The notes under the pieces are model-generated. The model had not been told where the DNA came from and did no database searches. It saw only the letters and a program-made list of their open reading frames with translations. A program made the position numbers and the translations under genes. From contig NZ_CP051155.1 in NCBI RefSeq assembly GCF_012277275.1, positions 2,604,001 through 2,668,000 on the forward strand: 64,000 nucleotides of DNA. The letters are read 5' to 3'. Source of the stretch: Gephyromycinifex aptenodytis. Lineage in GTDB: Bacteria > Actinomycetota > Actinomycetes > Actinomycetales > Dermatophilaceae. Position 1 is the stretch's first letter. Every line of letters starts with the position of its first letter. Below are positions 1 through 64,000 of this stretch, one piece after another.

Positions 1-279
1 GCGGCGATCGGGCAGATCGCCTCGATCATCGGGGAGATCAACGATTACCAGACAGCCATCGCCGGAGCCGTCGAAGAACAGACGGCCACCACCGCGGAGA
101 TGAGCCGTAGCGTGCAGGGCGCTGCAGCCGACGGCCGTTCTGTCGCAGACGGAGCCCGTGGTCTCCTCGGCAGTGCCCAGGGCACGGTGGGCGAAGCGGG
201 GGAGATCCGTGCCGCGGTGGACCGGTTGGAGGCAATGTCGCAGGACCTGCAGACTGCAGTGTCGGCGTTCCATCACTGA
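1..279 (+). CDS. Methyl-accepting chemotaxis protein, C-terminal end (partial)
   Basis: This is the last 92 codons of a chemoreceptor whose start lies before the window. It reads as the coiled-coil cytoplasmic signalling arm that passes ligand signals to CheA/CheW. The segment [18 protein letters not shown] is the adaptation/methylation-helix pattern seen in MCPs, and a nearly identical segment occurs in the full-length receptor at the other end of the window (61913-63604, minus strand). There is no C-terminal CheR-tethering pentapeptide; the protein ends in AFHH. The two receptors are probably paralogues, but the sensory domain of this one cannot be seen. Confidence 0.88.
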   Translation, partial: AAIGQIASIIGEINDYQTAIAGAVEEQTATTAEMSRSVQGAAADGRSVADGARGLLGSAQGTVGEAGEIRAAVDRLEAMSQDLQTAVSAFHH

Positions 280-1108
280 GTGATCGGGGGGCCGTGGTCG
301 GTCTGAGACGGCAACTCAGCGTTCCGCGTCAGCCGGGCCGCCGACTGTTCGGCTGAGACAAGGTTCGACCGCATCCGGCCAGAGCCGTTCCAGGAGTCCT
401 GACTGTGAGCGACGTCGTGTGCGCCTGGGAACGCATGCCCCACGCCGTCGCCAGGTGCCCTGGCATCGCAGTACATGAGCAGGGGAAGCGGCCTCAACCG
501 CCACGCGGCTGACCGGTAGAGGGCCGCACGATCCAGACAACGGCTGGCCAGTTTGCTGCATCTCGGGAACCGCGACAGTGTGAATGGCTGGAGCGCAGCC
601 CGCAAAGCCTTCGAAGTCCGGTGTGTCCGGGTAGCGCTGCGCGAGTCGACTCCTAGCGGGTTCAACCTCGACCGGTTACGAGCCACCAAGTAGCGCCAAC
701 CCGCACACGTCGTGCAGTTCACGCTGCTCTTAGTGCCGAGGGCACCCGCTCCAAGGCATACCTGTGCTCGATCGCGCTGCGGGACGTATAGGACTTTCCC
801 CGGCGTTATGAAGAGATGCATAGATGAGTAGTGCAGTGCTCATGTCACCCTCCGCGAGCGCCGGAATGAGCTACGATCAGGCCGTGAGCTGAGAATTAAC
901 GTATACGAGCCCTAGTGCGTTGTCGAGAGCTCCTTGCGCCAGTGCTTGGCTCGAGTGAAAATGCCAGTTCCTTCCGTCAGGATCAAAACGGCCAGCCAAT
1001 GGTGACGCCCGAATTGCTCCTGGCCAGGAACGCCCCTCCTGGTTTATCGGAGTTCGGCACCTCACGGCTGCGAGGGGCTAGAGCTCAACGGTACGAAAGG
1101 TACAAAAC
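280..1108. other. Intergenic region of about 0.8 kb without a supportable gene
   Basis: Open frames here (the longest is on the minus strand, about 273-821) have no recognisable motif, poor codon bias and no ribosome-binding site. The base composition becomes more AT-rich towards the right end, approaching that of the esterase gene that follows. A TTCAA-containing stretch near 660 superficially resembles a tRNA T-loop, but no cloverleaf could be built around it. It may be decayed coding sequence or the flank of an insertion. Confidence 0.5.
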
Positions 1109-2584
1109 GTGAAGCGCTCTTTGTTCCGGCAAAATAATAGCCTAGGCCAGGTGACTGCGAGGCCCGTCCGTCGCGCAGGACGAAACGCCATTTTATCGGC
1201 CGCCTGCATCGGCCTCATGTTGTTCTCGTCTTCCCATTTGACGAATGCCCTCCCAGGTGGCCACCCTACGGGCGGCGCGAATAGCGGCCCTATGGCGTTT
1301 CGCCCATATGTCGAACAAGTGGCGATACCTGTGAGTCGCCCCGGGTCTCTAGTGGCCGAAGTCACCCCGCAAGGCCAGCGGGTGACCCATGTTCTTCTTA
1401 AGTACCCTCATGAGCTTCTCGGCATAGAGGACCTCAGATCTGCCTTTGAGGTAAAGGTAAAAGGCTTTCCCGGCGCGGACCCCGTAGTCACTCGGAACAT
1501 TGTGGAAGCATACTCATCCTTCGGTGCCCAGGTTGGGTCCCCGAGTGCGGGACGTTATGTGGTAATTAAGCTTGATGTGCGCGACAGTGCCTCAAGTGTC
1601 TGGGGGTCGGTGACCTCAAATGAGGACAAGATCGAGGTTGCAGAGGGTGTCCCCGGAAGCATAAAGAAAACATCCATACGGCAGCCAAAGAAGAGCCCCG
1701 TACCCCTCGAGGGGGTCACCTATACAGTTACGCAGGTGGGTCATCTAACGACCGCAGAGGGCGATGACGTGCCACCGTTTACTACGGAGATCGCACTGGA
1801 CTCTCAGAGAATCTTTGATCCCGCCTTATCGGAGTTCTCCCCAGGAAAGTATGACGATAAACTACCGAAATCTCAGCCGCTTCGCTATCAGCTGCGCGTG
1901 TCAAAGAAAAAGAATGCCCCCTTGGTGGTCTTCCTGCACGGATCTGGGCAGTATGGCGACGATAACATTTCCCAGCTGCTATCTTCCAGGGGTGCCGTTG
2001 GCGTGCTGGACTTCGAGGATGCCTTCGTGTTGGCGCCTCAGTATGAATCAGTATTCGATCCGAGCGAATCACTGCAGGCCAAGCGCCATATTCGCGGCAT
2101 TCATTGGCAGTCCAGTCATCGCCAAAAGCAGGTTATCGATCTGATAAAGAGAACAGTCAGAGAATATCCCGAAATCGACACTCGGCGAATCTATATACAC
2201 GGATTGTCTCGCGGGGCGGAAGGTGCGCTGGATATTTCTGCAAAGGCGCCGAATCTAATTGCGGGTGCCCTAGTGATTTCAGGCCGTGAGCTAGGTGCGC
2301 GACAGCTGGTGACGGGACTGGCGTCACGAGCGGATTACAGGTCTTTATCTAGGGTTCCCATCTGGTTCTTCCACTCTAAAGGGGATCCGACGGCGCCTCT
2401 TGAGGGTACGGTGTCCAATGTTCAAGAACTAAAGCGCGTGAATGCCTCGAAGGTAAAATATACTGAGTTCAGTGTCGGCGGCGTCCCGAACAATGGCTGG
2501 AAAAATGAGAGCCCCCATAATAGCTGGGACGCTGTGTACAATAGTCCCTCGGCCTGGTCCTGGCTGTTGTCTCAGTCGAAATGA
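1109..2584 (+). CDS. Secreted alpha/beta-hydrolase (esterase/PHB-depolymerase-like) with N-terminal Ig-like domain
   Basis: The 491-residue product starts at a GTG. It has a basic N-terminus and a hydrophobic stretch near residues 28-46, so it is probably exported. Residues about 60-270 look like the beta-rich N-terminal domain of EstA-type esterases. The catalytic half shows an oxyanion segment (VVFLHGSGQYGDD), a nucleophile elbow (IHGLSRGAEGA), an acid segment (FFHSKGDPTAP) and a late His (SPHNSWD), giving a complete Ser-Asp-His set. It probably hydrolyses an ester outside the cell; the substrate is unknown. Codon use is unlike its neighbours, with many AAA, ATA and AAT codons, which suggests horizontal acquisition. 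It appears monocistronic. Confidence 0.8.
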   Translation: MKRSLFRQNNSLGQVTARPVRRAGRNAILSAACIGLMLFSSSHLTNALPGGHPTGGANSGPMAFRPYVEQVAIPVSRPGSLVAEVTPQGQRVTHVLLKYPHELLGIEDLRSAFEVKVKGFPGADPVVTRNIVEAYSSFGAQVGSPSAGRYVVIKLDVRDSASSVWGSVTSNEDKIEVAEGVPGSIKKTSIRQPKKSPVPLEGVTYTVTQVGHLTTAEGDDVPPFTTEIALDSQRIFDPALSEFSPGKYDDKLPKSQPLRYQLRVSKKKNAPLVVFLHGSGQYGDDNISQLLSSRGAVGVLDFEDAFVLAPQYESVFDPSESLQAKRHIRGIHWQSSHRQKQVIDLIKRTVREYPEIDTRRIYIHGLSRGAEGALDISAKAPNLIAGALVISGRELGARQLVTGLASRADYRSLSRVPIWFFHSKGDPTAPLEGTVSNVQELKRVNASKVKYTEFSVGGVPNNGWKNESPHNSWDAVYNSPSAWSWLLSQSK

Positions 2585-2939
2585 GCCGTGTGCGGATGAT
2601 TTGAAGAGCGGGGTAAGTAACTGTCTGGGAGTTGATCGACTGCGGCCCTAAGGTGTCCTAGGAATGCCGCTGTGAAGTCAGCTTCCGCATTCCCTGGGCG
2701 ACATGCTCGGGTGCCGGAGCCCTCTAGTGTGCACGGCTTCGCCAACTTCCCTGCCTGTTGGCGGACCGCTTCGGGCGCGCAAGGGCCGGTCCAGCAGGCA
2801 GGACAGCGGACGGTTCGGCGCTCCGCAGCCGGGAGCGCTGCACTTGCAGCACGGGCGCCTGAGGCTGCTTGCCACCCGCCGTCACCGGATGGATCCATGC
2901 GAGTAGCGTCAAGGTATCTACCGCATGCGAAAGGACCTC
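2585..2939. other. Intergenic region upstream of the enolase gene
   Basis: About 355 bases with overlapping short frames on both strands, none with a convincing start or motif. The right end supplies the ribosome-binding site AAAGGA (about 2929-2934) for the enolase. No hairpin terminator for the esterase gene was found. Confidence 0.4.
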
Positions 2940-4205
2940 ATGTCATTCACCATCGCCCACCTGTCCGCCCTCGAAATCCTCGATTCTCGATCCCGCCCGA
3001 CCCTGCAGGTCGCGCTCGAACTGAAGGGCGGAGTCGCGGCCATTGCCGGCGTACCTTCGGGTGCATCGACGGGGACGCGCGAAGCGGTGGAGCTGCGTGA
3101 TGGCGACCAGGCCCGGTATTCCGGGCAGGGCGTCCTGGGCGCGGTGAACAACGTCAAGGGTGAGATCGCCGAACACCTCATAGGGCGCGACTTCACCTCA
3201 CTGGCCGAGGTCGACGCAGCCATGAAGGAACTGGACGGAACTGAGAACAAGGCCCGGCTGGGCGCGAACGCGATCGTCGGGGTGTCGATGGCGCTGGCCC
3301 GCGCTCTCGCCGCAGCCGAGGGTAAGCCGCTGTACGCCTGGTTGCCCGGTTTCGGACAGTCACCGCGGCTCCCCGTTCCGTGTTTCAACGTCCTCAACGG
3401 CGGCGCCCACGCCCCCAACCCGCTCGACTTCCAAGAGTTCATGGTCTGTCCTCTTGGCGCCCCATCGATGGCCGAGGCTGTCCGCGCAGGCGCGGAGGTC
3501 TACGCGGCACTGAAGAAGCGGCTGGCTGCAGACGGCCACTCCACAGGGCTCGGTGACGAGGGTGGCTTCGCCCCCAACCTGGCCGAACCGGAAGAGGTCC
3601 TGACGATGATCGTCGCGGCCATCACGGACGCCGGTTACACCCCGGGTACCGATGGCGTCGCGATCGCGCTCGACCCCGCCGCATCCGAGTTCCGCCAGAG
3701 CGACGGCACCTACCGGGTCAACGGACAGTCCTTGTCCAGCGACGACATGATCGAGCGCTATGCCGCCATGGTGGAGGCCTATCCCATCTGGAGCATCGAA
3801 GACGGTCTCGGCGAGGACGACCACGACGGCTGGCAGCGCCTCACCGCTCGTCTTGGCGAGCGTCTCCAGCTCATGGGCGACGACAACTTCTGCACGAACC
3901 CGGCCATCATCAGCGCCGCCATCGCCGACGGAATCGCCAACTCCTCCCTCATCAAGCTCAACCAGATCGGGACCGTCACCGAGACGCTGGAGGCCATGGC
4001 CATCTGCCACCGCGCCGGCTACACCCAGATGGTCTCCCACCGCTCCGGTGAAACGCCTGACACGTTCATCGCGGACCTGGCGGTTGCCAGCGGGTGCGGG
4101 CAGCTCAAGACTGGCGCGCCGGCTCGCGGCGAGCGCGTCGCGAAGTACAACCGCCTGATGGAGATCGCTGCTTCCTCTCCTGATCTGCCGTTCGGGCGCA
4201 GCTGA
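2940..4205 (+). CDS. eno: Enolase (phosphopyruvate hydratase), divergent copy
   Basis: Enolase interconverts 2-phosphoglycerate and phosphoenolpyruvate in glycolysis. I start it at the ATG at 2940 because AAAGGA lies six bases before it; an in-frame ATG at 2925 has no such site. That gives 421 residues, close to the family norm. Visible signatures are VPSGASTG, NVLNGGAHA, GDEGGFAPN (catalytic Glu), a metal Glu in WSIEDGLGEDD, GDDNF, IKLNQIGT (catalytic Lys) and SHRSGET. Several spots differ from usual actinobacterial enolase: ILDSRSRPT instead of ILDSRGNPT, and IEDGLG instead of IEDPL. It is not next to the usual ftsB-type or glycolytic neighbours, so it may be a second enolase. All catalytic residues remain. 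Confidence 0.9.
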   Translation: MSFTIAHLSALEILDSRSRPTLQVALELKGGVAAIAGVPSGASTGTREAVELRDGDQARYSGQGVLGAVNNVKGEIAEHLIGRDFTSLAEVDAAMKELDGTENKARLGANAIVGVSMALARALAAAEGKPLYAWLPGFGQSPRLPVPCFNVLNGGAHAPNPLDFQEFMVCPLGAPSMAEAVRAGAEVYAALKKRLAADGHSTGLGDEGGFAPNLAEPEEVLTMIVAAITDAGYTPGTDGVAIALDPAASEFRQSDGTYRVNGQSLSSDDMIERYAAMVEAYPIWSIEDGLGEDDHDGWQRLTARLGERLQLMGDDNFCTNPAIISAAIADGIANSSLIKLNQIGTVTETLEAMAICHRAGYTQMVSHRSGETPDTFIADLAVASGCGQLKTGAPARGERVAKYNRLMEIAASSPDLPFGRS

Positions 4206-4323
4206 GCCACGACAGGCTGATCCTCGAGCCTGGCTGGTCTTGGCCACACCGCGGACACGTCCGCATTCACCACCCGGCCAGAGCAAGCACAGCTTGATCT
4301 CAGCACGTTCTCGGACGCGTCCC

Positions 4324-4368
4324 GCGAAAGGGCCATGACTGGCAAACAGCCAGTCGTGGCCCTTTCGC
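4324..4368 (+). terminator. Strong hairpin terminator after the enolase gene
   Basis: A 20-base arm (4324-4343) pairs with 4349-4368 apart from a single G-U wobble, around a 5-base loop (AAACA). No U-tract follows, as is common for actinobacterial hairpin terminators. It separates the enolase from the GntR locus. Confidence 0.75.
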
Positions 4369-4439
4369 GCGTTCGGGGCCGATGAATACCCCCATGCGCC
4401 TAAGTGAGCACCCGATGGTCAAGGTGAGGTCTTTGCACT

Positions 4440-4469
4440 AGACAGGTGCTGTACAGGTCCGTACTGTCT
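4440..4469. promoter_or_regulatory. Candidate GntR/HutC operator
   Basis: An inverted repeat AGACAG (4440-4445) / CTGTCT (4464-4469) with 18 bases between the arms ends four bases before the ATG of the GntR gene at 4474. GTAC occurs twice inside it. Its position suggests autoregulation. No ribosome-binding site fits between the repeat and the ATG, so the message may be leaderless. Inference from symmetry and position only. Confidence 0.45.
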
Positions 4470-4473
4470 GGAT

Positions 4474-5217
4474 ATGACCGATGGGGGCGCCAACGCAGCT
4501 TCCAGACCCGTTCTCGTGGCTGGTCGGCGCCTCAAGCACCTTGAAGTCGTTCAGGCAATCGAGAAGTCGATCCGCGAGGGCGAGGTTGAGCGGGGCGGGC
4601 GTCTTTTGAGTGAACATGCGCTTGCAGCGCAGTTCAATACCAGCCGCGGGACCATCAGGCGGGCTCTAGCAGAGCTGGCCAAGCGCAACCTCATCGCGAC
4701 ACAGACCGGCCGCGGATCATTCGTCACCTTCGACGGTCACCCCCTCGACACATCGCAAGGCTGGACGCACGCCCTCCTGTCAGGCGGCGCCAGCCTGAGC
4801 ACACATCTGATGTTTCTGGGGTTCATCTCCGACCCGGAACTGGCCGTGCACCTGGGCACCAGCACTGCTCGCTTCCTGGCGGTCGACCGCCTCAGACGTC
4901 TACCCGATGGCAGTGCCGTGTCTCTCGAACGCAGCCGGATACCCGCAATCGACGCCCTTGAGCCTGTTCCAGCCGAAGGGCTCGCCGAGGAGTCGCTGAC
5001 CAAAACCATGCATCGAGCAGGTCTGCGGCCAGTCTCGGGGGAACAGTGGGTACAGCTGGTCCACCTCGATGATGCGACGGCCGCCATTTTTGAGCAGCCC
5101 AGCGGCCGCGCCTACCTGCATGCCATCCGGACTACAAAAGACGCGGCAGGCGGCCTCGTCGAGCACGTCACCAGCATTCTCGATCCCGACCACTTCCGCC
5201 TTCACATCCAGTTCTGA
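4474..5217 (+). CDS. GntR-family regulator with UTRA ligand domain (HutC type)
   Basis: The product is 247 residues. Residues about 20-90 form the winged helix-turn-helix (LSEHALAAQFNTSRGTIRRAL followed by a TGRGSFV wing). The C-terminal half matches the UTRA fold that binds small effectors, with SLERSRIP and a late segment reading VEHVTSI..DHFRLHIQF. It heads a tight group with a hydrolase, permease and kinase (12 bases to the next gene), so it most likely controls that group in response to the transported substrate. In E. coli, yegW plays the same positional role. An inverted repeat abuts its start codon. Confidence 0.88.
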   Translation: MTDGGANAASRPVLVAGRRLKHLEVVQAIEKSIREGEVERGGRLLSEHALAAQFNTSRGTIRRALAELAKRNLIATQTGRGSFVTFDGHPLDTSQGWTHALLSGGASLSTHLMFLGFISDPELAVHLGTSTARFLAVDRLRRLPDGSAVSLERSRIPAIDALEPVPAEGLAEESLTKTMHRAGLRPVSGEQWVQLVHLDDATAAIFEQPSGRAYLHAIRTTKDAAGGLVEHVTSILDPDHFRLHIQF

Positions 5218-5229
5218 GCAGGAGCAACA

Positions 5230-6267
5230 GTGACCCAAAACGCGGCAGCAACAACCGACCCATCGGCAATGCGGCGAAGGGCGTTGGGTGCGCTCTACGG
5301 TTTGGCGATCGGCGATGCCCTCGGCATGCCGACGCAGGACCTCACCCAGGAACAGATACGGGACGACTACGGCCGGATCGCCGCTTTCCTGCCCGCGGGC
5401 CCCCACCAGATCATCGCCGCATGTCAGCCTGCAGGCACGGTCACGGATGACACCGAACAGATGATCCTGGTGGCCACCATGTTGGCGCAGACCGGGAGCA
5501 TCGCGGCCCTGCCCTTCGCCCGGGCGCTGGCAGAGTGGGAGGACTCAATGCGCGAGCGGGGGTCGCTGGACCTTCTGGGTCCCTCCACCCGGGCAGCCAT
5601 CGCGAGCATCAGAGCCGGAGCATCCGCCGAAGAATCCGGAAAGAACGGCACCACCAACGGGGCAGCCATGCGCATCGCGCCCGTGGGTGTCGCCAACCCT
5701 CCGGAGGCCTTGGATGAACTGGTCGACAGGGTTGTCGAGGCGTGCGGGGTCACCCACAACACCTCCTTGGGTATCTCCTCAGCGGCAGCTGTCGCAGCTG
5801 CTGTCAGCGCTGGGGTCAGCGGGGCGAGCCGTAGCGCGGCAGTTGAGCTAGGCATTGAAGCAGCCGAGATCGGCGCGCTGCGTGGCCACCAAGTTCCGGG
5901 ACCGTCCATCGCCGCGCGGGCACGCTTAGCCGTCGATTGGCTTCCCTCGGTGCCAGATCCCGCGCGAGCCATCTACGACGTCATCGGCACGACAGTGGCA
6001 TCCCAGGAGTCCGTGGTTGCGGCACTCGCCATCTGCGCGAGCATTGGTGACCCCTGGGAAGCTGTCTGCCTGGCAGCAGGCGTCGGCGGAGACACCGACA
6101 CGGTCGCCGCCATCGTTGGCGCCATCTGCGGGGCCACGAACGGGATTGAAGCGTTCCCCGAGAATGCTGTGGCCACCATCCAGTCTGTTAACGACATCCA
6201 CCTCGAAGACGTGGTCGACAAACTCCTCCAGCTCCGTCTATCAACCGCAACCAGCCGAAGGGCATGA
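5230..6267 (+). CDS. ADP-ribosylglycohydrolase-family (DraG/YegU-like) hydrolase
   Basis: 345 residues starting at GTG (5230) with AGGAG about five bases upstream. Members cleave N- or O-glycosidic bonds to ADP-ribose or related ribosyl groups using two Mg ions. The metal-site motifs are visible: GLAIGDALGMPTQD near the N-terminus, VTDDTEQM around residue 75, and GGDTDTVAAIVGAICGA near residue 290. The middle also carries TNGAAMRIAPVG, typical of this family. It overlaps the permease start by four bases (ATGA), so the two are translationally coupled. With a nucleobase-type permease and a sugar kinase alongside, small-molecule (nucleoside-like) glycohydrolysis is more likely than protein de-ADP-ribosylation; that is inference. 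Confidence 0.87.
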   Translation: MTQNAAATTDPSAMRRRALGALYGLAIGDALGMPTQDLTQEQIRDDYGRIAAFLPAGPHQIIAACQPAGTVTDDTEQMILVATMLAQTGSIAALPFARALAEWEDSMRERGSLDLLGPSTRAAIASIRAGASAEESGKNGTTNGAAMRIAPVGVANPPEALDELVDRVVEACGVTHNTSLGISSAAAVAAAVSAGVSGASRSAAVELGIEAAEIGALRGHQVPGPSIAARARLAVDWLPSVPDPARAIYDVIGTTVASQESVVAALAICASIGDPWEAVCLAAGVGGDTDTVAAIVGAICGATNGIEAFPENAVATIQSVNDIHLEDVVDKLLQLRLSTATSRRA

Positions 6268-7709
6268 CCGTGAGTGAACCAGGCGCCGCACCCCTTCCAG
6301 AGCAAGCCACTGGACTCCGTAGTCTGCTGCAAGTCGAGGACCGAGGCATCGAACCGCTGCCTCTTTCGGAGCAGACGAGCAGGCCTGCGGAACTCTTCTG
6401 GATATGGTTGGCAGGAAACATCTCTATTCTTGGCCTGCCGCTTGGCGCATGGGTCGTCGCCGGTGTCCTGAACTTCTGGCAGGCATTGCTGGCCGGAACT
6501 GTCGGGGCGGTCGGATCTTTCGCCATTGTCGGCTTGATCTCTATCGCCGGTCAGCGTGGTGGAGCGCCGAGCCTGACGCTGTCTCGGGCCACCTTCGGCT
6601 CACTGGGAAACTTCGGCCCCACTATTGTCGCGATCCTTTCTCGCTGGGGTTGGGAAACCGTTAATGCCGTCACCGCAGTCTTCGCGATTCTCTCCATCGG
6701 TACTGTTCTCACGGGTACCGCGCTGACCCCTCGCAACGCGGTGTGGCTGACGGTGTCGGCGGTACTGGTGTTCCTGGCGCTCACGCTGATTGTGTCTGGG
6801 ATTGGCCACCACTTACTGGCCCTCTTTCAGCAATGGGCCACGTACATCTTCGGCGCCTTGACGATCATCGTCCTCGGTTTCATCATCACCCGGGTTGATT
6901 GGAGTGCTGTCGCCAACGCCGAAGCAGGCCCCGCCAGTGCGGTTCTCATCGGCATCGGGACGGTTGCGGCAGGGACGGGGCTTGCTTGGGCCAACTCCGG
7001 GGCAGATTTGGGACGGTACCAATCACCCGCAGCCTCCCCCGGAAAATTGGTGTTCGCCAGTGCCGCAGGTGCGGGAATCCCATTGGTCATCATGGTCGGC
7101 GCGGGTTCTCTCATCGCTATCTCCAACCCTCAGTTCGACACCGATAATCCCCTGTCTTCCATCCCGGAGTTGCTGCCGCCGTGGATGTCGGTGCCCTTCC
7201 TGATCGCCGCCTTCGCGGGCCTTCTGTTGTCGAACAACATTTCCGTGTATTCCTCCGGACTGACGCTCCTTACCCTGGGCATCAAGACCCGCAGAATCGT
7301 AGCCGTAGCCATCGAACTTGTCGTCAGCCTCATCGGCTCGATGGTCTTCCTCTATCTGTTTGATAACTTCTATGACGCCTTCATTGGATTCATCACGCTC
7401 CTTGCTATTCCGCTGACGGCATGGGTGGGAGTCTTCCTGGTCGATATGCTCAAGCGCACCACCTACGACAGTGACTCCCTGCTCGACCTCAGTCCGCGTA
7501 GCCGTTACTGGTACACCGGGGGCATCGAATGGCGTGCCATGTGCGCCTGGTTGATCGGCATCGCTGCGGGTTTCATCTTCCGTTTCCCCGGCCTGGCTGA
7601 CTCCTGGATCACCGTCAACGGGCTCCCATGGCTCGTCACTCTTCTGGTCTCATCCGCCCTGTACTTCCTGGCTGGCGGCGCCCGATGTGCGGCCGGGAAG
7701 GACGACTGA
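6264..7709 (+). CDS. NCS1-family permease (cytosine/purine/allantoin type)
   Basis: 481 residues with about twelve hydrophobic segments. The N-terminal region (FWIWLAGNISILGLPLGAW, then GSFAIVGLISIAGQRGGAPSLTLSRATFG) matches the first helices of NCS1 transporters, which bring nucleobases, nucleosides or hydantoins into the cell with H+ or Na+. It starts at an ATG inside the hydrolase stop region (ATGA overlap) and ends two bases before the kinase start. The E. coli yeg locus has a different transporter class (YegT) in this slot. The natural substrate cannot be read from the sequence. Confidence 0.87.
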   Translation: MTVSEPGAAPLPEQATGLRSLLQVEDRGIEPLPLSEQTSRPAELFWIWLAGNISILGLPLGAWVVAGVLNFWQALLAGTVGAVGSFAIVGLISIAGQRGGAPSLTLSRATFGSLGNFGPTIVAILSRWGWETVNAVTAVFAILSIGTVLTGTALTPRNAVWLTVSAVLVFLALTLIVSGIGHHLLALFQQWATYIFGALTIIVLGFIITRVDWSAVANAEAGPASAVLIGIGTVAAGTGLAWANSGADLGRYQSPAASPGKLVFASAAGAGIPLVIMVGAGSLIAISNPQFDTDNPLSSIPELLPPWMSVPFLIAAFAGLLLSNNISVYSSGLTLLTLGIKTRRIVAVAIELVVSLIGSMVFLYLFDNFYDAFIGFITLLAIPLTAWVGVFLVDMLKRTTYDSDSLLDLSPRSRYWYTGGIEWRAMCAWLIGIAAGFIFRFPGLADSWITVNGLPWLVTLLVSSALYFLAGGARCAAGKDD

Positions 7710-7711
7710 CC

Positions 7712-8647
7712 ATGCCGCGACTGATCCATACCGGCAGCGTGATCGTTGACGTTGTCATGACTATTGACCGGCTCCCTGACCCGGGGGGCGACACCGTCGC
7801 TTCCTCCTCGGAACTTGTGGCCGGAGGCGCTCTCAACACCATGGTGGCTGCTCGTCGAGACGGACTGGATGTGCTCTACGCCGGTCTGACTGGGACGGGA
7901 ACCTTTGCCTCGATCATTCAGGCCGCGCTTGGAGCGAACCGCCTCGATTCGCTTCTGCCACCCGTGCCTGACCTGGACTCCGGATATTGCGTAGCGCTGG
8001 TGCAGGGCGACGGCGAGCGGACTTTCATCACGCATCTCGGTGCCGAAGGGCAATTCGGCTACGAGCACCTTGCTGCGATCCCGCTCACTGCTGGGGACCT
8101 CGTCTTCGTCAGTGGCTACAGCCTCGCCACCAAGTCCAATGCGGAAGGGCTGGCGCGATGGCTGGGCGACATCCCCGAGGACAACATTGTTCTGGTCGAC
8201 CCCTCGCCACTTGTCAGTGAACTCCCGTGTGGGCTCTACCGTCCGCTCTTCGACAGGGCCGACATCCTGTCCTGCAATGCCCGTGAGGCCCGTATCCTCA
8301 CGGGCGTGGAAAGTCTGGAGGACGGCGCGCGCGAGTTAGCCCGTCGGGTGCGCCCCGGAGCCGCCGCCGTTGTACGGGCCGGTGCACACGCAACCATCAT
8401 TGCGCGCACCCGAGACGAGGCGACAACGCTCACCCACGTCCCCACTTTCCCGGTAGACGCGGTGGACACCAATGGGGCCGGGGATGCCCATGCCGGCGTC
8501 CTTTTGTCCGGGCTGGCCCGCGGCCTGTCTTTGGAGGAAGCCGTTCTACGCGCCAATGCTGCGGCATCCATCGCCGTGACACGTACCGGCCCCACGTCAG
8601 CGCCCACCGCTGAAGAAACCGATCGCCTGCTTGCAGCACAGACGTAA
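7712..8647 (+). CDS. PfkB-family carbohydrate/nucleoside kinase
   Basis: The ATG at 7712, with GGGAAGGA ahead of it, gives 311 residues; a longer frame from 7628 would overlap the permease. An N-terminal GGALNTMVAA segment is the PfkB sugar-binding signature, and VDTNGAGDAHAG near residue 255 carries the catalytic Asp and anion hole. Enzymes of this family phosphorylate ribose, nucleosides, pseudouridine and similar compounds. Placed last in the GntR-hydrolase-permease unit, it probably phosphorylates the ribosyl product released by the hydrolase. This parallels YegV of E. coli; the substrate is not established. Confidence 0.87.
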   Translation: MPRLIHTGSVIVDVVMTIDRLPDPGGDTVASSSELVAGGALNTMVAARRDGLDVLYAGLTGTGTFASIIQAALGANRLDSLLPPVPDLDSGYCVALVQGDGERTFITHLGAEGQFGYEHLAAIPLTAGDLVFVSGYSLATKSNAEGLARWLGDIPEDNIVLVDPSPLVSELPCGLYRPLFDRADILSCNAREARILTGVESLEDGARELARRVRPGAAAVVRAGAHATIIARTRDEATTLTHVPTFPVDAVDTNGAGDAHAGVLLSGLARGLSLEEAVLRANAAASIAVTRTGPTSAPTAEETDRLLAAQT

Positions 8648-8798
8648 TCAGCACAACGCACAATCCCGCAGAATCGAAGAGCTTCCACATCGCAGCGCGC
8701 GGTTACCGCGGCATGTCTCGGCCTTTCGCCACTGACCTGGAGGGGCGCACCGTCGCGGCCTGCGCGGCACCCATTGCGGCGCGTGGAGGTGCGCAGGC

Positions 8799-9158
8799 TC
8801 AGCGCTGGCGGGTGGAGGCGCAGGAAACGCACTGATCGGTGTGGGGGCGCACCTGCAGGCGCTCGGCGGGGATCGGCTGTCCACATCCGGTGCAGGTGCC
8901 GTCCCAGCCGTCCTCGACCCGGGATAGCGCCGACTCGATGTCGCGAAGGTGTCGCCTGGCCGCGTCGCGTGAAGCGGCCAGCAGCGCCTGATCCCACGCG
9001 ATCGTCGAACCTTCGGGGTCGTGCTCGTCGTCGGAGTCGGAGTCGCCCCGTGAGCGCGTCAGCGCCTGCTGTGTGGCGTGGAACTCCTCGACGCGGGCGC
9101 GAGCCTGCTGGCGCGCCTCTCGCAGGTGGACGAGCAGGTCATCGGCGGTAGCCCCCAT
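8799..9158 (-). CDS. DksA/TraR-type zinc-finger protein
   Basis: 119 residues: a helical, charged N-terminal half (coiled-coil-like) and a C-terminal four-cysteine zinc finger (CTGCGQPI then CVSCAS). This is the DksA/TraR architecture of proteins that enter the secondary channel of RNA polymerase and alter promoter response. The acidic stretch SDSDDEHDPEG lies in the middle. Actinobacteria often carry such small paralogues of unknown target. It is transcribed alone, opposite the kinase operon that ends about 150 bases away. Confidence 0.8.
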   Translation of the reverse strand: MGATADDLLVHLREARQQARARVEEFHATQQALTRSRGDSDSDDEHDPEGSTIAWDQALLAASRDAARRHLRDIESALSRVEDGWDGTCTGCGQPIPAERLQVRPHTDQCVSCASTRQR

Positions 9159-9332
9159 CGCGGCAGCTTACAGAAGCGGAATCGCCGTGACCGTTAAGCG
9201 ACGCGGCGCAGGTTCGTGGTTCGGTCGGCGGCTCCACCAGGGGCGCGCGGTGAGGGCGATGCCCGGCGTGCTGCGTGTCCAGATGGGCGGGCGCAGGCTG
9301 TGCCTGCGGTCGGTCTTTGACACAGTGGGGGC

Positions 9333-10625
9333 ATGAGGTCTTGCTGCACGATCTACGTCGATGTCGGTTACCTGCTCGCAGCGGCAGCGACGCGGGTGAC
9401 GGGTAGCTCACTGCGGCGCGGGGTGCAAACGGATTATGCGGCCCTCATTCGGGCGTTGGAAGCGCAGGCCGAAGCCGACAGCGGTCTGCCTCTGCTGCGG
9501 GTCATCTGGTACGACGCGGGCGGCCGACCTGGGGGGATGCCTGACCTGTCGCAAGACGAGATCGGTCTGCTGCCCCGGGTGAAGCTGCGCTTGGGTCGGT
9601 TGTCGTACACGGGTGAGCAAAAGGGCGTCGATGTCCGTATCGGGTTGGACTTGGCGATCCAGGCCCGGCAGCGGGTGGCTGACGTCGTCTATCTCGTCTC
9701 CGGTGATGACGACCTGACCGAGGCAGTCGAGGAGGCGCAGGCGCACGGCGTGCAGGTCATCCTGTTGGCCGTGCCGCGCCACGACGGTAAACCGCTGGCC
9801 GTCTCCAAACACCTGCTGCGTGAAGTGGACCGCACCTTGATCATCGACCCGGCGGCGATTGATGCTGCCGTGCGGCCCACCGCGATCCCCGAAGCGCTCA
9901 TCCCCGCTGCGGACGGCGAGCCCGAGGACGGGCAGCCGGAGCCCGCAGCCGGTCCAGGGCAGCAAGCAGAAGAAACCTCCGGCCCAGCTGACGGCGGCCA
10001 GTCGCAGGGGGGACCCGCGGCATCCGCACCTCGGGTGCGCCGCCGCGTGACCCGAGTTGCAGGTGTTGCGGTACCCGGCCCGCCGCGGCCACGGCCCGGC
10101 CCGCCTGGCTCGCCGACGCCCGGGCCGAGCCTGCCCGACTCAGCGACGCCCACCCCAGGACCGACACCCGTCAAGGCGGTCCCAGCGGCCGCCGGTCCGG
10201 CTGAGAGAGCAGTGGCGAGCGAGCAGGCCAGCCCCGCTGGCGAGAAGACGAAAGCCACACGCGAGGCCGCCGAACCGAAAACACCCGGGGTGCCGAGCCC
10301 CGCGCTGTTCGCCAGCCGACGCGCGGTCGGGGTCGCGTTGCCAGGCGCCGCCCTTCCGCCAGCGCAGCCTGAGCCCGGAGATGGGCTCACCCCTAGCGTC
10401 ATCGACTCCGTCGCACGTCAGGTGGTCGTCTCGTGGTGCACCTCGGCCACCCCCGACTCCCTGTCGGAATTGCGGCGCTCGGCCCCGATCATTCCCTCCG
10501 ATCTGGACAGGGCGCTGCTGCTGGACCTGTCGAGTCACGAAGGCGGTGACGACCTCGACGACGAGGCACGGCACAAGGTGCGTGAGCGTTTCTGGCATCA
10601 CATCGGTAGGGTCCGCCCGATCTGA
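9333..10625 (+). CDS. NYN/LabA-like PIN-fold protein with proline-rich linker
   Basis: 430 residues in three parts. Residues 1-150 form an NYN (PIN-like nuclease) domain: acidic positions in YVDVGYLL, WYDAG, KGVDVRIGLD and LVSGDDDLTEAVE fit the Asp set that holds metal in these putative RNases. Residues about 185-345 are a low-complexity Pro/Ala/Gly-rich linker. The last 80 residues (SVIDSVARQVVVSW... to the end) form a compact helical domain of a type I do not recognise, possibly an RNA-binding winged helix. Role probably in RNA metabolism; no partner is visible, and the next gene is an unrelated membrane protein. Confidence 0.75.
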   Translation: MRSCCTIYVDVGYLLAAAATRVTGSSLRRGVQTDYAALIRALEAQAEADSGLPLLRVIWYDAGGRPGGMPDLSQDEIGLLPRVKLRLGRLSYTGEQKGVDVRIGLDLAIQARQRVADVVYLVSGDDDLTEAVEEAQAHGVQVILLAVPRHDGKPLAVSKHLLREVDRTLIIDPAAIDAAVRPTAIPEALIPAADGEPEDGQPEPAAGPGQQAEETSGPADGGQSQGGPAASAPRVRRRVTRVAGVAVPGPPRPRPGPPGSPTPGPSLPDSATPTPGPTPVKAVPAAAGPAERAVASEQASPAGEKTKATREAAEPKTPGVPSPALFASRRAVGVALPGAALPPAQPEPGDGLTPSVIDSVARQVVVSWCTSATPDSLSELRRSAPIIPSDLDRALLLDLSSHEGGDDLDDEARHKVRERFWHHIGRVRPI

Positions 10626-10697
10626 GCATGCAGCGCGAGCGTATGCGGCGGCTCTACCCGCTGACAGCACGGCCGATCAGGGGGCAGAATCGCGCAC

Positions 10698-11150
10698 GTG
10701 CCTAGCCCGAACTACAGCGACACCAACGCCCGTGACTGGCCGGGCCCCAGCGGGCACGCGGTCGCGACGACGTGGGGCCTGTTGGGGCTCGGTCATGCGC
10801 TGGCGGTTATCGTCGCCGCTGTCGGTCTCGTCTTCGATGCCCGCGCCGCGCAGCTTACGTCGGCGATGCGGGCCGCCCTCGTGTTCAACCTGGTGCTCGG
10901 GATCGGGGGAGTGTGGTTGTGTGCGCGGATGTTCCGGGCGACGCTTCGCGCCGGGCGGCTACCCGAGGTGGGTGGTCGCGGGGTGGTTCCGCTTGTGGAG
11001 TGCGCCGTGTTCGTGCTCGTGTCGATCTGCCTCGTCGTTGTGGCCGTCACTCTGTGGGGCGCCACGCCGCCGCTGCTGCTCGCCGCCGCCGAACTCGCGT
11101 TCCTGCCGCTGTCGTTGCGCACCGAAGCCGTGCTGCGGGCAGCGCGGTAA
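10698..11150 (+). CDS. Small integral membrane protein
   Basis: 150 residues starting at GTG with an AGGGGG stretch about eleven bases upstream. Four hydrophobic segments (about residues 24-46, 57-76, 95-117 and 120-138) are separated by short polar loops; the N-terminus is polar and Pro-rich. No catalytic or binding motif is visible. It follows the NYN gene by 72 bases on the same strand and ends one base before the convergent YjbQ gene. Function unknown. Confidence 0.65.
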   Translation: MPSPNYSDTNARDWPGPSGHAVATTWGLLGLGHALAVIVAAVGLVFDARAAQLTSAMRAALVFNLVLGIGGVWLCARMFRATLRAGRLPEVGGRGVVPLVECAVFVLVSICLVVVAVTLWGATPPLLLAAAELAFLPLSLRTEAVLRAAR

Positions 11151-11151
11151 C

Positions 11152-11556
11152 TCAGCCAGCCAGGAACGACAACCGCACGGTTCGCGTCGCGTTGTCGACG
11201 TTCAGGTCAACCAGGCAGATGCTCTGCCAGGTACCCAGGGTCAACCGCCCGTCGAGAACCGGGACGGTGGCGTACGGGGGGATGAGCGCGGGCATCACGT
11301 GCGAGCGACCGTGACCGCGGCTGCCGTGGGAGTGCTGCCAGCGTTCATCGGCCGGAAGCAGGTCACGTAGCGCCGCCAGCAGGTCGTCGTCACTTCCGGC
11401 GCCGGTCTCGATGATCGCCAGCCCGGCTGTGGCGTGCGGAACGAAAACGTGCAGCAGGCCATCGCCCGCGCCGCGTACAAACGCTTCGCACTGCCCGGTG
11501 ATGTCGACGACGACTTCTTGGCCGCCGGTGCGGATACTCAATTCTTCGCTACGCAT
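11152..11556 (-). CDS. YjbQ-family protein (UPF0047)
   Basis: I choose the ATG at 11556 (MRSEELSI), giving 134 residues, the usual length of the family; the upstream extension is low complexity. Typical YjbQ segments are present: HVFVPHATAGLAIIE, HSHGSRGHGRSHVMPALI and LGTWQSICLVDLN. The three conserved His-containing loops form the trimer active site. Members have weak thiamine-phosphate synthase activity in vitro, and their physiological role is open. It faces the membrane-protein gene tail to tail. Confidence 0.87.
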   Translation of the reverse strand: MRSEELSIRTGGQEVVVDITGQCEAFVRGAGDGLLHVFVPHATAGLAIIETGAGSDDDLLAALRDLLPADERWQHSHGSRGHGRSHVMPALIPPYATVPVLDGRLTLGTWQSICLVDLNVDNATRTVRLSFLAG

Positions 11557-11745
11557 GTGCCCATCCTGCCCGGTGGGCCAGTTCCTGCCAGCGGCAGCGG
11601 GCCCGTTCTGCTGACCGGGGAGGAACATGGGGGCTTTCACCCGAGGACGTGGAGCCCTCCGCATGAGCAGGTGCGAGATCGGCGCTCAGTCTTTCGTGGT
11701 CCACCACTTCTCAGCTGCCCGCCGCTGCCTGCCGCGTGCTCCGGG

Positions 11746-12192
11746 TCACCCCGGCCCGTTCCCGTCAGCCTCAAGGCGGTCTCGGAACGCGGTCACCTGC
11801 TCAAGGTGGTCAACCATCTGATCGATCCGGCGGTCGATGGCTTCGCGGTAATGAACCAACCGCTCGAGGAGCGCCGCGCGCTCATGGCTGGAAGGGTTGG
11901 CGGCCAGTGACGTCAGTACGCCGAGCAGGTCGCCCATCTCCTCCAGGCGCCACTCCAACGGCTTCATCTGTTGCAGCAGTTGCAACCGGGCCATGTCGGC
12001 CTCGCTGTACAGGCGGAAGCCGCCTTTGGTGCGGGCTGCCGGAGTGAGCAGGCCGACGTCTTCGTAATAGCGGATCGTGCGCAGGCTCAACCCGGTTCGG
12101 GCGGCGACCTCGCCGATCTGGATTTGGGTGGCCGTCTCCGATGGTCGCAACTCGGGCAGAGCGCCAGCAGAGACTCCGCCGCTGCGGCTCAT
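11746..12192 (-). CDS. MerR-family transcriptional regulator
   Basis: 148 residues. The N-terminal MerR helix-turn-helix and wing read IGEVAARTGLSLRTIRYYEDVGLL, then RTKGGFRLYSEADMARL, followed by a long coiled-coil dimerisation helix (ERAALLERLVHYREAIDRRIDQMVDHLEQV). There is no cysteine cluster for metal binding, so the signal is probably organic or absent. Its ATG overlaps the acyltransferase stop (12189), so both genes are co-transcribed from the region 13323-13630, where two matching dyads sit. Confidence 0.88.
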   Translation of the reverse strand: MSRSGGVSAGALPELRPSETATQIQIGEVAARTGLSLRTIRYYEDVGLLTPAARTKGGFRLYSEADMARLQLLQQMKPLEWRLEEMGDLLGVLTSLAANPSSHERAALLERLVHYREAIDRRIDQMVDHLEQVTAFRDRLEADGNGPG

Positions 12193-13322
12193 CGCCGGCC
12201 GGGGGTGCGATCAAAAGGCAACGGAATATTCTTCTTGCTCAGTGCCGGTGACTCGATGACGTTCCAGGACACCGCAGCCAGGCTGGCTGCCAGCAGCACT
12301 GCCAGGATCGTGTATCCGATCAGGCCCAAAGCTGCGGATACCCCGGAGACCACAAGCATCGTCTCGATGGGCCAGTGGAACACATACATCCCGTAGGACA
12401 GGTCCCAGCGCAGATTGCGGCGCAGCCACGGCGTTCGTACGACCGCCCACATGCACAAGTAGGCGAAGGCGGGGCCGCCCAAGGAGCGGTAGTCATGCAG
12501 GAAAGCCAGGGATGCCGCGACCACGCCGAGCGCCACCAGGGCCCAGGGCCAGGTGATCGGCAGCCGATCTTGATACAGGTAAGCCAGCGTGCCGAGCAGG
12601 AAGACCCAGAAGAAGCGCAGGAACAAGCCGGCCGGCAGGTCGATGTCGGTGAACTCCTGGGTGATCGTGGCCGCCCCGAAGAGGCCTGCGAGGGCGATGA
12701 CCAGCCAACGGTTGCGGCGCAGTAACCCCACCACACCCAGGCAGGCGACCATGACGTAGCAGACGACCTCGTAGAAGAGGGTCCACAAGGCGCCGTTGAC
12801 CACATGTGGTGTGGCGGTGCCGTTCGGGAGGCCGGCCACCCCGAAGTTCTGCGGCGCGATGTACAGCAGCGAGTTCTCCACGACGTAATGCCAGGAGGCG
12901 TTCTCGCCCTGGAACACCGACAGCGGAGACTGACCTTCCAGCGCCGCGATGGCGGGGGCGACGACGAAAGCCGTCACGATCAAGACGATCCAGAACAGCG
13001 GCATGATGCGCAAGAAGCGGTGCCAGGCGTACCGGATGAATGAGCCGATCCGGTCATAGGAGCGGGCCACCAGGAACCCGGACAGGACGAAGAACGCATC
13101 CACTGCCATCGAACCGACCTCGGTGCGCCCGAGTACCGGTTGGGTGCCCAGGGAAATCGCGGACGCATGCACGACCGCCACCAGGGTGGCGAGGATGAGC
13201 CGGAGGTTGTTGAGGCTGTTCGCCCGTGGGTCGAAAAGTTGGGCCAGTGAATTGCCGGTTGCAGGTGTACTTTCGTGCGCCGATCCGTGGACCGTCCTCG
13301 GCTGTGCCGTGTCTGCGCTCAC
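12189..13322 (-). CDS. Membrane acyltransferase (OafA/acyltransferase-3 family)
   Basis: 377 residues with about ten transmembrane helices. The first part (NSLNNLRLILATLVAVVHAS, with its conserved His, then DAFFVLSGFLVARSY, then HRFLRIMPLFW) is diagnostic for acyltransferase-3 enzymes that O-acylate sugars or cell-surface polymers. There is no C-terminal SGNH domain. It overlaps the downstream MerR gene by four bases. It probably acetylates an envelope glycan; the acceptor is unknown. Confidence 0.85.
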   Translation of the reverse strand: MSADTAQPRTVHGSAHESTPATGNSLAQLFDPRANSLNNLRLILATLVAVVHASAISLGTQPVLGRTEVGSMAVDAFFVLSGFLVARSYDRIGSFIRYAWHRFLRIMPLFWIVLIVTAFVVAPAIAALEGQSPLSVFQGENASWHYVVENSLLYIAPQNFGVAGLPNGTATPHVVNGALWTLFYEVVCYVMVACLGVVGLLRRNRWLVIALAGLFGAATITQEFTDIDLPAGLFLRFFWVFLLGTLAYLYQDRLPITWPWALVALGVVAASLAFLHDYRSLGGPAFAYLCMWAVVRTPWLRRNLRWDLSYGMYVFHWPIETMLVVSGVSAALGLIGYTILAVLLAASLAAVSWNVIESPALSKKNIPLPFDRTPGRR

Positions 13323-13381
13323 GCGCCCCCCAGAGATTGATGATCGGTCAGGGGCGGTGTCGGTAACCGCCGTGACGCAAC

Positions 13382-13396
13382 CTCACGCTACGTGAG
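13382..13396. promoter_or_regulatory. MerR-type dyad, copy 1
   Basis: CTCACG-CTA-CGTGAG, six-base arms around a 3-base centre, 59 bases upstream of the acyltransferase-merR start. The shape matches operators that MerR proteins bind inside over-long -35/-10 spacers. Confidence 0.6.
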
Positions 13397-13510
13397 CTTT
13401 GGGTCTCCTGCAAAGAGATGACGGACGTTCGACTCAGATTTTGGTCGAGGTCTCAGGGTGCTGACTGCAGTGCGCGACCGTAAGTGAGCGCGATTTCGCC
13501 CAACGCCTAC

Positions 13511-13527
13511 TCTCACGTAACGTGAGA
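13511..13527. promoter_or_regulatory. MerR-type dyad, copy 2
   Basis: TCTCACG-TAA-CGTGAGA, seven-base arms around a 3-base centre, about 100 bases upstream of the SulP gene. The arms share the CTCACG/CGTGAG core with copy 1, so one regulator probably binds both. Confidence 0.6.
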
Positions 13528-13630
13528 TTAGAGGTTCATGAGTGCGCTGTCGCGCCGGGACCGACCTTCCCACTCTTGTGGCGCGTCGTGTGGCCCTGCC
13601 GGTGCGCCCGTACCTGAACGGACGTAACGC

Positions 13631-15175
13631 GTGTCCCGACCTGCGGCCATGGCCGAAACCTCATCGGCATACACCCCTGATGCCCCGACGATCTCAGTGC
13701 GCGCCGCATTGCGCGACCCTCGCCGGTTGCAGACGGAGGTCTTGGCGGGGCTGGTGGTGGCGCTGGCCCTCATCCCAGAGGCCATCAGCTTCTCGGTCAT
13801 CGCAGGCGTCGACCCGCAGGTGGGTCTCTTCGCCTCCTTCGTCATGGCTGTCACGATGGCCTTCGTCGGTGGTCGCCCTGCCATGATCACCGCGGCCACC
13901 GGCGCCGTGGCCCTGGTCATCGCCCCGGTCGCCCACGAATACGGCTTCGACTACTTCATCGCCACCGTCATCCTGGCCGGACTGCTGCAGATCGTCTTGG
14001 CGGTGTTCGGCGTAGCCCGGCTGATGCGCTTCGTTCCGCGCATGGTGATGGTCGGCTTCGTCAACGCGCTGGCCATCCTGATCTTCGTGGCGCAACTGCC
14101 GCACCTGCGAGGCGTGCCGTGGTTGGTCTACGCCCTGGTCGCTGCGGGACTGGCCATCCTTTTCCTGTTGCCTCGGGTGAGCACCCTGGTGCCCGCGCCG
14201 TTGGTGGCCATCGTCCTGATCACCACCGCGGCTGTTGCCTTCGGTTGGAAGATCCCGACCGTCGGCGATCAGGGAGAGCTACCGGATTCGCTGCCTGCGC
14301 TGTTCATTCCGAATGTGCCGTTCACGCTGGAGACGCTGCAGATCATCGGCCCGTATGCGCTGGCGATGGCGCTGGTCGGGCTGCTCGAATCGCTCATGAC
14401 CGCCAAACTGGTCGATGACGTCACCGACAGCCACTCGAACAAGACCCGTGAAGCGCGCGGCCTCGGCATCGCCAACATCGCGGCTGGTTTCTTCGGCGGC
14501 ATGGGCGGTTGCGCGATGATCGGCCAGACCATGATCAACGTCAAGGCCTCCGGTGCGCGGACGCGGATCTCCACCTTCCTGGCGGGGCTGTTCCTGCTGA
14601 TCTTCGTCGTCGGGCTCGGTGACCTCGTCGGGCGGATCCCGATGGCGGCGTTGGTGGCCATCATGATCATGGTCTCGATCGGAACCCTGGACTGGCACAG
14701 CATCCACCCGGCCACCCTGCGCCGGATGCCCTACAGCGAGACGATCGTCATGCTGGTCACCGTCGTCATCACGGTGGCCACCCATAACCTTGCTTACGGC
14801 GTCATCGCCGGTGTCAACGTCGCCTTCGTCGTCTTCGCGCGTCGGGTGGCGCACTTCGCCAGCGTGGAGAAGATCCTCGAAGCCGATACGAACCAGGATG
14901 GTCTGATCGACACGGTCACCTACCGGGTGGCTGGCGAACTGTTCTTCGCCAGCAGCAACGACCTCGTCTACCAGTTCGACTATGTCTCCGACCCCAGGCG
15001 GGTCATCATCGACCTCACCGACTCCCACATCTGGGATGCCTCGACCGTCGCCTCGCTGGATGCCATCCAGACCAAGTACGCAGCCAAGGGCAAAAGCGTG
15101 GAGATCATCGGCTTGAACAAGTCCTCCCAGGAACGGCACGCCCGCCTCAGCGGTCAACTCGGCGGAGAGGCCTAG
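13631..15175 (+). CDS. SulP-family anion transporter with STAS domain
   Basis: 514 residues. The N-terminal three quarters hold about eleven hydrophobic helices with SulP hallmarks ([44 protein letters not shown]). The last 100 residues form a STAS domain with [22 protein letters not shown]. SulP proteins move sulfate, bicarbonate or dicarboxylates, and the STAS domain regulates them. The GTG at 13631 is used; an ATG at 13649 is an alternative. It is divergent from acyltransferase-merR and shares a dyad-containing control region with them. Confidence 0.87.
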
Positions 15176-15372
15176 TCCTAGCCGGCCAGATCGCTCGCTT
15201 TCGGGGGCAACGCTTGGCTCCGTCCCTCAACAAGGCGGTTGGCCCTCAGGTGAGCACCCACGCAGGCGTCGTCAGATTCGGCGACGAGCGCGCCCGCGTC
15301 AATGACACCGCGGCGCCTGTGGGACTGAACCAATACCGGCGGATGCTCCCGGTTCTGCGTCGTCAGGCAAGC

Positions 15373-15411
15373 GAAGGGCCCGGCTCGACATCACGTCGAA
15401 CCGGGCCCTTC
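15373..15411. terminator. Hairpin terminator between SulP and the glutamate transporter
   Basis: GAAGGGCCCGG (15373-15383) pairs with CCGGGCCCTTC (15401-15411). The inner TCGAC/GTCGA pairing extends the stem. It stands 20 bases past the end of the convergent permease gene, and its symmetry could serve both directions. Confidence 0.75.
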
Positions 15412-15430
15412 GGCCAACCGGGGCAGAGCG

Positions 15431-16357
15431 TCAGTGCAGACCGCCCTGGCCGCCGGCCGCGTTGCGCGCGTCGGCCTCGTCCTGGGCCGTAACGACTCCG
15501 AGGTCAGCCTCAACCGGCGCCACAGCCAGGCTGGCCGAGCGGCCGCTACGACGCAGACGGCCCTCCAGCGCAGTCGCGAGCGTCGTCATCAGGTAGTTGA
15601 TAGCGATGAACAGCAGCGCCACCACGACGAACGCGGGGATGAGGTTGCCCTTGTAGGAACCGATCTGGTTCGCCTTGTTGAGCAACTCCTCGTAGGTGAT
15701 GACGTACCCGAGCGCCGTGTCCTTCAGGACCACGACGATCTGGCTCATGATCGCGGGCAGCATGGCCGTCAGGGCCTGCGGCAGCAGGATCGAGCGGGTC
15801 GTCTGCGAGGGGGTGAGCCCGATCGACAGCCCCGCCTCGCGCTGGCCCTTGGGCAGGTTCTCCACGCCGGCGCGCACGAGCTCGGCGACGACGGATCCGT
15901 TGTACAGGGTCAGGGCGGTGACGACTGCCGCGAAGCCCTCCTTGCCGGAGAACAGCCCGTTGAACAGGTAGATGTTGAAGAAGCCGATCATCATGACGAG
16001 CACCGGCACGGACCGTAGGATCTCGACGATCGCGCCGCACAGCCACCGCACAGGCGCCAGGTGTGACAGGCGTCCGACGCCGAACACGAGGCCGAAGGCT
16101 GCGGCGAGGACGATGGACACGGCTGCGGCCTTCAGGGTGCCGAGCAGACCGGGCAGGAGGTACTCGGTCCAGATCTCGCCCTCGAAGAAGGGGGTCCACT
16201 TCGCGGCGGTGAACTGGTCCTGCTGGACGAACTGCCACAGCACCCAGGCGCCGAAGGCGAGGGCCAGGACGGTCAGCGTGGCGCCGACGACCAGTTGGTT
16301 GCGGCGGGTTTTCGGCCCGGGGGCGTCGAAGAGGACCGATGCGGGAGTGGTGCTCAT
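15431..16357 (-). CDS. gluD: Amino-acid ABC transporter permease, GluD-like
   Basis: 308 residues with about five membrane helices. The cytoplasmic loop (EAGLSIGLTPSQTTRSILLPQALTAMLP with LPKGQREA) is the EAA motif that docks on the ATPase. It is the last gene of a glutamate-type transporter operon in the order A-B-C-D known from corynebacterial gluABCD. Its start overlaps the gluC stop by four bases. The extended N- and C-termini (Ala-rich, ending near GGQGGLH) are usual for the GluD partner. Substrate glutamate is inferred from synteny. Confidence 0.85.
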   Translation of the reverse strand: MSTTPASVLFDAPGPKTRRNQLVVGATLTVLALAFGAWVLWQFVQQDQFTAAKWTPFFEGEIWTEYLLPGLLGTLKAAAVSIVLAAAFGLVFGVGRLSHLAPVRWLCGAIVEILRSVPVLVMMIGFFNIYLFNGLFSGKEGFAAVVTALTLYNGSVVAELVRAGVENLPKGQREAGLSIGLTPSQTTRSILLPQALTAMLPAIMSQIVVVLKDTALGYVITYEELLNKANQIGSYKGNLIPAFVVVALLFIAINYLMTTLATALEGRLRRSGRSASLAVAPVEADLGVVTAQDEADARNAAGGQGGLH

Positions 16358-17022
16358 CGCTTCACCGCCAGGCGCTTGCCGAAGTGGGTCGTGGCCAGGC
16401 CGAGAGGCAGCGTCAGGATGACGAAGCCGAGGGCGACGACCGCGAGGATCCAGTACATGAGGTCGGGCCGCTGCTCCATGGCGTCGGCCTGCAGGTAGGC
16501 GATTTCGGCGACGCCGATGATCGAGACGACGGTCGAGTTCTTGATCATGGCGATCAGCGTTGAACCCAGAGGCACGATGGCCGAGCGGAAGGCCTGCGGG
16601 AGGATGATCTCGCCGAGGGTCTGGCGGAAGCCGAGCCCCAGGGAGCGGGCGGCCTCGGCCTGGCCGACGTGCACGGAGTTGACGCCCGAACGGATGGCCT
16701 CACAGACGAACGCCGCCGTGTAGACGCCGAGCGCGACCGCACCCCAGCGGAAGTTGTCGCTGTACAGGTCAGCCCGGTTGAGGTGCCAGCCGAGGGTGCT
16801 CGCCAACCCCATCTGGGAGAACGCGACCAGGAGCGTGAGGGGGGTATTGCGAATGACGTTGACGTACAGCGCCCCCATGGAGCGCAGCACCGGCATCGGG
16901 GAAAGTCGGAAGATCGCGACGAGCGTGCCGAGCGCGAAGGCGATGACGCCCGCGAGCAGGCACACCTTGATCGTCATGAAGAACGCGCTCCAGACGGGGA
17001 ACTCACTGAACAGCTCGCCCAT
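16354..17022 (-). CDS. gluC: Amino-acid ABC transporter permease, GluC-like
   Basis: 222 residues with about five helices. The EAA loop reads QAEAARSLGLGFRQTLGEIILPQAFRSAI, typical of His/Glu/Gln/Arg permeases. It forms a heteromeric channel with GluD and overlaps its gene by four bases (ATGA). A perfect 13-bp hairpin (17056-17089) lies between it and the binding-protein gene and may lower permease synthesis relative to the binding protein. AAAGGAGC directly precedes the ATG. Confidence 0.86.
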   Translation of the reverse strand: MGELFSEFPVWSAFFMTIKVCLLAGVIAFALGTLVAIFRLSPMPVLRSMGALYVNVIRNTPLTLLVAFSQMGLASTLGWHLNRADLYSDNFRWGAVALGVYTAAFVCEAIRSGVNSVHVGQAEAARSLGLGFRQTLGEIILPQAFRSAIVPLGSTLIAMIKNSTVVSIIGVAEIAYLQADAMEQRPDLMYWILAVVALGFVILTLPLGLATTHFGKRLAVKR

Positions 17023-17055
17023 GGCGCTCCTTTCGGGTCAGTAGGCCGAAGCGTC

Positions 17056-17089
17056 GGATGCCGTCCGCCCGGGTGAGCGGACGGCATCC
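17056..17089 (-). terminator. Intercistronic hairpin between gluB and gluC
   Basis: GGATGCCGTCCGC (17056-17068) and GCGGACGGCATCC (17077-17089) form a perfect 13-bp stem with an 8-base loop. It sits inside the operon, so it is more likely a partial terminator or 3'-end stabiliser for gluAB mRNA than a full stop. Confidence 0.65.
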
Positions 17090-17112
17090 GGGGCCGTGGC
17101 GACGATTGCGCG

Positions 17113-17928
17113 TCAGGCGCAGGCTTCGGGCTTCGGCGGGTTCACGGCGGCGTCGGGCGTGAACCCGGCCGGGCCGAGGTTGGCGTCGATGATCTTCTTC
17201 CACTCGCCACTGGAGATCATCTTCTCGAGGGCGGCGGTGACCTTCGTGCACATCTCCTTGTCGCCCTTCTTGATGCCGACGCCGTACTTCTCCTCGGAGA
17301 AGGGCTTGCCGACGACCTTGAGCTTGCCCTTGTACTGGGGCTGCGCGGCGTAGCCGGCCAGGATCGTGTTGTCGGTGGTCAAGGCGTCGACGGAGCCGGA
17401 GATGATGGCCTCGACGCACTTGGAGTAGGTGTCGTACTCCTGGATCTGGACGGCCGGGTACTTCTCCTTGAACTTCGTCGCGGACGTCGAGCCCTTGACG
17501 GAGCACATCTTCTTGCCGGACATGGCGTCGGGGCCGTCGATGGGGGAGTCGGTCTTGACGAGAAGGTCCTGGCCGGCGACGAAGTACGGGCCGGCGAAGT
17601 CGATGTCCTTCTTGCGGGCGTCGGTGATGGAGTAGGTGCCGACGATGTAGTCGACCTTGCCCGTCTTGAGGAAGGTCTCGCGCTGGGAGGAGACCGCCTC
17701 GGTGAACTCGGGCGTCTTGCCGAGCTCCTTGGCGATGTAGTTCGCGACGTCGACGTCCATGCCGGTGTACTTCGAACCCTCCTTGAGGCCCATGCCGGGC
17801 TGGTCGTACTTGATGCCGACCTTGATCGTGTCTGAGTCGGCGCCCGAGTCGGACGAGCCGCAGGCGGCGAGGGGGGCGATGAGCAGAGCGGCGGCGCTGA
17901 GGGCCACGGCGGTACGGCGAAGGGTCAT
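17113..17928 (-). CDS. gluB: Glutamate-type ABC transporter substrate-binding lipoprotein
   Basis: 271 residues. The N-terminus is a lipoprotein signal ending in a LAAC lipobox (Cys at about residue 23), so the protein is anchored outside the membrane. The mature part is a type-2 periplasmic binding protein of the SBP_bac_3 family: IKVGIKYDQPGMGLKE, YTGMDVDVANYIAKELG, then VDYIVGTYSITDARKKDIDFAGPY. These loops hold the amino-acid alpha-amino and carboxyl groups. It lies between the ATPase and permease genes of gluABCD. Confidence 0.88.
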   Translation of the reverse strand: MTLRRTAVALSAAALLIAPLAACGSSDSGADSDTIKVGIKYDQPGMGLKEGSKYTGMDVDVANYIAKELGKTPEFTEAVSSQRETFLKTGKVDYIVGTYSITDARKKDIDFAGPYFVAGQDLLVKTDSPIDGPDAMSGKKMCSVKGSTSATKFKEKYPAVQIQEYDTYSKCVEAIISGSVDALTTDNTILAGYAAQPQYKGKLKVVGKPFSEEKYGVGIKKGDKEMCTKVTAALEKMISSGEWKKIIDANLGPAGFTPDAAVNPPKPEACA

Positions 17929-17981
17929 GAGTCTGGCTTCCTTGTCAGGCTGTGATGAAGGGTCGTGCGCGATGATGCAGA

Positions 17982-18740
17982 TCAGTGGGTGAGGATCTTG
18001 CCGAGGAAATCCTTGGCGCGCTCGCTCTGCGGGTTCGTGAAGAACTCCTCGGGCGTGGCCTGTTCGACGATTTGACCGTCGGCCATGAACACGACGCGGT
18101 CGGCGGCCCGGCGGGCGAAGCCCATCTCGTGAGTGACGACGATCATCGTCATGCCGGACTTCGCGAGCTCGGTCATGACGTCGAGGACTTCGTTGATCAT
18201 TTCGGGGTCCAGGGCCGAGGTCGGCTCGTCGAAGAGCATGACCTTGGGGTCCATCGCCAGGGATCGAGCGATGGCCACACGCTGCTGCTGGCCGCCGGAG
18301 AGCTGAGCCGGGTACTTGTCGGCCTGGTGGCCGACGCCGACGCGCTCGAGGAGCTCGCGGGCACGCTTGTCGGCATCCGACTTCGACATCCCCCGGACTT
18401 TGATCGGGCCGAGGGTGACGTTCTCAAGGATCGTCTTGTGGGCGAAGAGGTTGAAGGACTGGAACACCATGCCGACGTCGGCGCGCAGCTTCGCGAGCGA
18501 CTTGCCCTCCTGGGGCAGGGGCTGGCCGTCGATGGAGATGGACCCCGTCTCGTAGGTCTCCAGTCGGTTGATCGTGCGACACAGCGTCGACTTGCCCGAG
18601 CCGGAGGGGCCGATGAGGACGACGACCTCGCCCTCGTGGATGGTGAGGTCGATGTCCTGAAGGACGTGGAGGGCGCCGTAATGCTTGTTCACCTTGTCGA
18701 GGACGACGAGGCGGCGGCGGCCGGTAGCAGGACTGGTCAT
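17982..18740 (-). CDS. gluA: Amino-acid ABC transporter ATP-binding protein, GluA-like
   Basis: 252 residues with every ABC ATPase element: Walker [11 protein letters not shown]-loop MVFQSFNLF, signature LSGGQQQR, Walker [15 protein letters not shown] and the switch His in VVTHEMGFA. The polar amino-acid transporter subtype is clear from the overall pattern. It is the first gene of the operon, divergent from azlC with 135 bases between, where the promoter must lie. Confidence 0.9.
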
Positions 18741-18875
18741 GCGGGGAGCGTACCGGCAGCACGCAGTAACGGCCTGTTATGACAGCAACGATATGCCGAC
18801 ACCAGGCCCGGCGCCCGGCGGCGGCAGCGTGGACGGACCGGCCTGCCTGCGCGGCCGGGCCCCTACGATGCGGCG

Positions 18876-19565
18876 GTGACGTCCATGACACCCGCGACCC
18901 GGATGGGTCTGTCGATCGGCGTCGCCACGGGCCTGTACGGACTGAGTTTCGGCGCACTCGGCGTGGCGGCGGGCCTCAGCATCGCCCAGACGTGCGCCCT
19001 GTCGCTGCTGATGTTCACCGGCGGATCCCAGTTCGCGCTCGTCGGGGTGATCTCCGGCGGTGGTACCTGGCCCTCGGCCATCACAGCGGCCTCCCTTCTC
19101 GGAGTAAGAAACGCCGTGTACGGGGTTCAGCTCAACGAGCTGTTGCGCCCGCGCGGCAGCGGACGGCTCCTCATGGCCCACCTGACGATCGACGAATCCA
19201 CCGCGACCGCCGTCAGTCAGGACGAACCGGCCGATCAGCGTCGCGGGTTCTGGGTCGCGGGGCTCGCCGTGTTCGTCTTCTGGAACCTCGCGACGTTCAT
19301 CGGGGCCCTGGCGGGTGAGTCCCTGGGCGATCCGAAGGCCTGGGGGCTCGACGGTGCTGCCGTCGCGGCGTTCCTCGGTCTGCTCTGGCCGCGGCTTCGT
19401 GGCCGCAGCGCCTTCGAGGTAGCTGCGCTCTGCGCTGGGGCCACGCTCGTCGCGACGCCGTTCGTCCCGCCGGGTATCCCGATCATTCTCGCGGGCGCGA
19501 TCGCGGTGCTCGTCTCCTGGCTGCGGCATCGCCGGGACGTCGCCACTGCAAGGGTGACGGCGTGA
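18876..19565 (+). CDS. azlC: AzlC-family branched-chain amino-acid exporter, large subunit
   Basis: 229 residues with seven to eight hydrophobic segments. GLYGLSFGALGVAAGLS and LSLLMFTGGSQFALVGVI are characteristic of the AzlC/BrnF family, which exports branched-chain amino acids and methionine together with a small AzlD/BrnE partner. The partner gene overlaps its stop by four bases. An internal ATG nine bases downstream is an alternative start. Located next to an importer for another amino acid, but divergently transcribed. Confidence 0.87.
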   Translation: MTSMTPATRMGLSIGVATGLYGLSFGALGVAAGLSIAQTCALSLLMFTGGSQFALVGVISGGGTWPSAITAASLLGVRNAVYGVQLNELLRPRGSGRLLMAHLTIDESTATAVSQDEPADQRRGFWVAGLAVFVFWNLATFIGALAGESLGDPKAWGLDGAAVAAFLGLLWPRLRGRSAFEVAALCAGATLVATPFVPPGIPIILAGAIAVLVSWLRHRRDVATARVTA

Positions 19566-19873
19566 GCACCTGGATCGGGATCGGGATCGCCTGTCTCGTC
19601 GCCTACGTCACCAAGCTGCTCGGCTACCTCGTGCCCGAGACCGTGCTCGACTCGCCGCCGATCCGCACCGGCTCAGCGGCCGCGACGGTGGGTCTGCTGA
19701 CGGCGCTGGTCGTCGCCAATACGTTCGCCTCGGGACAACAGCTCGTCCTCGATGCCCGGATCCTCGCGCTGCTGGCCGCGGCCGTCGCGCTCACGCTGCG
19801 GATGCCGTTCATTGGGGTGGTCGTCGTCGGCGCCCTCGCCGCGGCGCTGGCACGGATGGCGGGCATGGCCTGA
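19562..19873 (+). CDS. azlD: AzlD-family exporter subunit
   Basis: 103 residues with three to four hydrophobic helices, the normal size of AzlD/BrnE. It starts at a GTG that overlaps the azlC stop by four bases. Conserved-looking features are TKLLGYLVPE near the N-terminus and LRMPFIGVVVVGALAAAL near the end. With AzlC it forms a two-component exporter. The following 280 bases to the Lrp gene hold no supportable gene. Confidence 0.87.
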   Translation: MSTWIGIGIACLVAYVTKLLGYLVPETVLDSPPIRTGSAAATVGLLTALVVANTFASGQQLVLDARILALLAAAVALTLRMPFIGVVVVGALAAALARMAGMA

Positions 19874-20157
19874 CGCAGCGTGCGTGCGGTGGTGGTGGGG
19901 GCGGCCGGCATCCAGATGGTGGATTTGTGGCTGGGGGCCGTGCCTGCGTGCCGGCCCGTCGCGGCGCCCTCGTCATGTCCTTAGTTCGGCAGGCTCGGCG
20001 TGAGGCCATCTCGCCGAAGAACGCCGTCTCGGTCCACACCCGCAGTCGTGATCGACGCGCGGTCAGTGCGCCCGTGTTTCACCTCAACGGTCTGAGTGCT
20101 TCATTGGAGCTTGACCGTGCGCGGCAACGGTGGGCATCTGCGTCCGCGCGGGGCGCC

Positions 20158-20670
20158 TCACAGTGGCGCCTGGCCCCGCACGTGATCGAAGACGAGGCTG
20201 GTCTCGGCGTGGGCGACGTCGGGGCGACCCGTCAGATGGTCCAGGACGAAGTCACGCAACTCCGAGGTGGAACGGGCCGCGACGTGCACCAGGTAGTCGT
20301 TCGCCCCTGAGACGTGGAAGAGCTGCAGCACCCCCGGCAGCATGGGCAGCTCGGCGCGCAACCGTTCGAAGTCGCGGCGGCGCTGTCCGGAGAAGCGCAC
20401 CGATACCAGCGCCTCTACCGGACGCCCGAGGGCCACGTGATCGACCACGGCGTGCACGCCGGTGACGACTCCGAGCGTCTGGAGTCGGCGGAGCCGCGCG
20501 GTGCACGTCGATTCGGCGATGCCGGCAGCTTTGGCCAAGGTGGCGTTCGTCGCCCGTCCGTCGCGGCGCAGCGTCTCGGCCAGGACGCGGTCGACCTCGT
20601 CCAAGGTGGGGCGCGGATCCTGCGGTGTGTGGCGCGTCACAGTGCCCTCGTCTGCATTAGCTTCGACCAT
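20158..20670 (-). CDS. Lrp/AsnC-family regulator
   Basis: 170 residues: an N-terminal helix-turn-helix (NATLAKAAGIAESTCTARLRRLQTLGVV) and a C-terminal RAM ligand domain ending DVAHAETSLVFDHV. Such proteins form octamers and respond to amino acids. It is divergent from a PLP-dependent sulfur amino-acid enzyme with 90 bases between, containing a dyad, so it most likely controls that gene in response to methionine, cysteine or a related compound. The azlCD exporter on its other side is often regulated by Lrp proteins and is a second candidate target. Confidence 0.87.
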   Translation of the reverse strand: MVEANADEGTVTRHTPQDPRPTLDEVDRVLAETLRRDGRATNATLAKAAGIAESTCTARLRRLQTLGVVTGVHAVVDHVALGRPVEALVSVRFSGQRRRDFERLRAELPMLPGVLQLFHVSGANDYLVHVAARSTSELRDFVLDHLTGRPDVAHAETSLVFDHVRGQAPL

Positions 20671-20691
20671 GAAACCATCTTGCCGAATGTT

Positions 20692-20719
20692 CTGCCGACA
20701 GGCGCCATCTTCTCGGCAG
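20692..20719. promoter_or_regulatory. Candidate Lrp-type operator
   Basis: CTGCCGA (20692-20698) and TCGGCAG (20713-20719) form an inverted repeat separated by 14 bases in the divergent region between the Lrp and PLP-enzyme genes. A further TTGCCGAA lies just to the left. Identified by symmetry only. Confidence 0.45.
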
Positions 20720-20750
20720 GGCCTTCATACTTTCGTCACGTTCTGACTTC

Positions 20751-20757
20751 AGGAGGA
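20751..20757 (+). promoter_or_regulatory. Ribosome-binding site that fixes a TTG start
   Basis: AGGAGGA lies three bases before the TTG at 20761. No ATG or GTG is equally well placed, so this site decides the start of the PLP enzyme and rules out the long upstream frame. Confidence 0.8.
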
Positions 20758-20760
20758 ACT

Positions 20761-21945
20761 TTGACGACTTCGCACGATTCCCACGCCGACCTTCGGTTCG
20801 ACACCCATGCCGTGCACGCCGGACGTGCCGACATCGCGGCTACCGCGCACGTTCCCCCGATCGATCTGTCCACGACCTACCCGGTCACCGACCTCGAAGC
20901 CGGCGGGGCCGCCTATGAGGCGCTGGCCACCGGTGGTCGGCCGCCGGAGGGTGCCAGCCTGGTCTACCAGCGGCTGTGGAACCCCAACGTCGCCCGCTTC
21001 GAGGACGCACTCGCAGAGCTCGAAGGGTGCGATGAAGCCGTCGCGTTCGCCTCGGGCATGGCAGGCCTGTCGGCAGTGCTGCTCGCAGCGGTACACGCCG
21101 GGACCCCGCACATCGTGGCGGTGCGCCCGCTGTACGGCGGCAGCGACCACATTCTTGCCTCGGGACTGCTCGGCACCCGGGTCACCTGGGCTCGCCCCGA
21201 TGCGATTGCCGAGGCCATCGAGGCCGACACCGGCCTGATCATCGTGGAGACCCCCGCGAACCCGACCCTGGAACTGGTCGACATCGCCGATGTCGTCAAG
21301 CAGGCCGGCCAGGTGCCGGTACTGGTCGACAACACCTTCGCCACACCCGTGTTGCAGAACCCCAGCGCCCAGGGCGCGACGTTGGTCATGCACTCGGCCA
21401 CCAAGTACCTAGGCGGGCACGGCGACGTGATCGCCGGTGTGATCGCGGCGACCTCGGAGTGGGCTGTCCGGATGCGCGCGGTTCGCGCCGTGACCGGTGC
21501 GTTGCTGCACCCGTTGGCGGCTTACCAGTTGCACCGCGGGTTGCAGACGCTGCCGATCCGCGTGCGCGCTCAGCAAGCCGGTGCGCAGGCCGTAGCGGAG
21601 GCACTCGCAGAGCACCCGGCGGTGGCACGAGTGCACTACCCGGGCCTGCCCGGCAACGACTCTCGTGGCCTCATCGGCACTCAGATGAGTGGGCCGGGAG
21701 CGATGATGGCCATCGAGATGGCTGGTGGATTCGAGGCCGCCGCTCGGGCAGTGCAGCGCACCAAGCTCGTGGTGCACGCGGTTTCGCTGGGCGGGGTAGA
21801 CACCCTTATTCAGCACCCTGCCTCACTGACCCACCGGCCGGTTGCCGCTGAGGCAAAGCCGGGCGCCAACGTGCTGCGCCTCTCAGTCGGGCTCGAAGAC
21901 CCGGCCGACCTGATCGCCGACCTCACGCAGGCGTTCAAGGACTGA
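20761..21945 (+). CDS. Cys/Met-metabolism PLP enzyme (cystathionine gamma-synthase/lyase family)
   Basis: 394 residues from a TTG start, the usual size; the open frame extends 149 codons further upstream but there lies antisense to the Lrp gene and is spurious. Family hallmarks: DTHAVHAG near the start, YQRLWNPN, AFASGMAGLSAVL, VDNTFATP and the PLP-lysine segment SATKYLGGHGDVIAG. The C-terminal GVDTLIQHPASLTHRP is also typical. It makes or breaks gamma-substituted sulfur amino acids. The exact reaction (cystathionine gamma-synthase, methionine gamma-lyase or O-acylhomoserine sulfhydrylase) cannot be decided here. Divergent Lrp control is likely. Confidence 0.88.
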   Translation: MTTSHDSHADLRFDTHAVHAGRADIAATAHVPPIDLSTTYPVTDLEAGGAAYEALATGGRPPEGASLVYQRLWNPNVARFEDALAELEGCDEAVAFASGMAGLSAVLLAAVHAGTPHIVAVRPLYGGSDHILASGLLGTRVTWARPDAIAEAIEADTGLIIVETPANPTLELVDIADVVKQAGQVPVLVDNTFATPVLQNPSAQGATLVMHSATKYLGGHGDVIAGVIAATSEWAVRMRAVRAVTGALLHPLAAYQLHRGLQTLPIRVRAQQAGAQAVAEALAEHPAVARVHYPGLPGNDSRGLIGTQMSGPGAMMAIEMAGGFEAAARAVQRTKLVVHAVSLGGVDTLIQHPASLTHRPVAAEAKPGANVLRLSVGLEDPADLIADLTQAFKD

Positions 21946-21970
21946 GCCAGCCCCTCTCGGGTTGACCCCG

Positions 21971-22066
21971 GCGAGCCGTCACTGGCCCACTTCCGCGAGC
22001 CGTCACCGAAAAGTGACGGCTCGCGGGGTGCGTGCGGCGAGCCGTCACTTCGCATCGACGGCTCGC
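21971..22066. repeat. Palindromic repeat cluster A (GCGAGCCGTCAC family)
   Basis: Three units of a palindromic element follow the PLP-enzyme gene. The first is a half unit GCGAGCCGTCACT (21971-21983). The second is a perfect 13-bp hairpin, CGCGAGCCGTCAC (21994-22006) with GTGACGGCTCGCG (22013-22025). The third is a 10-bp hairpin, GCGAGCCGTC (22037-22046) with GACGGCTCGC (22057-22066). The same core recurs at 51828-51901, so this is an interspersed family, REP-like, that sits at gene ends. Confidence 0.85.
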
Positions 22067-22146
22067 GGGGGACCCACACTGCGAACCCGGCGCCCGTCAG
22101 GCGTCGGACTCTGCACCCGGCGGGGCGCCGCGGTTAGCCTGGGGCC

Positions 22147-22632
22147 ATGGCGCAGCTGCTCATCGTGCATCACTCGCCGACCCCGTCAATGCGGGCATTG
22201 ACCGAGTCGGTCATCGCCGGGGCACGGGATGAATCCATCACGGGCGTGCAGGTGCGCCCCGTGCCCGCCCTGGAAACCACTGCAGCGGATGTTCTGGCCG
22301 CAGACGCCCTGGTGTTGGGGACCCCGGCCAACTTCGGATACATGTCGGGTGCGCTCAAGCACTTCTTCGACTCCACGTTCATGCATATCGGTGGCGCACC
22401 GGACGCCGAGCGGTCCACAGAAACCAACGCCGGTGGCGCGCTGCCGTTCGGGATGTACGTGCACGGTCGCCACGACACCACCGGTGCGGTGCGCTCGGTG
22501 ACGAGCATCGTGGGTGCCCTGCCGTGGATCCAGAGCGCTCCCGCGCTGGAAATCATCGGCGACGTGAGCGCGGAGCACCACGAGCGCGCCTACGAACTCG
22601 GAGCAACCCTGGCGGCCCTCATCAGCCAGTGA
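22147..22632 (+). CDS. Flavodoxin-like NAD(P)H/FMN-binding protein
   Basis: 161 residues with a flavodoxin fold: an N-terminal phosphate loop (LLIVHHSPTPSMRALTES) and the segment GTPANFGYMSGALKHFFDS, typical of flavin-binding NAD(P)H reductase/flavodoxin-family proteins. It probably binds FMN and moves electrons in the cytoplasm; no partner is adjacent. The ATG has only a weak ribosome site. Codon use matches the genome average. Confidence 0.78.
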   Translation: MAQLLIVHHSPTPSMRALTESVIAGARDESITGVQVRPVPALETTAADVLAADALVLGTPANFGYMSGALKHFFDSTFMHIGGAPDAERSTETNAGGALPFGMYVHGRHDTTGAVRSVTSIVGALPWIQSAPALEIIGDVSAEHHERAYELGATLAALISQ

Positions 22633-22783
22633 CGCCTCGCCGCTGCTCGGGCGCTACCTCGACTCGGACGCGAGGGCGCCAAGCGCGGTGAACCCCGCAC
22701 GGTGAAGGCGCTGAGGGGGTCGATTCGGGTGCGCAGGCCAACGCTGTGGCAGCGCCGGGCAACCGAGGATCTACCGTTGAGGG

Positions 22784-23503
22784 ATGACGCGCCCACTGCT
22801 CGTCCTGGTCCACGGCACCCGTTTCGATTCCCGCGCGTGGGACGGTTACGCCGAGCTGATCCCTGATGCTGACGTCGTGGCAGTCGACCTGCCCGGGCAC
22901 GGTCGGCTCGCAGGCCAGGACTACACGAGCGAGGCTGCCGTGCAGGTGGTGGTGGACGCGGTCCGCGAGCACACCGCCGAGAATGAGAACCGCGCGGTCG
23001 TGCTGGCGGGGCACAGCCTCGGCGGCTACGTCATCGCCGAATACGCCTGCCGGTACCCGCACCGCCTGGATGCGCTCGTGCTCATCGGCGCCTGCGCCGA
23101 CCCCGCGCGCCATCCCCGGCTGTCCTCCCTTTACTCGGGGTTCGCGCAGTTGCTGCCGCGCGTCGGTGCCGAGCGGATGGCAGGGGTCGCTAACGGTGTG
23201 ATGCGTCGAATGGGGATGAACGAAGACGCGATCCCGGACGCCACCGGGTACGCGGTGACCCCGCAAGCGTGGGCCAGCGTGCTCGCCGAAGCGACCCCCG
23301 AGCACCTGCGGGAGCTGACCTGCCCCGTCTTCTTAGTGGCGGGACGATTCGACCAACTCGGGATCGACATCCGCCATTACGCCCGCGTCTGCGCTGACCC
23401 TCGGGTGCGCATCATCGAGCGGGCCAGCCATTTGGCGCCGATGACCCACGTCGAACAGGTGGCGGCGATCATGCGTGAGGCCATTGAGTCGTGCAGGAGG
23501 TAA
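22784..23503 (+). CDS. Alpha/beta-hydrolase
   Basis: 239 residues. It begins LLVLVHGTRFDSRAWDGYAELIPD, has a nucleophile elbow GHSLGGYV (Ser near residue 80), an acid segment VAGRFDQLGID and a His segment RASHLAPMTH. The triad is complete, so it should be an active hydrolase of the MenH/esterase/bromoperoxidase-like group. There is no signal peptide. Very little space lies between a plausible transcription start and the ATG. Substrate unknown. Confidence 0.83.
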   Translation: MTRPLLVLVHGTRFDSRAWDGYAELIPDADVVAVDLPGHGRLAGQDYTSEAAVQVVVDAVREHTAENENRAVVLAGHSLGGYVIAEYACRYPHRLDALVLIGACADPARHPRLSSLYSGFAQLLPRVGAERMAGVANGVMRRMGMNEDAIPDATGYAVTPQAWASVLAEATPEHLRELTCPVFLVAGRFDQLGIDIRHYARVCADPRVRIIERASHLAPMTHVEQVAAIMREAIESCRR

Positions 23504-23567
23504 CCCGGGGCGGTAACCGCCGCGTCCGCCAGCGGCTACCAGGTCCCGCTGCCGCGCCGAGCGGACC

Positions 23568-24059
23568 TCAGCCGGCGGCCGATTCCCAATAGTCGGTGAG
23601 GACCGCTGCTGCTAGTTGGCCCGCTCGACAGACCGACATCGGGATCTGGTGAAACCGGGAGCGAGGCAGCGGCGCGTCGCAGAGCCGACTCGTTCGTTCC
23701 GCATCCCAGTCGACGAGCACGTACCAGGAGCCGTCCTCGCAGCACACCTGACGTACCGCCCCGACCGCGCAGATTTCCTGCCGCCGGGACAGGTAGGCCC
23801 AGATGAGGTCGCCGCGCTGCATGGTTCGGTAGCCGGTGCTCAGACACCACCGCTGCACGGGTTGGGAGCGGGCGATGGCCGCCCAGATCGGCCCGGCGTC
23901 CGGGCGGACCCGCCAATCGGGGGGTTGATGCTCCAGATGGGCGCCGGGATCGATCGGCAGCAGCCAATGCGTGCGCCCGGCAGTCGCCCCGGTTCTCCTC
24001 GGGGCGTCCGGCTCGGCCCGTTCGGGGGTCACTCGTGGGCCGGGGAGGGGCGAACTCAT
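23568..24059 (-). CDS. Hypothetical protein, possibly PUA/EVE-like
   Basis: 163 residues. The first 35 are Pro/Arg-rich and probably disordered. The rest reads like a small beta-barrel: WCLSTGYRTMQRGDLIWAYL, ICAVGAVRQV, then WYVLVDWDAERTSRL. The aromatic residues and the order of strands recall EVE/ASCH (PUA-type) domains that bind modified bases or RNA, but I cannot confirm that. Transcribed on the minus strand before the aldo/keto reductase, about 80 bases away. Confidence 0.55.
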   Translation of the reverse strand: MSSPLPGPRVTPERAEPDAPRRTGATAGRTHWLLPIDPGAHLEHQPPDWRVRPDAGPIWAAIARSQPVQRWCLSTGYRTMQRGDLIWAYLSRRQEICAVGAVRQVCCEDGSWYVLVDWDAERTSRLCDAPLPRSRFHQIPMSVCRAGQLAAAVLTDYWESAAG

Positions 24060-24139
24060 GTCGGCACTTTAGGTCCAGGGCTGCCCCCTGCTCCTGCGCG
24101 GTGGGGTAAGTCCGCAGCACGAAGCAGGGGAGAGCCAGG

Positions 24140-25108
24140 TCAGAAACCTGTCGGCAGGTGCGGGCCGTAGGGCTCTTCGAGCCGGTGGATCTCCTCCTGG
24201 CTCAGGTCGATCTCCAGGGCAGCCACCGCGTCGGGCAGGTGGTGGGGTTTGGTGGCGCCGACGATCGGGGCTGTCACCACCTCTTTGCTGAGCACCCACG
24301 CCAGCGCGATCTGTGCCATCGCCACGCCGCGTTCGCGCGCCACCTGCTCCACCGCCTCAACGACGGCGGCGTCCGAGTCGGTGTAGAGCGTCTTACCGAA
24401 CGCGTCGGTGTCGCTGCGCGTCGTGCTCTGACCCCACGGCCGCGCCAGACGCCCACGGGCCAGCGGACTCCACGGCAGCACCCCCACACCCTGGTAGGCG
24501 CACAGACCGTGCATCTCGCGTTCTTCTTCGCGCTGGATGAGGTTGTACTGATCCTGCATCGAGATGAAGCGCGTCCAACCGCCCAGGTCAGCAGCGTGCT
24601 GCATCGTGGCGAACTGCCACGCCCACATGGAAGAGGCGCCGATGTAGCGCACCTTGCCCGCCTTGATGACGTCGTGCAGCGCCTCCATCGTCTCCTCGAC
24701 CGGGGTATGCGGATCGAAGCGGTGGATCTGATAGAGATCGATGTAGTCGGTGTCCAGGCGCCGCAGCGAGGCGTCCACCTGCTCCAATACAGCCTTGCGC
24801 GACAGGCCGGAACCACCGGGGCCGGCGTGCATCCGGCCGTTGAGCTTGGTTGCCAGCACGATGTCCTCGCGCCGGGAGTGCTTAGCGATGGCGCGGCCCA
24901 CGAACTCCTCGGAGCTGCCCATCGAATAGATGTTTGCGGTGTCCCAGAAGGTGATGCCCAGATCGATCGCCTGGGCGAAGAAGCTCTGCGAGGTCTGCTC
25001 ATCCAGCGCCCAAGGGTGCCCGCCGCGCGCGGCGTCGCCGTAACTCATACACCCCAACGCGATCCGGCTGACGCGAAGACCAGAAGAACCAAGCCGCACA
25101 GTTTCCAT
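24140..25108 (-). CDS. Aldo/keto reductase
   Basis: 322 residues of the AKR TIM-barrel family. The catalytic tetrad is visible: Asp and Tyr in FWDTANIYSMG, Lys in VLATKLNG and His in LYQIHRFDPHTP. The NADPH-binding end includes IVGATKPHHLPDAVAALEI. It belongs to the group annotated as general aldo/keto reductases acting on small carbonyls. No metabolic neighbour fixes its substrate. Confidence 0.88.
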   Translation of the reverse strand: METVRLGSSGLRVSRIALGCMSYGDAARGGHPWALDEQTSQSFFAQAIDLGITFWDTANIYSMGSSEEFVGRAIAKHSRREDIVLATKLNGRMHAGPGGSGLSRKAVLEQVDASLRRLDTDYIDLYQIHRFDPHTPVEETMEALHDVIKAGKVRYIGASSMWAWQFATMQHAADLGGWTRFISMQDQYNLIQREEEREMHGLCAYQGVGVLPWSPLARGRLARPWGQSTTRSDTDAFGKTLYTDSDAAVVEAVEQVARERGVAMAQIALAWVLSKEVVTAPIVGATKPHHLPDAVAALEIDLSQEEIHRLEEPYGPHLPTGF

Positions 25109-25180
25109 GCGCCCACCCTAGGGTGGTGGCCTGCCGGTAGCTTCCATCAGCGCAGCAGGATTCGCCCCCACGCGCAGCGA

Positions 25181-26497
25181 CTACCGCCCCGTGGCACCAG
25201 CGGTGTCTGCCCGGTGCATCACGTCCAGGATCACGACGTCCGTCTGCTGCATCCCGTCGTGGGCGATCCGCCCGACGTTCTCGATCGTCTGCTGCGGGTC
25301 TGGCCCGAGAACACCGACGCCGGCCTCGAAATGGCGCCCGGCCGCGACCAGGTCCAGGGAGGACAGCGCAGCCTCCACCGAAATCGACACCTTCGCTGCG
25401 CACGAAGGCTTGGCCCCGTCGCAGACCATCCCGCCGGTGGTGGCCAGCGAAGTCTCCAAGGTCTGCAGGACCTGCTCATCCGGCAGTCCTTGCAGCCAGG
25501 CGATGCCTGCCCCGGCCGCGGAGGCCGCCGACGCGGCACCGCAGAAAGCGGACAGTTTGCCGATGCGCTGCTTCTGCAGGATCGCCAACAGGTTCGAGAC
25601 GAGCAGCGCGCGATACAGCTGCTGCTGACTCGAGTGCAGCGCCTTCGCGTAGGTGATGACCGGTAGTGACGCGGTGATGCCCTGGTTGCCCGAACCGGAG
25701 TTGATGACCACGGGCAGGCTGCAACCGCCCATCCGGGCATCCGAGGCCGCGGCGGCGCGAACCCGGGCGTCATGCCTTGGGCCGCTGCCCCCATTGGCGG
25801 CCAGCGAACGCCCGATTCCGGCCGCGTACTCGGTTTCCACGCCGGCGTCGGCGATGCGCGAGTTGAGGTCGATCTGCCGTTGCAGGGCTGCCACCAGGGC
25901 TGGCTGGGCGGCCAGGTCGATGCTACGAGCGAAGTCGAGCACCTGTTGAGGCTGCAGGCGAGGACTCGGCTGAGCTGCCGGCTCGCTCTGCGGGCCCGCA
26001 GCGGGGGAGTCCTCTGCGGGTCCAAGCTGCACGCCGTCGCGATATAGCGAGGCGAATCGGGTGTGCTCGTCGATCAGTTCGACCGATGCGCTCGATGCTT
26101 CAGTCCTCACCTCGGCCCGCACGTACAGACCGGTGAATTCCGAGTTCAGTTCTACCGAGACGTTGCCGCGGGCCACGAACTGCATCGCAGCCTCGATGTC
26201 GTCGTCGTCCACCTCGCCCAAGCATTCCAGCCCTCGCTGCGCGTCACCGGCGAGCATGCCGAGGGCGGCCGCAAGGTCCACGCCGTGACGGCCGTGGGTG
26301 CCGGGGATGATGACTGAGCGCGCGTTCTTGTAAACGTTCGCGCTCAGCGTGAGCGTGAGGCTGCGCGGCTGCAGCGCCAGCACCTCACGTGCTTTGGCGC
26401 ATGCCAAGGCGATCGCGATCGGTTCGGTACAACCCAGCGCCGGAACGAGCTCGGCGAGAAGCAGCGCGCACAGCGCTTCTTGGTGCGCATCGTCCAT
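25181..26497 (-). CDS. cyuA: L-cysteine desulfidase-like protein (CyuA/YhaM, UPF0597)
   Basis: 438 residues. The CyuA pattern is clear: ALGCTEPIAIALACAKA at the N-terminus, GCSLPVVINSGSGNQGITASLPV in the middle and FCGAASAASAAGAGIAW, then GMVCDGAKPSCAAKV, near the end. These cysteines are the ones expected to hold the iron-sulfur cluster of L-serine dehydratase-like enzymes. In enterobacteria CyuA degrades cysteine to pyruvate, ammonia and sulfide under anaerobic conditions. An insert around residues 155-185 (PAAGPQSEPAAQPSPRLQP) is Pro/Ala-rich and unusual. Confidence 0.83.
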   Translation of the reverse strand: MDDAHQEALCALLLAELVPALGCTEPIAIALACAKAREVLALQPRSLTLTLSANVYKNARSVIIPGTHGRHGVDLAAALGMLAGDAQRGLECLGEVDDDDIEAAMQFVARGNVSVELNSEFTGLYVRAEVRTEASSASVELIDEHTRFASLYRDGVQLGPAEDSPAAGPQSEPAAQPSPRLQPQQVLDFARSIDLAAQPALVAALQRQIDLNSRIADAGVETEYAAGIGRSLAANGGSGPRHDARVRAAAASDARMGGCSLPVVINSGSGNQGITASLPVITYAKALHSSQQQLYRALLVSNLLAILQKQRIGKLSAFCGAASAASAAGAGIAWLQGLPDEQVLQTLETSLATTGGMVCDGAKPSCAAKVSISVEAALSSLDLVAAGRHFEAGVGVLGPDPQQTIENVGRIAHDGMQQTDVVILDVMHRADTAGATGR

Positions 26498-26622
26498 CGG
26501 GTCTGCCCCTCATGCGTTCTGAACTGCGGTGCTTTCCAGGCTACGGCGCGCCCGCAGTCACGTACGTGAATTGGACGGATTGTCGGTTGCGCGGTGGCTG
26601 GCCCGGCGGGTGTGTGCGCAAC

Positions 26623-28971
26623 TCAGCCGTCTGCAGCGGCGTTCGGTGCCGGCGATGCCACGGGGTCCCCGCCTTGCGCCGACAGTTGCGCCGAGGCGAG
26701 TAGATCGTGCGGGGACATGGGCCGCCCGTAAAGCCAGCCCTGCACCATCGGGCAACCCAACTGTTGCAGCAGCTGTGACTGCTGCGGGGTCTCGACTCCT
26801 TCGGCGACCACGTTGTGGATCCCGAGGCTGGCCAGGAGGTCGATGACGGCCCTGATCTGCCGAGGAGCCGCGTCGTCGATGCAGAGTCGGTCGATCAGCG
26901 ACTTGTCGAGTTTCACGCTGTCGATGGGCAGCCGCAACAAGGTCTCCAACGTGGCGTAGCCGGAACCGAAGTCGTCGATGCACACACCGGTACCCTGCCG
27001 ACGCACCTCTTCCAGGGCCTCCACCACGCCGGCGCCCCGATCGATAAGCAACGTCTCGGTGATCTCCAACTTCAAAGCACCACCCGCCAGGCCTGCGGCG
27101 CTGAGCGCCTCACGGACCGTCTGCACGAAGTCCGGTTGCAGCAGTTGCGCGGGGGAGATGTTGACCGAGACCTGCGGAGCGTGGCCAGGCATCGCTGCCC
27201 GCAACCGGGCCAGCTCCAGGCATGCCTGGCGAAGCATGAAATCCCCCAACTCACCGATGAGTCCATGCTGTTCGGCCAACGGAATGAACACCTTTGGTGA
27301 GACCTCGCCCAGTTCCGGATCCCGCCAACGCGCCAAAGACTCCCAACCGATGAGGCGGGTGTAATTGGTACCGCCCATGATCGGCTGCAACTGCAACGTG
27401 AACGACTTGTTGCTGATTGCTTCGTGGAGTCTGGCCCCGACCGCGGCCGTGTAGCGAGTCCGCGTGGCCAGCTCCTCCCCGAATAGCACGCATCGGCCGC
27501 GCCCGAGCTGCTTGGCCTCGTACATGGCCGCGTCAGCCCGTCCCAGCAGTTCGTCTCCGGTTACCGACTCCTCGGGGGCAACCACCGCGACACCGATCGA
27601 GGGCGAGAGACGGTGCGCGCTGTGGGGGCCGATCCGCAGCGGCTCCTGGAAACACTCAAGGACCCGATCGGCCAGCTTCATTGCTTCGGCGGCCGAGTCG
27701 GTCGGGGTCAGGATGACGAATTCATCCCCTCCGAAGCGAGCGAAGACGACGTCGGGGCCCAGCCGTGCCTTCACCCGGGATGCGATGTCTTGCAGGAGTA
27801 CGTCCCCGGCGCCATGCCCCCAGGTGTCGTTGACGTATTTGAAGTTGTCGCAGTCCAGGTAGATTGCGGCGCTGCCGTGCGACGACTCGGCGGCAAACTT
27901 GATCCTGCGGTCGATCTCCTCCATCAACGAGGCCCGGTTGACCAACCCCGTCAAGGGGTCGTGGGTGGCGCGGTGATGGCTCTGCGTCTCGGCCTGTGTG
28001 AGCGCGGCCATCGTCCACGACAGCCGTACGAACAGCAGGGCGAGTTGGAGGGTGATGAGTGTTACCCGAACGACCATGTCCAGGATCCCGGTCACCTGCA
28101 CCGCCGCCGCCAGCAGTACTGGTGAGATGGTGAACAGGATCAGGGCCGGACCTCGACCGCTGCGGTGTTTGTCTGGCCCGCCGGCGTACGTCCCGAGCTG
28201 CACCACCGAGGGGTGCGTGGCGGCCAACGCCAGGCACAAGTAACTCACCAGGTAGCCGGCCTCAGCATCAGGCAGGCGCCCGCGCAGAAGCATCACCTCG
28301 GTGTAGGCGTAATAACCGTCTAGGAAGAATTGAACCGTTAGCGCTGCCATCAGCCAGTTGAGAGCAGGGTTGAAGCCGCCGCGCCGCAAGCCCAGATGCA
28401 CACACAGCACGAAGACCAGAACATCAGCGACCGGGTAAGCCGCCCACACCAGGCCAGAAGGCAGCAGGGCCCCGTTTGCTACCGGTGCGAGCGCCCATGT
28501 CCACACTCCCAAGGCCACTCCGACTGTGGCTGCCAGGGCGTCCAGGGCTGTGTAGGGACCTCGTTCGCTGCCCAGGCGGCGAGAAAGCAAGACCAGCCAG
28601 GTGAAGAGAAGCGCGTAAGAAGTGAAGTAGAGAAAATCCAGGGTGTCGAAGGGGCCGAGGGCCAACGTACTCGGCCACGGCAGCAGCGCCGGCAACAGGC
28701 ATAACCCACTCGCCATCTGGGCGACCCACCGCGGCCGTGGCTGGGCTCCGCGCAGGAGCGGCCCGAAGGAGAACGCCAGGATGAGGCAGCCAGCGGTTAC
28801 GCAGTGGAGCGTCTCCATGTCGTTGCCTGGGGCTACGAAGGTGCACAGGGTTACCGCCGCGACAACCACCGCGATGGTGAGCCGTGCCACCCGCGCACGC
28901 GGCGAGAGCAAACGAGCCTGCGGGTCCGCGAACCCCCGCCGACGTGTGTGGGAGGGGGTTGCCGCGGTCAC
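26623..28971 (-). CDS. Membrane GGDEF-EAL protein (c-di-GMP cyclase/phosphodiesterase)
   Basis: The GTG at 28971 overlaps the upstream EAL gene stop by four bases, giving 782 residues. The N-terminal 290 residues contain about ten membrane helices, an uncharacterised membrane sensor. The GGDEF domain has an intact FARFGGDEFVIL active site; the Arg of the RxxD inhibitory site is not in register. The EAL domain keeps the Glu as ESL in GWESLARW, the EITE, DDFGSGYA, KLDKSLI and AEGVET motifs, so it looks catalytic. The protein could both make and destroy c-di-GMP. It is coupled to an EAL-like protein that appears inactive, a likely regulator of it. Confidence 0.87.
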   Translation of the reverse strand: MTAATPSHTRRRGFADPQARLLSPRARVARLTIAVVVAAVTLCTFVAPGNDMETLHCVTAGCLILAFSFGPLLRGAQPRPRWVAQMASGLCLLPALLPWPSTLALGPFDTLDFLYFTSYALLFTWLVLLSRRLGSERGPYTALDALAATVGVALGVWTWALAPVANGALLPSGLVWAAYPVADVLVFVLCVHLGLRRGGFNPALNWLMAALTVQFFLDGYYAYTEVMLLRGRLPDAEAGYLVSYLCLALAATHPSVVQLGTYAGGPDKHRSGRGPALILFTISPVLLAAAVQVTGILDMVVRVTLITLQLALLFVRLSWTMAALTQAETQSHHRATHDPLTGLVNRASLMEEIDRRIKFAAESSHGSAAIYLDCDNFKYVNDTWGHGAGDVLLQDIASRVKARLGPDVVFARFGGDEFVILTPTDSAAEAMKLADRVLECFQEPLRIGPHSAHRLSPSIGVAVVAPEESVTGDELLGRADAAMYEAKQLGRGRCVLFGEELATRTRYTAAVGARLHEAISNKSFTLQLQPIMGGTNYTRLIGWESLARWRDPELGEVSPKVFIPLAEQHGLIGELGDFMLRQACLELARLRAAMPGHAPQVSVNISPAQLLQPDFVQTVREALSAAGLAGGALKLEITETLLIDRGAGVVEALEEVRRQGTGVCIDDFGSGYATLETLLRLPIDSVKLDKSLIDRLCIDDAAPRQIRAVIDLLASLGIHNVVAEGVETPQQSQLLQQLGCPMVQGWLYGRPMSPHDLLASAQLSAQGGDPVASPAPNAAADG

Positions 28972-29756
28972 GGTCGGTCGAGGAAAGCGGGGCAGTCCAG
29001 GGCGCGGGCGGCCTCGACGGGTTCTCCGAGCAAGAACCCCTGCGCCCACTCGAACTCGCATTCGCGGGCCAACGCCAGCTGCTGGGGGGTCTCCACGCCG
29101 GCGGCGACGAGGGGCAGCTCCAACTCGTGCACGGCGCGCGCGATGTCAGGTACGGCTGCGATGCCCGAGGGAGTCGAAAGCTTCCGGGGATGCAGTTTGA
29201 TGATGTCCACCGGCGTTGCGGCAGCTGCCATGAGGATGTCGAGGTCCTTGGCGGTGAAGCCGTCCAGGCAGAAGGAAACCTCCGCGTCCTGGAGTTCGCG
29301 TAGCCGCCCCCGGACCGAGTCCTGGCCAATGAGGCGGCGGAAGATATCGGTGGTGATGTCCAGGAACAGCCGGTCGCCCGGTACGCCGCGTCGGGTCACC
29401 GCGTTGACGACATCGCGCACGAAGTGGGGGTGGGCGATGAGGTCCCAGGACATGTTGAGCGAAAGGACGAGTTCGCGGTGCCCGTCCTGTTCGCGCCAGC
29501 GCGCCAAATGCCCTAGAGCGTCATCCAGGATCCACAAGTCGATGTCGCGCATCGTGCCGGATGCCCTGGCGGCACTGAAGAAACTTGAGGGCAACTCGGC
29601 GTTGCCGTCGCTTGCGTTGAAGCGCCGCGCCAGCGCCTCCACCCCTTGAAGTTTGTTTGTGCGCAGGTTGTAGAACGGCTGGAAGAAGGTCGCCAAAGGG
29701 GCGCTCTGATCATCGACGGCAGAACGTTCTGCCCGATCGTCGAGGGGGTTGTTCAC
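28968..29756 (-). CDS. EAL-domain protein with degenerate active site
   Basis: 262 residues that are nearly all one EAL domain. The EAL motif itself survives (GVEALARR), but other catalytic motifs are altered: LDITTD replaces the EITE motif, CLDGFT replaces DDFGSG, KLHPRK replaces KLDxxl and AAGVET replaces AEGVET. Metal-binding acids are therefore missing, so it is probably a c-di-GMP sensor or an inactive partner rather than a phosphodiesterase. It is translationally coupled to the membrane GGDEF-EAL gene through a GTGA overlap. Confidence 0.85.
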   Translation of the reverse strand: MNNPLDDRAERSAVDDQSAPLATFFQPFYNLRTNKLQGVEALARRFNASDGNAELPSSFFSAARASGTMRDIDLWILDDALGHLARWREQDGHRELVLSLNMSWDLIAHPHFVRDVVNAVTRRGVPGDRLFLDITTDIFRRLIGQDSVRGRLRELQDAEVSFCLDGFTAKDLDILMAAAATPVDIIKLHPRKLSTPSGIAAVPDIARAVHELELPLVAAGVETPQQLALARECEFEWAQGFLLGEPVEAARALDCPAFLDRP

Positions 29757-29946
29757 CGTTACCTGCCTTCAGCGCTTGGCGTTCCACCAATGGATGGGTC
29801 CACTTGGTCTGTTCGACACCCCGAGTGAGGATCTGAGGCAGTCACGAGGTCTTGTGGCGCCTGCGACAGCTGCCGAGTCAGGTGCCGCCAGTCACAGCAT
29901 AGGTGGGGTGTAGGCGATCAGCGATTCCTGCCCGACCCAATATGGC

Positions 29947-30004
29947 GACCGCCCACCGGCGTTGGCTATCTACCCTGGTCGGGTAGGGCCACCGGTGGGC
30001 GGTC
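29947..30004 (-). terminator. Hairpin terminator after the decarboxylase operon
   Basis: Arms GACCGCCCACCGG (29947-29959) and CCGGTGGGCGGTC (29992-30004) enclose a second small stem CTACCC/GGGTAG (29970-29986). It sits 21 bases past the stop of the beta-subunit gene. Confidence 0.75.
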
Positions 30005-30024
30005 AGGTACTGCGTGAAGGATTG

Positions 30025-31230
30025 TCAGCGAAGCAGCGCCACGAAGGTACCGGCGATGATCGCCGAGGTGATGACACCGCTGATGCTGGCGCCCAAGGCC
30101 GCCGGCATGATGATCGCTGCCGGGTTTTCTGCTCCGGCCACCTTCTGGGCCACCTTGGCGGTCGTGGGGACGCAGCTCACACCCGCGATGCCGACGACGG
30201 GGTTCACCTTGCCACCGGTGGCGAAGTACAGGATGTACCCGCCGAGGATTCCACCCAGCGCAGAGATCAGCAGCGCAAGCATGCCCAGCAGCAGGAGCTT
30301 GAGGACTGCCGGGTTGAGCAGGGTTCCGGCCTCACAAAGCGCGCCGAGCGTCAGTCCCAGGAAGAAGGTCGCGCCGTAGAGGAAGACCTTGCTCATCAGG
30401 TCCTGGAACTGCACGATCCCCGATTCGCGCACCGCGACACCGACGAACAGCGACAGGAACAACGGCGCAGCGACCGGGAACAGCAGCGACAGCAACGTCG
30501 AGATACCCACCGCGAAGGCGAGTTTCTGCCCGGAGGTGATGCGTCGTTGCTTACCGGGCGGCATAGGCAGGCCGCGCAGCTTGGCCGGGATGAGCCAGCG
30601 CACCAGGTACGGGAAGGCGCCGTAAGCCAGCCCGAGGTAGAGGTAGCCGACCACGGTAATGGGCACGAACAACTCAGGGGCCAGGATCAGGGAGGTGAAC
30701 AGCACCATCGGGCCATCCGCGCCCCCGATGGTCGCCACCGAGGCGGCCTCGCCGGGAGACATCCCCAGGGCCAACGCCAGCGGGAACACCGCGAAGGTAC
30801 CCGCCTCCGCGCACAGGGCGATGAACATGCTCTGGAACGGCCGCGCCATCACGTACCCGACGTCCAGGAGGACGCCGATGCCCATGAACACCAGGCAGGC
30901 GATGAGCCCGTTGCTGAACATGAACGTGTAGATCGGTTGCAGCCAGTCGATCTGCAATGCGTTCAGAACGTCGTCGGATTCAGTGACGAGCGGGTCGACG
31001 AACAGCGTGCCCAAGCGCTTGCCGTCAAGGACGAGAACGCCCGCGTTGACCGCGGACATGCCCATCCCCATCGGGATCATGAGCAGCGGCTCAAGGACTT
31101 CCTTCTTGCCGAGGTAGACCAGGGCGAACCCGAGGAAGATGAGCACGATGCGACCGATCGCAACGCTCGGGTCCTGCATGAAGAGCGTGCCGATGCCCTG
31201 GAAGATGTTGCCGAGGTCGGAAAGGCCCAC
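30025..31230 (-). CDS. mmdB: Sodium-translocating decarboxylase beta subunit (MmdB/OadB type)
   Basis: 401 residues, about eleven membrane segments. This is the subunit that decarboxylates carboxybiotin and pumps Na+ out of the cell. Recognisable parts are VFPLALALGMSPGEAASVATIGGADGPMVLFT with the conserved acidic residue, and GGILGGYILYFATGGKVNPVVGIAGVSCVPTTAKVAQ. It follows the biotin-carrier gene by ten bases and is the last gene of a four-gene operon on the minus strand. A strong hairpin follows it. Confidence 0.9.
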   Translation of the reverse strand: MGLSDLGNIFQGIGTLFMQDPSVAIGRIVLIFLGFALVYLGKKEVLEPLLMIPMGMGMSAVNAGVLVLDGKRLGTLFVDPLVTESDDVLNALQIDWLQPIYTFMFSNGLIACLVFMGIGVLLDVGYVMARPFQSMFIALCAEAGTFAVFPLALALGMSPGEAASVATIGGADGPMVLFTSLILAPELFVPITVVGYLYLGLAYGAFPYLVRWLIPAKLRGLPMPPGKQRRITSGQKLAFAVGISTLLSLLFPVAAPLFLSLFVGVAVRESGIVQFQDLMSKVFLYGATFFLGLTLGALCEAGTLLNPAVLKLLLLGMLALLISALGGILGGYILYFATGGKVNPVVGIAGVSCVPTTAKVAQKVAGAENPAAIIMPAALGASISGVITSAIIAGTFVALLR

Positions 31231-31240
31231 GTCGACAACC

Positions 31241-31666
31241 TCAGGAGAGGGTGAGGATCGCGGCGCCGGACTCGACGGCGTCGCCGACGGTGGCCTCGAT
31301 GGTGGCCACGGTGCCGGCCTTGTCCACGACGATGGGACTCTTGAGCTTCATCGCCTCCATGACCGCGACGACCTGCCCGCTCTTGACGCTGTCGCCGACC
31401 GCGACGTTGAGCTCGGCCAGAACACCGCTCATCGGGGCCAGGACTGCTGCCCCACCGCCGGCCCCGGCGGCTGGAGCGCTGCTGCCCCCGCCGGTTGAAG
31501 CCGGAGGTGCTGCGGGCGCGGCCGTGGGTGCCATCACCGGTGCGGTGGCGTTGGAGGGAACCATGGAGCGGTGGTCGGGGTAGAGCTGGTTGCCGGTGTC
31601 CGTGAGGTCTTCGACGGTCACGTCGTAGGCGTGCCCCTCCACCGTCACACGAAGGTGTCGCTGCAT
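31241..31666 (-). CDS. mmdC: Biotin carboxyl carrier subunit of the decarboxylase
   Basis: 141 residues: an N-terminal binding segment, an Ala/Pro-rich flexible linker (about residues 45-70) and a C-terminal biotinyl domain with VAVMEAMKLKSPIV, whose Lys is the biotin attachment site. The carrier shuttles carboxybiotin from the carboxyltransferase to the membrane beta subunit. The linker length fits gamma subunits of methylmalonyl-CoA decarboxylases. Confidence 0.9.
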   Translation of the reverse strand: MQRHLRVTVEGHAYDVTVEDLTDTGNQLYPDHRSMVPSNATAPVMAPTAAPAAPPASTGGGSSAPAAGAGGGAAVLAPMSGVLAELNVAVGDSVKSGQVVAVMEAMKLKSPIVVDKAGTVATIEATVGDAVESGAAILTLS

Positions 31667-31749
31667 CGGGTCGTCACTCCTTGTTCTGGGCTTGCGAGAG
31701 TCTGAGCGGTTGGAGCGGTTGCCCGCGCCGTTGTGGTTGGGTCATCGCC

Positions 31750-32106
31750 TCAACGCATGGTGCGACCCACGTTGTGGGAACCGTGGTGAGCCTGGCGGCC
31801 TTCGGAGCTCCACACCCCTGCTCTGCGAAGCGGTTCGATATGCACGATGACGGCGCTGTCATCGAAGACCGTGGACACCGCAGCCGCGATCGCCGCGATG
31901 TGGGCCGGCTTGTGGTTGCCGGCCGTCTGATCCTGGGCCTGATCCTGGGCCTGGGCAGGCGTCGCTGAGACGGCCGCGGCCTTGACGGCCGCCGCGTGAT
32001 CTGACTGGCGACCGAGCAGGCCCACGAGGCCGCTGATGACGACCGCGACGAGCATGGAGACGACCAGCACGATGATCAGGACAGTAAACGTCATGCTGTA
32101 GTACAT
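31750..32106 (-). CDS. mmdD: OadG-like small membrane subunit (delta subunit)
   Basis: 118 residues: one N-terminal membrane helix (about residues 7-30), an Ala/Gln-rich linker and a C-terminal segment with HIAAIAAAVSTVFDDSAVIVHIEP, then WSSEGRQAHHGSHNVG. This is the usual OadG/MmdD layout. The subunit tethers the soluble carboxyltransferase to the membrane beta subunit. It lies between the carboxyltransferase and biotin-carrier genes. Confidence 0.8.
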   Translation of the reverse strand: MYYSMTFTVLIIVLVVSMLVAVVISGLVGLLGRQSDHAAAVKAAAVSATPAQAQDQAQDQTAGNHKPAHIAAIAAAVSTVFDDSAVIVHIEPLRRAGVWSSEGRQAHHGSHNVGRTMR

Positions 32107-32139
32107 CGGCTCACCTGCTTTCCTGAGCGTGATGCGGGC

Positions 32140-33681
32140 TCACAGCGGAATGTTTCCGTGCTTCTTCGCGGGCCGCAGCTCGCGCTTGCTGAGCGTCTTG
32201 CGCAGGCTCAGCGCCAGCGCAGCTCGGGTCTCGGAGGGGTCGATGACGTCGGTGATGTAGCCGCGTGCTGCCGAGCGGTAGGGGGTGGCGTGCTCCTCGC
32301 GGTAGCGCTGCACGAGTTCCACCCGCTTTGCCTCTGGGTCCTCGGCCTCCTGCAGCTCGCGCTTGTACAGGATGTTCGCCGCGCCTGCCCCGCCCATCAC
32401 CGCGATTTCAGCGTTCGGCCAGGCGTAGACGTAGTCGGTGCCCATCTCTTTGCTGCACATGGCTAGATAGGAACCGCCGTAAGCCTTGCGCAGGATGACG
32501 GTCAACTTCGGCACCGTGCCCGAGGCGTAGGCGAACAGCATCTTGGCGCCGTGGCGGATGATGCCGCCGCGTTCCTGTTCGATGCCGGGCAAGAAGCCGG
32601 GGACGTCCACCAGGGTGACGAGGGGGATGTTGAAGGCGTTGCAGAACCGGATGAACCGGGCGCCCTTGTCCGAGGCGTCGATGTCTAGGGCCCCCGCCAG
32701 GTGGGTCGGCTGGTTGGCGATGATGCCCACAACCATGCCTTCGATCCGTGCGAAGCCGACGATGAGGTTCTGGGCGAACTGGGCCTGGACCTCCAGGAGG
32801 TAGCCGTTGTCGACAATGCGGGTGATGACGGCCCGCACATCCATCGGCGTCGTGGGGTCGTCTGGGACGAGGCCGTTCATGCCTTCGTCGCGGCCCAGAC
32901 GTAGGTCGGCGACCAGGTCGTGGGGCGGGTCGTCGGTGTTGTTGGGCGGCAGGAACTCCAGGAGCGCCTTCACGATGCGGATGGCGTCGTCGTCGTCTTC
33001 GGCTAGGAAGTGCACGTTGCCGCTGACACTGGCGTGCATCTGTGCGCCGCCGATTTCTTCCATCGTCGTCTGTCGACCGGTGACGGACTTGATCACGTCG
33101 GGCCCGGTGATGAACATGTGGGCGTTCTGCTTGGTCATGATGATGAAGTCCATGAGCGCGGGGGAGTATGCAGCGCCCCCGGCGCACGGGCCGCAGATGA
33201 CGGCGATCTGCGGGACCACGCCCGACATGAGCACGTTGTGGTAGAAGACTTTTCCGTAGCCGGAGAGGGCGTCGACGCCCTCTTGGATGCGCGCGCCAGC
33301 CGACTCCTGGAAGGCCACCAGCGGCACCCCGACCCGGGTGGCGGTCTTCATGGTGTCGATGATCTTCTTGGCGTGCATCTCACCCAGGGAACCTGCCGCG
33401 ACCGTGGCGTCCTGGGCGAAGGCTGCGACCAGCTGCCCCTTGACGTAACCGGTTCCGGTGACGACGCCGTCAGCGGGGAGCTCTTTGTCGCCGAGTTCCA
33501 CGGAGCGGTGATGGACGTGCAGCCCGGATTCTTGGAAGGTGCTGCGCTGGAAAAGACGGTCGAGTCGCTGCCGCGCGGTCAGCAGGCCTCGCTCGCGTCG
33601 CTTGAGCACGGCTGCTTCGCCGCCTCCGGCCTCAGCTTCGAGTCGCCTTCGTCTAAGTTCGTCGCGATCGTTCTGCGGCAT
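32140..33681 (-). CDS. mmdA: Methylmalonyl-CoA carboxyltransferase/decarboxylase alpha subunit
   Basis: The ATG at 33681, preceded by a GGGGAGAG stretch, gives 513 residues. The open frame runs to 33990, but the extension is low complexity. This is a carboxyltransferase of the propionyl-CoA carboxylase beta family: VPLVAFQESAGARIQEG, CGPCAGGAAYSPALMDFIIM, TVILRKAYGGSYLAMCSKEMG and AVMGGAGAANILYKREL. Together with MmdB, MmdC and MmdD it forms a Na+-pumping methylmalonyl-CoA decarboxylase, converting (S)-methylmalonyl-CoA to propionyl-CoA. The substrate (methylmalonyl- rather than glutaconyl-CoA) is inferred from the family resemblance. Confidence 0.87.
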   Translation of the reverse strand: MPQNDRDELRRRRLEAEAGGGEAAVLKRRERGLLTARQRLDRLFQRSTFQESGLHVHHRSVELGDKELPADGVVTGTGYVKGQLVAAFAQDATVAAGSLGEMHAKKIIDTMKTATRVGVPLVAFQESAGARIQEGVDALSGYGKVFYHNVLMSGVVPQIAVICGPCAGGAAYSPALMDFIIMTKQNAHMFITGPDVIKSVTGRQTTMEEIGGAQMHASVSGNVHFLAEDDDDAIRIVKALLEFLPPNNTDDPPHDLVADLRLGRDEGMNGLVPDDPTTPMDVRAVITRIVDNGYLLEVQAQFAQNLIVGFARIEGMVVGIIANQPTHLAGALDIDASDKGARFIRFCNAFNIPLVTLVDVPGFLPGIEQERGGIIRHGAKMLFAYASGTVPKLTVILRKAYGGSYLAMCSKEMGTDYVYAWPNAEIAVMGGAGAANILYKRELQEAEDPEAKRVELVQRYREEHATPYRSAARGYITDVIDPSETRAALALSLRKTLSKRELRPAKKHGNIPL

Positions 33682-34019
33682 TGCTCTCTCCCCTCGCAGA
33701 GGCGCACGACTCATGAACGACCGATGTGCGGCGTTGCACGGCCTGGCGCTGGTCTGAATTCGACGATGACTGCTCAGCATCCACCGTACTGCCTCGCTCG
33801 GAGCATCCTTCATCCGGGACTTTGGGCCCCCGCTGCGGCAAGGACGGGGCGCGGCTGCGCCGGCGCACGGGCCGTTCGAATAGCAGAGGGGGCGTCGGGT
33901 CCCCGGTTTCAGCATTCTGAACAGCGGCGATACCGTCCCGGCGGATGAGGCTCCGGCGGGGCTAGGCTCCGAGGAGTTCGCCGCTGCCATGATGCGGCGT
34001 CACCTGACAGGAGAAGCAG
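33682..34019. other. Divergent intergenic region between mmdA and the molbindin gene
   Basis: 338 bases. Open frames continue on the minus strand as an upstream extension of mmdA, but without the expected bias. It should hold the promoters of both directions. AGGAG (about 34010-34014) is the ribosome site for the molbindin. No clear dyad found. Confidence 0.4.
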
Positions 34020-34229
34020 ATGCGTCTATCAACCCGGAACCAAATTCCTGGCAAGGTCGTCTCGGTGACCTCGGGCGAGGCGATGGCTGTGGTCAAGGTG
34101 GAGATCGAGGGCGGTCAGGTGTTGACCTCCTCCATCACCCTCGACGCGCTCACCGACCTCGGGATCGCCGTCGGTAAAGAGGTCAGCCTCGTCATCAAGT
34201 CCACGGATGTAGCTCTGGGCGTGGAGTGA
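34020..34229 (+). CDS. mop: Molybdenum-pterin binding protein (molbindin, TOBE/Mop domain)
   Basis: 69 residues, one complete Mop domain: STRNQIPGKVVSVTSGEAMAVVKVEI and a C-terminal SLVIKSTDVALGVE. Such small proteins assemble into hexamers that bind molybdate or tungstate. The ATG has an AGGAG site six bases before it. No molybdate transporter or molybdoenzyme is seen nearby. High confidence in the fold, less in the ligand. Confidence 0.9.
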   Translation: MRLSTRNQIPGKVVSVTSGEAMAVVKVEIEGGQVLTSSITLDALTDLGIAVGKEVSLVIKSTDVALGVE

Positions 34230-34284
34230 TCTGAAGCGGGGGTGCCTGCGTCGCCGGACGCCGGCGCCCCTGGAGGTCTCCCCG

Positions 34285-34785
34285 GTGTTCAGTCAGGAAG
34301 CTGTCGTGACGAGTAGCCAGACGTACGAGATCACCCCTGTCGGAGTGCTGCGCACCCCGTACCAGAGCGTGGCGCAGGCGCCCATCCAAGGCGCATTCGA
34401 GCCCCAGGGGGAGGCCACGCTGGAGGTGGGTGAGCAATACACCGAGGGGCTGGATGACATTGAGGGGTTCAGCCACCTCATCGTCGTGTACCTGCTGGAT
34501 CGGGCTGGTGAAGTGAGGATGAAGCCCCTTCCGCTGCTCGACGACACACCGCACGGGGTGTTCGCCACCCGTAACCCGCGCCGACCCAACAAGTTGGGCC
34601 TGGTGGTGGCTTCCCTGGTGCGGCACGACGGTCGCACGCTTCACCTGCGCGGCGTGGACGCGCTGGACGGCAGCCCGGTCATCGACATCAAGCCGTATGT
34701 GGCCCGTTTCGATAGTTTTCCCGACGCGTCGGAGGGCTGGTTCGCGGGGCGGGAGAACCGGCCGAAGCCGCCTGGTCGAGAGTGA
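34285..34785 (+). CDS. trmO: tRNA m6t6A37 methyltransferase (TrmO/TsaA/YaeB family)
   Basis: 166 residues. The start at GTG 34285 is supported by GGAGGT eight bases upstream; a GTG at 34306 is an alternative. The signature HGVFATRNPRRPNKLGLV and the C-terminal DIKPYVARFDS are characteristic of TrmO, which uses S-adenosylmethionine to N6-methylate t6A at position 37 of certain threonine tRNAs. The YLLDRAGE and EGFSHLIVVY parts also match. Located 55 bases after the molbindin gene. Confidence 0.88.
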   Translation: MFSQEAVVTSSQTYEITPVGVLRTPYQSVAQAPIQGAFEPQGEATLEVGEQYTEGLDDIEGFSHLIVVYLLDRAGEVRMKPLPLLDDTPHGVFATRNPRRPNKLGLVVASLVRHDGRTLHLRGVDALDGSPVIDIKPYVARFDSFPDASEGWFAGRENRPKPPGRE

Positions 34786-34819
34786 CGCGCGGCTGCGGAC
34801 GGGTGAGTCAGCCGGTGGT

Positions 34820-35111
34820 TCAGGGCTTCATCGTCATGACGAAGGTGCGTGAGGTCACGTTGACGTGGTGCACGCGCAGCCGGTAAGTGTGTCGCCCGGT
34901 CCACTTAGCGGTGAACCACACGGAGCCGCGTCCGTCCTTGTCCACCCACGCGGTGTTCACCCCAGTCCAGGTGCCCCCGACGAGACGTTCCAGGTCAGCG
35001 TCGTGCCTTTGGGCAGGGCCGTCGGGCCGAACTTCACCGACACTGCCTCCAGACGCGCAGCTGAGCTGACTCCCCGGCCGAGGCCGGCGTGGCCCGCCAC
35101 ATGCGTGACTG
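34820..35111 (-). pseudogene. Frameshifted remnant of a second C-terminal domain copy
   Basis: Directly after the secreted-protein gene, the minus strand encodes a degenerate copy of its last domain. In one frame it reads LERLVGGTW, then GRGSVWFTAKWTGRHTYRLRV, then NVTSRTFVMTMKP and a stop (34820-34822). The intact gene ends LERLSGRTW, GRGVVTF, TVTYRLRV, DVTSANFVMTGVR. The upstream half (SVKFGPTALPKGTTLT) lies in a different frame; aligning the two copies implies a single-base deletion near 34990. It is probably the residue of a tandem domain or gene duplication. Confidence 0.7.
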
Positions 35112-36197
35112 TCAGCGGACTCCCGTCATGACGAAGTTCGCTGAGGTGACGTCGCTGTCGGCGACACGCAGCCGGTAGGTGACTGTGCCGGCCACGACCG
35201 GGACGAAGGTGACGACACCTCGACCGCTGCCTCCGACCTGGCCAAACCCTGCGTCGTGCCAGGTGCGGCCACTGAGGCGTTCCAGTCGCAGACCCGTCCA
35301 CAAGGGAAGCAGCGTCGGTCTGGTCCACACCGCAACTTCCTGACCCAGGCGCACCCTGGCGGGGGCGTTGAGGGGGATCGGGGTGCTCCACGGGTGGGGG
35401 GTGGTCAGCGTCGCCAGGTGTACCGGCCGGTTGCCGGTGTCGCGGGCCGAGGAGGTGACGCGCAGGCAATGTTCGGTCATCACAGGTGGGGCGTCGCCGA
35501 TAGCGCTGCGGTGGCGGTTGGTGACCAGCACCGAGAACCGGCCGCGGGCGTCGGTGCGGGTGGGGACTCCAGCGTCGGGGACACCGCACTCCTTGCCCCG
35601 TGCGACGAGCAGGCGCACTCGCGGAAGGGGCGCGCCTGAGGTGGTGCGGACCTGACCGCTGACCCGGTAGGCGCGCTGGCTCAACCCGACGCGGGTGCGC
35701 TTATCCATGGAGAGGACCGGGGTGTCTGTCGCCGTCACCTGGATAGAAAGACCCGGAGAGAATCCATGCGGGTAGCTAGACCATGGGCAGCCGTCGTTGC
35801 CATTGGTGCTGAGGCAGTTATGCACGGCGCCGAAGTGCAGCATGCGGGAGGGGCCGGTGATGCGGGCGACTCCTTTCCATGTTGTGAGGTCGCCCTTGGT
35901 CGAGACCTTCTTCAGCGGTATGAGTGGGCCTTCCATCGTGGGATACACCCACTCCGACAGGGTCATATAGCCATCGCCGGGGTGCTGATACTCGCCGGGA
36001 AGAGGCCTGGTGGTCATGGTGATGGTCACCGGGGTGGTCTGCAGACCGTGCACCCTCACCTCGGAGCGGCTCGCCGAGATCTGCTCGACGATGAAGGATT
36101 CGTCAGTGTAGAAGTCATCCGCTCGGGCAGGGGCTGCGGTGATCGTGCCAGTGAGGACAGCAGCGACCACGGCGGCCGCGAGACGGGGGAAGCGCAT
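35112..36197 (-). CDS. Secreted protein of unknown function, Ig-like domains
   Basis: 361 residues. A classical signal peptide (MRFPRLAAAVVAAVLTGTITAAPARA) ends near residue 26. The mature protein is beta-rich and shows repeat-like modules with YRVSGQVRT, the strand-rich segment RGRFSVLVTNRH and a C-terminal VTYRLRVADSDVTSANFVMTG. These resemble actinobacterial exported Ig-like or bacterial-surface repeats. Two Cys pairs may form disulfides. There is no anchoring signal. A frameshifted copy of the last domain lies immediately downstream. Confidence 0.68.
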   Translation of the reverse strand: MRFPRLAAAVVAAVLTGTITAAPARADDFYTDESFIVEQISASRSEVRVHGLQTTPVTITMTTRPLPGEYQHPGDGYMTLSEWVYPTMEGPLIPLKKVSTKGDLTTWKGVARITGPSRMLHFGAVHNCLSTNGNDGCPWSSYPHGFSPGLSIQVTATDTPVLSMDKRTRVGLSQRAYRVSGQVRTTSGAPLPRVRLLVARGKECGVPDAGVPTRTDARGRFSVLVTNRHRSAIGDAPPVMTEHCLRVTSSARDTGNRPVHLATLTTPHPWSTPIPLNAPARVRLGQEVAVWTRPTLLPLWTGLRLERLSGRTWHDAGFGQVGGSGRGVVTFVPVVAGTVTYRLRVADSDVTSANFVMTGVR

Positions 36198-36425
36198 GCG
36201 TATGGCATCGTCCCCGGGCGAAAACCGTTACCCGCGTGCGATGTTCCTTGTCGACAACAGACGCAAGGCGCCCGTCGACGGCGCTGGATCGCCGCCCGTG
36301 TCGTTGGGGGAAGCGCCGCCCCAGGACGAGGTTCGCTCCCATGGTGGAACGTCGCGGTGGGCTTTGCCGGTTTGGCAGGCACCGGCTGGTTGGCGCAGGC
36401 CTGCGGGGCCACCTGGTGCGGGCGG

Positions 36426-37661
36426 TTAAGCCCGGGATGAACCGTTGCGCCCTCGCGTGATGCGGGCAGCTCGCCGGGTGCGTCGCCGCTCGTGCCAGTT
36501 CGGGGTCTCGTCCTCGTCATCGAACCACCGTGCGACCACGACATCAGTGGAGGAGTGCAGCAGGATCGAGAGCACCACGGTGGCTGCGACGAGGTCGAAG
36601 ACGAGTTGCGCATCAGGGATGCCCGAGCTGAGGACGTACAAGGCGTAGACGACCGAGGCGAACCCCTTCGGGCCGAACCACGATGCGGCCACTTGCTCGC
36701 GCACGGCGAGCCCGCTGCGCAGGAACGACACGGTCAGCGCGAGCGGGCGGGGCAGGAACAGCGCCAACACCGCGAAGACGACACCGGCGATCCCGATGTC
36801 AGTAACGATGCTGCGGGTCACCAGCGCGCCGAACACCAGCAGCGCGACCAGTTTCAGCAGCTCGGCGACGAGTTCCCCGAACTCCTCGAAACTCTCGTGT
36901 TGGCGTGGCCCCACCGAGGCCAGCGTGATGCCGGCCGCGAACGCTGCGAGGAACAGGTTGCCGTGGGTGGCCTGACCCAACGCCAACACGAGCAACCCGA
37001 CGGCGACACCGGTCAGAGGCTCGTAATGGCCGGAGGCGGCGAACATCCGGGTGCCTTCCAAACGCACGACGACCCAGGGGACGACGACGCCGATAAGCAG
37101 CCCGACGACCAGTTCGATACCGACTTCGAGGGCGTGCACCTGTCCGCTGCTGCTCGCCGCGGCCAGCAGGACGATGACGAAGGGCAGCGCGAGCCCGTCG
37201 TTGACGCCGGACTCAACGTTCAGCAGGCGCCGCAATCGCTCCGGAACCTTGTCATTGCCGACCAGCGCTGAGGCGAACACCGGGTCGGTGGGCGAGAGAA
37301 TGGCCCCGACGAGGAACGCGATCGGCCAGCTCATCCCCATTGCCAGGTGCGCCAGGACGGCCGTGAACAGAAGCGTCAGCGGCAACCCGAACAGCAACGC
37401 CCGCCCGGGTAGTTTCCAGGCCGAACGCAGATCGTGCCAACCGGCCTTCATTCCGTCCGTGAACAGCACCGCAAACAAAGCCAACTCGGCCAACTGGCCA
37501 ACTATCTCGTCGTCCTGTTTGACGTCGAGAATGCCGAGGCCGCCGGTGCCCAGGGCGATTCCGGCGATGAGGAACAGCGCCGACGTCGACAGGATCGTTC
37601 GATCGGCAAGAGCCGAGAAGAGGACGGCCACGAGTAGGACTGCGGCGAACGCCAGGAGCAT
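36426..37661 (-). CDS. Cation/proton antiporter (CPA1, NhaP type)
   Basis: I use the ATG at 37661, which has GAAGG seven bases upstream, giving 411 residues; the frame opens 15 codons earlier. About twelve hydrophobic helices. The ion-binding helix contains VESGVNDGLALPFV: the Asn-Asp pair points to electroneutral exchange, as in NhaP/NHE-type antiporters, of Na+ or K+ for H+. GAILSPTDPVFASAL is also typical. The short charged C-terminus (DDEDETPNWHERRRTRRAAR) lacks a regulatory domain. Confidence 0.87.
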   Translation of the reverse strand: MLLAFAAVLLVAVLFSALADRTILSTSALFLIAGIALGTGGLGILDVKQDDEIVGQLAELALFAVLFTDGMKAGWHDLRSAWKLPGRALLFGLPLTLLFTAVLAHLAMGMSWPIAFLVGAILSPTDPVFASALVGNDKVPERLRRLLNVESGVNDGLALPFVIVLLAAASSSGQVHALEVGIELVVGLLIGVVVPWVVVRLEGTRMFAASGHYEPLTGVAVGLLVLALGQATHGNLFLAAFAAGITLASVGPRQHESFEEFGELVAELLKLVALLVFGALVTRSIVTDIGIAGVVFAVLALFLPRPLALTVSFLRSGLAVREQVAASWFGPKGFASVVYALYVLSSGIPDAQLVFDLVAATVVLSILLHSSTDVVVARWFDDEDETPNWHERRRTRRAARITRGRNGSSRA

Positions 37662-37730
37662 GAGTCGGCCTTCGGTCGATAACGGATCCCCCGGTCCTGC
37701 GCCCAAGGGCGCCCACGAGCCTACCGGCGC

Positions 37731-37761
37731 GCCCGCCCCCGGCCGAGGGCCGGGGGCGGGC
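37731..37761 (-). terminator. GC-rich hairpin terminator after the GH15 gene
   Basis: A perfect 14-bp stem (37731-37744 with 37748-37761) with a 3-base GAG loop. It lies between the stop of the GH15 gene and the start of the antiporter gene, both on the minus strand. Confidence 0.7.
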
Positions 37762-37899
37762 GGATACGCCGTCGTGGCGGAGCACGATCACGCGGATAAC
37801 ACTGAGGCGCAGTTCAGCGTGACCCGGGCCTTCTGCTCGGTGTTCTGGGGCGCCGTCACGTGTCAGGGCAGCTGCTCAGCGCGAGTTCTGCACCCGTGG

Positions 37900-39687
37900 T
37901 CAGTGACTCGCGAGAGCCGTGGCCGCGTTGATCAGCGCCAGGTGGGAGAACGCCTGTGGAGTGTTGCCGACGAACCGTTCCTGATGCGGGTCGTACTCCT
38001 CGGACAGCAGACCGACGTCGTTACGCAGCGAGAGCAGCCGGTCCATCAGGGCCCGTGCCTCGTCGTGTCGTCCGATGAGGGCGTACGCCTCGACGAGCCA
38101 GAACGAGCAAGCCAAGAATGGGCTCTCGTCACCGGCCAACCCGTCGACGCCGGATTCGGTGCGGTAGCGCAGCACGAGCCCGTCGCGCAGGAGGGTCTCC
38201 TCGACCTTGGCGACCGTGGCCAGATAGCGCGGGTCGTCCGCGGCGATGAACCCGATCGGGGCCAGTAGCAGCAACGAAGCATCGACCTCGTCGGTCTCGT
38301 CGTGCTGGCGGAAATATCCGCCGGGGCCCACTCCGCGCTCCAGCACGTCGGCGCGAACCTCATCGCGGGCTTTGCGCCAACGTTCCACCGGGCCCGGCAG
38401 GGCATGCTTTTCCACGCCCTGAATGGCTCGGTCGAAAGCGACCCACACCATCGCGCGGGAGTGGGTGAAATGGCGGGCTTGGCCGCGGATCTCCCACAGA
38501 CCGTGGTCAGGGCGATCCCATCCTTCGACCATGTCCTCGACCAGGGCCACCTGCAGCGCCCACGAGTCTTCACTTTCTTCCAGTCCGATGGTTCGGGCGG
38601 CCTGCAGGGCACTGAGGACTTCCCCGAGCACGTCGAGCTGGTGCTGTTCAGAGGCGCCGTTGCCCAGGAGCACCGGACGCGAATCGGCGTAGCCGGGCAG
38701 GTGGGGGAGTTCGCGCTCGGTCAGGTCACGGCGCCCGTCCACGCCGTACATGATCTGCATCCGGCTCGGATCGCCAGCGACGGCCCGCAGCAGCCAGTCG
38801 CGCCAGGTGCGCACCTCGTGCTTGTACCCGCATTGCAGGAAGGCCGACAGGGTCAGCGAGGCATCACGCAGCCAGCAGTAGCGGTAGTCCCAGTTCCGGG
38901 GACCGCCGAACTGCTCGGGCAGGCCCATCGTCGGGGCGGCGACGATTCCGCCGGTGTCACGGTCGGTGAGGCCGCGTAGCACCGCCAGCGACGTACGCAC
39001 CGCTTCGGCATCACACCCGTGATAGGTGGCGCGGTCCGTCCAAGCGCGGAAGCTGGCCAACGTGCTCGCTTCTGCGCGCGCCACATCGAAGGGCGCCGGT
39101 GCATGCAGGTGAGATGGCCACCAGGACATGGCGAAGGTGAGGCTGTCCCCGGCTGAGACGCTGAACTCGTCGGCGTGCACGTGCCCGTCAGGGCGGGGCA
39201 GCCGTGGCCCACGCAGCAGCACCGAGTCCGGCCCGGCGGTCGCGACGAGCATCTCGCTCGCGCCGAGGTCGCTGTGATCGGTGACGCGGTGGATCCACGG
39301 GTAGTGCTGGCCGTACCCGAACCGCAGCACCCACTCGTGGCGCATCTCGACGGTGCCGTCCAGGCCGGTGATCCGCCGCACGATATGGGTGGAGTGCTCC
39401 CGGGTCGGCATGAAGTCTTCGACCTTCACCGTGCCGGTGTCGGTGGTGTGCTGGGTCACCAGCACCAACGTTCCAGGCTCGTAGGAACGCTTCGTCTCGG
39501 CCGGCCCAGTCGGTCCGAGGAGCCATCGACCGTTCTCGCGGGTCCCCAGAATCGCGGCGAAACACGCCTCTGAGTCGAAACGCGGCAGACACAGCCAGTC
39601 GATAGAACCGGCCCTGCTCACCAGCGCAGCGGTGCGCATGTCACTCAGGAGTGCGTAGTCCTCGATGGGCGGCTGAGATGCGTTCAT
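37900..39687 (-). CDS. Glycoside hydrolase family 15 enzyme (trehalase/glucoamylase-like)
   Basis: 595 residues. The N-terminal beta-domain begins IEDYALLSDMRTAALVSRAGSIDWLCLPRFDS. The (alpha/alpha)6 catalytic barrel shows GPRNWDYRYCWLRDAS and HGLWEIRGQARHFTHS, the latter with the likely general-acid Glu. The arrangement matches actinobacterial GH15 enzymes, of which mycobacterial members are trehalases; others are glucoamylases or glucodextranases. No signal peptide, so it acts in the cytoplasm, which favours trehalose. The ATG follows AGGAATGTCAGCCT. Neighbours give no further clue. Confidence 0.87.
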   Translation of the reverse strand: MNASQPPIEDYALLSDMRTAALVSRAGSIDWLCLPRFDSEACFAAILGTRENGRWLLGPTGPAETKRSYEPGTLVLVTQHTTDTGTVKVEDFMPTREHSTHIVRRITGLDGTVEMRHEWVLRFGYGQHYPWIHRVTDHSDLGASEMLVATAGPDSVLLRGPRLPRPDGHVHADEFSVSAGDSLTFAMSWWPSHLHAPAPFDVARAEASTLASFRAWTDRATYHGCDAEAVRTSLAVLRGLTDRDTGGIVAAPTMGLPEQFGGPRNWDYRYCWLRDASLTLSAFLQCGYKHEVRTWRDWLLRAVAGDPSRMQIMYGVDGRRDLTERELPHLPGYADSRPVLLGNGASEQHQLDVLGEVLSALQAARTIGLEESEDSWALQVALVEDMVEGWDRPDHGLWEIRGQARHFTHSRAMVWVAFDRAIQGVEKHALPGPVERWRKARDEVRADVLERGVGPGGYFRQHDETDEVDASLLLLAPIGFIAADDPRYLATVAKVEETLLRDGLVLRYRTESGVDGLAGDESPFLACSFWLVEAYALIGRHDEARALMDRLLSLRNDVGLLSEEYDPHQERFVGNTPQAFSHLALINAATALASH

Positions 39688-40071
39688 AGGCTGACATTCC
39701 TTATCTGGGTGACTGTGCTGATCCGGGTGGGTGAGTGGTGGTGAAAGGCTCCGGGGTCGTTCTGCTGCCGTGTCGGAAGGTTCGCTGGTCCTTCAGTGTC
39801 ACTGCACGAGCGAGGATCCGCACACGCAGGGACCAACCACCGTGGTCCTCGCGTTGGGCCGAACTCGGGCTGTCGGGCACGAGGCGCAGGTGCGCGCGCG
39901 ATGAGTGGCCCGAACGAGCAACGGGGCTTGTCGGCGCCGGGGCGCGGCGCAATGATCTGGGTGGACGCATTGCCCCCGTGATGCCGGAGTCGGTGTCGGT
40001 GTCGGTGTCGAGCGATGTTGCGCGGCTCTTTGAGTCGTCAGGGGGATGGCAGCTAAAGGGAAGGGGATGCG
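39688..40071. other. Divergent intergenic region with a short hexamer repeat
   Basis: 384 bases between two divergent genes. The plus strand contains three tandem GTCGGT units at 39989-40006, extended by four more bases. No protein-coding frame is supported. Promoters for both directions must lie here, but no clear consensus was found. Confidence 0.4.
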
Positions 40072-40389
40072 ATGAGTCTGGCCGATGGACCGTGGGGTGT
40101 ATTGGCGCTGGCCCTCGTGCTGATCGGGTTGGTGTTGTACGTGATGCCCGTGATCTCCCGGATACCGAGGCTCGAGGCGCAGGTCCGCAGGCAGGGTGCG
40201 ACGATCGACCAACTGTGCGCACGCCTGGGAGTCGAGTCGGCCAGCCTCGACTCGAGCCGCGACTTGGATGAGCAGGAGCGCGCCCTCATCGCGAAAGGGG
40301 AGAAGATCGCGGCGATCAAGCACCACCGCGAGCGCACCGGATCCAGCCTGAGCGAGGCACGGGACGCCGTCGAGGGCGGCATCGCCTGA
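40072..40389 (+). CDS. Membrane-anchored L7/L12 C-terminal-domain-like protein
   Basis: 105 residues: an N-terminal hydrophobic helix (about residues 7-28), a charged linker with coiled-coil character (RLEAQVRRQGATIDQLCARLG) and a C-terminal segment, GEKIAAIKHHRERTGSSLSEARDAVE, that matches the helical part of the ribosomal L7/L12 C-terminal domain. That fold binds translation factors in the ribosome stalk. Here it is tethered to the membrane without the L7/L12 N-terminal dimerisation domain, so it is not a stalk protein. Function unknown; a GGGAAGGGG site precedes the ATG. Confidence 0.65.
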   Translation: MSLADGPWGVLALALVLIGLVLYVMPVISRIPRLEAQVRRQGATIDQLCARLGVESASLDSSRDLDEQERALIAKGEKIAAIKHHRERTGSSLSEARDAVEGGIA

Positions 40390-40665
40390 GCCGGTGAGGG
40401 GGGCGGTAAGTCCCCGGACATCTGCGCCCACAATTCCTTCGCTGTCAGCCCACGAGCCACTGGGTCTGCAGTACTCTTCGGCCACAGAACCACGGCTCGT
40501 CGTACAAAGCGGGCGCGGTGCTGCGATGTCGGGCAGCGATCAGGGGGGTCTGCGCCCCGCGTTCGTGTTCGGGTGTCGACCCGCTCGTTCTCCTTCGGCG
40601 AGGACCTCAACCGGTCCCGCTAGCGGTTACCGCCGTGTGAACGGGGCCGAGGAATGGAGACGACC

Positions 40666-43600
40666 ATGTCGGCGCCCAAAGAATCCCCCTGGTTCCTCAA
40701 CCCGCAGCCGCGCTGGGAGGCGACCTGGCGTCTCATCGGTTTCCCGCACGGCGGAGGCGGTCCGCACGCCTTTCGGGAGTGGCCCGGGGTCCTGCACGAA
40801 CACGTCGAGATGCTCGCGGTGCATCTGCCGGGGCGCGGCAGTCGCTTGCACGAGCCGCCCGTGTCCGACATGGACGAGCTCGTCACCGGCATCGTGGCGG
40901 CGATGACGGACTGCTTCGACAAGCCTTTTGCCTTCGTCGGGCACAGCGTCGGGGCCCTGGTCGCCTACGAAACGGCGCGCCGACTGGGCGAGCTGGGATT
41001 GCCGACACCGTTGCGCTTGTTCGCCTCTGCCCATCATGCCCCGCACGCGGTCGCCGCGCCGGAACCGATGTACCAACTGCCCGACGAAGACCTTATCGAC
41101 GTGGTGGGGAACCTGGGTCTGGTGCCCCAGGAGGCGCTGGCCGACCCGGAGCTGCTCGCTCTCATCCTGCCGCCGTTGCGCGCGGACTTCGCCCTGTCTG
41201 AGACCTACCGCGCGCCCGAGCGCTCAACGGCGCTGCCGTGCCCGATCACTGCGCTCGGCGGCACCCACGACCCGCTGTTGAGCCCCGATGACCTGCAGGA
41301 ATGGCAGGCGTACAGCGCAGAGGGTTTCGCGGTGCGCACCTTTGAGGGCGACCACTTCTACACCACTACGCACCTGGCGCAGCTGGGCGAGGCGATCGCG
41401 CAGGATGTCGCTGGCGACATCGCCGCGCTGCCGCCGTCGATCCTTGCCGGCGCTGAGGCCGACTATCCGCGCACCGCCTGCCTGCACGAGCTGTTCCGAG
41501 CCCAAGCCGCCCAGAGCCCGGGCAGCCTCGCGCTCGTGGACGGGGCGGACCGCTTCACCTTCCAGGAGCTGGACAGCGCAACCGATCTGCTGGCTCGAGA
41601 GTTGCAGGGCCGCGGCGTGCAGGTCGACAGCCTCGTCGGGATCTACCTGCCGACCAGCGCCGACTTCGTCGCCGGCTATCTGGGTGCGCTCAAGGCGGGC
41701 GGCGCGTACATGCCGCTGGACCTGACGCTGCCACCTGCGGCGCTGGCCGAAGTGCTGCAGGTCGCCGACCCGGTCGCGATCATCACCGATGACGAGCACG
41801 CTGGCGGGCTGCCGCGCAGCTGGCACGAGCGGGGGGCGGTCGTGCGGTTGGGGCCGGGGTGGCAGGAGCGGTTGGGGGCCACGGACCTGCCGGAGCTGGA
41901 CGCGGGTGCTGACAGCGGGCGGCGCCGACTTCCCGGTCCCGACAGCCTCGCGTACTGCGTCATGTCTTCCGGTACGACGGGCGTCCCCAAGGGGATCATC
42001 TGCCCGCATCGCGGCGCCGTGAACTCCTATTCGTGGCGGTTGCGGCACCTGCCCTACCAGGGTGAGGAGCGGGAGGCCTGCAATGTCTTCTTCGTGTGGG
42101 AGGTGCTGCGCCCCATGCTGGCCGGGCGCACCGCCTATGTGATCCCCGACGAGGTCATCTTCGACCCCGCTCGGCTCGTGGCTTATCTGCGGGACAACGC
42201 GATCACGCGGGTGCTGTTCACGCCGTCGCTGCTGGACACGGTCTTGTCGACCCCCGGTCTTGATCTCGAGTCGGCCTTCGCGCACCTGCGCATCCTCTAC
42301 CTCAACGGCGAAGTGGTCCCCACCGCGCTGCAGCAGCGGTTCACCCGCAGGTTCCCCGACATCGCCCTGGTCAACGACTACAGCATCTCCGAGACCCACG
42401 ATGTGTGCACGAGCGACCTGAGCGAGCTGGATGCGCGCATCACCCCGAAGTTCGCGCCCGTGGGTACCCCGATGGACAACGTGCGCATCGTTCTGCTCGA
42501 TGAGGCCAGGCGGCCCGTCCCGTGGGGTTTCGTCGGCGAGATCTACGTCGGTGGGGACTCCCTGGCCCGTGGCTACCTGGCCCAGCCGGAGATGACCGCG
42601 CAGCGCTTCATCCCCGACCCGGTACGCGGCGATGGGTCCGTGTTGTTCCGCACCGGGGACGCGGGGCGGTTCCTGCCCGATGGTCGCCTGGAGATTCACG
42701 GCCGGATCGCGTTCATGATCAAGCTGCGCGGCTACAGCATCGTGCCGGGCGCCGTGGAGGCCGCCCTGCTCAGCCACCCCGAGGTGGCGGCCGCGTTCGT
42801 CACCACGATCGACGACCCGGAGACCGGCCAACCCGAGCACCTCGTGGCCTACGTCGTTCCCGGCGGTGCCCCGCAGGACGAAGCTGAACTCGTCGCGGCG
42901 CTGCGGTCGCACCTGAAGGACCGGTTGCCGCCGTACGCGGTGCCCTCCTACATCCTGGCGATGCAGAAGCTGCCGCTATCCGGTACGGGCAAGCTGAACC
43001 GGCGGGCGTTACCCGACCCGCGCAAACGCCGCCAGGTGGGTGCCGCGTCGCGAACCGGCGGCGCTGGTCGGTCGGCGCCTGCTCAGCCCGGTGCGCAGGC
43101 TCAGCAACTGGAACGATTCATCCTCTCGGTGTGGGAGCAGGTGCTCGACAGCGACGGCCTGGACCCGGAGAGCAACTTCTTCGACGTCGGCGGGCATTCG
43201 CTGGCTGCGGCGGCCGTGTGTGCGCACCTGCGTGAGCACGATCTGGACGTTTCGGTCGTGGACGTCTTCCAGTACCCGAGCGCTCGCCTGTTGGCGCGCC
43301 ACCTCACCCCGGCCGGGGAGGGCGCGCCAACGTCGGCGCCGATGTGGCAACCCGGTCGCCAGAGCGAGGAGCCGATCGCGATCGTCGGGTTGGCCTGCCG
43401 GTTCCCCGGCGCGCCCGATGCGCAGACCTTCTGGGAGAACCTGCGCGACGGGGTCGGTTCGATCCGCGAACTGAGCACGCACGAGCTGGCCGAACGTGGG
43501 GTCCCTGAAGAGATCTACGCGGGCCCGGACTATCGGCGCATCGGCGCGATCCTGGATGACGTCGAGGCGTTCGATCCGGCGTTTTGGGGTCTCAGCCGCA

Positions 43601-46600
43601 AAGAGGCGCTGCTGATGGACCCCCAACATCGACTCTTCCTCGAATGCGCCTGGCACGCGTTGGAGAACGCCGGTCATGCCCCGCGCAGTGACGGTGCCCG
43701 CACCGGGGTGTTCGGCGGCACTTTCCTGCCGACCTATCTGCTGCATCACCTGCACGGGGGTGGACTGCTCGATCCTACGGACCCGATGCAGGCGCACCTG
43801 ACCGAGATCGGCAACGACAAGGATTACGTGGCGACTCGGGTATCGCACCTGCTTAACCTGCAAGGGCCGAGCCTGGCGATCCAGACCTCCTGCTCGACTT
43901 CGTTGGTGACGGTCGCGACGGCCTGCCAGGCGTTGCGGGCCGGGCAGTGCGACACGGCGTTGGCGGGGGCCAGCAGCATCACCTTCCCGCAGGCCGGTTA
44001 CCAGTACGTCGAGGGGCACATCAGCAGCAGCGACGGGCATGTGCGTCCTTTCGACGCGAACGCCTCCGGCACGATCCTGGGGGACGGCGTCGGTGTGGTC
44101 GTGCTCAAACGCCTCTCCGATGCCCTCGACGCCGGTGACAACGTGCTCGCTCTCATCACCGGGTTCGCTACGAACAACGACGGCGCGCTCAAGGCGGGCT
44201 ACTCCGCGCCCAGCGTCGCCGGACAGTCGCAGGTGGTCGCTGCCGCGCACGAGATGGCGGGCGCCGACCCCGAGACCTTCAGCTACCTGGAGTGCCACGG
44301 CACCGGCACCCTGATCGGGGACCCCATCGAGGTGCGCGCGCTCACCGAGGTCTTCCGGCGCACCACCGACCGGCGCGGATTCTGCGCCCTCGGCTCGGTC
44401 AAGGGCGGCATCGGGCACAGCAATATCGCTGCCGGGATGGCCGGACTCATCAAGACCGTTCTGGCGCTGCAGCACCGGCAGATCCCGCCGGTCGTCGACT
44501 TTGAGACGCCCAACCCTGGCTTGGAGCTGCAGAGCAGCCCGTTCTACATCGCGGACGAGTTGCGGCCGTGGGAGGCGCCGCCGGGCAGCCCCCGCCGTGC
44601 CGGGGTCTCGTGTTTCGGCATCGGGGGCACGAACGCCCACCTGGTGGTGGAGGAGTTCGACCCGCAGACGGCCGGCGGCATCGGTGTCGCCGGTGCCGCC
44701 CAGGATGCTCAGGGCGCGGCCGAAGTCGACGGTTCGGGCGGGCAACCCGGTCAGTCCGCGCACCTTTTCGTGATGTCGGCGCGGAGCGCTACCTCGCTGG
44801 GCGCCACCCGCGACGCCCTCGTGGCTGCGCTGAAACCTTCCGCGCCGGACGCATCGCCGTTGGACCTGGCCGCGGCCGCGCACACCCTGGCTCGCGGCCG
44901 CGAGCACTTCGAGTATCGGCTGAGCGCGACGGGGAGCGACCCGAGCGCGGTGCAGGCTTCGCTGGCTGGCGCGAAGGGACGCCAGGTCGGGGCGCAGGAG
45001 CGGGCCGCCGCCGCCCGGATCGTCTTCATGTTCCCCGGCCAGGGGGCGCAGTACCCGGCGATGGGTGCCGGGCTGTACGCAGACGTACCGGAGTTCGCCC
45101 GCCACTACGACGAGTGCGCCGACATCCTCGCCGCCGAACACGACATCGACCTACGGGCTGTCGCCTTCGCCGACCCAGCAGCACCGGACCCTGCGCCGGA
45201 CGCGCCGGCGCAGGATGAGTTCTCGCGCGCGTACTACCTGCAACCGGCGCTGTTCGCGATGGAGTACGCGCTCGCGGCCACCCTGATGGACTGGGGTGTG
45301 CGCCCGGCCGCGCTGGTGGGGCACAGCCTCGGCGAGTACGTCGCTGCGACGTTGGCGGGGGTTCTGCAACTGCGTGACGCGTTGGCGCTGGTCCAGGCAC
45401 GCGCGCACGCCATGGAGGAGGCCGGACCGGGAGCGATGCTGGCCGTCAAACTCGGGGTCGATGAGGCACGCGCCCTGGTGGCCGACGCGGACGACATCGA
45501 CCTGGCCGTCATCAACTCCCCTCGGGATGTGGTGTTCTCGGGCCGGGTGGAGGCCGTCGAGCGGCTCGCCGCGCAACTGGCCGAAGCCGGCATCGCCGCG
45601 CAGCTCTTGCACACGAGCCGGGCGTTCCACTCGATGATGATGCAGGAGGCAGCTGCCCGCGTCGGCGCTGCAGCGGCCACGCTGCAGCTGAACCCGCCGC
45701 AGATTCCGCTGGTTTCGAACCTGACCGGGCAGTGGCTGACCAACGAGCAAGCGCTGGATCCGACCTACTGGTCGCGGCATCTACGGGGTGAGGTGCGGTT
45801 CGCCGATGACGTCGCCGCCCTGCTGGAGGCAGGCCCGGCGGTCTACCTCGAATTGGGCCCGGGGCGGACCCTGAGCGGGTTGCTCACCTCGATCGCGGCG
45901 GAGGGCACGGGGGAGGCCAGCGCCAACGGCGCCGAAGGTGGGCCACCCCCGCTGGCGGTGCCGTTGGGCCGGCACCCGTTGCGCACCGACGCCGGTGACG
46001 CGCAGGTACTGCTTGAGGGTCTCGGACGGCTGTGGGAGGCCGGTGTCCCGATCGACTGGGAGGCGTTCTACGCCTCCCGGTCCCGGCGCCGGGTCCCGTT
46101 GCCGGGCTACTCCTTCGAGCGGGTGCGTTGCTGGCCGACCGATCCCGGTGGTGGCGCCCTACCCGGCGGTGGCAGCAGCGGAACTGCTGCAGCTGCACCG
46201 GCCGACAGCAAAATGCCGCTGGAGCGCTGGTTCTACCTGCCGTCGTGGCGGCGCACCCTGCCGCCGGTGCTCAACCCTGCGGAACCGAGCAGGCGAAGCG
46301 GGCAGGATCCCGCGCTGCCGCCGCGCTGGCTGGTCTTCGTACCGGAGTCAGGGCCTGGCGCCCGACTGGGCGCGAGCCTGATCGCTGCGCTCAATAGCCG
46401 TGGTGACGACGTGGTGTGTGTCGAACCCGACCTTGATCGCGGGCATGAGGATCCCATCTGTTTCCTGGAGCAGGACCGGGCGCGGATCGCCTGCTCGGCG
46501 GCCGGTCACGAGGCGTTGCTGCGCGCTTTGGATGAGCAGGGGCGGCGCCCAGATCGCATCGTGCACCTGTGGTCCCTGGCCGCGTCGCCGCAGGAGCCGC

Positions 46601-48069
46601 GTCGGCCGCGCGCCGCGCTGAATGTGACGCAGCTGGCGGTCGCCCTGACCCGGGTGGCCTTCGCGGAACCAGTTCAGCTGTGGATCGTTGCAGCGGGGGC
46701 GGTGCAGGTCGACGGTGAACCCGTCGACCCGCTCGCAAGTCCGCTGCTGGGCCCGGCGCTGGTCGTCGCCCAGGAGAACCCTGCCGTGGCGTGCCATGTC
46801 ATCGACGTGGGTCTGGAGCCGGTGCACAACGAACCGGACGACGATCTGGGCGAACTTGCCGACCCGCTGCTGCGGGAGTGCACGGCGGCCGAACCAGACG
46901 AAGCATTCATCGTCTCCTATCGCGGCGGTCGCCGCTGGGTGCCCGCCTACGAACCGGTCACCGTGCCGAGCGGGCCCTCGCGGATCCGCCCAGGCGGGGT
47001 CTACCTGATCACCGGCGGGCTGGGCCGGATCGGGCGCACCTTGGCCGAGCACCTGCTCGCCGCCGAAGCCACGGTGGTGCTCACCACGAGGGCTCCGGTG
47101 ACGGACGAGGGTGGTATCGCTGCCGAGCGGGCCGGCGACGCCGACCTCTCGAGCACCGCTGAGTTCCTCACCGGGTGTCGGGAGCGCGGGGGGAAGGTGT
47201 TCCTCGTTCAGGCTGACGCTAGCTACGACGGCGACCTGGAGCGTGCCGTCCAGCACACGATCAAGCGCCACGGGCGTCTCGACGGCATCTTCCACGCGGC
47301 GGGACTGGCTCAACTCACGTACCTCAGTGAGGTCGACGAGGCCCTCATCGAGCGGGAGTTCGCGCCCAAGGTGGCCGGGCTGCTCGAACTCGACCGGGCT
47401 GTGGCAGTGGCCGCCGGCGCCGGTGCGGCGCCGGAGTTCGTCGTCGTGTTCTCCTCAATCGCGGGCACACTCGGGGGGCTGGCGATGTCGGCGTACATGG
47501 GCGCCAACCGGTTCATGGATGCGTTCGTGCAGGCCGACCCTCGACGGCACGGGGTGGACTGGTTCTCGATCGCCTGGGATGACTGGGACTTCGAGTATTC
47601 GACGCAGCAGATCGAGGCGTACACGGCCAGTGGCGCCGACAAGTTCGCGATGAGTCCCGAGCAGGGGCTGACGGTCCTAGAACGGATTCTGGCGTTTGGT
47701 GTTCCGGGGCAACTGTTGGTTTCGACCCGTCCGCTGGAGCCTCGGCTTCGGCAGTGGGTGGACCAGCCCGCCCCGAGCCTAGCGGCCCCACCTGAGGGTG
47801 AGCCGGGCGAAACGGCGGGCGAGAGTGGCCAGCCGGGAGGTTCGGACCTGCACGCTCGCCTCATCGGCGTCTACCGGGCCGTGCTGGGAGTTGAGCAGGT
47901 CGACGTGGACGACAATTTTTTCGATCTGGGCGGTGACAGCTTGCTGGCGGCCCAGATCCTGTCCCAGTTGCGTTCGACGCTGGGTCTATCCGGTCAGATC
48001 CGCCTTCAAGACGTGTTCACCTACCCCTCGGTGGCGGCCCTGGCCCGTTACGTGCAGGACCTCGTCTAG
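40666..48069 (+). CDS. Hybrid NRPS-PKS megasynthase, TE-A-PCP-KS-AT-KR-ACP
   Basis: The ATG at 40666 with GGAG six bases upstream gives 2467 residues. Domains in order: thioesterase (about 15-255, GHSVG near 93); adenylation (268-785, SSGTTGVPKG near 434); peptidyl carrier (810-882, GGHSL, Ser 845); ketosynthase (902-1330, Cys 1076, with ECHGTG and GHSNIAAG His); acyltransferase (1451-1745, GHSLGEY; RAFHS near 1653 suggests malonyl); pseudo-KR region (1850-2100); ketoreductase (2111-2310, GGLGRIG, Tyr 2277); acyl carrier (2392-2465, GGDSL, Ser 2425). There is no condensation, dehydratase or C-terminal release domain. Expected logic: activate an acid or amino acid, extend once with malonyl, reduce the ketone, release by the N-terminal TE. 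Product unknown; no tailoring genes or PPTase nearby. Confidence 0.9.
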   Translation: MSAPKESPWFLNPQPRWEATWRLIGFPHGGGGPHAFREWPGVLHEHVEMLAVHLPGRGSRLHEPPVSDMDELVTGIVAAMTDCFDKPFAFVGHSVGALVAYETARRLGELGLPTPLRLFASAHHAPHAVAAPEPMYQLPDEDLIDVVGNLGLVPQEALADPELLALILPPLRADFALSETYRAPERSTALPCPITALGGTHDPLLSPDDLQEWQAYSAEGFAVRTFEGDHFYTTTHLAQLGEAIAQDVAGDIAALPPSILAGAEADYPRTACLHELFRAQAAQSPGSLALVDGADRFTFQELDSATDLLARELQGRGVQVDSLVGIYLPTSADFVAGYLGALKAGGAYMPLDLTLPPAALAEVLQVADPVAIITDDEHAGGLPRSWHERGAVVRLGPGWQERLGATDLPELDAGADSGRRRLPGPDSLAYCVMSSGTTGVPKGIICPHRGAVNSYSWRLRHLPYQGEEREACNVFFVWEVLRPMLAGRTAYVIPDEVIFDPARLVAYLRDNAITRVLFTPSLLDTVLSTPGLDLESAFAHLRILYLNGEVVPTALQQRFTRRFPDIALVNDYSISETHDVCTSDLSELDARITPKFAPVGTPMDNVRIVLLDEARRPVPWGFVGEIYVGGDSLARGYLAQPEMTAQRFIPDPVRGDGSVLFRTGDAGRFLPDGRLEIHGRIAFMIKLRGYSIVPGAVEAALLSHPEVAAAFVTTIDDPETGQPEHLVAYVVPGGAPQDEAELVAALRSHLKDRLPPYAVPSYILAMQKLPLSGTGKLNRRALPDPRKRRQVGAASRTGGAGRSAPAQPGAQAQQLERFILSVWEQVLDSDGLDPESNFFDVGGHSLAAAAVCAHLREHDLDVSVVDVFQYPSARLLARHLTPAGEGAPTSAPMWQPGRQSEEPIAIVGLACRFPGAPDAQTFWENLRDGVGSIRELSTHELAERGVPEEIYAGPDYRRIGAILDDVEAFDPAFWGLSRKEALLMDPQHRLFLECAWHALENAGHAPRSDGARTGVFGGTFLPTYLLHHLHGGGLLDPTDPMQAHLTEIGNDKDYVATRVSHLLNLQGPSLAIQTSCSTSLVTVATACQALRAGQCDTALAGASSITFPQAGYQYVEGHISSSDGHVRPFDANASGTILGDGVGVVVLKRLSDALDAGDNVLALITGFATNNDGALKAGYSAPSVAGQSQVVAAAHEMAGADPETFSYLECHGTGTLIGDPIEVRALTEVFRRTTDRRGFCALGSVKGGIGHSNIAAGMAGLIKTVLALQHRQIPPVVDFETPNPGLELQSSPFYIADELRPWEAPPGSPRRAGVSCFGIGGTNAHLVVEEFDPQTAGGIGVAGAAQDAQGAAEVDGSGGQPGQSAHLFVMSARSATSLGATRDALVAALKPSAPDASPLDLAAAAHTLARGREHFEYRLSATGSDPSAVQASLAGAKGRQVGAQERAAAARIVFMFPGQGAQYPAMGAGLYADVPEFARHYDECADILAAEHDIDLRAVAFADPAAPDPAPDAPAQDEFSRAYYLQPALFAMEYALAATLMDWGVRPAALVGHSLGEYVAATLAGVLQLRDALALVQARAHAMEEAGPGAMLAVKLGVDEARALVADADDIDLAVINSPRDVVFSGRVEAVERLAAQLAEAGIAAQLLHTSRAFHSMMMQEAAARVGAAAATLQLNPPQIPLVSNLTGQWLTNEQALDPTYWSRHLRGEVRFADDVAALLEAGPAVYLELGPGRTLSGLLTSIAAEGTGEASANGAEGGPPPLAVPLGRHPLRTDAGDAQVLLEGLGRLWEAGVPIDWEAFYASRSRRRVPLPGYSFERVRCWPTDPGGGALPGGGSSGTAAAAPADSKMPLERWFYLPSWRRTLPPVLNPAEPSRRSGQDPALPPRWLVFVPESGPGARLGASLIAALNSRGDDVVCVEPDLDRGHEDPICFLEQDRARIACSAAGHEALLRALDEQGRRPDRIVHLWSLAASPQEPRRPRAALNVTQLAVALTRVAFAEPVQLWIVAAGAVQVDGEPVDPLASPLLGPALVVAQENPAVACHVIDVGLEPVHNEPDDDLGELADPLLRECTAAEPDEAFIVSYRGGRRWVPAYEPVTVPSGPSRIRPGGVYLITGGLGRIGRTLAEHLLAAEATVVLTTRAPVTDEGGIAAERAGDADLSSTAEFLTGCRERGGKVFLVQADASYDGDLERAVQHTIKRHGRLDGIFHAAGLAQLTYLSEVDEALIEREFAPKVAGLLELDRAVAVAAGAGAAPEFVVVFSSIAGTLGGLAMSAYMGANRFMDAFVQADPRRHGVDWFSIAWDDWDFEYSTQQIEAYTASGADKFAMSPEQGLTVLERILAFGVPGQLLVSTRPLEPRLRQWVDQPAPSLAAPPEGEPGETAGESGQPGGSDLHARLIGVYRAVLGVEQVDVDDNFFDLGGDSLLAAQILSQLRSTLGLSGQIRLQDVFTYPSVAALARYVQDLV

Positions 48070-48095
48070 GGCGGCGGGTCCGGGACACGAACCAG

Positions 48096-48123
48096 CCCCT
48101 CGGCTCGCGCGCTGGCCGAGGGG
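48096..48123. terminator. Hairpin terminator between the synthase and the nitrilase gene
   Basis: CCCCTCGGC (48096-48104) pairs with GCCGAGGGG (48115-48123). Both flanking genes end towards it, so it can act in both directions. Confidence 0.65.
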
Positions 48124-48159
48124 ACGGGGCGTGTCCACGGTTGGGGTGGCGGGTAGTGC

Positions 48160-48936
48160 TCAGAGCACCGGCACCCGCCGCCGGATGTCAGCCACCGTCG
48201 ACAGGTCGGCTTCGGCCAGGAGGAGTCCCTCTTCGTGGCCGAGGCGGGCCCGGACCCGGCCCAGCGGGTCGATGAGTACCGAGCGGCCGATCCCCAGCGG
48301 CTGGGCTCCTTGCGGGGCAGTCCAGGCCATATCGCAGGCCAGCAGGTAGGCCTGGGCGTCCATGGCTCTGGCGCGGGTGAGCACATCCCACTGTTCGGCC
48401 TTGCCGGGGCCTTCACCCCAGGACGCCGGCACGAGCACGAGCTCCGCCCCGGCGCGACCCAACGCGGTGAACTGGTCAGCGAACCGCAGGTCATAGCAGG
48501 TGGCGACGCCAACGTGGGCTCCACCGATGAGCGTCGTGACGATCTGGTCGCCGGGAGCGACCGTGTCGGATTCGCGGCTGCCGAACGCGTCGTACAGGTG
48601 GATCTTGTCGTAGCTGCACTCGCCGTCCGGGCCGGTGACCAGCAAGGTGTTGTGCACCCGCCCGTCCTCGGCGGGGGTGAACATGCCGACCACCACGGTG
48701 ATCCCGTGTCGTTGGGCGCTTGCCCGCACACCCTGCGCGAACGGGCCGTCGAGCCCCTGTGCGACGGCGCCTAGGTCGGTACCGAAGCAAGCCATCGTCG
48801 CCTCGGGGAAGACGACGATCTGGGTGCCACCCTCGGCTGCGCGCTGGGTGTACGCGGTCACCGCGTGCAGGTTCTGTTCCGGGTCGTCCGTGGCCGATAT
48901 CTGGGCGGCAGCGATACGCATGCACGGTGAGTTCAT
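48160..48936 (-). CDS. Carbon-nitrogen hydrolase (nitrilase superfamily)
   Basis: 258 residues. The Glu-Lys-Cys triad is in place: VVFPEATM, YDKIHLYDAFG and GVATCYDLRFAD. The spacing resembles omega-amidase/Nit and deaminated-glutathione-amidase branches. Enzymes of this class hydrolyse amides or nitriles in the cytoplasm. AGGAGA seven bases before the ATG supports the start. It is divergent from a GntR gene by only 26 bases and belongs to a group with an MHS symporter and a DUF2848 protein, likely degrading a small carboxylate amide. Confidence 0.87.
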   Translation of the reverse strand: MNSPCMRIAAAQISATDDPEQNLHAVTAYTQRAAEGGTQIVVFPEATMACFGTDLGAVAQGLDGPFAQGVRASAQRHGITVVVGMFTPAEDGRVHNTLLVTGPDGECSYDKIHLYDAFGSRESDTVAPGDQIVTTLIGGAHVGVATCYDLRFADQFTALGRAGAELVLVPASWGEGPGKAEQWDVLTRARAMDAQAYLLACDMAWTAPQGAQPLGIGRSVLIDPLGRVRARLGHEEGLLLAEADLSTVADIRRRVPVL

Positions 48937-48962
48937 CTGGGTTCTCCTGTAGTAAGAGGGGT

Positions 48963-49592
48963 ATGCCGAATGTGGGGAGTGGACGCGACCGCGCTTACGA
49001 GTACCTGCGCGCCGAGTTGCTCTCTGAGCCTGACCTGCTCGGCACGTTCATCAACGAACAAGACGTCGCCACCGCGGTGGGGGTGTCGCGCACGCCGGTG
49101 CGCGAGGCCCTGCTCATGCTCGCAGCCCAGCACCTCGTGCAACTGGTGCCGCATCGCGGGGCGTTCGTGCCTACTTTGACGGGAACTCAAGCCGGCGATG
49201 TTTTCACGGCCCGAGAGATGATCGAAAAGTGGTGCGTGCGCGAAGTCATCGCTAACGACCGCGCGCCGGTCGAGGCCATGCGCGCCCGTCTTGAGGAACA
49301 GCGGGCTCACGTCAGCGACGCGAAAGCGTTCATTGAGGCCGACCGGGATTTTCACACGCTCCTCATCTCTGCGGCTCAAAACACGGTACTCGCCGACATG
49401 TATGAGTCGCTGCGGGCACGGCACGTGCTTATCGGGTTGGCGGCGGTGCGCCACCCGAATGCTCGCCTCACAGACGTGCTCGACGAGCACGGCGCAATCG
49501 TGGACGCCCTCGCACAACGCGACGTGGGCGCCGTCGATGCCGCCATCGAGGCGCACCTGCTGGCTACTCGCCGTCGCCTGCTGGGCTCCTGA
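48963..49592 (+). CDS. GntR-family regulator, FCD subfamily
   Basis: 209 residues: an N-terminal winged helix (NEQDVATAVGVSRTPVREALLML, then HRGAFVPTL) and an all-helical FCD ligand domain with the metal-site pattern DRDFHTLLISAAQN and the closing DEHGAIVDALAQRDVGAVDAAIEAHL. FadR-type regulators sense carboxylates. The GTATAC-type site at 51044-51052 between the symporter and DUF2848 genes fits an FCD-GntR operator, so this protein probably controls that divergent pair. Confidence 0.88.
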   Translation: MPNVGSGRDRAYEYLRAELLSEPDLLGTFINEQDVATAVGVSRTPVREALLMLAAQHLVQLVPHRGAFVPTLTGTQAGDVFTAREMIEKWCVREVIANDRAPVEAMRARLEEQRAHVSDAKAFIEADRDFHTLLISAAQNTVLADMYESLRARHVLIGLAAVRHPNARLTDVLDEHGAIVDALAQRDVGAVDAAIEAHLLATRRRLLGS

Positions 49593-49614
49593 GCGGCCGG
49601 CGCTGCCCTCGATG

Positions 49615-49631
49615 GCGGCACCCGGTGCCGC
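49615..49631. terminator. Short bidirectional hairpin between convergent genes
   Basis: GCGGCAC (49615-49621) pairs with GTGCCGC (49625-49631) around a 3-base loop, between the GntR and MHS symporter stop codons. Confidence 0.5.
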
Positions 49632-49637
49632 GTTGAC

Positions 49638-51008
49638 TCAGGGCACCTGTCCTGCGGTGTCGTCCTCGCTGGAACCACTGAGAAGGACTTGGTCGGCGTC
49701 GTCGATGACGGTTTTGCTCATGGCTAGGCCGATGAGCGTGATGAGGCACGCGCCTGCCACCCACGCTCCGATCAACCAACTGTTCTCCATCTGCTTGTGG
49801 AACAGAGCGAACATGACGGGGGCGATACCGCCGCCGAAGACACCCGCGAAGGTGTAGGCCAGCGAGGAGCCCGTGTAACGCAGCCGGGCGTGGAACTGCT
49901 CGGCGATGTGGGCGGCCTGCGGGGCGTACATGAAGCAGTGGATAACCAGGCCGATAATCACCCCGGCCAGGGCCAGAACGAAGTTCCGGTTCTGTAGCAC
50001 CGCCAGGAACACGAAGATCCAGATCGCAGCCGCGACGGCAGCCATGCCGTACAGCTTTTTGCGCTCGATGCGGTCAGAGACCCACCCGGCCAGCGGCATG
50101 CAGAAAATCTGGATGAACGCGGCACTCATGGTGCACGTCAACGCTTGGCCGTAGGTGAGTTTGTTGGGTCCCGACTGTAGCCAGGTGATGACGTAGATCG
50201 CGAAGAAGGCGTAGAGCACATCAGGACCGAAGCGAACGAGGATGGCGCCTACGAGCGCGCGCCCCTGCGTGCGGAACACCTCGGTGATCGGTGCTTTGGG
50301 CGCGTCGCCCTGTTCAGCAAGACGCTGGAAGACAGGGGTTTCTTCCAGCTTGTGGCGGATCCACAGACCGAAGCCGACGAGGATCAGTGACAGGCCGAAC
50401 GCTAGTCGCCAACCCCACGCCAGGAACGTCTCCTGGCTCATGCTGGCGGTCAGGACGAGGACCAGGCTGTTGGCCATGAAGCTGCCGAGCGGGACGCCGG
50501 TCTGGGCGGCTGAGGCCCACAGGCCGCGTGTGCCGGGCCGGGCGAACTCGCTGGACAGGAGTACCGCGCCACCCCACTCGCCACCAACGCCGACGCCTTG
50601 CAGGAATCGCATCGTGACCAGCAGGATCGGTGCCCAGATCCCTGCGCTGGCGTAGGTGGGCAGGATTCCGATGGCGGCGGTAGCCAGGCCGATCAGCAGC
50701 AGGGTCCAGACGAGGACCTTTTTGCGGCCGATGACATCTCCCAGGCGGCCGAAAAAGATGCCACCGATGGGCCGAGCGATATAACCGGCGCCGTACGTCA
50801 TGAAGGCTTTGATGGTGTCCATCGCGGGGTCGGAACCGTCGAAGAACAGCTTGCTGAACACGGTGCCGGTGACGGCGCCGAACAGGGCGAAGTCGTACCA
50901 CTCCAGCGACGTCCCCGAGAGGCTTGCGACGAAGGCTTTGTGCAGGCTGCGACGTTCCTCGTCGGTGTGCGGCGGCGCGGTGGCAGCAGCGGGCGAGGTT
51001 CTGGGCAC
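49638..51008 (-). CDS. MFS transporter, metabolite:H+ symporter (MHS) family
   Basis: The GTG at 51008, with AAAGGAG seven bases before it, gives 456 residues and twelve membrane helices. The MHS motifs are visible: SLSGTSLEWYDFALFG at the N-terminus, GRLGDVIGRKKVLVWTLL in the first cytoplasmic loop and RFLQGVGVGGEWGGAVLL. This subgroup takes up small organic acids or osmolytes (for example citrate, alpha-ketoglutarate, shikimate or proline/betaine). Divergent from the DUF2848 gene with a GntR-type operator between. Confidence 0.88.
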   Translation of the reverse strand: MPRTSPAAATAPPHTDEERRSLHKAFVASLSGTSLEWYDFALFGAVTGTVFSKLFFDGSDPAMDTIKAFMTYGAGYIARPIGGIFFGRLGDVIGRKKVLVWTLLLIGLATAAIGILPTYASAGIWAPILLVTMRFLQGVGVGGEWGGAVLLSSEFARPGTRGLWASAAQTGVPLGSFMANSLVLVLTASMSQETFLAWGWRLAFGLSLILVGFGLWIRHKLEETPVFQRLAEQGDAPKAPITEVFRTQGRALVGAILVRFGPDVLYAFFAIYVITWLQSGPNKLTYGQALTCTMSAAFIQIFCMPLAGWVSDRIERKKLYGMAAVAAAIWIFVFLAVLQNRNFVLALAGVIIGLVIHCFMYAPQAAHIAEQFHARLRYTGSSLAYTFAGVFGGGIAPVMFALFHKQMENSWLIGAWVAGACLITLIGLAMSKTVIDDADQVLLSGSSEDDTAGQVP

Positions 51009-51043
51009 GTCACGCTCCTTTCCTAGGGGTGGGGTAATACTCG

Positions 51044-51052
51044 TTGTATACA
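51044..51052. promoter_or_regulatory. Candidate FCD-GntR operator
   Basis: TTGTATACA, centred on the palindrome GTATAC and flanked by TCG/CGA arms (about 51041-51058). It lies 36 bases before the symporter start and 52 before the DUF2848 start. The shape matches sites described for FCD-type GntR regulators. Confidence 0.6.
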
Positions 51053-51103
51053 CGACGAGAAGGCAATAGCCTGACGACGTCATTCGCGGTCGAAGGAGGG
51101 GTA

Positions 51104-51802
51104 ATGGGCGTTTTGCGTTTCCGTGTAGTAGGTGCCGATCACGCGGCAGAGACGGTGGATGTTGCCGTTCGGCACGTGTTCAACGGTGGCTACGCCGGTC
51201 GCGACACCGCGCAGGTGCAGCACCACGTCGACGAGTTGGCGAAGCTGGGCGTGCCCGCCCCTACTCGCATTCCGACCCTGTACCCGCTGTCGGAGTACCT
51301 GGCGGTGCAGGGGAATCGGGTTGCGGTTCCGCACGGTCGCACCTCTGGAGAGGCTGAGTGGGCCCTGGTGGTGCCGCAGGATGCGCGAACCGCGCACGAT
51401 TACCTCGTCACGGCGGCCTGTGATCACACCGACCGGGCGCTGGAGGTGCATGGTGTGGCGTGGTCCAAGCAGTCCGCCCCGGATTTTCTCGGTGAGGTGG
51501 CCTGGCGCTGGGGGGAGGTCGCGCAGCGGTTCGATTCATTCACGTTGCGCGCGTGGGTGAATGGGGATGAACTCATTCAGGACGGCAGCGCGGCACAGTT
51601 GCTCTCGCCGGCGTACTGGATTGAGCACATGGAATCCGAGGGGCTGTTGCAGCCGGGCACCGTAGTTATGAGCGGAACGATCCCCATGCTCGAGGGCGTC
51701 AACCAGTTCGCGTCGTCATGGCGGGTGGAATTGAGCGACGGCCAAGGCAACGTCAGTGAGGTCTCCTATCGGGTCGAGGAGCTTCCCGCCGCCTGGGACT
51801 GA
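51104..51802 (+). CDS. DUF2848 protein
   Basis: The ATG at 51104, preceded by GAAGGAGG, gives 232 residues. Typical stretches of this uncharacterised family are AGRDTAQVQHHVDELAKLGVPAP, CDHTDRALEVHGVAWSKQSAP and FDSFTLRAWV. The closing GTVVMSGTIPMLEGVNQF suggests similarity to fumarylacetoacetate-hydrolase folds, but no function is proven. It is divergent from an MHS symporter under a shared operator-like site, so it probably works on the transported compound. A palindromic repeat cluster follows. Confidence 0.75.
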   Translation: MGVLRFRVVGADHAAETVDVAVRHVFNGGYAGRDTAQVQHHVDELAKLGVPAPTRIPTLYPLSEYLAVQGNRVAVPHGRTSGEAEWALVVPQDARTAHDYLVTAACDHTDRALEVHGVAWSKQSAPDFLGEVAWRWGEVAQRFDSFTLRAWVNGDELIQDGSAAQLLSPAYWIEHMESEGLLQPGTVVMSGTIPMLEGVNQFASSWRVELSDGQGNVSEVSYRVEELPAAWD

Positions 51803-51827
51803 CCCTCCTTCACGCCCCATCCGCCCC

Positions 51828-51901
51828 GCGAGCCGTCACTTCGAAGTGACGGCTCGCCGTGTTTCGTGCGCGAGCCGTCACTGTTCATTGACGGCTCGCG
51901 C
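51828..51901. repeat. Palindromic repeat cluster B (GCGAGCCGTCAC family)
   Basis: Two units. The first is a perfect 30-base palindrome (51828-51857) with half-site GCGAGCCGTCACTTC. The second is a hairpin GCGCGAGCCGTCA (51868-51880) with TGACGGCTCGCGC (51889-51901). The core is identical to cluster A at 21971-22066, almost 30 kb away. Again it lies at a gene end, between the convergent DUF2848 and deaminase-like genes, where it could terminate both transcripts. Confidence 0.85.
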
Positions 51902-51903
51902 GG

Positions 51904-52356
51904 TTACGGGGGCGGGTTGGCGCACCAGCGTGCGTCGATCTCGTCTGGGAAGGCGCGCATCCAGTAGTCGGGGAGTACCTCGTGCAGGCGCTTCCACACG
52001 ATGCTCGTGGGGTCGTGTGGGTTGGCCACGGCAACGAGGACATCAGGGCCGTGCACGGCGAGGCGTTCCCGGCAGAGGCCGCACGGACTCAGCACGACGG
52101 TGCGTCCTGAAGGCTGGCGGTGCAAACAGACCGAGGCGACGATCGCTTGGTTCAATCGGTACGCCGCACAGAATGGTTCCGTCTCGTGACACACCTCGAC
52201 GGCAGCGACTGCGACTGCGGGTGCCGTGCCGGTCAGGATCGTGCCGTCCGCCAGCAGCATCGCCGCTGCGCCCTGCTCGTCGTTCACGTCCGGGAACCGG
52301 ATGCGCAGGAGCTCTTCGCACGCAGCGACGGTGGCCTCGAGCAGAGCAGGATCCAT
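51904..52356 (-). CDS. Cytidine/blasticidin-type deaminase-fold protein, active-site variant
   Basis: 150 residues from the ATG at 52356; a GTG at 52470 preceded by GGGAGG would add 38 Pro-rich residues. The second zinc motif is present (SPCGLCRERL). Where the first motif should read CAE, this protein has FCAAYRLNQA, with Ala in place of the catalytic Glu. Glutamates in the preceding CHETEP could substitute. It belongs to the cytidine/blasticidin-S deaminase fold; activity is doubtful. Transcribed towards repeat cluster B. Confidence 0.72.
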   Translation of the reverse strand: MDPALLEATVAACEELLRIRFPDVNDEQGAAAMLLADGTILTGTAPAVAVAAVEVCHETEPFCAAYRLNQAIVASVCLHRQPSGRTVVLSPCGLCRERLAVHGPDVLVAVANPHDPTSIVWKRLHEVLPDYWMRAFPDEIDARWCANPPP

Positions 52357-52580
52357 CCGGCAACTGTGCCAGGTGCGGGCGTTGAACCGCCACGGGGGGT
52401 TCGGCCGCGGCGCCGACAAGGGCGTTCGTGGGGTACTCGGCGGCGTGAACACCTCGTCGTCAAGGTGCACAGGCACCTCCCACCTGGCGCCGTGAAGCGA
52501 AGTCGCGACGTCTCAGCCCTGGCACGGTCGTGGTGTCTATGTCTACGGTGGCGCAGACCGAACGGATGAGAGAGACACCT

Positions 52581-53957
52581 ATGAGCGAATATCGCACCGA
52601 GAACCCGGCCACCGGCGAGGTCCTGGAGGAGTTCCCCACCCTTGACGACGCAGGCGTGCAGGCAGCCCTGGACCGGGTGGGTGAGGCGTTCACCTCCTGG
52701 CGAGCCACCGAGCCGGCGCAGCGGGCCAAGGTCCTTTCCAAGGTCGCCGACATCTATGAGGAGCGATCCCAGGAACTAGCCGAGATCATCGCCCGCGAGA
52801 TGGGCAAGCCGGTTCGGCAGGGTCTGGGGGAGTTGGCCCTGGTGACGAGCATCTACCGCTATTACGCCGAGCATGGCGTGGCAGCCCTCACCGATGAGGT
52901 GCTCAACGTGCCTGGCGGGGGTTCATCCATCGTGCGCCGCGACCCTGTGGGTGCCCTGCTGGGGATCATGCCGTGGAACTTCCCCTACTACCAGGTGGCG
53001 CGGTTCGCGGCGCCCAACCTCATGTTGGGCAACACGATCCTGCTCAAGCACGCCCCCATCTGCGCCAAGTCGGCGCTGGTGATGGAGGAGATCTTCCGCG
53101 ACGCCGGGCTCCCGGAGGGTGCCTACGTGAACGTGTTCGTCACCAACGACCAGGCGGCCGACATCATCGCCGATCCGCGGATTCAGGGCGTCTCGCTCAC
53201 CGGCAGCGAACGGGCGGGTGCCGCAGTGGCGGAGGTCGCCGGGCGCAACCTGAAGAAGTGCGTGCTGGAACTGGGTGGTTCCGACGCGATGATCGTGCTG
53301 GATTCCCCGGATGTGGCCAAGACGGCGAAGATCGCTGCCGCTGTCCGGCTGGGCAACGCGGGCCAGGCCTGCAACTCGCCCAAGCGGATGTTGGTGGCCG
53401 AGGACCTGTACGACGAATTCGTCGCAGGGGTTACTGCAGCATTCGAGAAGGCGGCCCCCGGCGATCCGCTCGCCGAGGGCACCCGGATGGGGCCGCTGTC
53501 GTCCCAGGGGGCGCTGGACACGCTGCTGGAGCAGGTGCAGGACGCCAAGGACAAGGGCGTCACTGTGCTCACCGGTGGTGACCGCGTGCCGGGTGCGGGG
53601 GCATACATGCAGCCCACCGTGCTCACCGACGTCACCCCGCAGATGCGCGCCTACACCGAGGAACTGTTCGGACCGGTCGCGATGATCTTCAAGATCTCCT
53701 CTGCGCAGGAGGCCATCGAGTTCGCCAACTCCAGCCCGTACGGACTGTCCGGCTCGGTGTGGACCCAAGACCCCGAACTGGCGCAGTCCGTCGCGGACCG
53801 TCTGGACGTGGGCATGGCCTACATCAACGAGCACGGCACGACGATGGCCGAGCTGCCGTTCGGGGGCGTCAAGCGCTCCGGGTACGGCCGCGAGCTCGCT
53901 TCGTACGGTATGGACGAGTTCGCCAACAAGAAACTGATCCGCACCGCCGGACGCTGA
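52581..53957 (+). CDS. gabD: Aldehyde dehydrogenase (succinate-semialdehyde dehydrogenase-like)
   Basis: The ATG at 52581 begins MSEYRTENPATGEVLEEF, a natural start; the frame opens 17 codons earlier. 458 residues. Signature parts: IMPWNFPYYQVARFAAPNLM (cofactor site), the general-base Glu in VLELGGSDAMIVL, the nucleophile Cys in NAGQACNSPKRMLV and LPFGGVKRSGYGREL near the end. The sequence fits NADP-dependent succinate-semialdehyde dehydrogenase, completing GABA breakdown to succinate, although aldehyde dehydrogenases of other specificity look similar. A strong terminator follows. Confidence 0.86.
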   Translation: MSEYRTENPATGEVLEEFPTLDDAGVQAALDRVGEAFTSWRATEPAQRAKVLSKVADIYEERSQELAEIIAREMGKPVRQGLGELALVTSIYRYYAEHGVAALTDEVLNVPGGGSSIVRRDPVGALLGIMPWNFPYYQVARFAAPNLMLGNTILLKHAPICAKSALVMEEIFRDAGLPEGAYVNVFVTNDQAADIIADPRIQGVSLTGSERAGAAVAEVAGRNLKKCVLELGGSDAMIVLDSPDVAKTAKIAAAVRLGNAGQACNSPKRMLVAEDLYDEFVAGVTAAFEKAAPGDPLAEGTRMGPLSSQGALDTLLEQVQDAKDKGVTVLTGGDRVPGAGAYMQPTVLTDVTPQMRAYTEELFGPVAMIFKISSAQEAIEFANSSPYGLSGSVWTQDPELAQSVADRLDVGMAYINEHGTTMAELPFGGVKRSGYGRELASYGMDEFANKKLIRTAGR

Positions 53958-54332
53958 TCACTGCCCGTGTCCGCTCCTGCCGGTATCCCCGGCAGCGCGG
54001 ACACGGGGATGGGCGGGTAATTGTTGCCGAGGCGGGCAACCGCTAGCGGCAGCTGGCCGCCAGGCTCTTCTCGGGCGCTCGGAAACTGCGTGCCCCCGCG
54101 TCCGGGGCGACGAACCACCATCCCGTGCTGTCCCTAGGGACCTTGCTGAGGTTGACGCGTCGGGCACGAAGCCAATTGGCGTTGATGGCTCAACCAACCG
54201 GCGGTCGACTCCACGTTCGTGTCCGAACCCTCAGAGGCCGCCCTAGACGGCGCGCCGGGCGGGGCGTAGTCAGACCCTGCGAGGGATGCTGACTCGTTGC
54301 GCGACGTGCTGCCAAACGCAGGCGTATCGCAG
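53958..54332. other. Gene-free stretch after the aldehyde dehydrogenase
   Basis: 375 bases. The left end holds the terminator at 53964-54007. The rest contains only short frames without motifs or ribosome sites. Confidence 0.4.
53964..54007 (+). terminator. Hairpin terminator after the aldehyde dehydrogenase gene
   Basis: CCCGTGTCCGC (53964-53974) pairs with GCGGACACGGG (53997-54007). The inner CTGCCGG/CCGGCAG pairing lengthens the stem. Confidence 0.8.
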
Positions 54333-55070
54333 CTACCCGCAGTGCGATGGCCAGGCGGGGTGATTTCGTGCGAGTCGGAATCCCAGGTCATCGAAGGACG
54401 CCTGCGGGTTGGTCTTGCGGCGCACTCCAGAGCGGCAGCTCCAATGGGGGTCGCTCCAGCCTCCGCCGCGGATCACTCGGTAGGGGCCGTAGACGGCTTC
54501 GTCATACAGGTCCCAGCACCACTCCCACACTCCGCCAAGGGTGTCGTAGAGGCCCCAGCCGTTCGGTTCCTTCTGCCCAACGGGGCGTGGTCCGGTCGCG
54601 GTTGTGGCGTCATACCAGGCAATGTCGGCCAGATTCGCGTAGTGCGGGCCCGTTGTGCCGGCGCGGCAGGCGACTTGCCACTCGGCCTCGGTGGGGAGGC
54701 GGTATCCATCAGCCCTGCGGTTCCATTCGACATGCCAGCTGTCGGGCTCCGGTTCATCGTGGGGTCGCCAACCAGCGGTAGATCGCGTCTCACGCTCCGT
54801 CACGGTGTAGACCGCAGCGAGGCCTTCGACCTCGGAGAGGGCGTTGCAAAACATGACGGCTTCTCGCCAGTTCACGTCCACCTTGGGAAGTGCTGGGTCG
54901 AGTTCCGGCAGCGTCTCGCCGTGGACCTTGGCCCACGTCTCGACAGTGACGGGAGTGGTTGCGATGTGGAACGGTGCGATCTCCACCGACCACGAGTGCC
55001 CAGTGCTCCGGTCGACGATCGTCTCGAGGGCAGGGCCCGCCGACGGAACGGTCACCATGTCGATCAGCAC
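54333..55070 (-). CDS. FGE-sulfatase (SUMF1) domain protein
   Basis: 245 residues. The fold of formylglycine-generating enzymes is shown by IATTPVTVETWAKV near the N-terminus, VNWREAVMFCNALSE, then GYRLPTEAEWQVACRAG, LGGVWEWCWD and RVIRGGGWSDPHWSC, ending DLGFRLAR. In true FGE the RGG segment is followed by Cys, and five residues later a second Cys, which together bind copper. Here the first is Asp and only the second remains. So it is more likely a relative with another job than a sulfatase-activating enzyme. No sulfatase lies nearby. Confidence 0.78.
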   Translation of the reverse strand: MLIDMVTVPSAGPALETIVDRSTGHSWSVEIAPFHIATTPVTVETWAKVHGETLPELDPALPKVDVNWREAVMFCNALSEVEGLAAVYTVTERETRSTAGWRPHDEPEPDSWHVEWNRRADGYRLPTEAEWQVACRAGTTGPHYANLADIAWYDATTATGPRPVGQKEPNGWGLYDTLGGVWEWCWDLYDEAVYGPYRVIRGGGWSDPHWSCRSGVRRKTNPQASFDDLGFRLARNHPAWPSHCG

Positions 55071-55371
55071 AGGCCCATTGTCGTCGGCTTGGCCCCAGCG
55101 TTGGCGGCTTCAGGTGTTCAGTGGCGCGAAAGAGATGCGCGCACAGACTTCAGCAGGGGAGTCGTCCGTCACTGAGGATCTGGACACGAATATGGGACGG
55201 GCCGTCGCACACGCAACCTGTCGTCGTGCAGGTCAGCGACGAGCGATCATGACATTCCGGCCGGGAACCTACACGTCGGTCGGGTAGATCCGCCGCTCAT
55301 AGGTTCCCCCCGACGACATCTTCAGTGAGAACCGACATCCTGCGGGGGTGGGCAAACTGTTCTTCCCGGGT

Positions 55372-55398
55372 GGGAACAACGCGGTCGCGTCCATAGTT
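55372..55398 (+). promoter_or_regulatory. SigH/SigR-like stress promoter
   Basis: GGGAACA (55372-55378), a 17-base spacer and GTT (55396-55398). This corresponds to the GGAAY/GTT pattern of actinobacterial SigH/SigR promoters. It lies about 230 bases before dnaK. Confidence 0.6.
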
Positions 55399-55416
55399 GA
55401 GTCAGGTGTGCGCAAC
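55396..55416. promoter_or_regulatory. HAIR-like HspR site 1
   Basis: TTGAGT (55397-55402), seven bases, then GCGCAA (55410-55415). The left half equals the HAIR consensus TTGAGT; the right half differs from ACTCAA at three positions. It overlaps the -10 of the SigH-like promoter. Confidence 0.5.
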
Positions 55417-55432
55417 TTTGCGGAGTCTCGGT

Positions 55433-55461
55433 TTGACAGGGTCAGGCCGCAGGCGCAGAGT
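55433..55461 (+). promoter_or_regulatory. Possible housekeeping promoter of dnaK
   Basis: TTGACA (55433-55438) is a perfect -35; 17 bases on, CAGAGT (55456-55461) is a weak -10. HAIR-like site 2 overlaps its downstream end. Confidence 0.4.
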
Positions 55462-55480
55462 TGAGCCTAGTCGAATCAAC
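55460..55480. promoter_or_regulatory. HAIR-like HspR site 2
   Basis: GTTGAGC (55460-55466), seven bases, then AATCAAC (55474-55480), keeping the TTGAG-N-TCAA spacing of HspR-associated inverted repeats. HspR is encoded as the fourth gene of the operon, allowing negative feedback through DnaK. Confidence 0.6.
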
Positions 55481-55625
55481 CCCGGCCGGAGCCGGGCGAG
55501 GTGCCTCTTGATCGGGTCCGTAAAACGAGCCCGAGTAGGCGAGCCAAGCACGAGAGTGCTCGGCCCCGAACAGGTGGCATCCCGCTACGACCCGACCACC
55601 CCGACACACAGGGAGTGAAAACCAC

Positions 55626-57542
<1,917 letters not shown>

Positions 57543-57549
57543 TTCACCT

Positions 57550-57591
57550 GCTCCCGGGCCGGGCTGCCGATGAGCAGCCCGGCCCGGGAGC
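57550..57591 (+). terminator. Strong hairpin between dnaK and grpE
   Basis: An 18-base arm (57550-57567) pairs perfectly with 57574-57591 around a 6-base loop, eight bases past the dnaK stop. It probably ends or stabilises most dnaK mRNA, leaving a minority reading into grpE. Confidence 0.75.
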
Positions 57592-57726
57592 GCGGGTCAT
57601 CACGCGCCCGCCCAGCGGAGGGACGAGCCTGTGCGCATCCCCGTCAGGTACCACGGCACCCGCGTCGTCGACGCGGCCGGCCAGGAGCAGAACCGCGCCC
57701 TCGGCGGCGCAGAGAAGGAGCCGACG

Positions 57727-58521
57727 ATGACGAACGAGAACCAGCCGAACCCCGAGGGTCGCGACGCGCAGGATCAGGTGAACGAGCAGCCCGACGTGCA
57801 AACGCAGGGCGCAGGCGACGTCACCGGGGTCCCGAACGGATGGCCCACCCCGCAGGATGACCTGCCGCCGGCCGGGCCGCCGACCTCTCCGACTTCCGGC
57901 AACGCCTCGGCTGCCGCCGCGCGCGCCGCCTACGAAGACGCCGCCAAGGGCCGGTCCACGGCTGGGCAGCCTGCCGAACCAGCGGCGCCGACCGCTGAAT
58001 CGCAACCGGAAGACAGCGCCCCGACCCAGACGCCGCAGCCTGCTACGGAGCAGCCCGACACCGACCTGGACATGGGTGCGTTGGACGGTGAAGCGGCGAA
58101 ACTGGCTGCGGAACGCTTGGTGGACCTGCAACGGTTGCAAGCCGAATACGTCAACTACAAGCGCCGCGTCGACCGCGATCGTGAGGCCGCTAAACAGCAG
58201 GCCATCGTGGGCTTCGTCGACTCGCTGCTGCCCGTGCTGGACGAGATCACCCTTGCGCGCCAACACGGCGAGCTCGAGGACGGCCCGTTCGCCAAGATCG
58301 CCGAGAAGCTCGAGAACACCCTGACCCGTCAGGGCATCGAGTCTTTCGGTGAGGTCGGCGAGGAGTTCGACCCCGCCGTGCACGAGGCACTCATGCACAC
58401 TCACGCCGAGTTGCCTGAAGGCACCACGGCCACCACTGTCGTCATGGTCATGCAGCGCGGATACCGCATCGGTGAACGCATCATCCGAGCGGCTCGCGTC
58501 TCCGTGGCCGACCCCGCCTGA
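57727..58521 (+). CDS. grpE: Nucleotide exchange factor GrpE
   Basis: The ATG at 57727, with AAGGAG five bases before it, gives 264 residues. The first 115 are acidic/Pro-rich and disordered. Then comes the GrpE dimer helix and beta-domain: LQRLQAEYVNYKRRVDRDRE, FVDSLLPVLDEITLARQHGE, and the C-terminal MVMQRGYRIGERIIRAARVSV. GrpE releases ADP from DnaK. The long disordered N-terminus is a common actinobacterial feature. 35 bases separate it from dnaJ. Confidence 0.93.
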   Translation: MTNENQPNPEGRDAQDQVNEQPDVQTQGAGDVTGVPNGWPTPQDDLPPAGPPTSPTSGNASAAAARAAYEDAAKGRSTAGQPAEPAAPTAESQPEDSAPTQTPQPATEQPDTDLDMGALDGEAAKLAAERLVDLQRLQAEYVNYKRRVDRDREAAKQQAIVGFVDSLLPVLDEITLARQHGELEDGPFAKIAEKLENTLTRQGIESFGEVGEEFDPAVHEALMHTHAELPEGTTATTVVMVMQRGYRIGERIIRAARVSVADPA

Positions 58522-58556
58522 TCGGCGCGGGTATCTAGTTCAGCGAAGGAGGGGAC

Positions 58557-59621
58557 ATGGCCAGCCAGGACTGGTTCGAGAAAGACTTCTATGCCGTCCT
58601 CGGCGTCTCGCCCGACGCTGACGCCAAGGAAATCAAAAGCAAATATCGCAAGCTCGCCCGCACCTACCACCCGGACAGCAAACCGGGGGACGCTGCGGCC
58701 GAGAAACGGTTCAAGGAGATCGGTGAGGCCTACGCGGTGCTCTCCGATGCCGAGGAGCGCAAACAGTACGACGCGGTACGCGCCATGAGCCGCGGCGGTG
58801 CTCGCTTCAGCGCCGGCGGCGCAGGCGGGCCCGGCGGCGCAGCAGGCTTCGACGACGTCTTCAGCACGATCTTCAACAATGCCGGCGCCGGTGGCACCCG
58901 ATTCACCACCTCCGGTGGCGGATTCGGTGGGGGTCGGGGCGCGGCCGGTGAGCCCGACCTGGAAGATCTGCTGTCGATGTTCGGGCAGGGCGGTTTCGCC
59001 CCGGGTGGGGCCGGCAGTCAGTTCGGCGGCGCCCCCGGCGCAGGCCGCGCCGGCTTCCGCCCCCGCAAGGGACGGGATCTGCACGCGACGGCTTCCTTGG
59101 CCTTCCGGCAAGCCGTCGAAGGTGACACCGTCGTCGTCAGCGGGGTCGGTGGTAAGTCGATCACGGCTCGCATCCCCGCAGGTGTCAAGGACGGGTCGAC
59201 GATCCGGTTGCGCGGCAAGGGCGAGCCTGGGCCGGGCGGGGCTCCTGCCGGAGACATCCTGCTCAAGATCAGCGTCACTCCGCACGAGGTGTTCACCCGC
59301 GACGGCGACAACCTCACCGTCGATGTGCCGGTGACGTTCGCCGAGGCGGCGCTGGGAGCCACCATCGCCGTCCCGACGCTGTCGGGGGAGTCTGTCAAGG
59401 TCAAACTCCCGGCCGGGATCGCCAGCGGCAAGACGCTGCGGGTACGCGGCCGTGGTGTCGCCCGCAAGGGCGGAGGTGCCGGAGATCTGCTGGTGCGCGT
59501 TCAGGTGCTCGTGCCGCAGCGGTTGACTGATGAGGCCCGGGAAGCGGTCGAGGTCCTGCAGCGTCTCGACGCCGGCATCGACCCCCGCGAAGACGTGTTC
59601 CGCAAGGCCAGGTCGAGCTGA
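58557..59621 (+). CDS. dnaJ: J-domain co-chaperone without zinc finger (DnaJ class B/CbpA-like)
   Basis: 354 residues. The J-domain (residues 5-72) contains the HPD triad in TYHPDSKPG. A Gly/Phe-rich region follows (about 80-165). The two C-terminal beta-domains (GRDLHATASLAFRQAVEGDTVVV and RDGDNLTVDVPVTFAEAALG) complete it. The four CxxCxGxG zinc repeats of class A DnaJ are absent; the protein has no cysteines there. It stimulates DnaK ATPase. GAAGGAGGGG precedes its ATG, and it ends one base before hspR. Confidence 0.92.
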   Translation: MASQDWFEKDFYAVLGVSPDADAKEIKSKYRKLARTYHPDSKPGDAAAEKRFKEIGEAYAVLSDAEERKQYDAVRAMSRGGARFSAGGAGGPGGAAGFDDVFSTIFNNAGAGGTRFTTSGGGFGGGRGAAGEPDLEDLLSMFGQGGFAPGGAGSQFGGAPGAGRAGFRPRKGRDLHATASLAFRQAVEGDTVVVSGVGGKSITARIPAGVKDGSTIRLRGKGEPGPGGAPAGDILLKISVTPHEVFTRDGDNLTVDVPVTFAEAALGATIAVPTLSGESVKVKLPAGIASGKTLRVRGRGVARKGGGAGDLLVRVQVLVPQRLTDEAREAVEVLQRLDAGIDPREDVFRKARSS

Positions 59622-59622
59622 G

Positions 59623-60096
59623 ATGAGTGCGCGTTCCCGCCGCGACGCAGCGGCCTTCACCCATGACGATGACACCCCCGTCTTCGTCATCTCGGTGGCA
59701 GCCCAATTGGCGGGGATGCACGCGCAGACGCTGCGGCAGTACGACCGGCTCGGGCTGGTCATCCCTGCACGCACACGCGGGGGCGGGCGGCGCTATTCCA
59801 ACCGGGATATCGCCCGTCTCCGCGAGGTCCAGCGGCTTTCCCAGGAGGAAGGCGTCAGCCTGCCCGGGATCCAGCGGATCCTTCAGCTCGAGAACGAAGT
59901 GCATGACATGCGCGCCGAGAATGAGGCGCTACGCCGCCGAGTGTCCCAACTGACCGAGTTACTGCAGCGCGGCTCCCGCGTCTTTGCAGCCGGGCGTGGC
60001 GGCGACGTGGTCGCCGTCCCGGTGGGCCAACGGCCGCACCGCTCTCGATCCGAGTCACGTGCGCTTGTCCTGTGGCGTCCGCACGGCGGGCGCTGA
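59623..60096 (+). CDS. hspR: Heat-shock repressor HspR (MerR family)
   Basis: The ATG at 59623 directly follows the dnaJ stop, giving 157 residues. MerR-type helix-turn-helix: VFVISVAAQLAGMHAQTLRQYDRLGLV and RTRGGGRRYSNRDIARL, followed by a leucine-rich coiled coil. The HspR-specific phrase TLRQYDRLGL is present. HspR binds HAIR inverted repeats with DnaK as co-repressor; two such sites lie before dnaK, closing the loop. The C-terminal tail (QRPHRSRSESRALVLWRPHGGR) is basic. Confidence 0.95.
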   Translation: MSARSRRDAAAFTHDDDTPVFVISVAAQLAGMHAQTLRQYDRLGLVIPARTRGGGRRYSNRDIARLREVQRLSQEEGVSLPGIQRILQLENEVHDMRAENEALRRRVSQLTELLQRGSRVFAAGRGGDVVAVPVGQRPHRSRSESRALVLWRPHGGR

Positions 60097-60222
60097 GCAA
60101 ACGCGGAAACTCATCTGCGCGAGCAGGACCATTGCCCAGACCGCTCTAGATGGTGCGGGTGGCGGCCGATGGGACAGTGGGCTGGCATCGGGCCAGGTCC
60201 GCCCCGCCGCAAGGGAGTAGCC

Positions 60223-61455
60223 GTGACCGACTTTCGTACTGTCGTGGTTGGTATGACCGCCGTGTTCGTTGGGTCGAGCGCCCTCATGGGCTGCAGCGCC
60301 GCAACCGACGACCCGGCCACGTCACAAGACACGGGTGGAAGCGCGCTCAAGACGGCCCGCATCTACGTCGTTGCGCCCATGAGCGGTGAAGGCGCGGGGC
60401 TCGGGCTTGGGGTGCGCAACTCGGTGCAACTGGCTGTGAAACAGGCGCTGCAACGCCAAGACGTGCCCGGGTGGAACCTCGAGGTGGTTCCGCTGGATGA
60501 CGCCTCAGAGCGTGCCGGTGCCAAAACGGCGGCCGAGAAAGCAGCCGCAGACGAGCAGACCGTTGCCGTCATCGGATCGATCTACTCGGGACTCACCTCG
60601 GAGATGCAACCCATTCTGGGCAAGGCAGGCATTGCGCACGTTGCGCCGTCCGCGACGAGCCCGAACCTGACCAAAGGTGAGAAGTTCGCGACCGCACCCA
60701 AGCGTCCGTACGACAATTTCTTCCGGGTCATCGCGCCCGACGACGCGCACGGCCCGACCGTGGCTAAATACATGCGCGCCAACGGTATCCAGCGCGTAGC
60801 GGTGGTGCACGACAACGACGACTACGGCAAAGGGCTCGCCGAGGCTTTCACCAAAGCGTTCACCGCCGCCAAAGGAAAGATCGTGGCTACCGGCACGGTG
60901 CACACCACCGGCGAGCCCAGCTTCCCGGGGTTGGTCAACACGTTGGTCAAAGCAAAACCGCAAGCAGTCTTCTTCGGGGGCCAAGACCCACAGGGAGGGC
61001 CCCTGTCCGGCCAGTTCAAGGAAGCCGGAATGCACGTCCCGCTGGCCGGTGGAGATGCGCTCACCACCGACCTGTACATCCCCAAGGCAGGGCCGCTCTC
61101 AAGTGGTGACATCAGCACCAGTGCCGGGGCCCCGGTCGAAACGGTGGCCGCCGGTAAGAAATACCTAGCCGACTACTCGGCCGCGGACTTCACCGAGACC
61201 GCTACCGGCTACGGACCGCTGGCCTATGACGCCACCAACGCCGTACTGCAGGCGTTGAGTCAGACCTTGCCCAGCGCCACCACCCCCAAGGACGCCCGCC
61301 AGTCCACGGCGCAGGCGTTGGCAAAGGTGTCCTTCGAGGGCACCAGCGGCAAGGTTGCCTTCGACGAGTTCGGCGACATCACGCCGCGCGTGGTGACAGT
61401 CAACGTCCTCAAATCCGGCGCCTGGAAACCGGCCAAGACCTACACCCTGGACTGA
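60223..61455 (+). CDS. ABC transporter substrate-binding lipoprotein (LivJ/LivK-like)
   Basis: 410 residues from a GTG at 60223 with AAGGGAG five bases upstream. The signal ends in a lipobox LMGC (Cys near residue 24). The mature part is a type-1 periplasmic binding protein of the branched-chain amino-acid class: IGSIYSGLTSEMQPILGKAGIAHVAPSATSPNLT, then VAVVHDNDDYGKGLAEAF and VFFGGQDPQGGPLSGQFKEAG. No permease or ATPase gene is next to it, so it works with components encoded elsewhere. Confidence 0.87.
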   Translation: MTDFRTVVVGMTAVFVGSSALMGCSAATDDPATSQDTGGSALKTARIYVVAPMSGEGAGLGLGVRNSVQLAVKQALQRQDVPGWNLEVVPLDDASERAGAKTAAEKAAADEQTVAVIGSIYSGLTSEMQPILGKAGIAHVAPSATSPNLTKGEKFATAPKRPYDNFFRVIAPDDAHGPTVAKYMRANGIQRVAVVHDNDDYGKGLAEAFTKAFTAAKGKIVATGTVHTTGEPSFPGLVNTLVKAKPQAVFFGGQDPQGGPLSGQFKEAGMHVPLAGGDALTTDLYIPKAGPLSSGDISTSAGAPVETVAAGKKYLADYSAADFTETATGYGPLAYDATNAVLQALSQTLPSATTPKDARQSTAQALAKVSFEGTSGKVAFDEFGDITPRVVTVNVLKSGAWKPAKTYTLD

Positions 61456-61912
61456 GTCGCCCGCGACCAGGACGCCTTCCCGCAAGCAGAGCGGGACACG
61501 TCGGGCGCTCGGTATGAGCAGGCCTGGAGCGCGGGCGGCGCTTTCCGCTCTGCTCCATCCTGCCGTCGCGTCATCCCCGTGCCGGACAACACCCAGGGCT
61601 GTTCGCCCCAGTCCTTCTTGCAGGCGTGCTGCCGGGCGAAGTCGCGCCGGCGCCGATCTCTGCGCACCGGATCCTGGCGCGTAGCCGAGGGGTCGCGTGC
61701 CACCCTGACCTCTCGATAACCGGGCGCAAGCTCTGTGGTCTGGTGCATGTCCTGCGCCGATCGGTACCCGTCCCCGCTCGCCCTCGCACCCGGTTCCCGC
61801 CGAGGAGCTGACCAATCTCGTCCCGGCGGCGCAGGTAACACGGCAGGACCGCGAGCGACTGGGATGCTGGGATGCTCGAAGGTGGCGGAGGGCTCAGCGA
61901 GTGAGCCGGGGC
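61456..61912. other. Gene-free region between convergent genes
   Basis: 457 bases with only weak short frames. The right end holds two small hairpins (61891-61925), the second reaching into the stop codon of the chemoreceptor gene. Confidence 0.45.
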
Positions 61913-61925
61913 TCAGTAAGTGAGC
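61891..61925. terminator. Tandem small hairpins between convergent genes
   Basis: GGCTCA (61891-61896) pairs with TGAGCC (61902-61907); GCTCA (61911-61915) pairs with TGAGC (61921-61925). The two units are near copies and could end transcripts from both sides. Confidence 0.4.
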
Positions 61926-63604
61926 GGGCTGACCAGACTCTCCAAGCGACCCGACTCCTGGGCGAGCCGCTCCGCTGAAGTGTGCAACTCCGCAGCAGCC
62001 TGCCTCGAGACCCCGGCAGCCTGGGTGGCGTCGGCGACATTGGTCGCGATGCCACCGGCACCCGCCGCAGCGTCGCCGACGCTGCGAGCCATCTCGTTCG
62101 TCGTGGCCGTCTGTTCCTCGACCGCGGAGGCGATGGTTGCCTGGTTGTCATTGATCCGGGCGATGATCTGACCGATTTCGCTGATCGCCGTCACCGCCGT
62201 CTCGGTGTCCACTTGGATCTGGCCGATCCGCGCGGTGATGTCCTGGGTCGCCTGCGCGGTCTCCGAGGCCAGATCCTTGACCTCACCGGCCACGACCGCG
62301 AAGCCCTTACCTGCTTCACCGGCGCGAGCCGCCTCAATGGTGGCGTTCAGCGCCAACAGGTTCGTCTGCTCGGCGATCCCCGTGATGGCCTTGACGACGT
62401 TGCCGACCTCGGCGCTGCTGCGTCCTAGCGCCGCTACCGTGGCGTTGGTCCGCTCAGCCACATCTACCGCCGAAGCGGCAACGCTGGCCGCCTCGTTCGC
62501 ACTCTTGGCGATCTCCCGGATGCTGGCCGTCATCTCTTCGGTGCCGGCGGCAACCGTCTGGACATTGGAGGAGACCTCCTCAGTCGCGGTGGACACGGTC
62601 GTCATCCGGTTGGCGGTGTCCGCCGAGGCGTTCTGCACCTGGTCGGCGACTGAACGCAACGACGATGACGCTTCCGCCACTGTGGATGAGGCGTTGGAAA
62701 CCTCCCGAATGAGTTTCTGTGTCGCCTGCCGGGTGTCCTCACAGGCATTCGCCAGGCTCCCGATCTCATCGCCCGAATGCGCCTGGGACGCGACTGTGAA
62801 GTCTCCACGCTGCATCGCCCCCATGGAGGTGCGAACAGCCTCCACCGAGGCCAGCACGCGACCGGCGATGCTGAGCGCGGTCCACGTGATGGCCAGACCG
62901 GAGATGAGCAGCGCCATGACACCCATGATGCGGAGTCGGTGAGCGGTGTCCGCGACGGCCTGCTCGGCTGCCTGAGCGGCTGCGTCTGAGTCGGCACGCA
63001 ACTTCTCCAACCGCATGTGCAGCCCGGAATACACCTCGGCTGATTCGCGGAACGTGTTGTCCCCTTCGGTAAGCGAACCAGGCTTGGCGCTGCGGTAGGT
63101 GGCTGCCGCCTTTGCATCGAGGGTGGCGAAGCGATCAACCAGCGTGCGCATCTCGGCCACGATCGCATTGCCCGAGTCATCGAGCCCCTCGACCGGGAAG
63201 GTCTGCACCACTTCGCGGGCGCGGTTGAGGCTGGACAAGAACGCCGCGCGGCGCGGCATATCGTCCCGTGCGGCCAGCGCGCCCCCATAGGTGTGCACGT
63301 CGGTCACATAGGAGACCTGGGCGCTCTTTGCCTGGGTCAGGAGATCATCGGTCAGGGTCGCCGCATCGGCCGCCGAGTTGGCCGCAGCGACTCGCTGGGC
63401 GGCGCTTTCCATCTGGGCCACGCCGGTCCAGGTGAGCACCGCCAACAAAAGCACGCTGAGTAGCCCGATCAACCCGATCATGAGCATCTTGGCTCGCAGG
63501 CCGAGTTGGCGGCGTCCGCCCTGCGGTGCTGTCCCCGCAGGGGCTGCCCCGGGGGTGGCCGCAGTGGATCCGCGGTGGGTTGGCACCAGCCGTCGTACGT
63601 TCAT
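61913..63604 (-). CDS. Methyl-accepting chemotaxis protein
   Basis: The ATG at 63604, preceded by GGAGGAG, gives 563 residues; the frame is open to 63907 but the extension is improbable. Basic cytoplasmic N-terminus, membrane helix 1 (about 40-62), an extracytoplasmic helical sensor (about 65-220, four-helix-bundle type), membrane helix 2 (about 222-244), a HAMP linker, then the signalling helices. The hairpin tip reads [21 protein letters not shown], the CheA/CheW contact point. It probably senses small ligands directly. No CheR-binding tail. Its C-terminal arm resembles that at 1-279. Confidence 0.92.
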
Positions 63605-63811
63605 TCCTCGACTCCTCCCGACGCCTGCTCGCAAGGGAGTCTCAGCACAGGCGCATGGTTTCGAATCACCCATCGACGCCTTCAGCGACATGCGTAGCGC
63701 TTCGGGACTATTGCGTGCCCCAGAAGCGGTTTTTGAGGCGCAACCCACCCCGCGTCGCCACCGCAGAGGCCGCTGCCAGCAGCGGCAGCTGGCGTTTCGC
63801 CCGGAACATGT

Positions 63812-63852
63812 CAGTGGGGTCGAGGCGGGCGAACCCGTCCTCGACCCCACTG
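63812..63852 (-). terminator. Hairpin terminator after the 2-hydroxyacid dehydrogenase gene
   Basis: CAGTGGGGTCGAGG (63812-63825) pairs perfectly with CCTCGACCCCACTG (63839-63852), 15 bases past the stop of the gene to the right. Confidence 0.75.
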
Positions 63853-63866
63853 GCCTGTTCGAAGAT

Positions 63867-64000
63867 TCAGATCTTCGTGACTGGCGTCTCCGGCGTCTTC
63901 CCGGCAAGCACGGCCAGGGCGTTACGCGCGGCGAGTTCGGCCATTGCGGTGCGGGTCTCGACTGTCGCCGAGCCCAGATGCGGCAGCAGAACGACGTTGT
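63867..64000 (-). CDS. D-2-hydroxyacid dehydrogenase, C-terminal end (partial)
   Basis: Only the last 43 codons or so lie in the window. They read [22 protein letters not shown], then [14 protein letters not shown], ending TPVTKI. The catalytic His of D-isomer-specific 2-hydroxyacid dehydrogenases lies in the PHLGSAT segment, and the [13 protein letters not shown] helix is typical of glyoxylate/hydroxypyruvate reductases. The NAD(P)-binding part is outside. Too short for a substrate call. Confidence 0.8.

Follow-up and report, generated by a model that had tools for sequence, protein, structure and literature searches.

A stand-alone NRPS-PKS hybrid protein of Gephyromycinifex aptenodytis as a proposed carnitine synthase

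In modular NRPS-PKS hybrids with the domain order A-PCP-KS-AT-KR-ACP, a build familiar from antibiotic synthesis, the ketosynthase (KS) elongates a starter bound to the PCP, and in ordinary NRPS adenylation (A) domains the Asp of the FD motif holds the alpha-amine of the substrate. The eukaryotic trimethyllysine route to carnitine is a multi-step pathway that ends in a hydroxylase. In bacteria, carnitine catabolism proceeds via a carnitine 3-dehydrogenase and then a keto-acid cleavage enzyme; bacteria are not known to possess a biosynthetic route of the kind proposed below. As indicated in PMC8085414, eukaryotes make carnitine from trimethyllysine, and the fungal A-T-R-R proteins (ATRR) are presented as glycine betaine reductases in PMC11050029. 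Among the papers listed by a literature search of titles and abstract openings, with most subscription journals and all bioRxiv preprints outside its scope, none deals with an NRPS-PKS carnitine synthase, so that an earlier report is possible; in the portion of PMC10320115 available to that search, carnitine comes up only in connection with the acyltransferase domain of a fungal PKS. The NRPS-PKS hybrid kind is thus known, while the substrate, product and metabolic place inferred here are new relative to the literature searched.

The window, i.e., the whole stretch of 64,000 nucleotides analysed here, belongs to the single 3.45 Mb contig of the Gephyromycinifex aptenodytis genome. A single, uninterrupted frame on its forward strand (40654/40666-48069) encodes, from the ATG at 40666, a protein of 2467 aa whose domain order, TE-A-PCP-KS-AT-KR-ACP, was established from the frame, Pfam matches and a residue check over the whole gene (40666..48069), which we propose to encode a carnitine synthase. 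All Pfam matches listed here score over their cut-offs. The N-terminal thioesterase (TE) domain (40729..41397, residues 22-244, Ser94), which would release the product, precedes the A domain with its C-terminal part (41494..42993; AMP-binding 277-638 and AMP-binding C-domain 697-776), proposed to activate glycine betaine and supported by Pfam, a structural model and a pocket alignment. Two PP-binding stretches were matched: the PCP, with the codon of its phosphopantetheine serine, Ser845, at 43198..43200, and the C-terminal acyl carrier domain (ACP; 47857..48054, Ser2425). Between them lie the KS (43369..44502; ketoacyl-synthase 902-1153 and 1161-1279; Cys1076), the acyltransferase (AT; 45022..45861; Acyl_transf_1 1453-1732), with Ser1554 in GHSLGEY and a further motif RAFH, both of which we take to be of the malonyl type, and the ketoreductase (KR; 46996..47586; residues 2111-2307), with Tyr2277 and Asn2281. 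Every domain other than the A domain rests on Pfam and the residue check, with a motif alignment in addition for the TE, KS, AT and KR, and all of these catalytic positions were verified.

The first-pass annotation had described seven domains in one chain with their named active-site residues intact and no condensation domain, and both statements are borne out: Pfam and the residue check agree on the former, and the 14 Pfam families listed do not include one for a condensation domain. Its reading of an A-PCP pair feeding a KS, with one malonyl extension and one ketoreduction to give a 3-hydroxy acid that has two carbons more than its starter, likewise fits the domains. With A, carrier, KS, AT, KR and carrier in one chain, the protein has the composition of an NRPS-PKS hybrid and shares the domain logic and catalytic motifs of modular hybrids, including a KS that extends a PCP-bound starter. 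It differs from them in that its TE is N-terminal, it lacks a condensation domain and it is encoded by one gene, and also in its proposed non-amino-acid starter and its proposed product of primary metabolism. No match to the whole architecture was found among the best 25 of 160 NCBIfam families or the best 60 of 263 PDB sequences, the top NCBIfam match being PKS_plus_SDR, below its cut-off. It is the sole protein of its kind in the genome, where the other 15 matches are limited to adenylation or carrier parts.

Sequence comparison leads us to propose, with good confidence, that this protein is a stand-alone carnitine synthase converting glycine betaine and malonyl-CoA into carnitine. The A domain would use ATP to convert betaine to betainyl-AMP and load it as betainyl-S-PCP, while the AT would load malonate on the C-terminal ACP as malonyl-S-ACP. 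The KS would then join the betainyl group and malonate to form 4-trimethylammonio-3-oxobutanoyl-ACP (3-dehydrocarnitinyl-ACP), which the KR would reduce with NADPH to carnitinyl-ACP, and the N-terminal TE would release free carnitine, perhaps in the L form. Among KR marks, an LDD motif indicates the B type and a Trp the A type; the KR of the synthase has neither. The missing LDD argues against a B-type enzyme, and an A-type ketoreductase would, owing to flipped naming priorities, produce L-(R)-carnitine; since the A-type Trp is also absent, the L form is no more than a possible product. The carnitine formed may serve the single carnitine acyltransferase of the genome and/or act as a compatible solute. 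The proposed route would have its end product in common with eukaryotic carnitine biosynthesis, which takes many steps from trimethyllysine, whereas here one megaenzyme would use betaine and malonyl-CoA. It would also run in the chemically reverse sense of bacterial carnitine catabolism, joining betaine to a two-carbon unit before reduction, but as a carrier-bound assembly line driven by malonate decarboxylation.

Pattern-based scanning of a single genome for each species, which finds close relatives only, yielded 15 related loci; in nine of them the synthase architecture is present, either in full or truncated at a contig end. Ten core members, the window and L011-L019, are considered here; besides the window they come from Piscicoccus (L011), Neomegalonema (L012), Mixta (L013), Arcobacter (L014), two Alphaproteobacteria assemblies (L015, L019), Filomicrobium (L016, L018) and Desulfobacteraceae (L017). 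The relatives with the strongest context evidence are 41-49% identical to the synthase of the window over the best segment. A second group, set apart by a long branch, consists of the six rhizobial plasmid loci L033-L038. In the Piscicoccus copy (L011:5596-20709) the synthase stands between an SRP54-type and a GlnD-type gene, which suggests insertion by gene transfer, and on the short contig of the Mixta copy (L013:715-6422) the neighbouring genes are of the Tn3-type transposase, resolvase and integrase-core kinds. In the 2098 aa copy of L019 (L019:5268-11564), the alignment has a gap over the AT motifs, either a true loss or an assembly error, with KS, KR and ACP present. The thioesterase part is out of frame with the rest in L017:9977-17069 and in L037; L038 lacks the KR motifs, and L033 has Phe at the KR tyrosine position.

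The gene neighbourhoods of the relatives provide much of the functional context. The genomic links that a carnitine synthase should show, to betaine supply and carnitine use, were found at 6/10 core loci and in 7/10 core genomes. At those six loci, the synthase is adjoined by a gene for a betaine-forming methyltransferase, a carnitine acyltransferase or a betaine transporter. Upstream of the L015 synthase and divergent from it lie matches to glycine/sarcosine N-methyltransferase (476 bits, cut-off 350) and to sarcosine/dimethylglycine N-methyltransferase (371 bits, below the cut-off of 550), and the next gene downstream matches Choline/Carnitine O-acyltransferase (555 bits). Homologues of all three occupy equivalent places in L016 and L019, and both methyltransferase homologues are found upstream in L018, where the contig stops inside the synthase. 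By family names, the methyltransferase pair of these four loci together leads from glycine to glycine betaine. In Arcobacter (L014), an acyltransferase gene is adjacent and divergent; in Desulfobacteraceae (L017), a BCCT transporter gene lies directly downstream. The neighbour proteins of L015 and L017 gave no tblastn match at the window, L011, L012 or the short L013 contig. An Abhydrolase_3 esterase gene, possibly a candidate acylcarnitine hydrolase, follows the acyltransferase in L015 (19177-20202), L016 and L019, and another Abhydrolase_3 gene is found beside the Neomegalonema acyltransferase (L057:10009-11112).

At three of the six rhizobial loci (L034, L036 and L038), a carnitine-dehydrogenase-like gene lies within ~7 kb of the synthase. 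A carnitine dehydrogenase model is the top match in L034 and L036 and the second-ranked one in L038, in no case reaching its cut-off. The L034 synthase is also adjoined by genes for a keto-acid cleavage protein, a thioesterase and a dipeptidase; the best matches of its genes, NF005471 and NF052387, which we take to be the carnitine 3-dehydrogenase and keto-acid cleavage enzyme of carnitine catabolism, are below cut-off. Near this copy, from S. mexicanum, annotated ectoine synthase and diaminobutyrate transaminase genes were also seen (L034:11104-11502 and 3967-5238), with ectoine uptake genes on the opposite side of the synthase. An annotated phosphopantetheinyl transferase gene comes just after the synthase in L033 (22642-23319) and a few kb before it in L035 (11257-11868).

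The A domain of the window is 52-67% identical to those of eight other core members and 48% identical to that of L018. Its AlphaFold model (pLDDT 87.3, pTM 0.83) resembles ordinary adenylation enzymes, as seen in the 50 best structural matches listed. The pocket itself is unusual. In an alignment of 21 A domains from the synthase family (10 core, 5 reductase-type and 6 rhizobial), none has the FD motif with its amine-binding Asp that marks amino-acid-activating domains, as compared with nine of nine control NRPS A domains, as read from the aligned motifs. The family reads NVFFVWE or variants at this site, and CNVFFVWE (42079..42102, forward strand) in the window provides the Phe and Trp of a proposed cage. 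Because the family is five residues shorter than ordinary A domains just before the motif, the pocket position numbers rest on the motif; read from its right side, the pocket of the window is V-F-W-L-Y-N-D-D-V-K. Phe236 is kept in 21/21 members, and Trp239 in all 10 core and all 5 reductase-type but only 2/6 rhizobial members. An acid (Asp or Glu) occupies position 330 in all 21, Asp579 in the window (42400..42402, forward strand). The controls also have a Trp in the 239 column (3/9) and an acid in the 330 column (2/9). A pocket with aromatics and an acid but no Asp to bind an amine points to a quaternary ammonium group on the ligand.

The synthase A domains form one clade (support 1.000) with the A domains of L020-L024. 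These are five reductase-type proteins that all have the unusual A domain; their assemblies carry the labels Rubrobacter, Rubrobacteraceae, Desulfobacterota and Haliotispira. The four scanned with Pfam (L022 being left out) show an A-PCP-reductase architecture, and these proteins are possible candidates for bacterial glycine betaine reductases; none of the ten neighbours scanned around them is a choline or betaine gene. The fungal and nematode ATRR proteins would have in common with the synthase an A-PCP pair loading glycine betaine, as proposed for the latter, but in ATRR reduction of this betaine to choline follows, whereas the PCP of the synthase feeds a PKS module. This likeness rests on the bacterial A-PCP-reductase relatives, with their putative betaine specificity, rather than on fungal sequences. 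As for the rhizobial copies, their starter or extender may differ, given that Trp239 is lost in 4/6 and that the AT motifs of L033-L038 are altered, with GHSMSEY present and VPSHS replacing a motif of the HAFH type.

The starter could also be another betaine or methylated amine, e.g., dimethylglycine or a longer betaine, leading to a carnitine homologue. We regard this as improbable, though it fares best among the alternatives: the pocket is inferred from motifs alone, the core varies between Y, W, I and V at position 299, and position 322, Asp in 9/10 core members, is different in every reductase-type and rhizobial relative, but the methyltransferase families at four loci lead, by name, to glycine betaine, and a carnitine acyltransferase comes next downstream in the three of those loci where the contig continues. 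It is very unlikely that the protein loads an amino acid, extends it with malonate and reduces it to a statine-like or other gamma-amino-beta-hydroxy acid. Such a product, suggested by the first-pass annotation for an amino-acid starter, is permitted by the domain order and the intact catalytic residues, but the A domain, which lacks the FD motif throughout the family, leaves it unsupported, and betaine or carnitine genes adjoin six of the ten core loci; an amino-acid starter was rejected on the pocket.

Glycine betaine as starter and carnitine as product would also agree with the distribution of carnitine acyltransferases. The genome of the window has one Carn_acyltransf (PF00755) gene (C1:2584494-2586146), outside the window and ~58 kb from the synthase, scoring 371 bits against a cut-off of 22.3. 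Its best PDB matches are CPT2 (129 bits), CrAT (121 bits) and ChAT (88 bits), so that it resembles carnitine enzymes more closely than choline ones, as expected of a carnitine O-acyltransferase. The L014 enzyme matches CPT2 with 213 and ChAT with 147 bits, and the L015 enzyme CrAT with 341 and ChAT with 303 bits. A carnitine enzyme is the best PDB match for all three, and in each of them the (D/E)R(H/Y) motif retains its Arg, the residue that binds the carnitine carboxylate.

Carn_acyltransf was found in none of 14 control genomes and in 4/29 relatives, including both that carry the synthase gene, the genome of the window and G006 (chance probability 0.015, uncorrected for kinship); G006 agrees with Piscicoccus L011 in contig, position and acyltransferase match, which places the organism of the window in the Piscicoccus family; among the 27 relatives without the synthase there are two, one of them partial (1-114 of 574). 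In the alphaproteobacterial order of Filomicrobium G034, which we take to be Hyphomicrobiales, a scan of 397 genomes with the three best candidates scored per genome found the synthase in two, both being previously identified loci, and Carn_acyltransf in 12, including both carriers (chance probability 0.0008, uncorrected for kinship), against 10/395 genomes without a found synthase. Seven of the ten core genomes carry it; it is absent from Mixta, from the 1.9 Mb Desulfobacteraceae assembly and from the Filomicrobium L018 assembly, where the contig breaks off within the synthase gene. None was found in four reductase-type genomes searched (that of L020 not among them) or in five rhizobial records, which comprise plasmids and not chromosomes. 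Several points speak against the carnitine reading: the acyltransferase of the window's genome is not adjacent to the synthase, 10 of the 12 acyltransferase genomes in the order of G034 lack a synthase, and for the L015 enzyme ChAT scores above the octanoyl- and palmitoyltransferases, albeit below CrAT. That the protein makes a secondary metabolite unrelated to carnitine, its neighbourhoods being osmolyte islands, has very little probability: the gene is patchy, transposase genes lie near the Mixta and rhizobial copies and the scanned neighbours in the window are unrelated, but carnitine acyltransferase occurs in four carrier lineages (the family of the window, Neomegalonema, other Alphaproteobacteria and Arcobacter), directly beside the synthase in two of them, and is otherwise uncommon.

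At the locus of the window itself, no betaine or carnitine gene adjoins the proposed carnitine synthase. The first-pass annotation had noted the lack of an exporter or phosphopantetheinyl transferase within several kb. An MFS transporter gene does lie ~1.6 kb downstream (49638..51083, reverse strand), its nearest NCBIfam model, a metabolite/H+ symporter, being below cut-off and nothing equivalent being present at the loci used for comparison; as for the transferase, two genes of the phosphopantetheinyl-transferase family sit elsewhere in the genome. When the neighbours in the window (nitrilase-like, MFS, glucoamylase-like and 35112-36197) were compared with the other loci by tblastn, none matched at 1e-10, and they are therefore left out of the proposed system. 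The earlier suggestion that a single gene defines the whole pathway holds loosely, but the betaine and carnitine genes adjoining most core loci qualify it, and the conservation check it called for shows the gene in two of the 29 relatives, the genome of the window included. Genes for a carbon-nitrogen hydrolase, the MFS transporter, a DUF2848 protein and an aldehyde dehydrogenase (48160-53957) look like a small catabolic cluster adjoining the synthase, and carboxyl transferase and oxaloacetate-decarboxylase beta-like genes (30025-33990) likely encode a sodium-pumping decarboxylase. Betaine is probably imported from outside in this organism, since no glycine/sarcosine methyltransferase over cut-off was found in its genome, its one GMC-oxidoreductase match is weak and partial, and it has two BCCT genes.

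Altogether, these findings lead to a model, which we hold to be reasonably likely, of de novo carnitine synthesis in bacteria that depends neither on lysine nor on the eukaryotic dioxygenases, in which one assembly-line enzyme would make L-carnitine from betaine and malonyl-CoA and for which some Alphaproteobacteria would possess the complete gene set from glycine through betaine and carnitine to acylcarnitine. If true, this would constitute a second biosynthetic route to carnitine and help explain why a few bacteria have carnitine acyltransferases. It would also place assembly-line enzymology in primary or osmolyte metabolism and offer a one-gene route to carnitine from cheap precursors.
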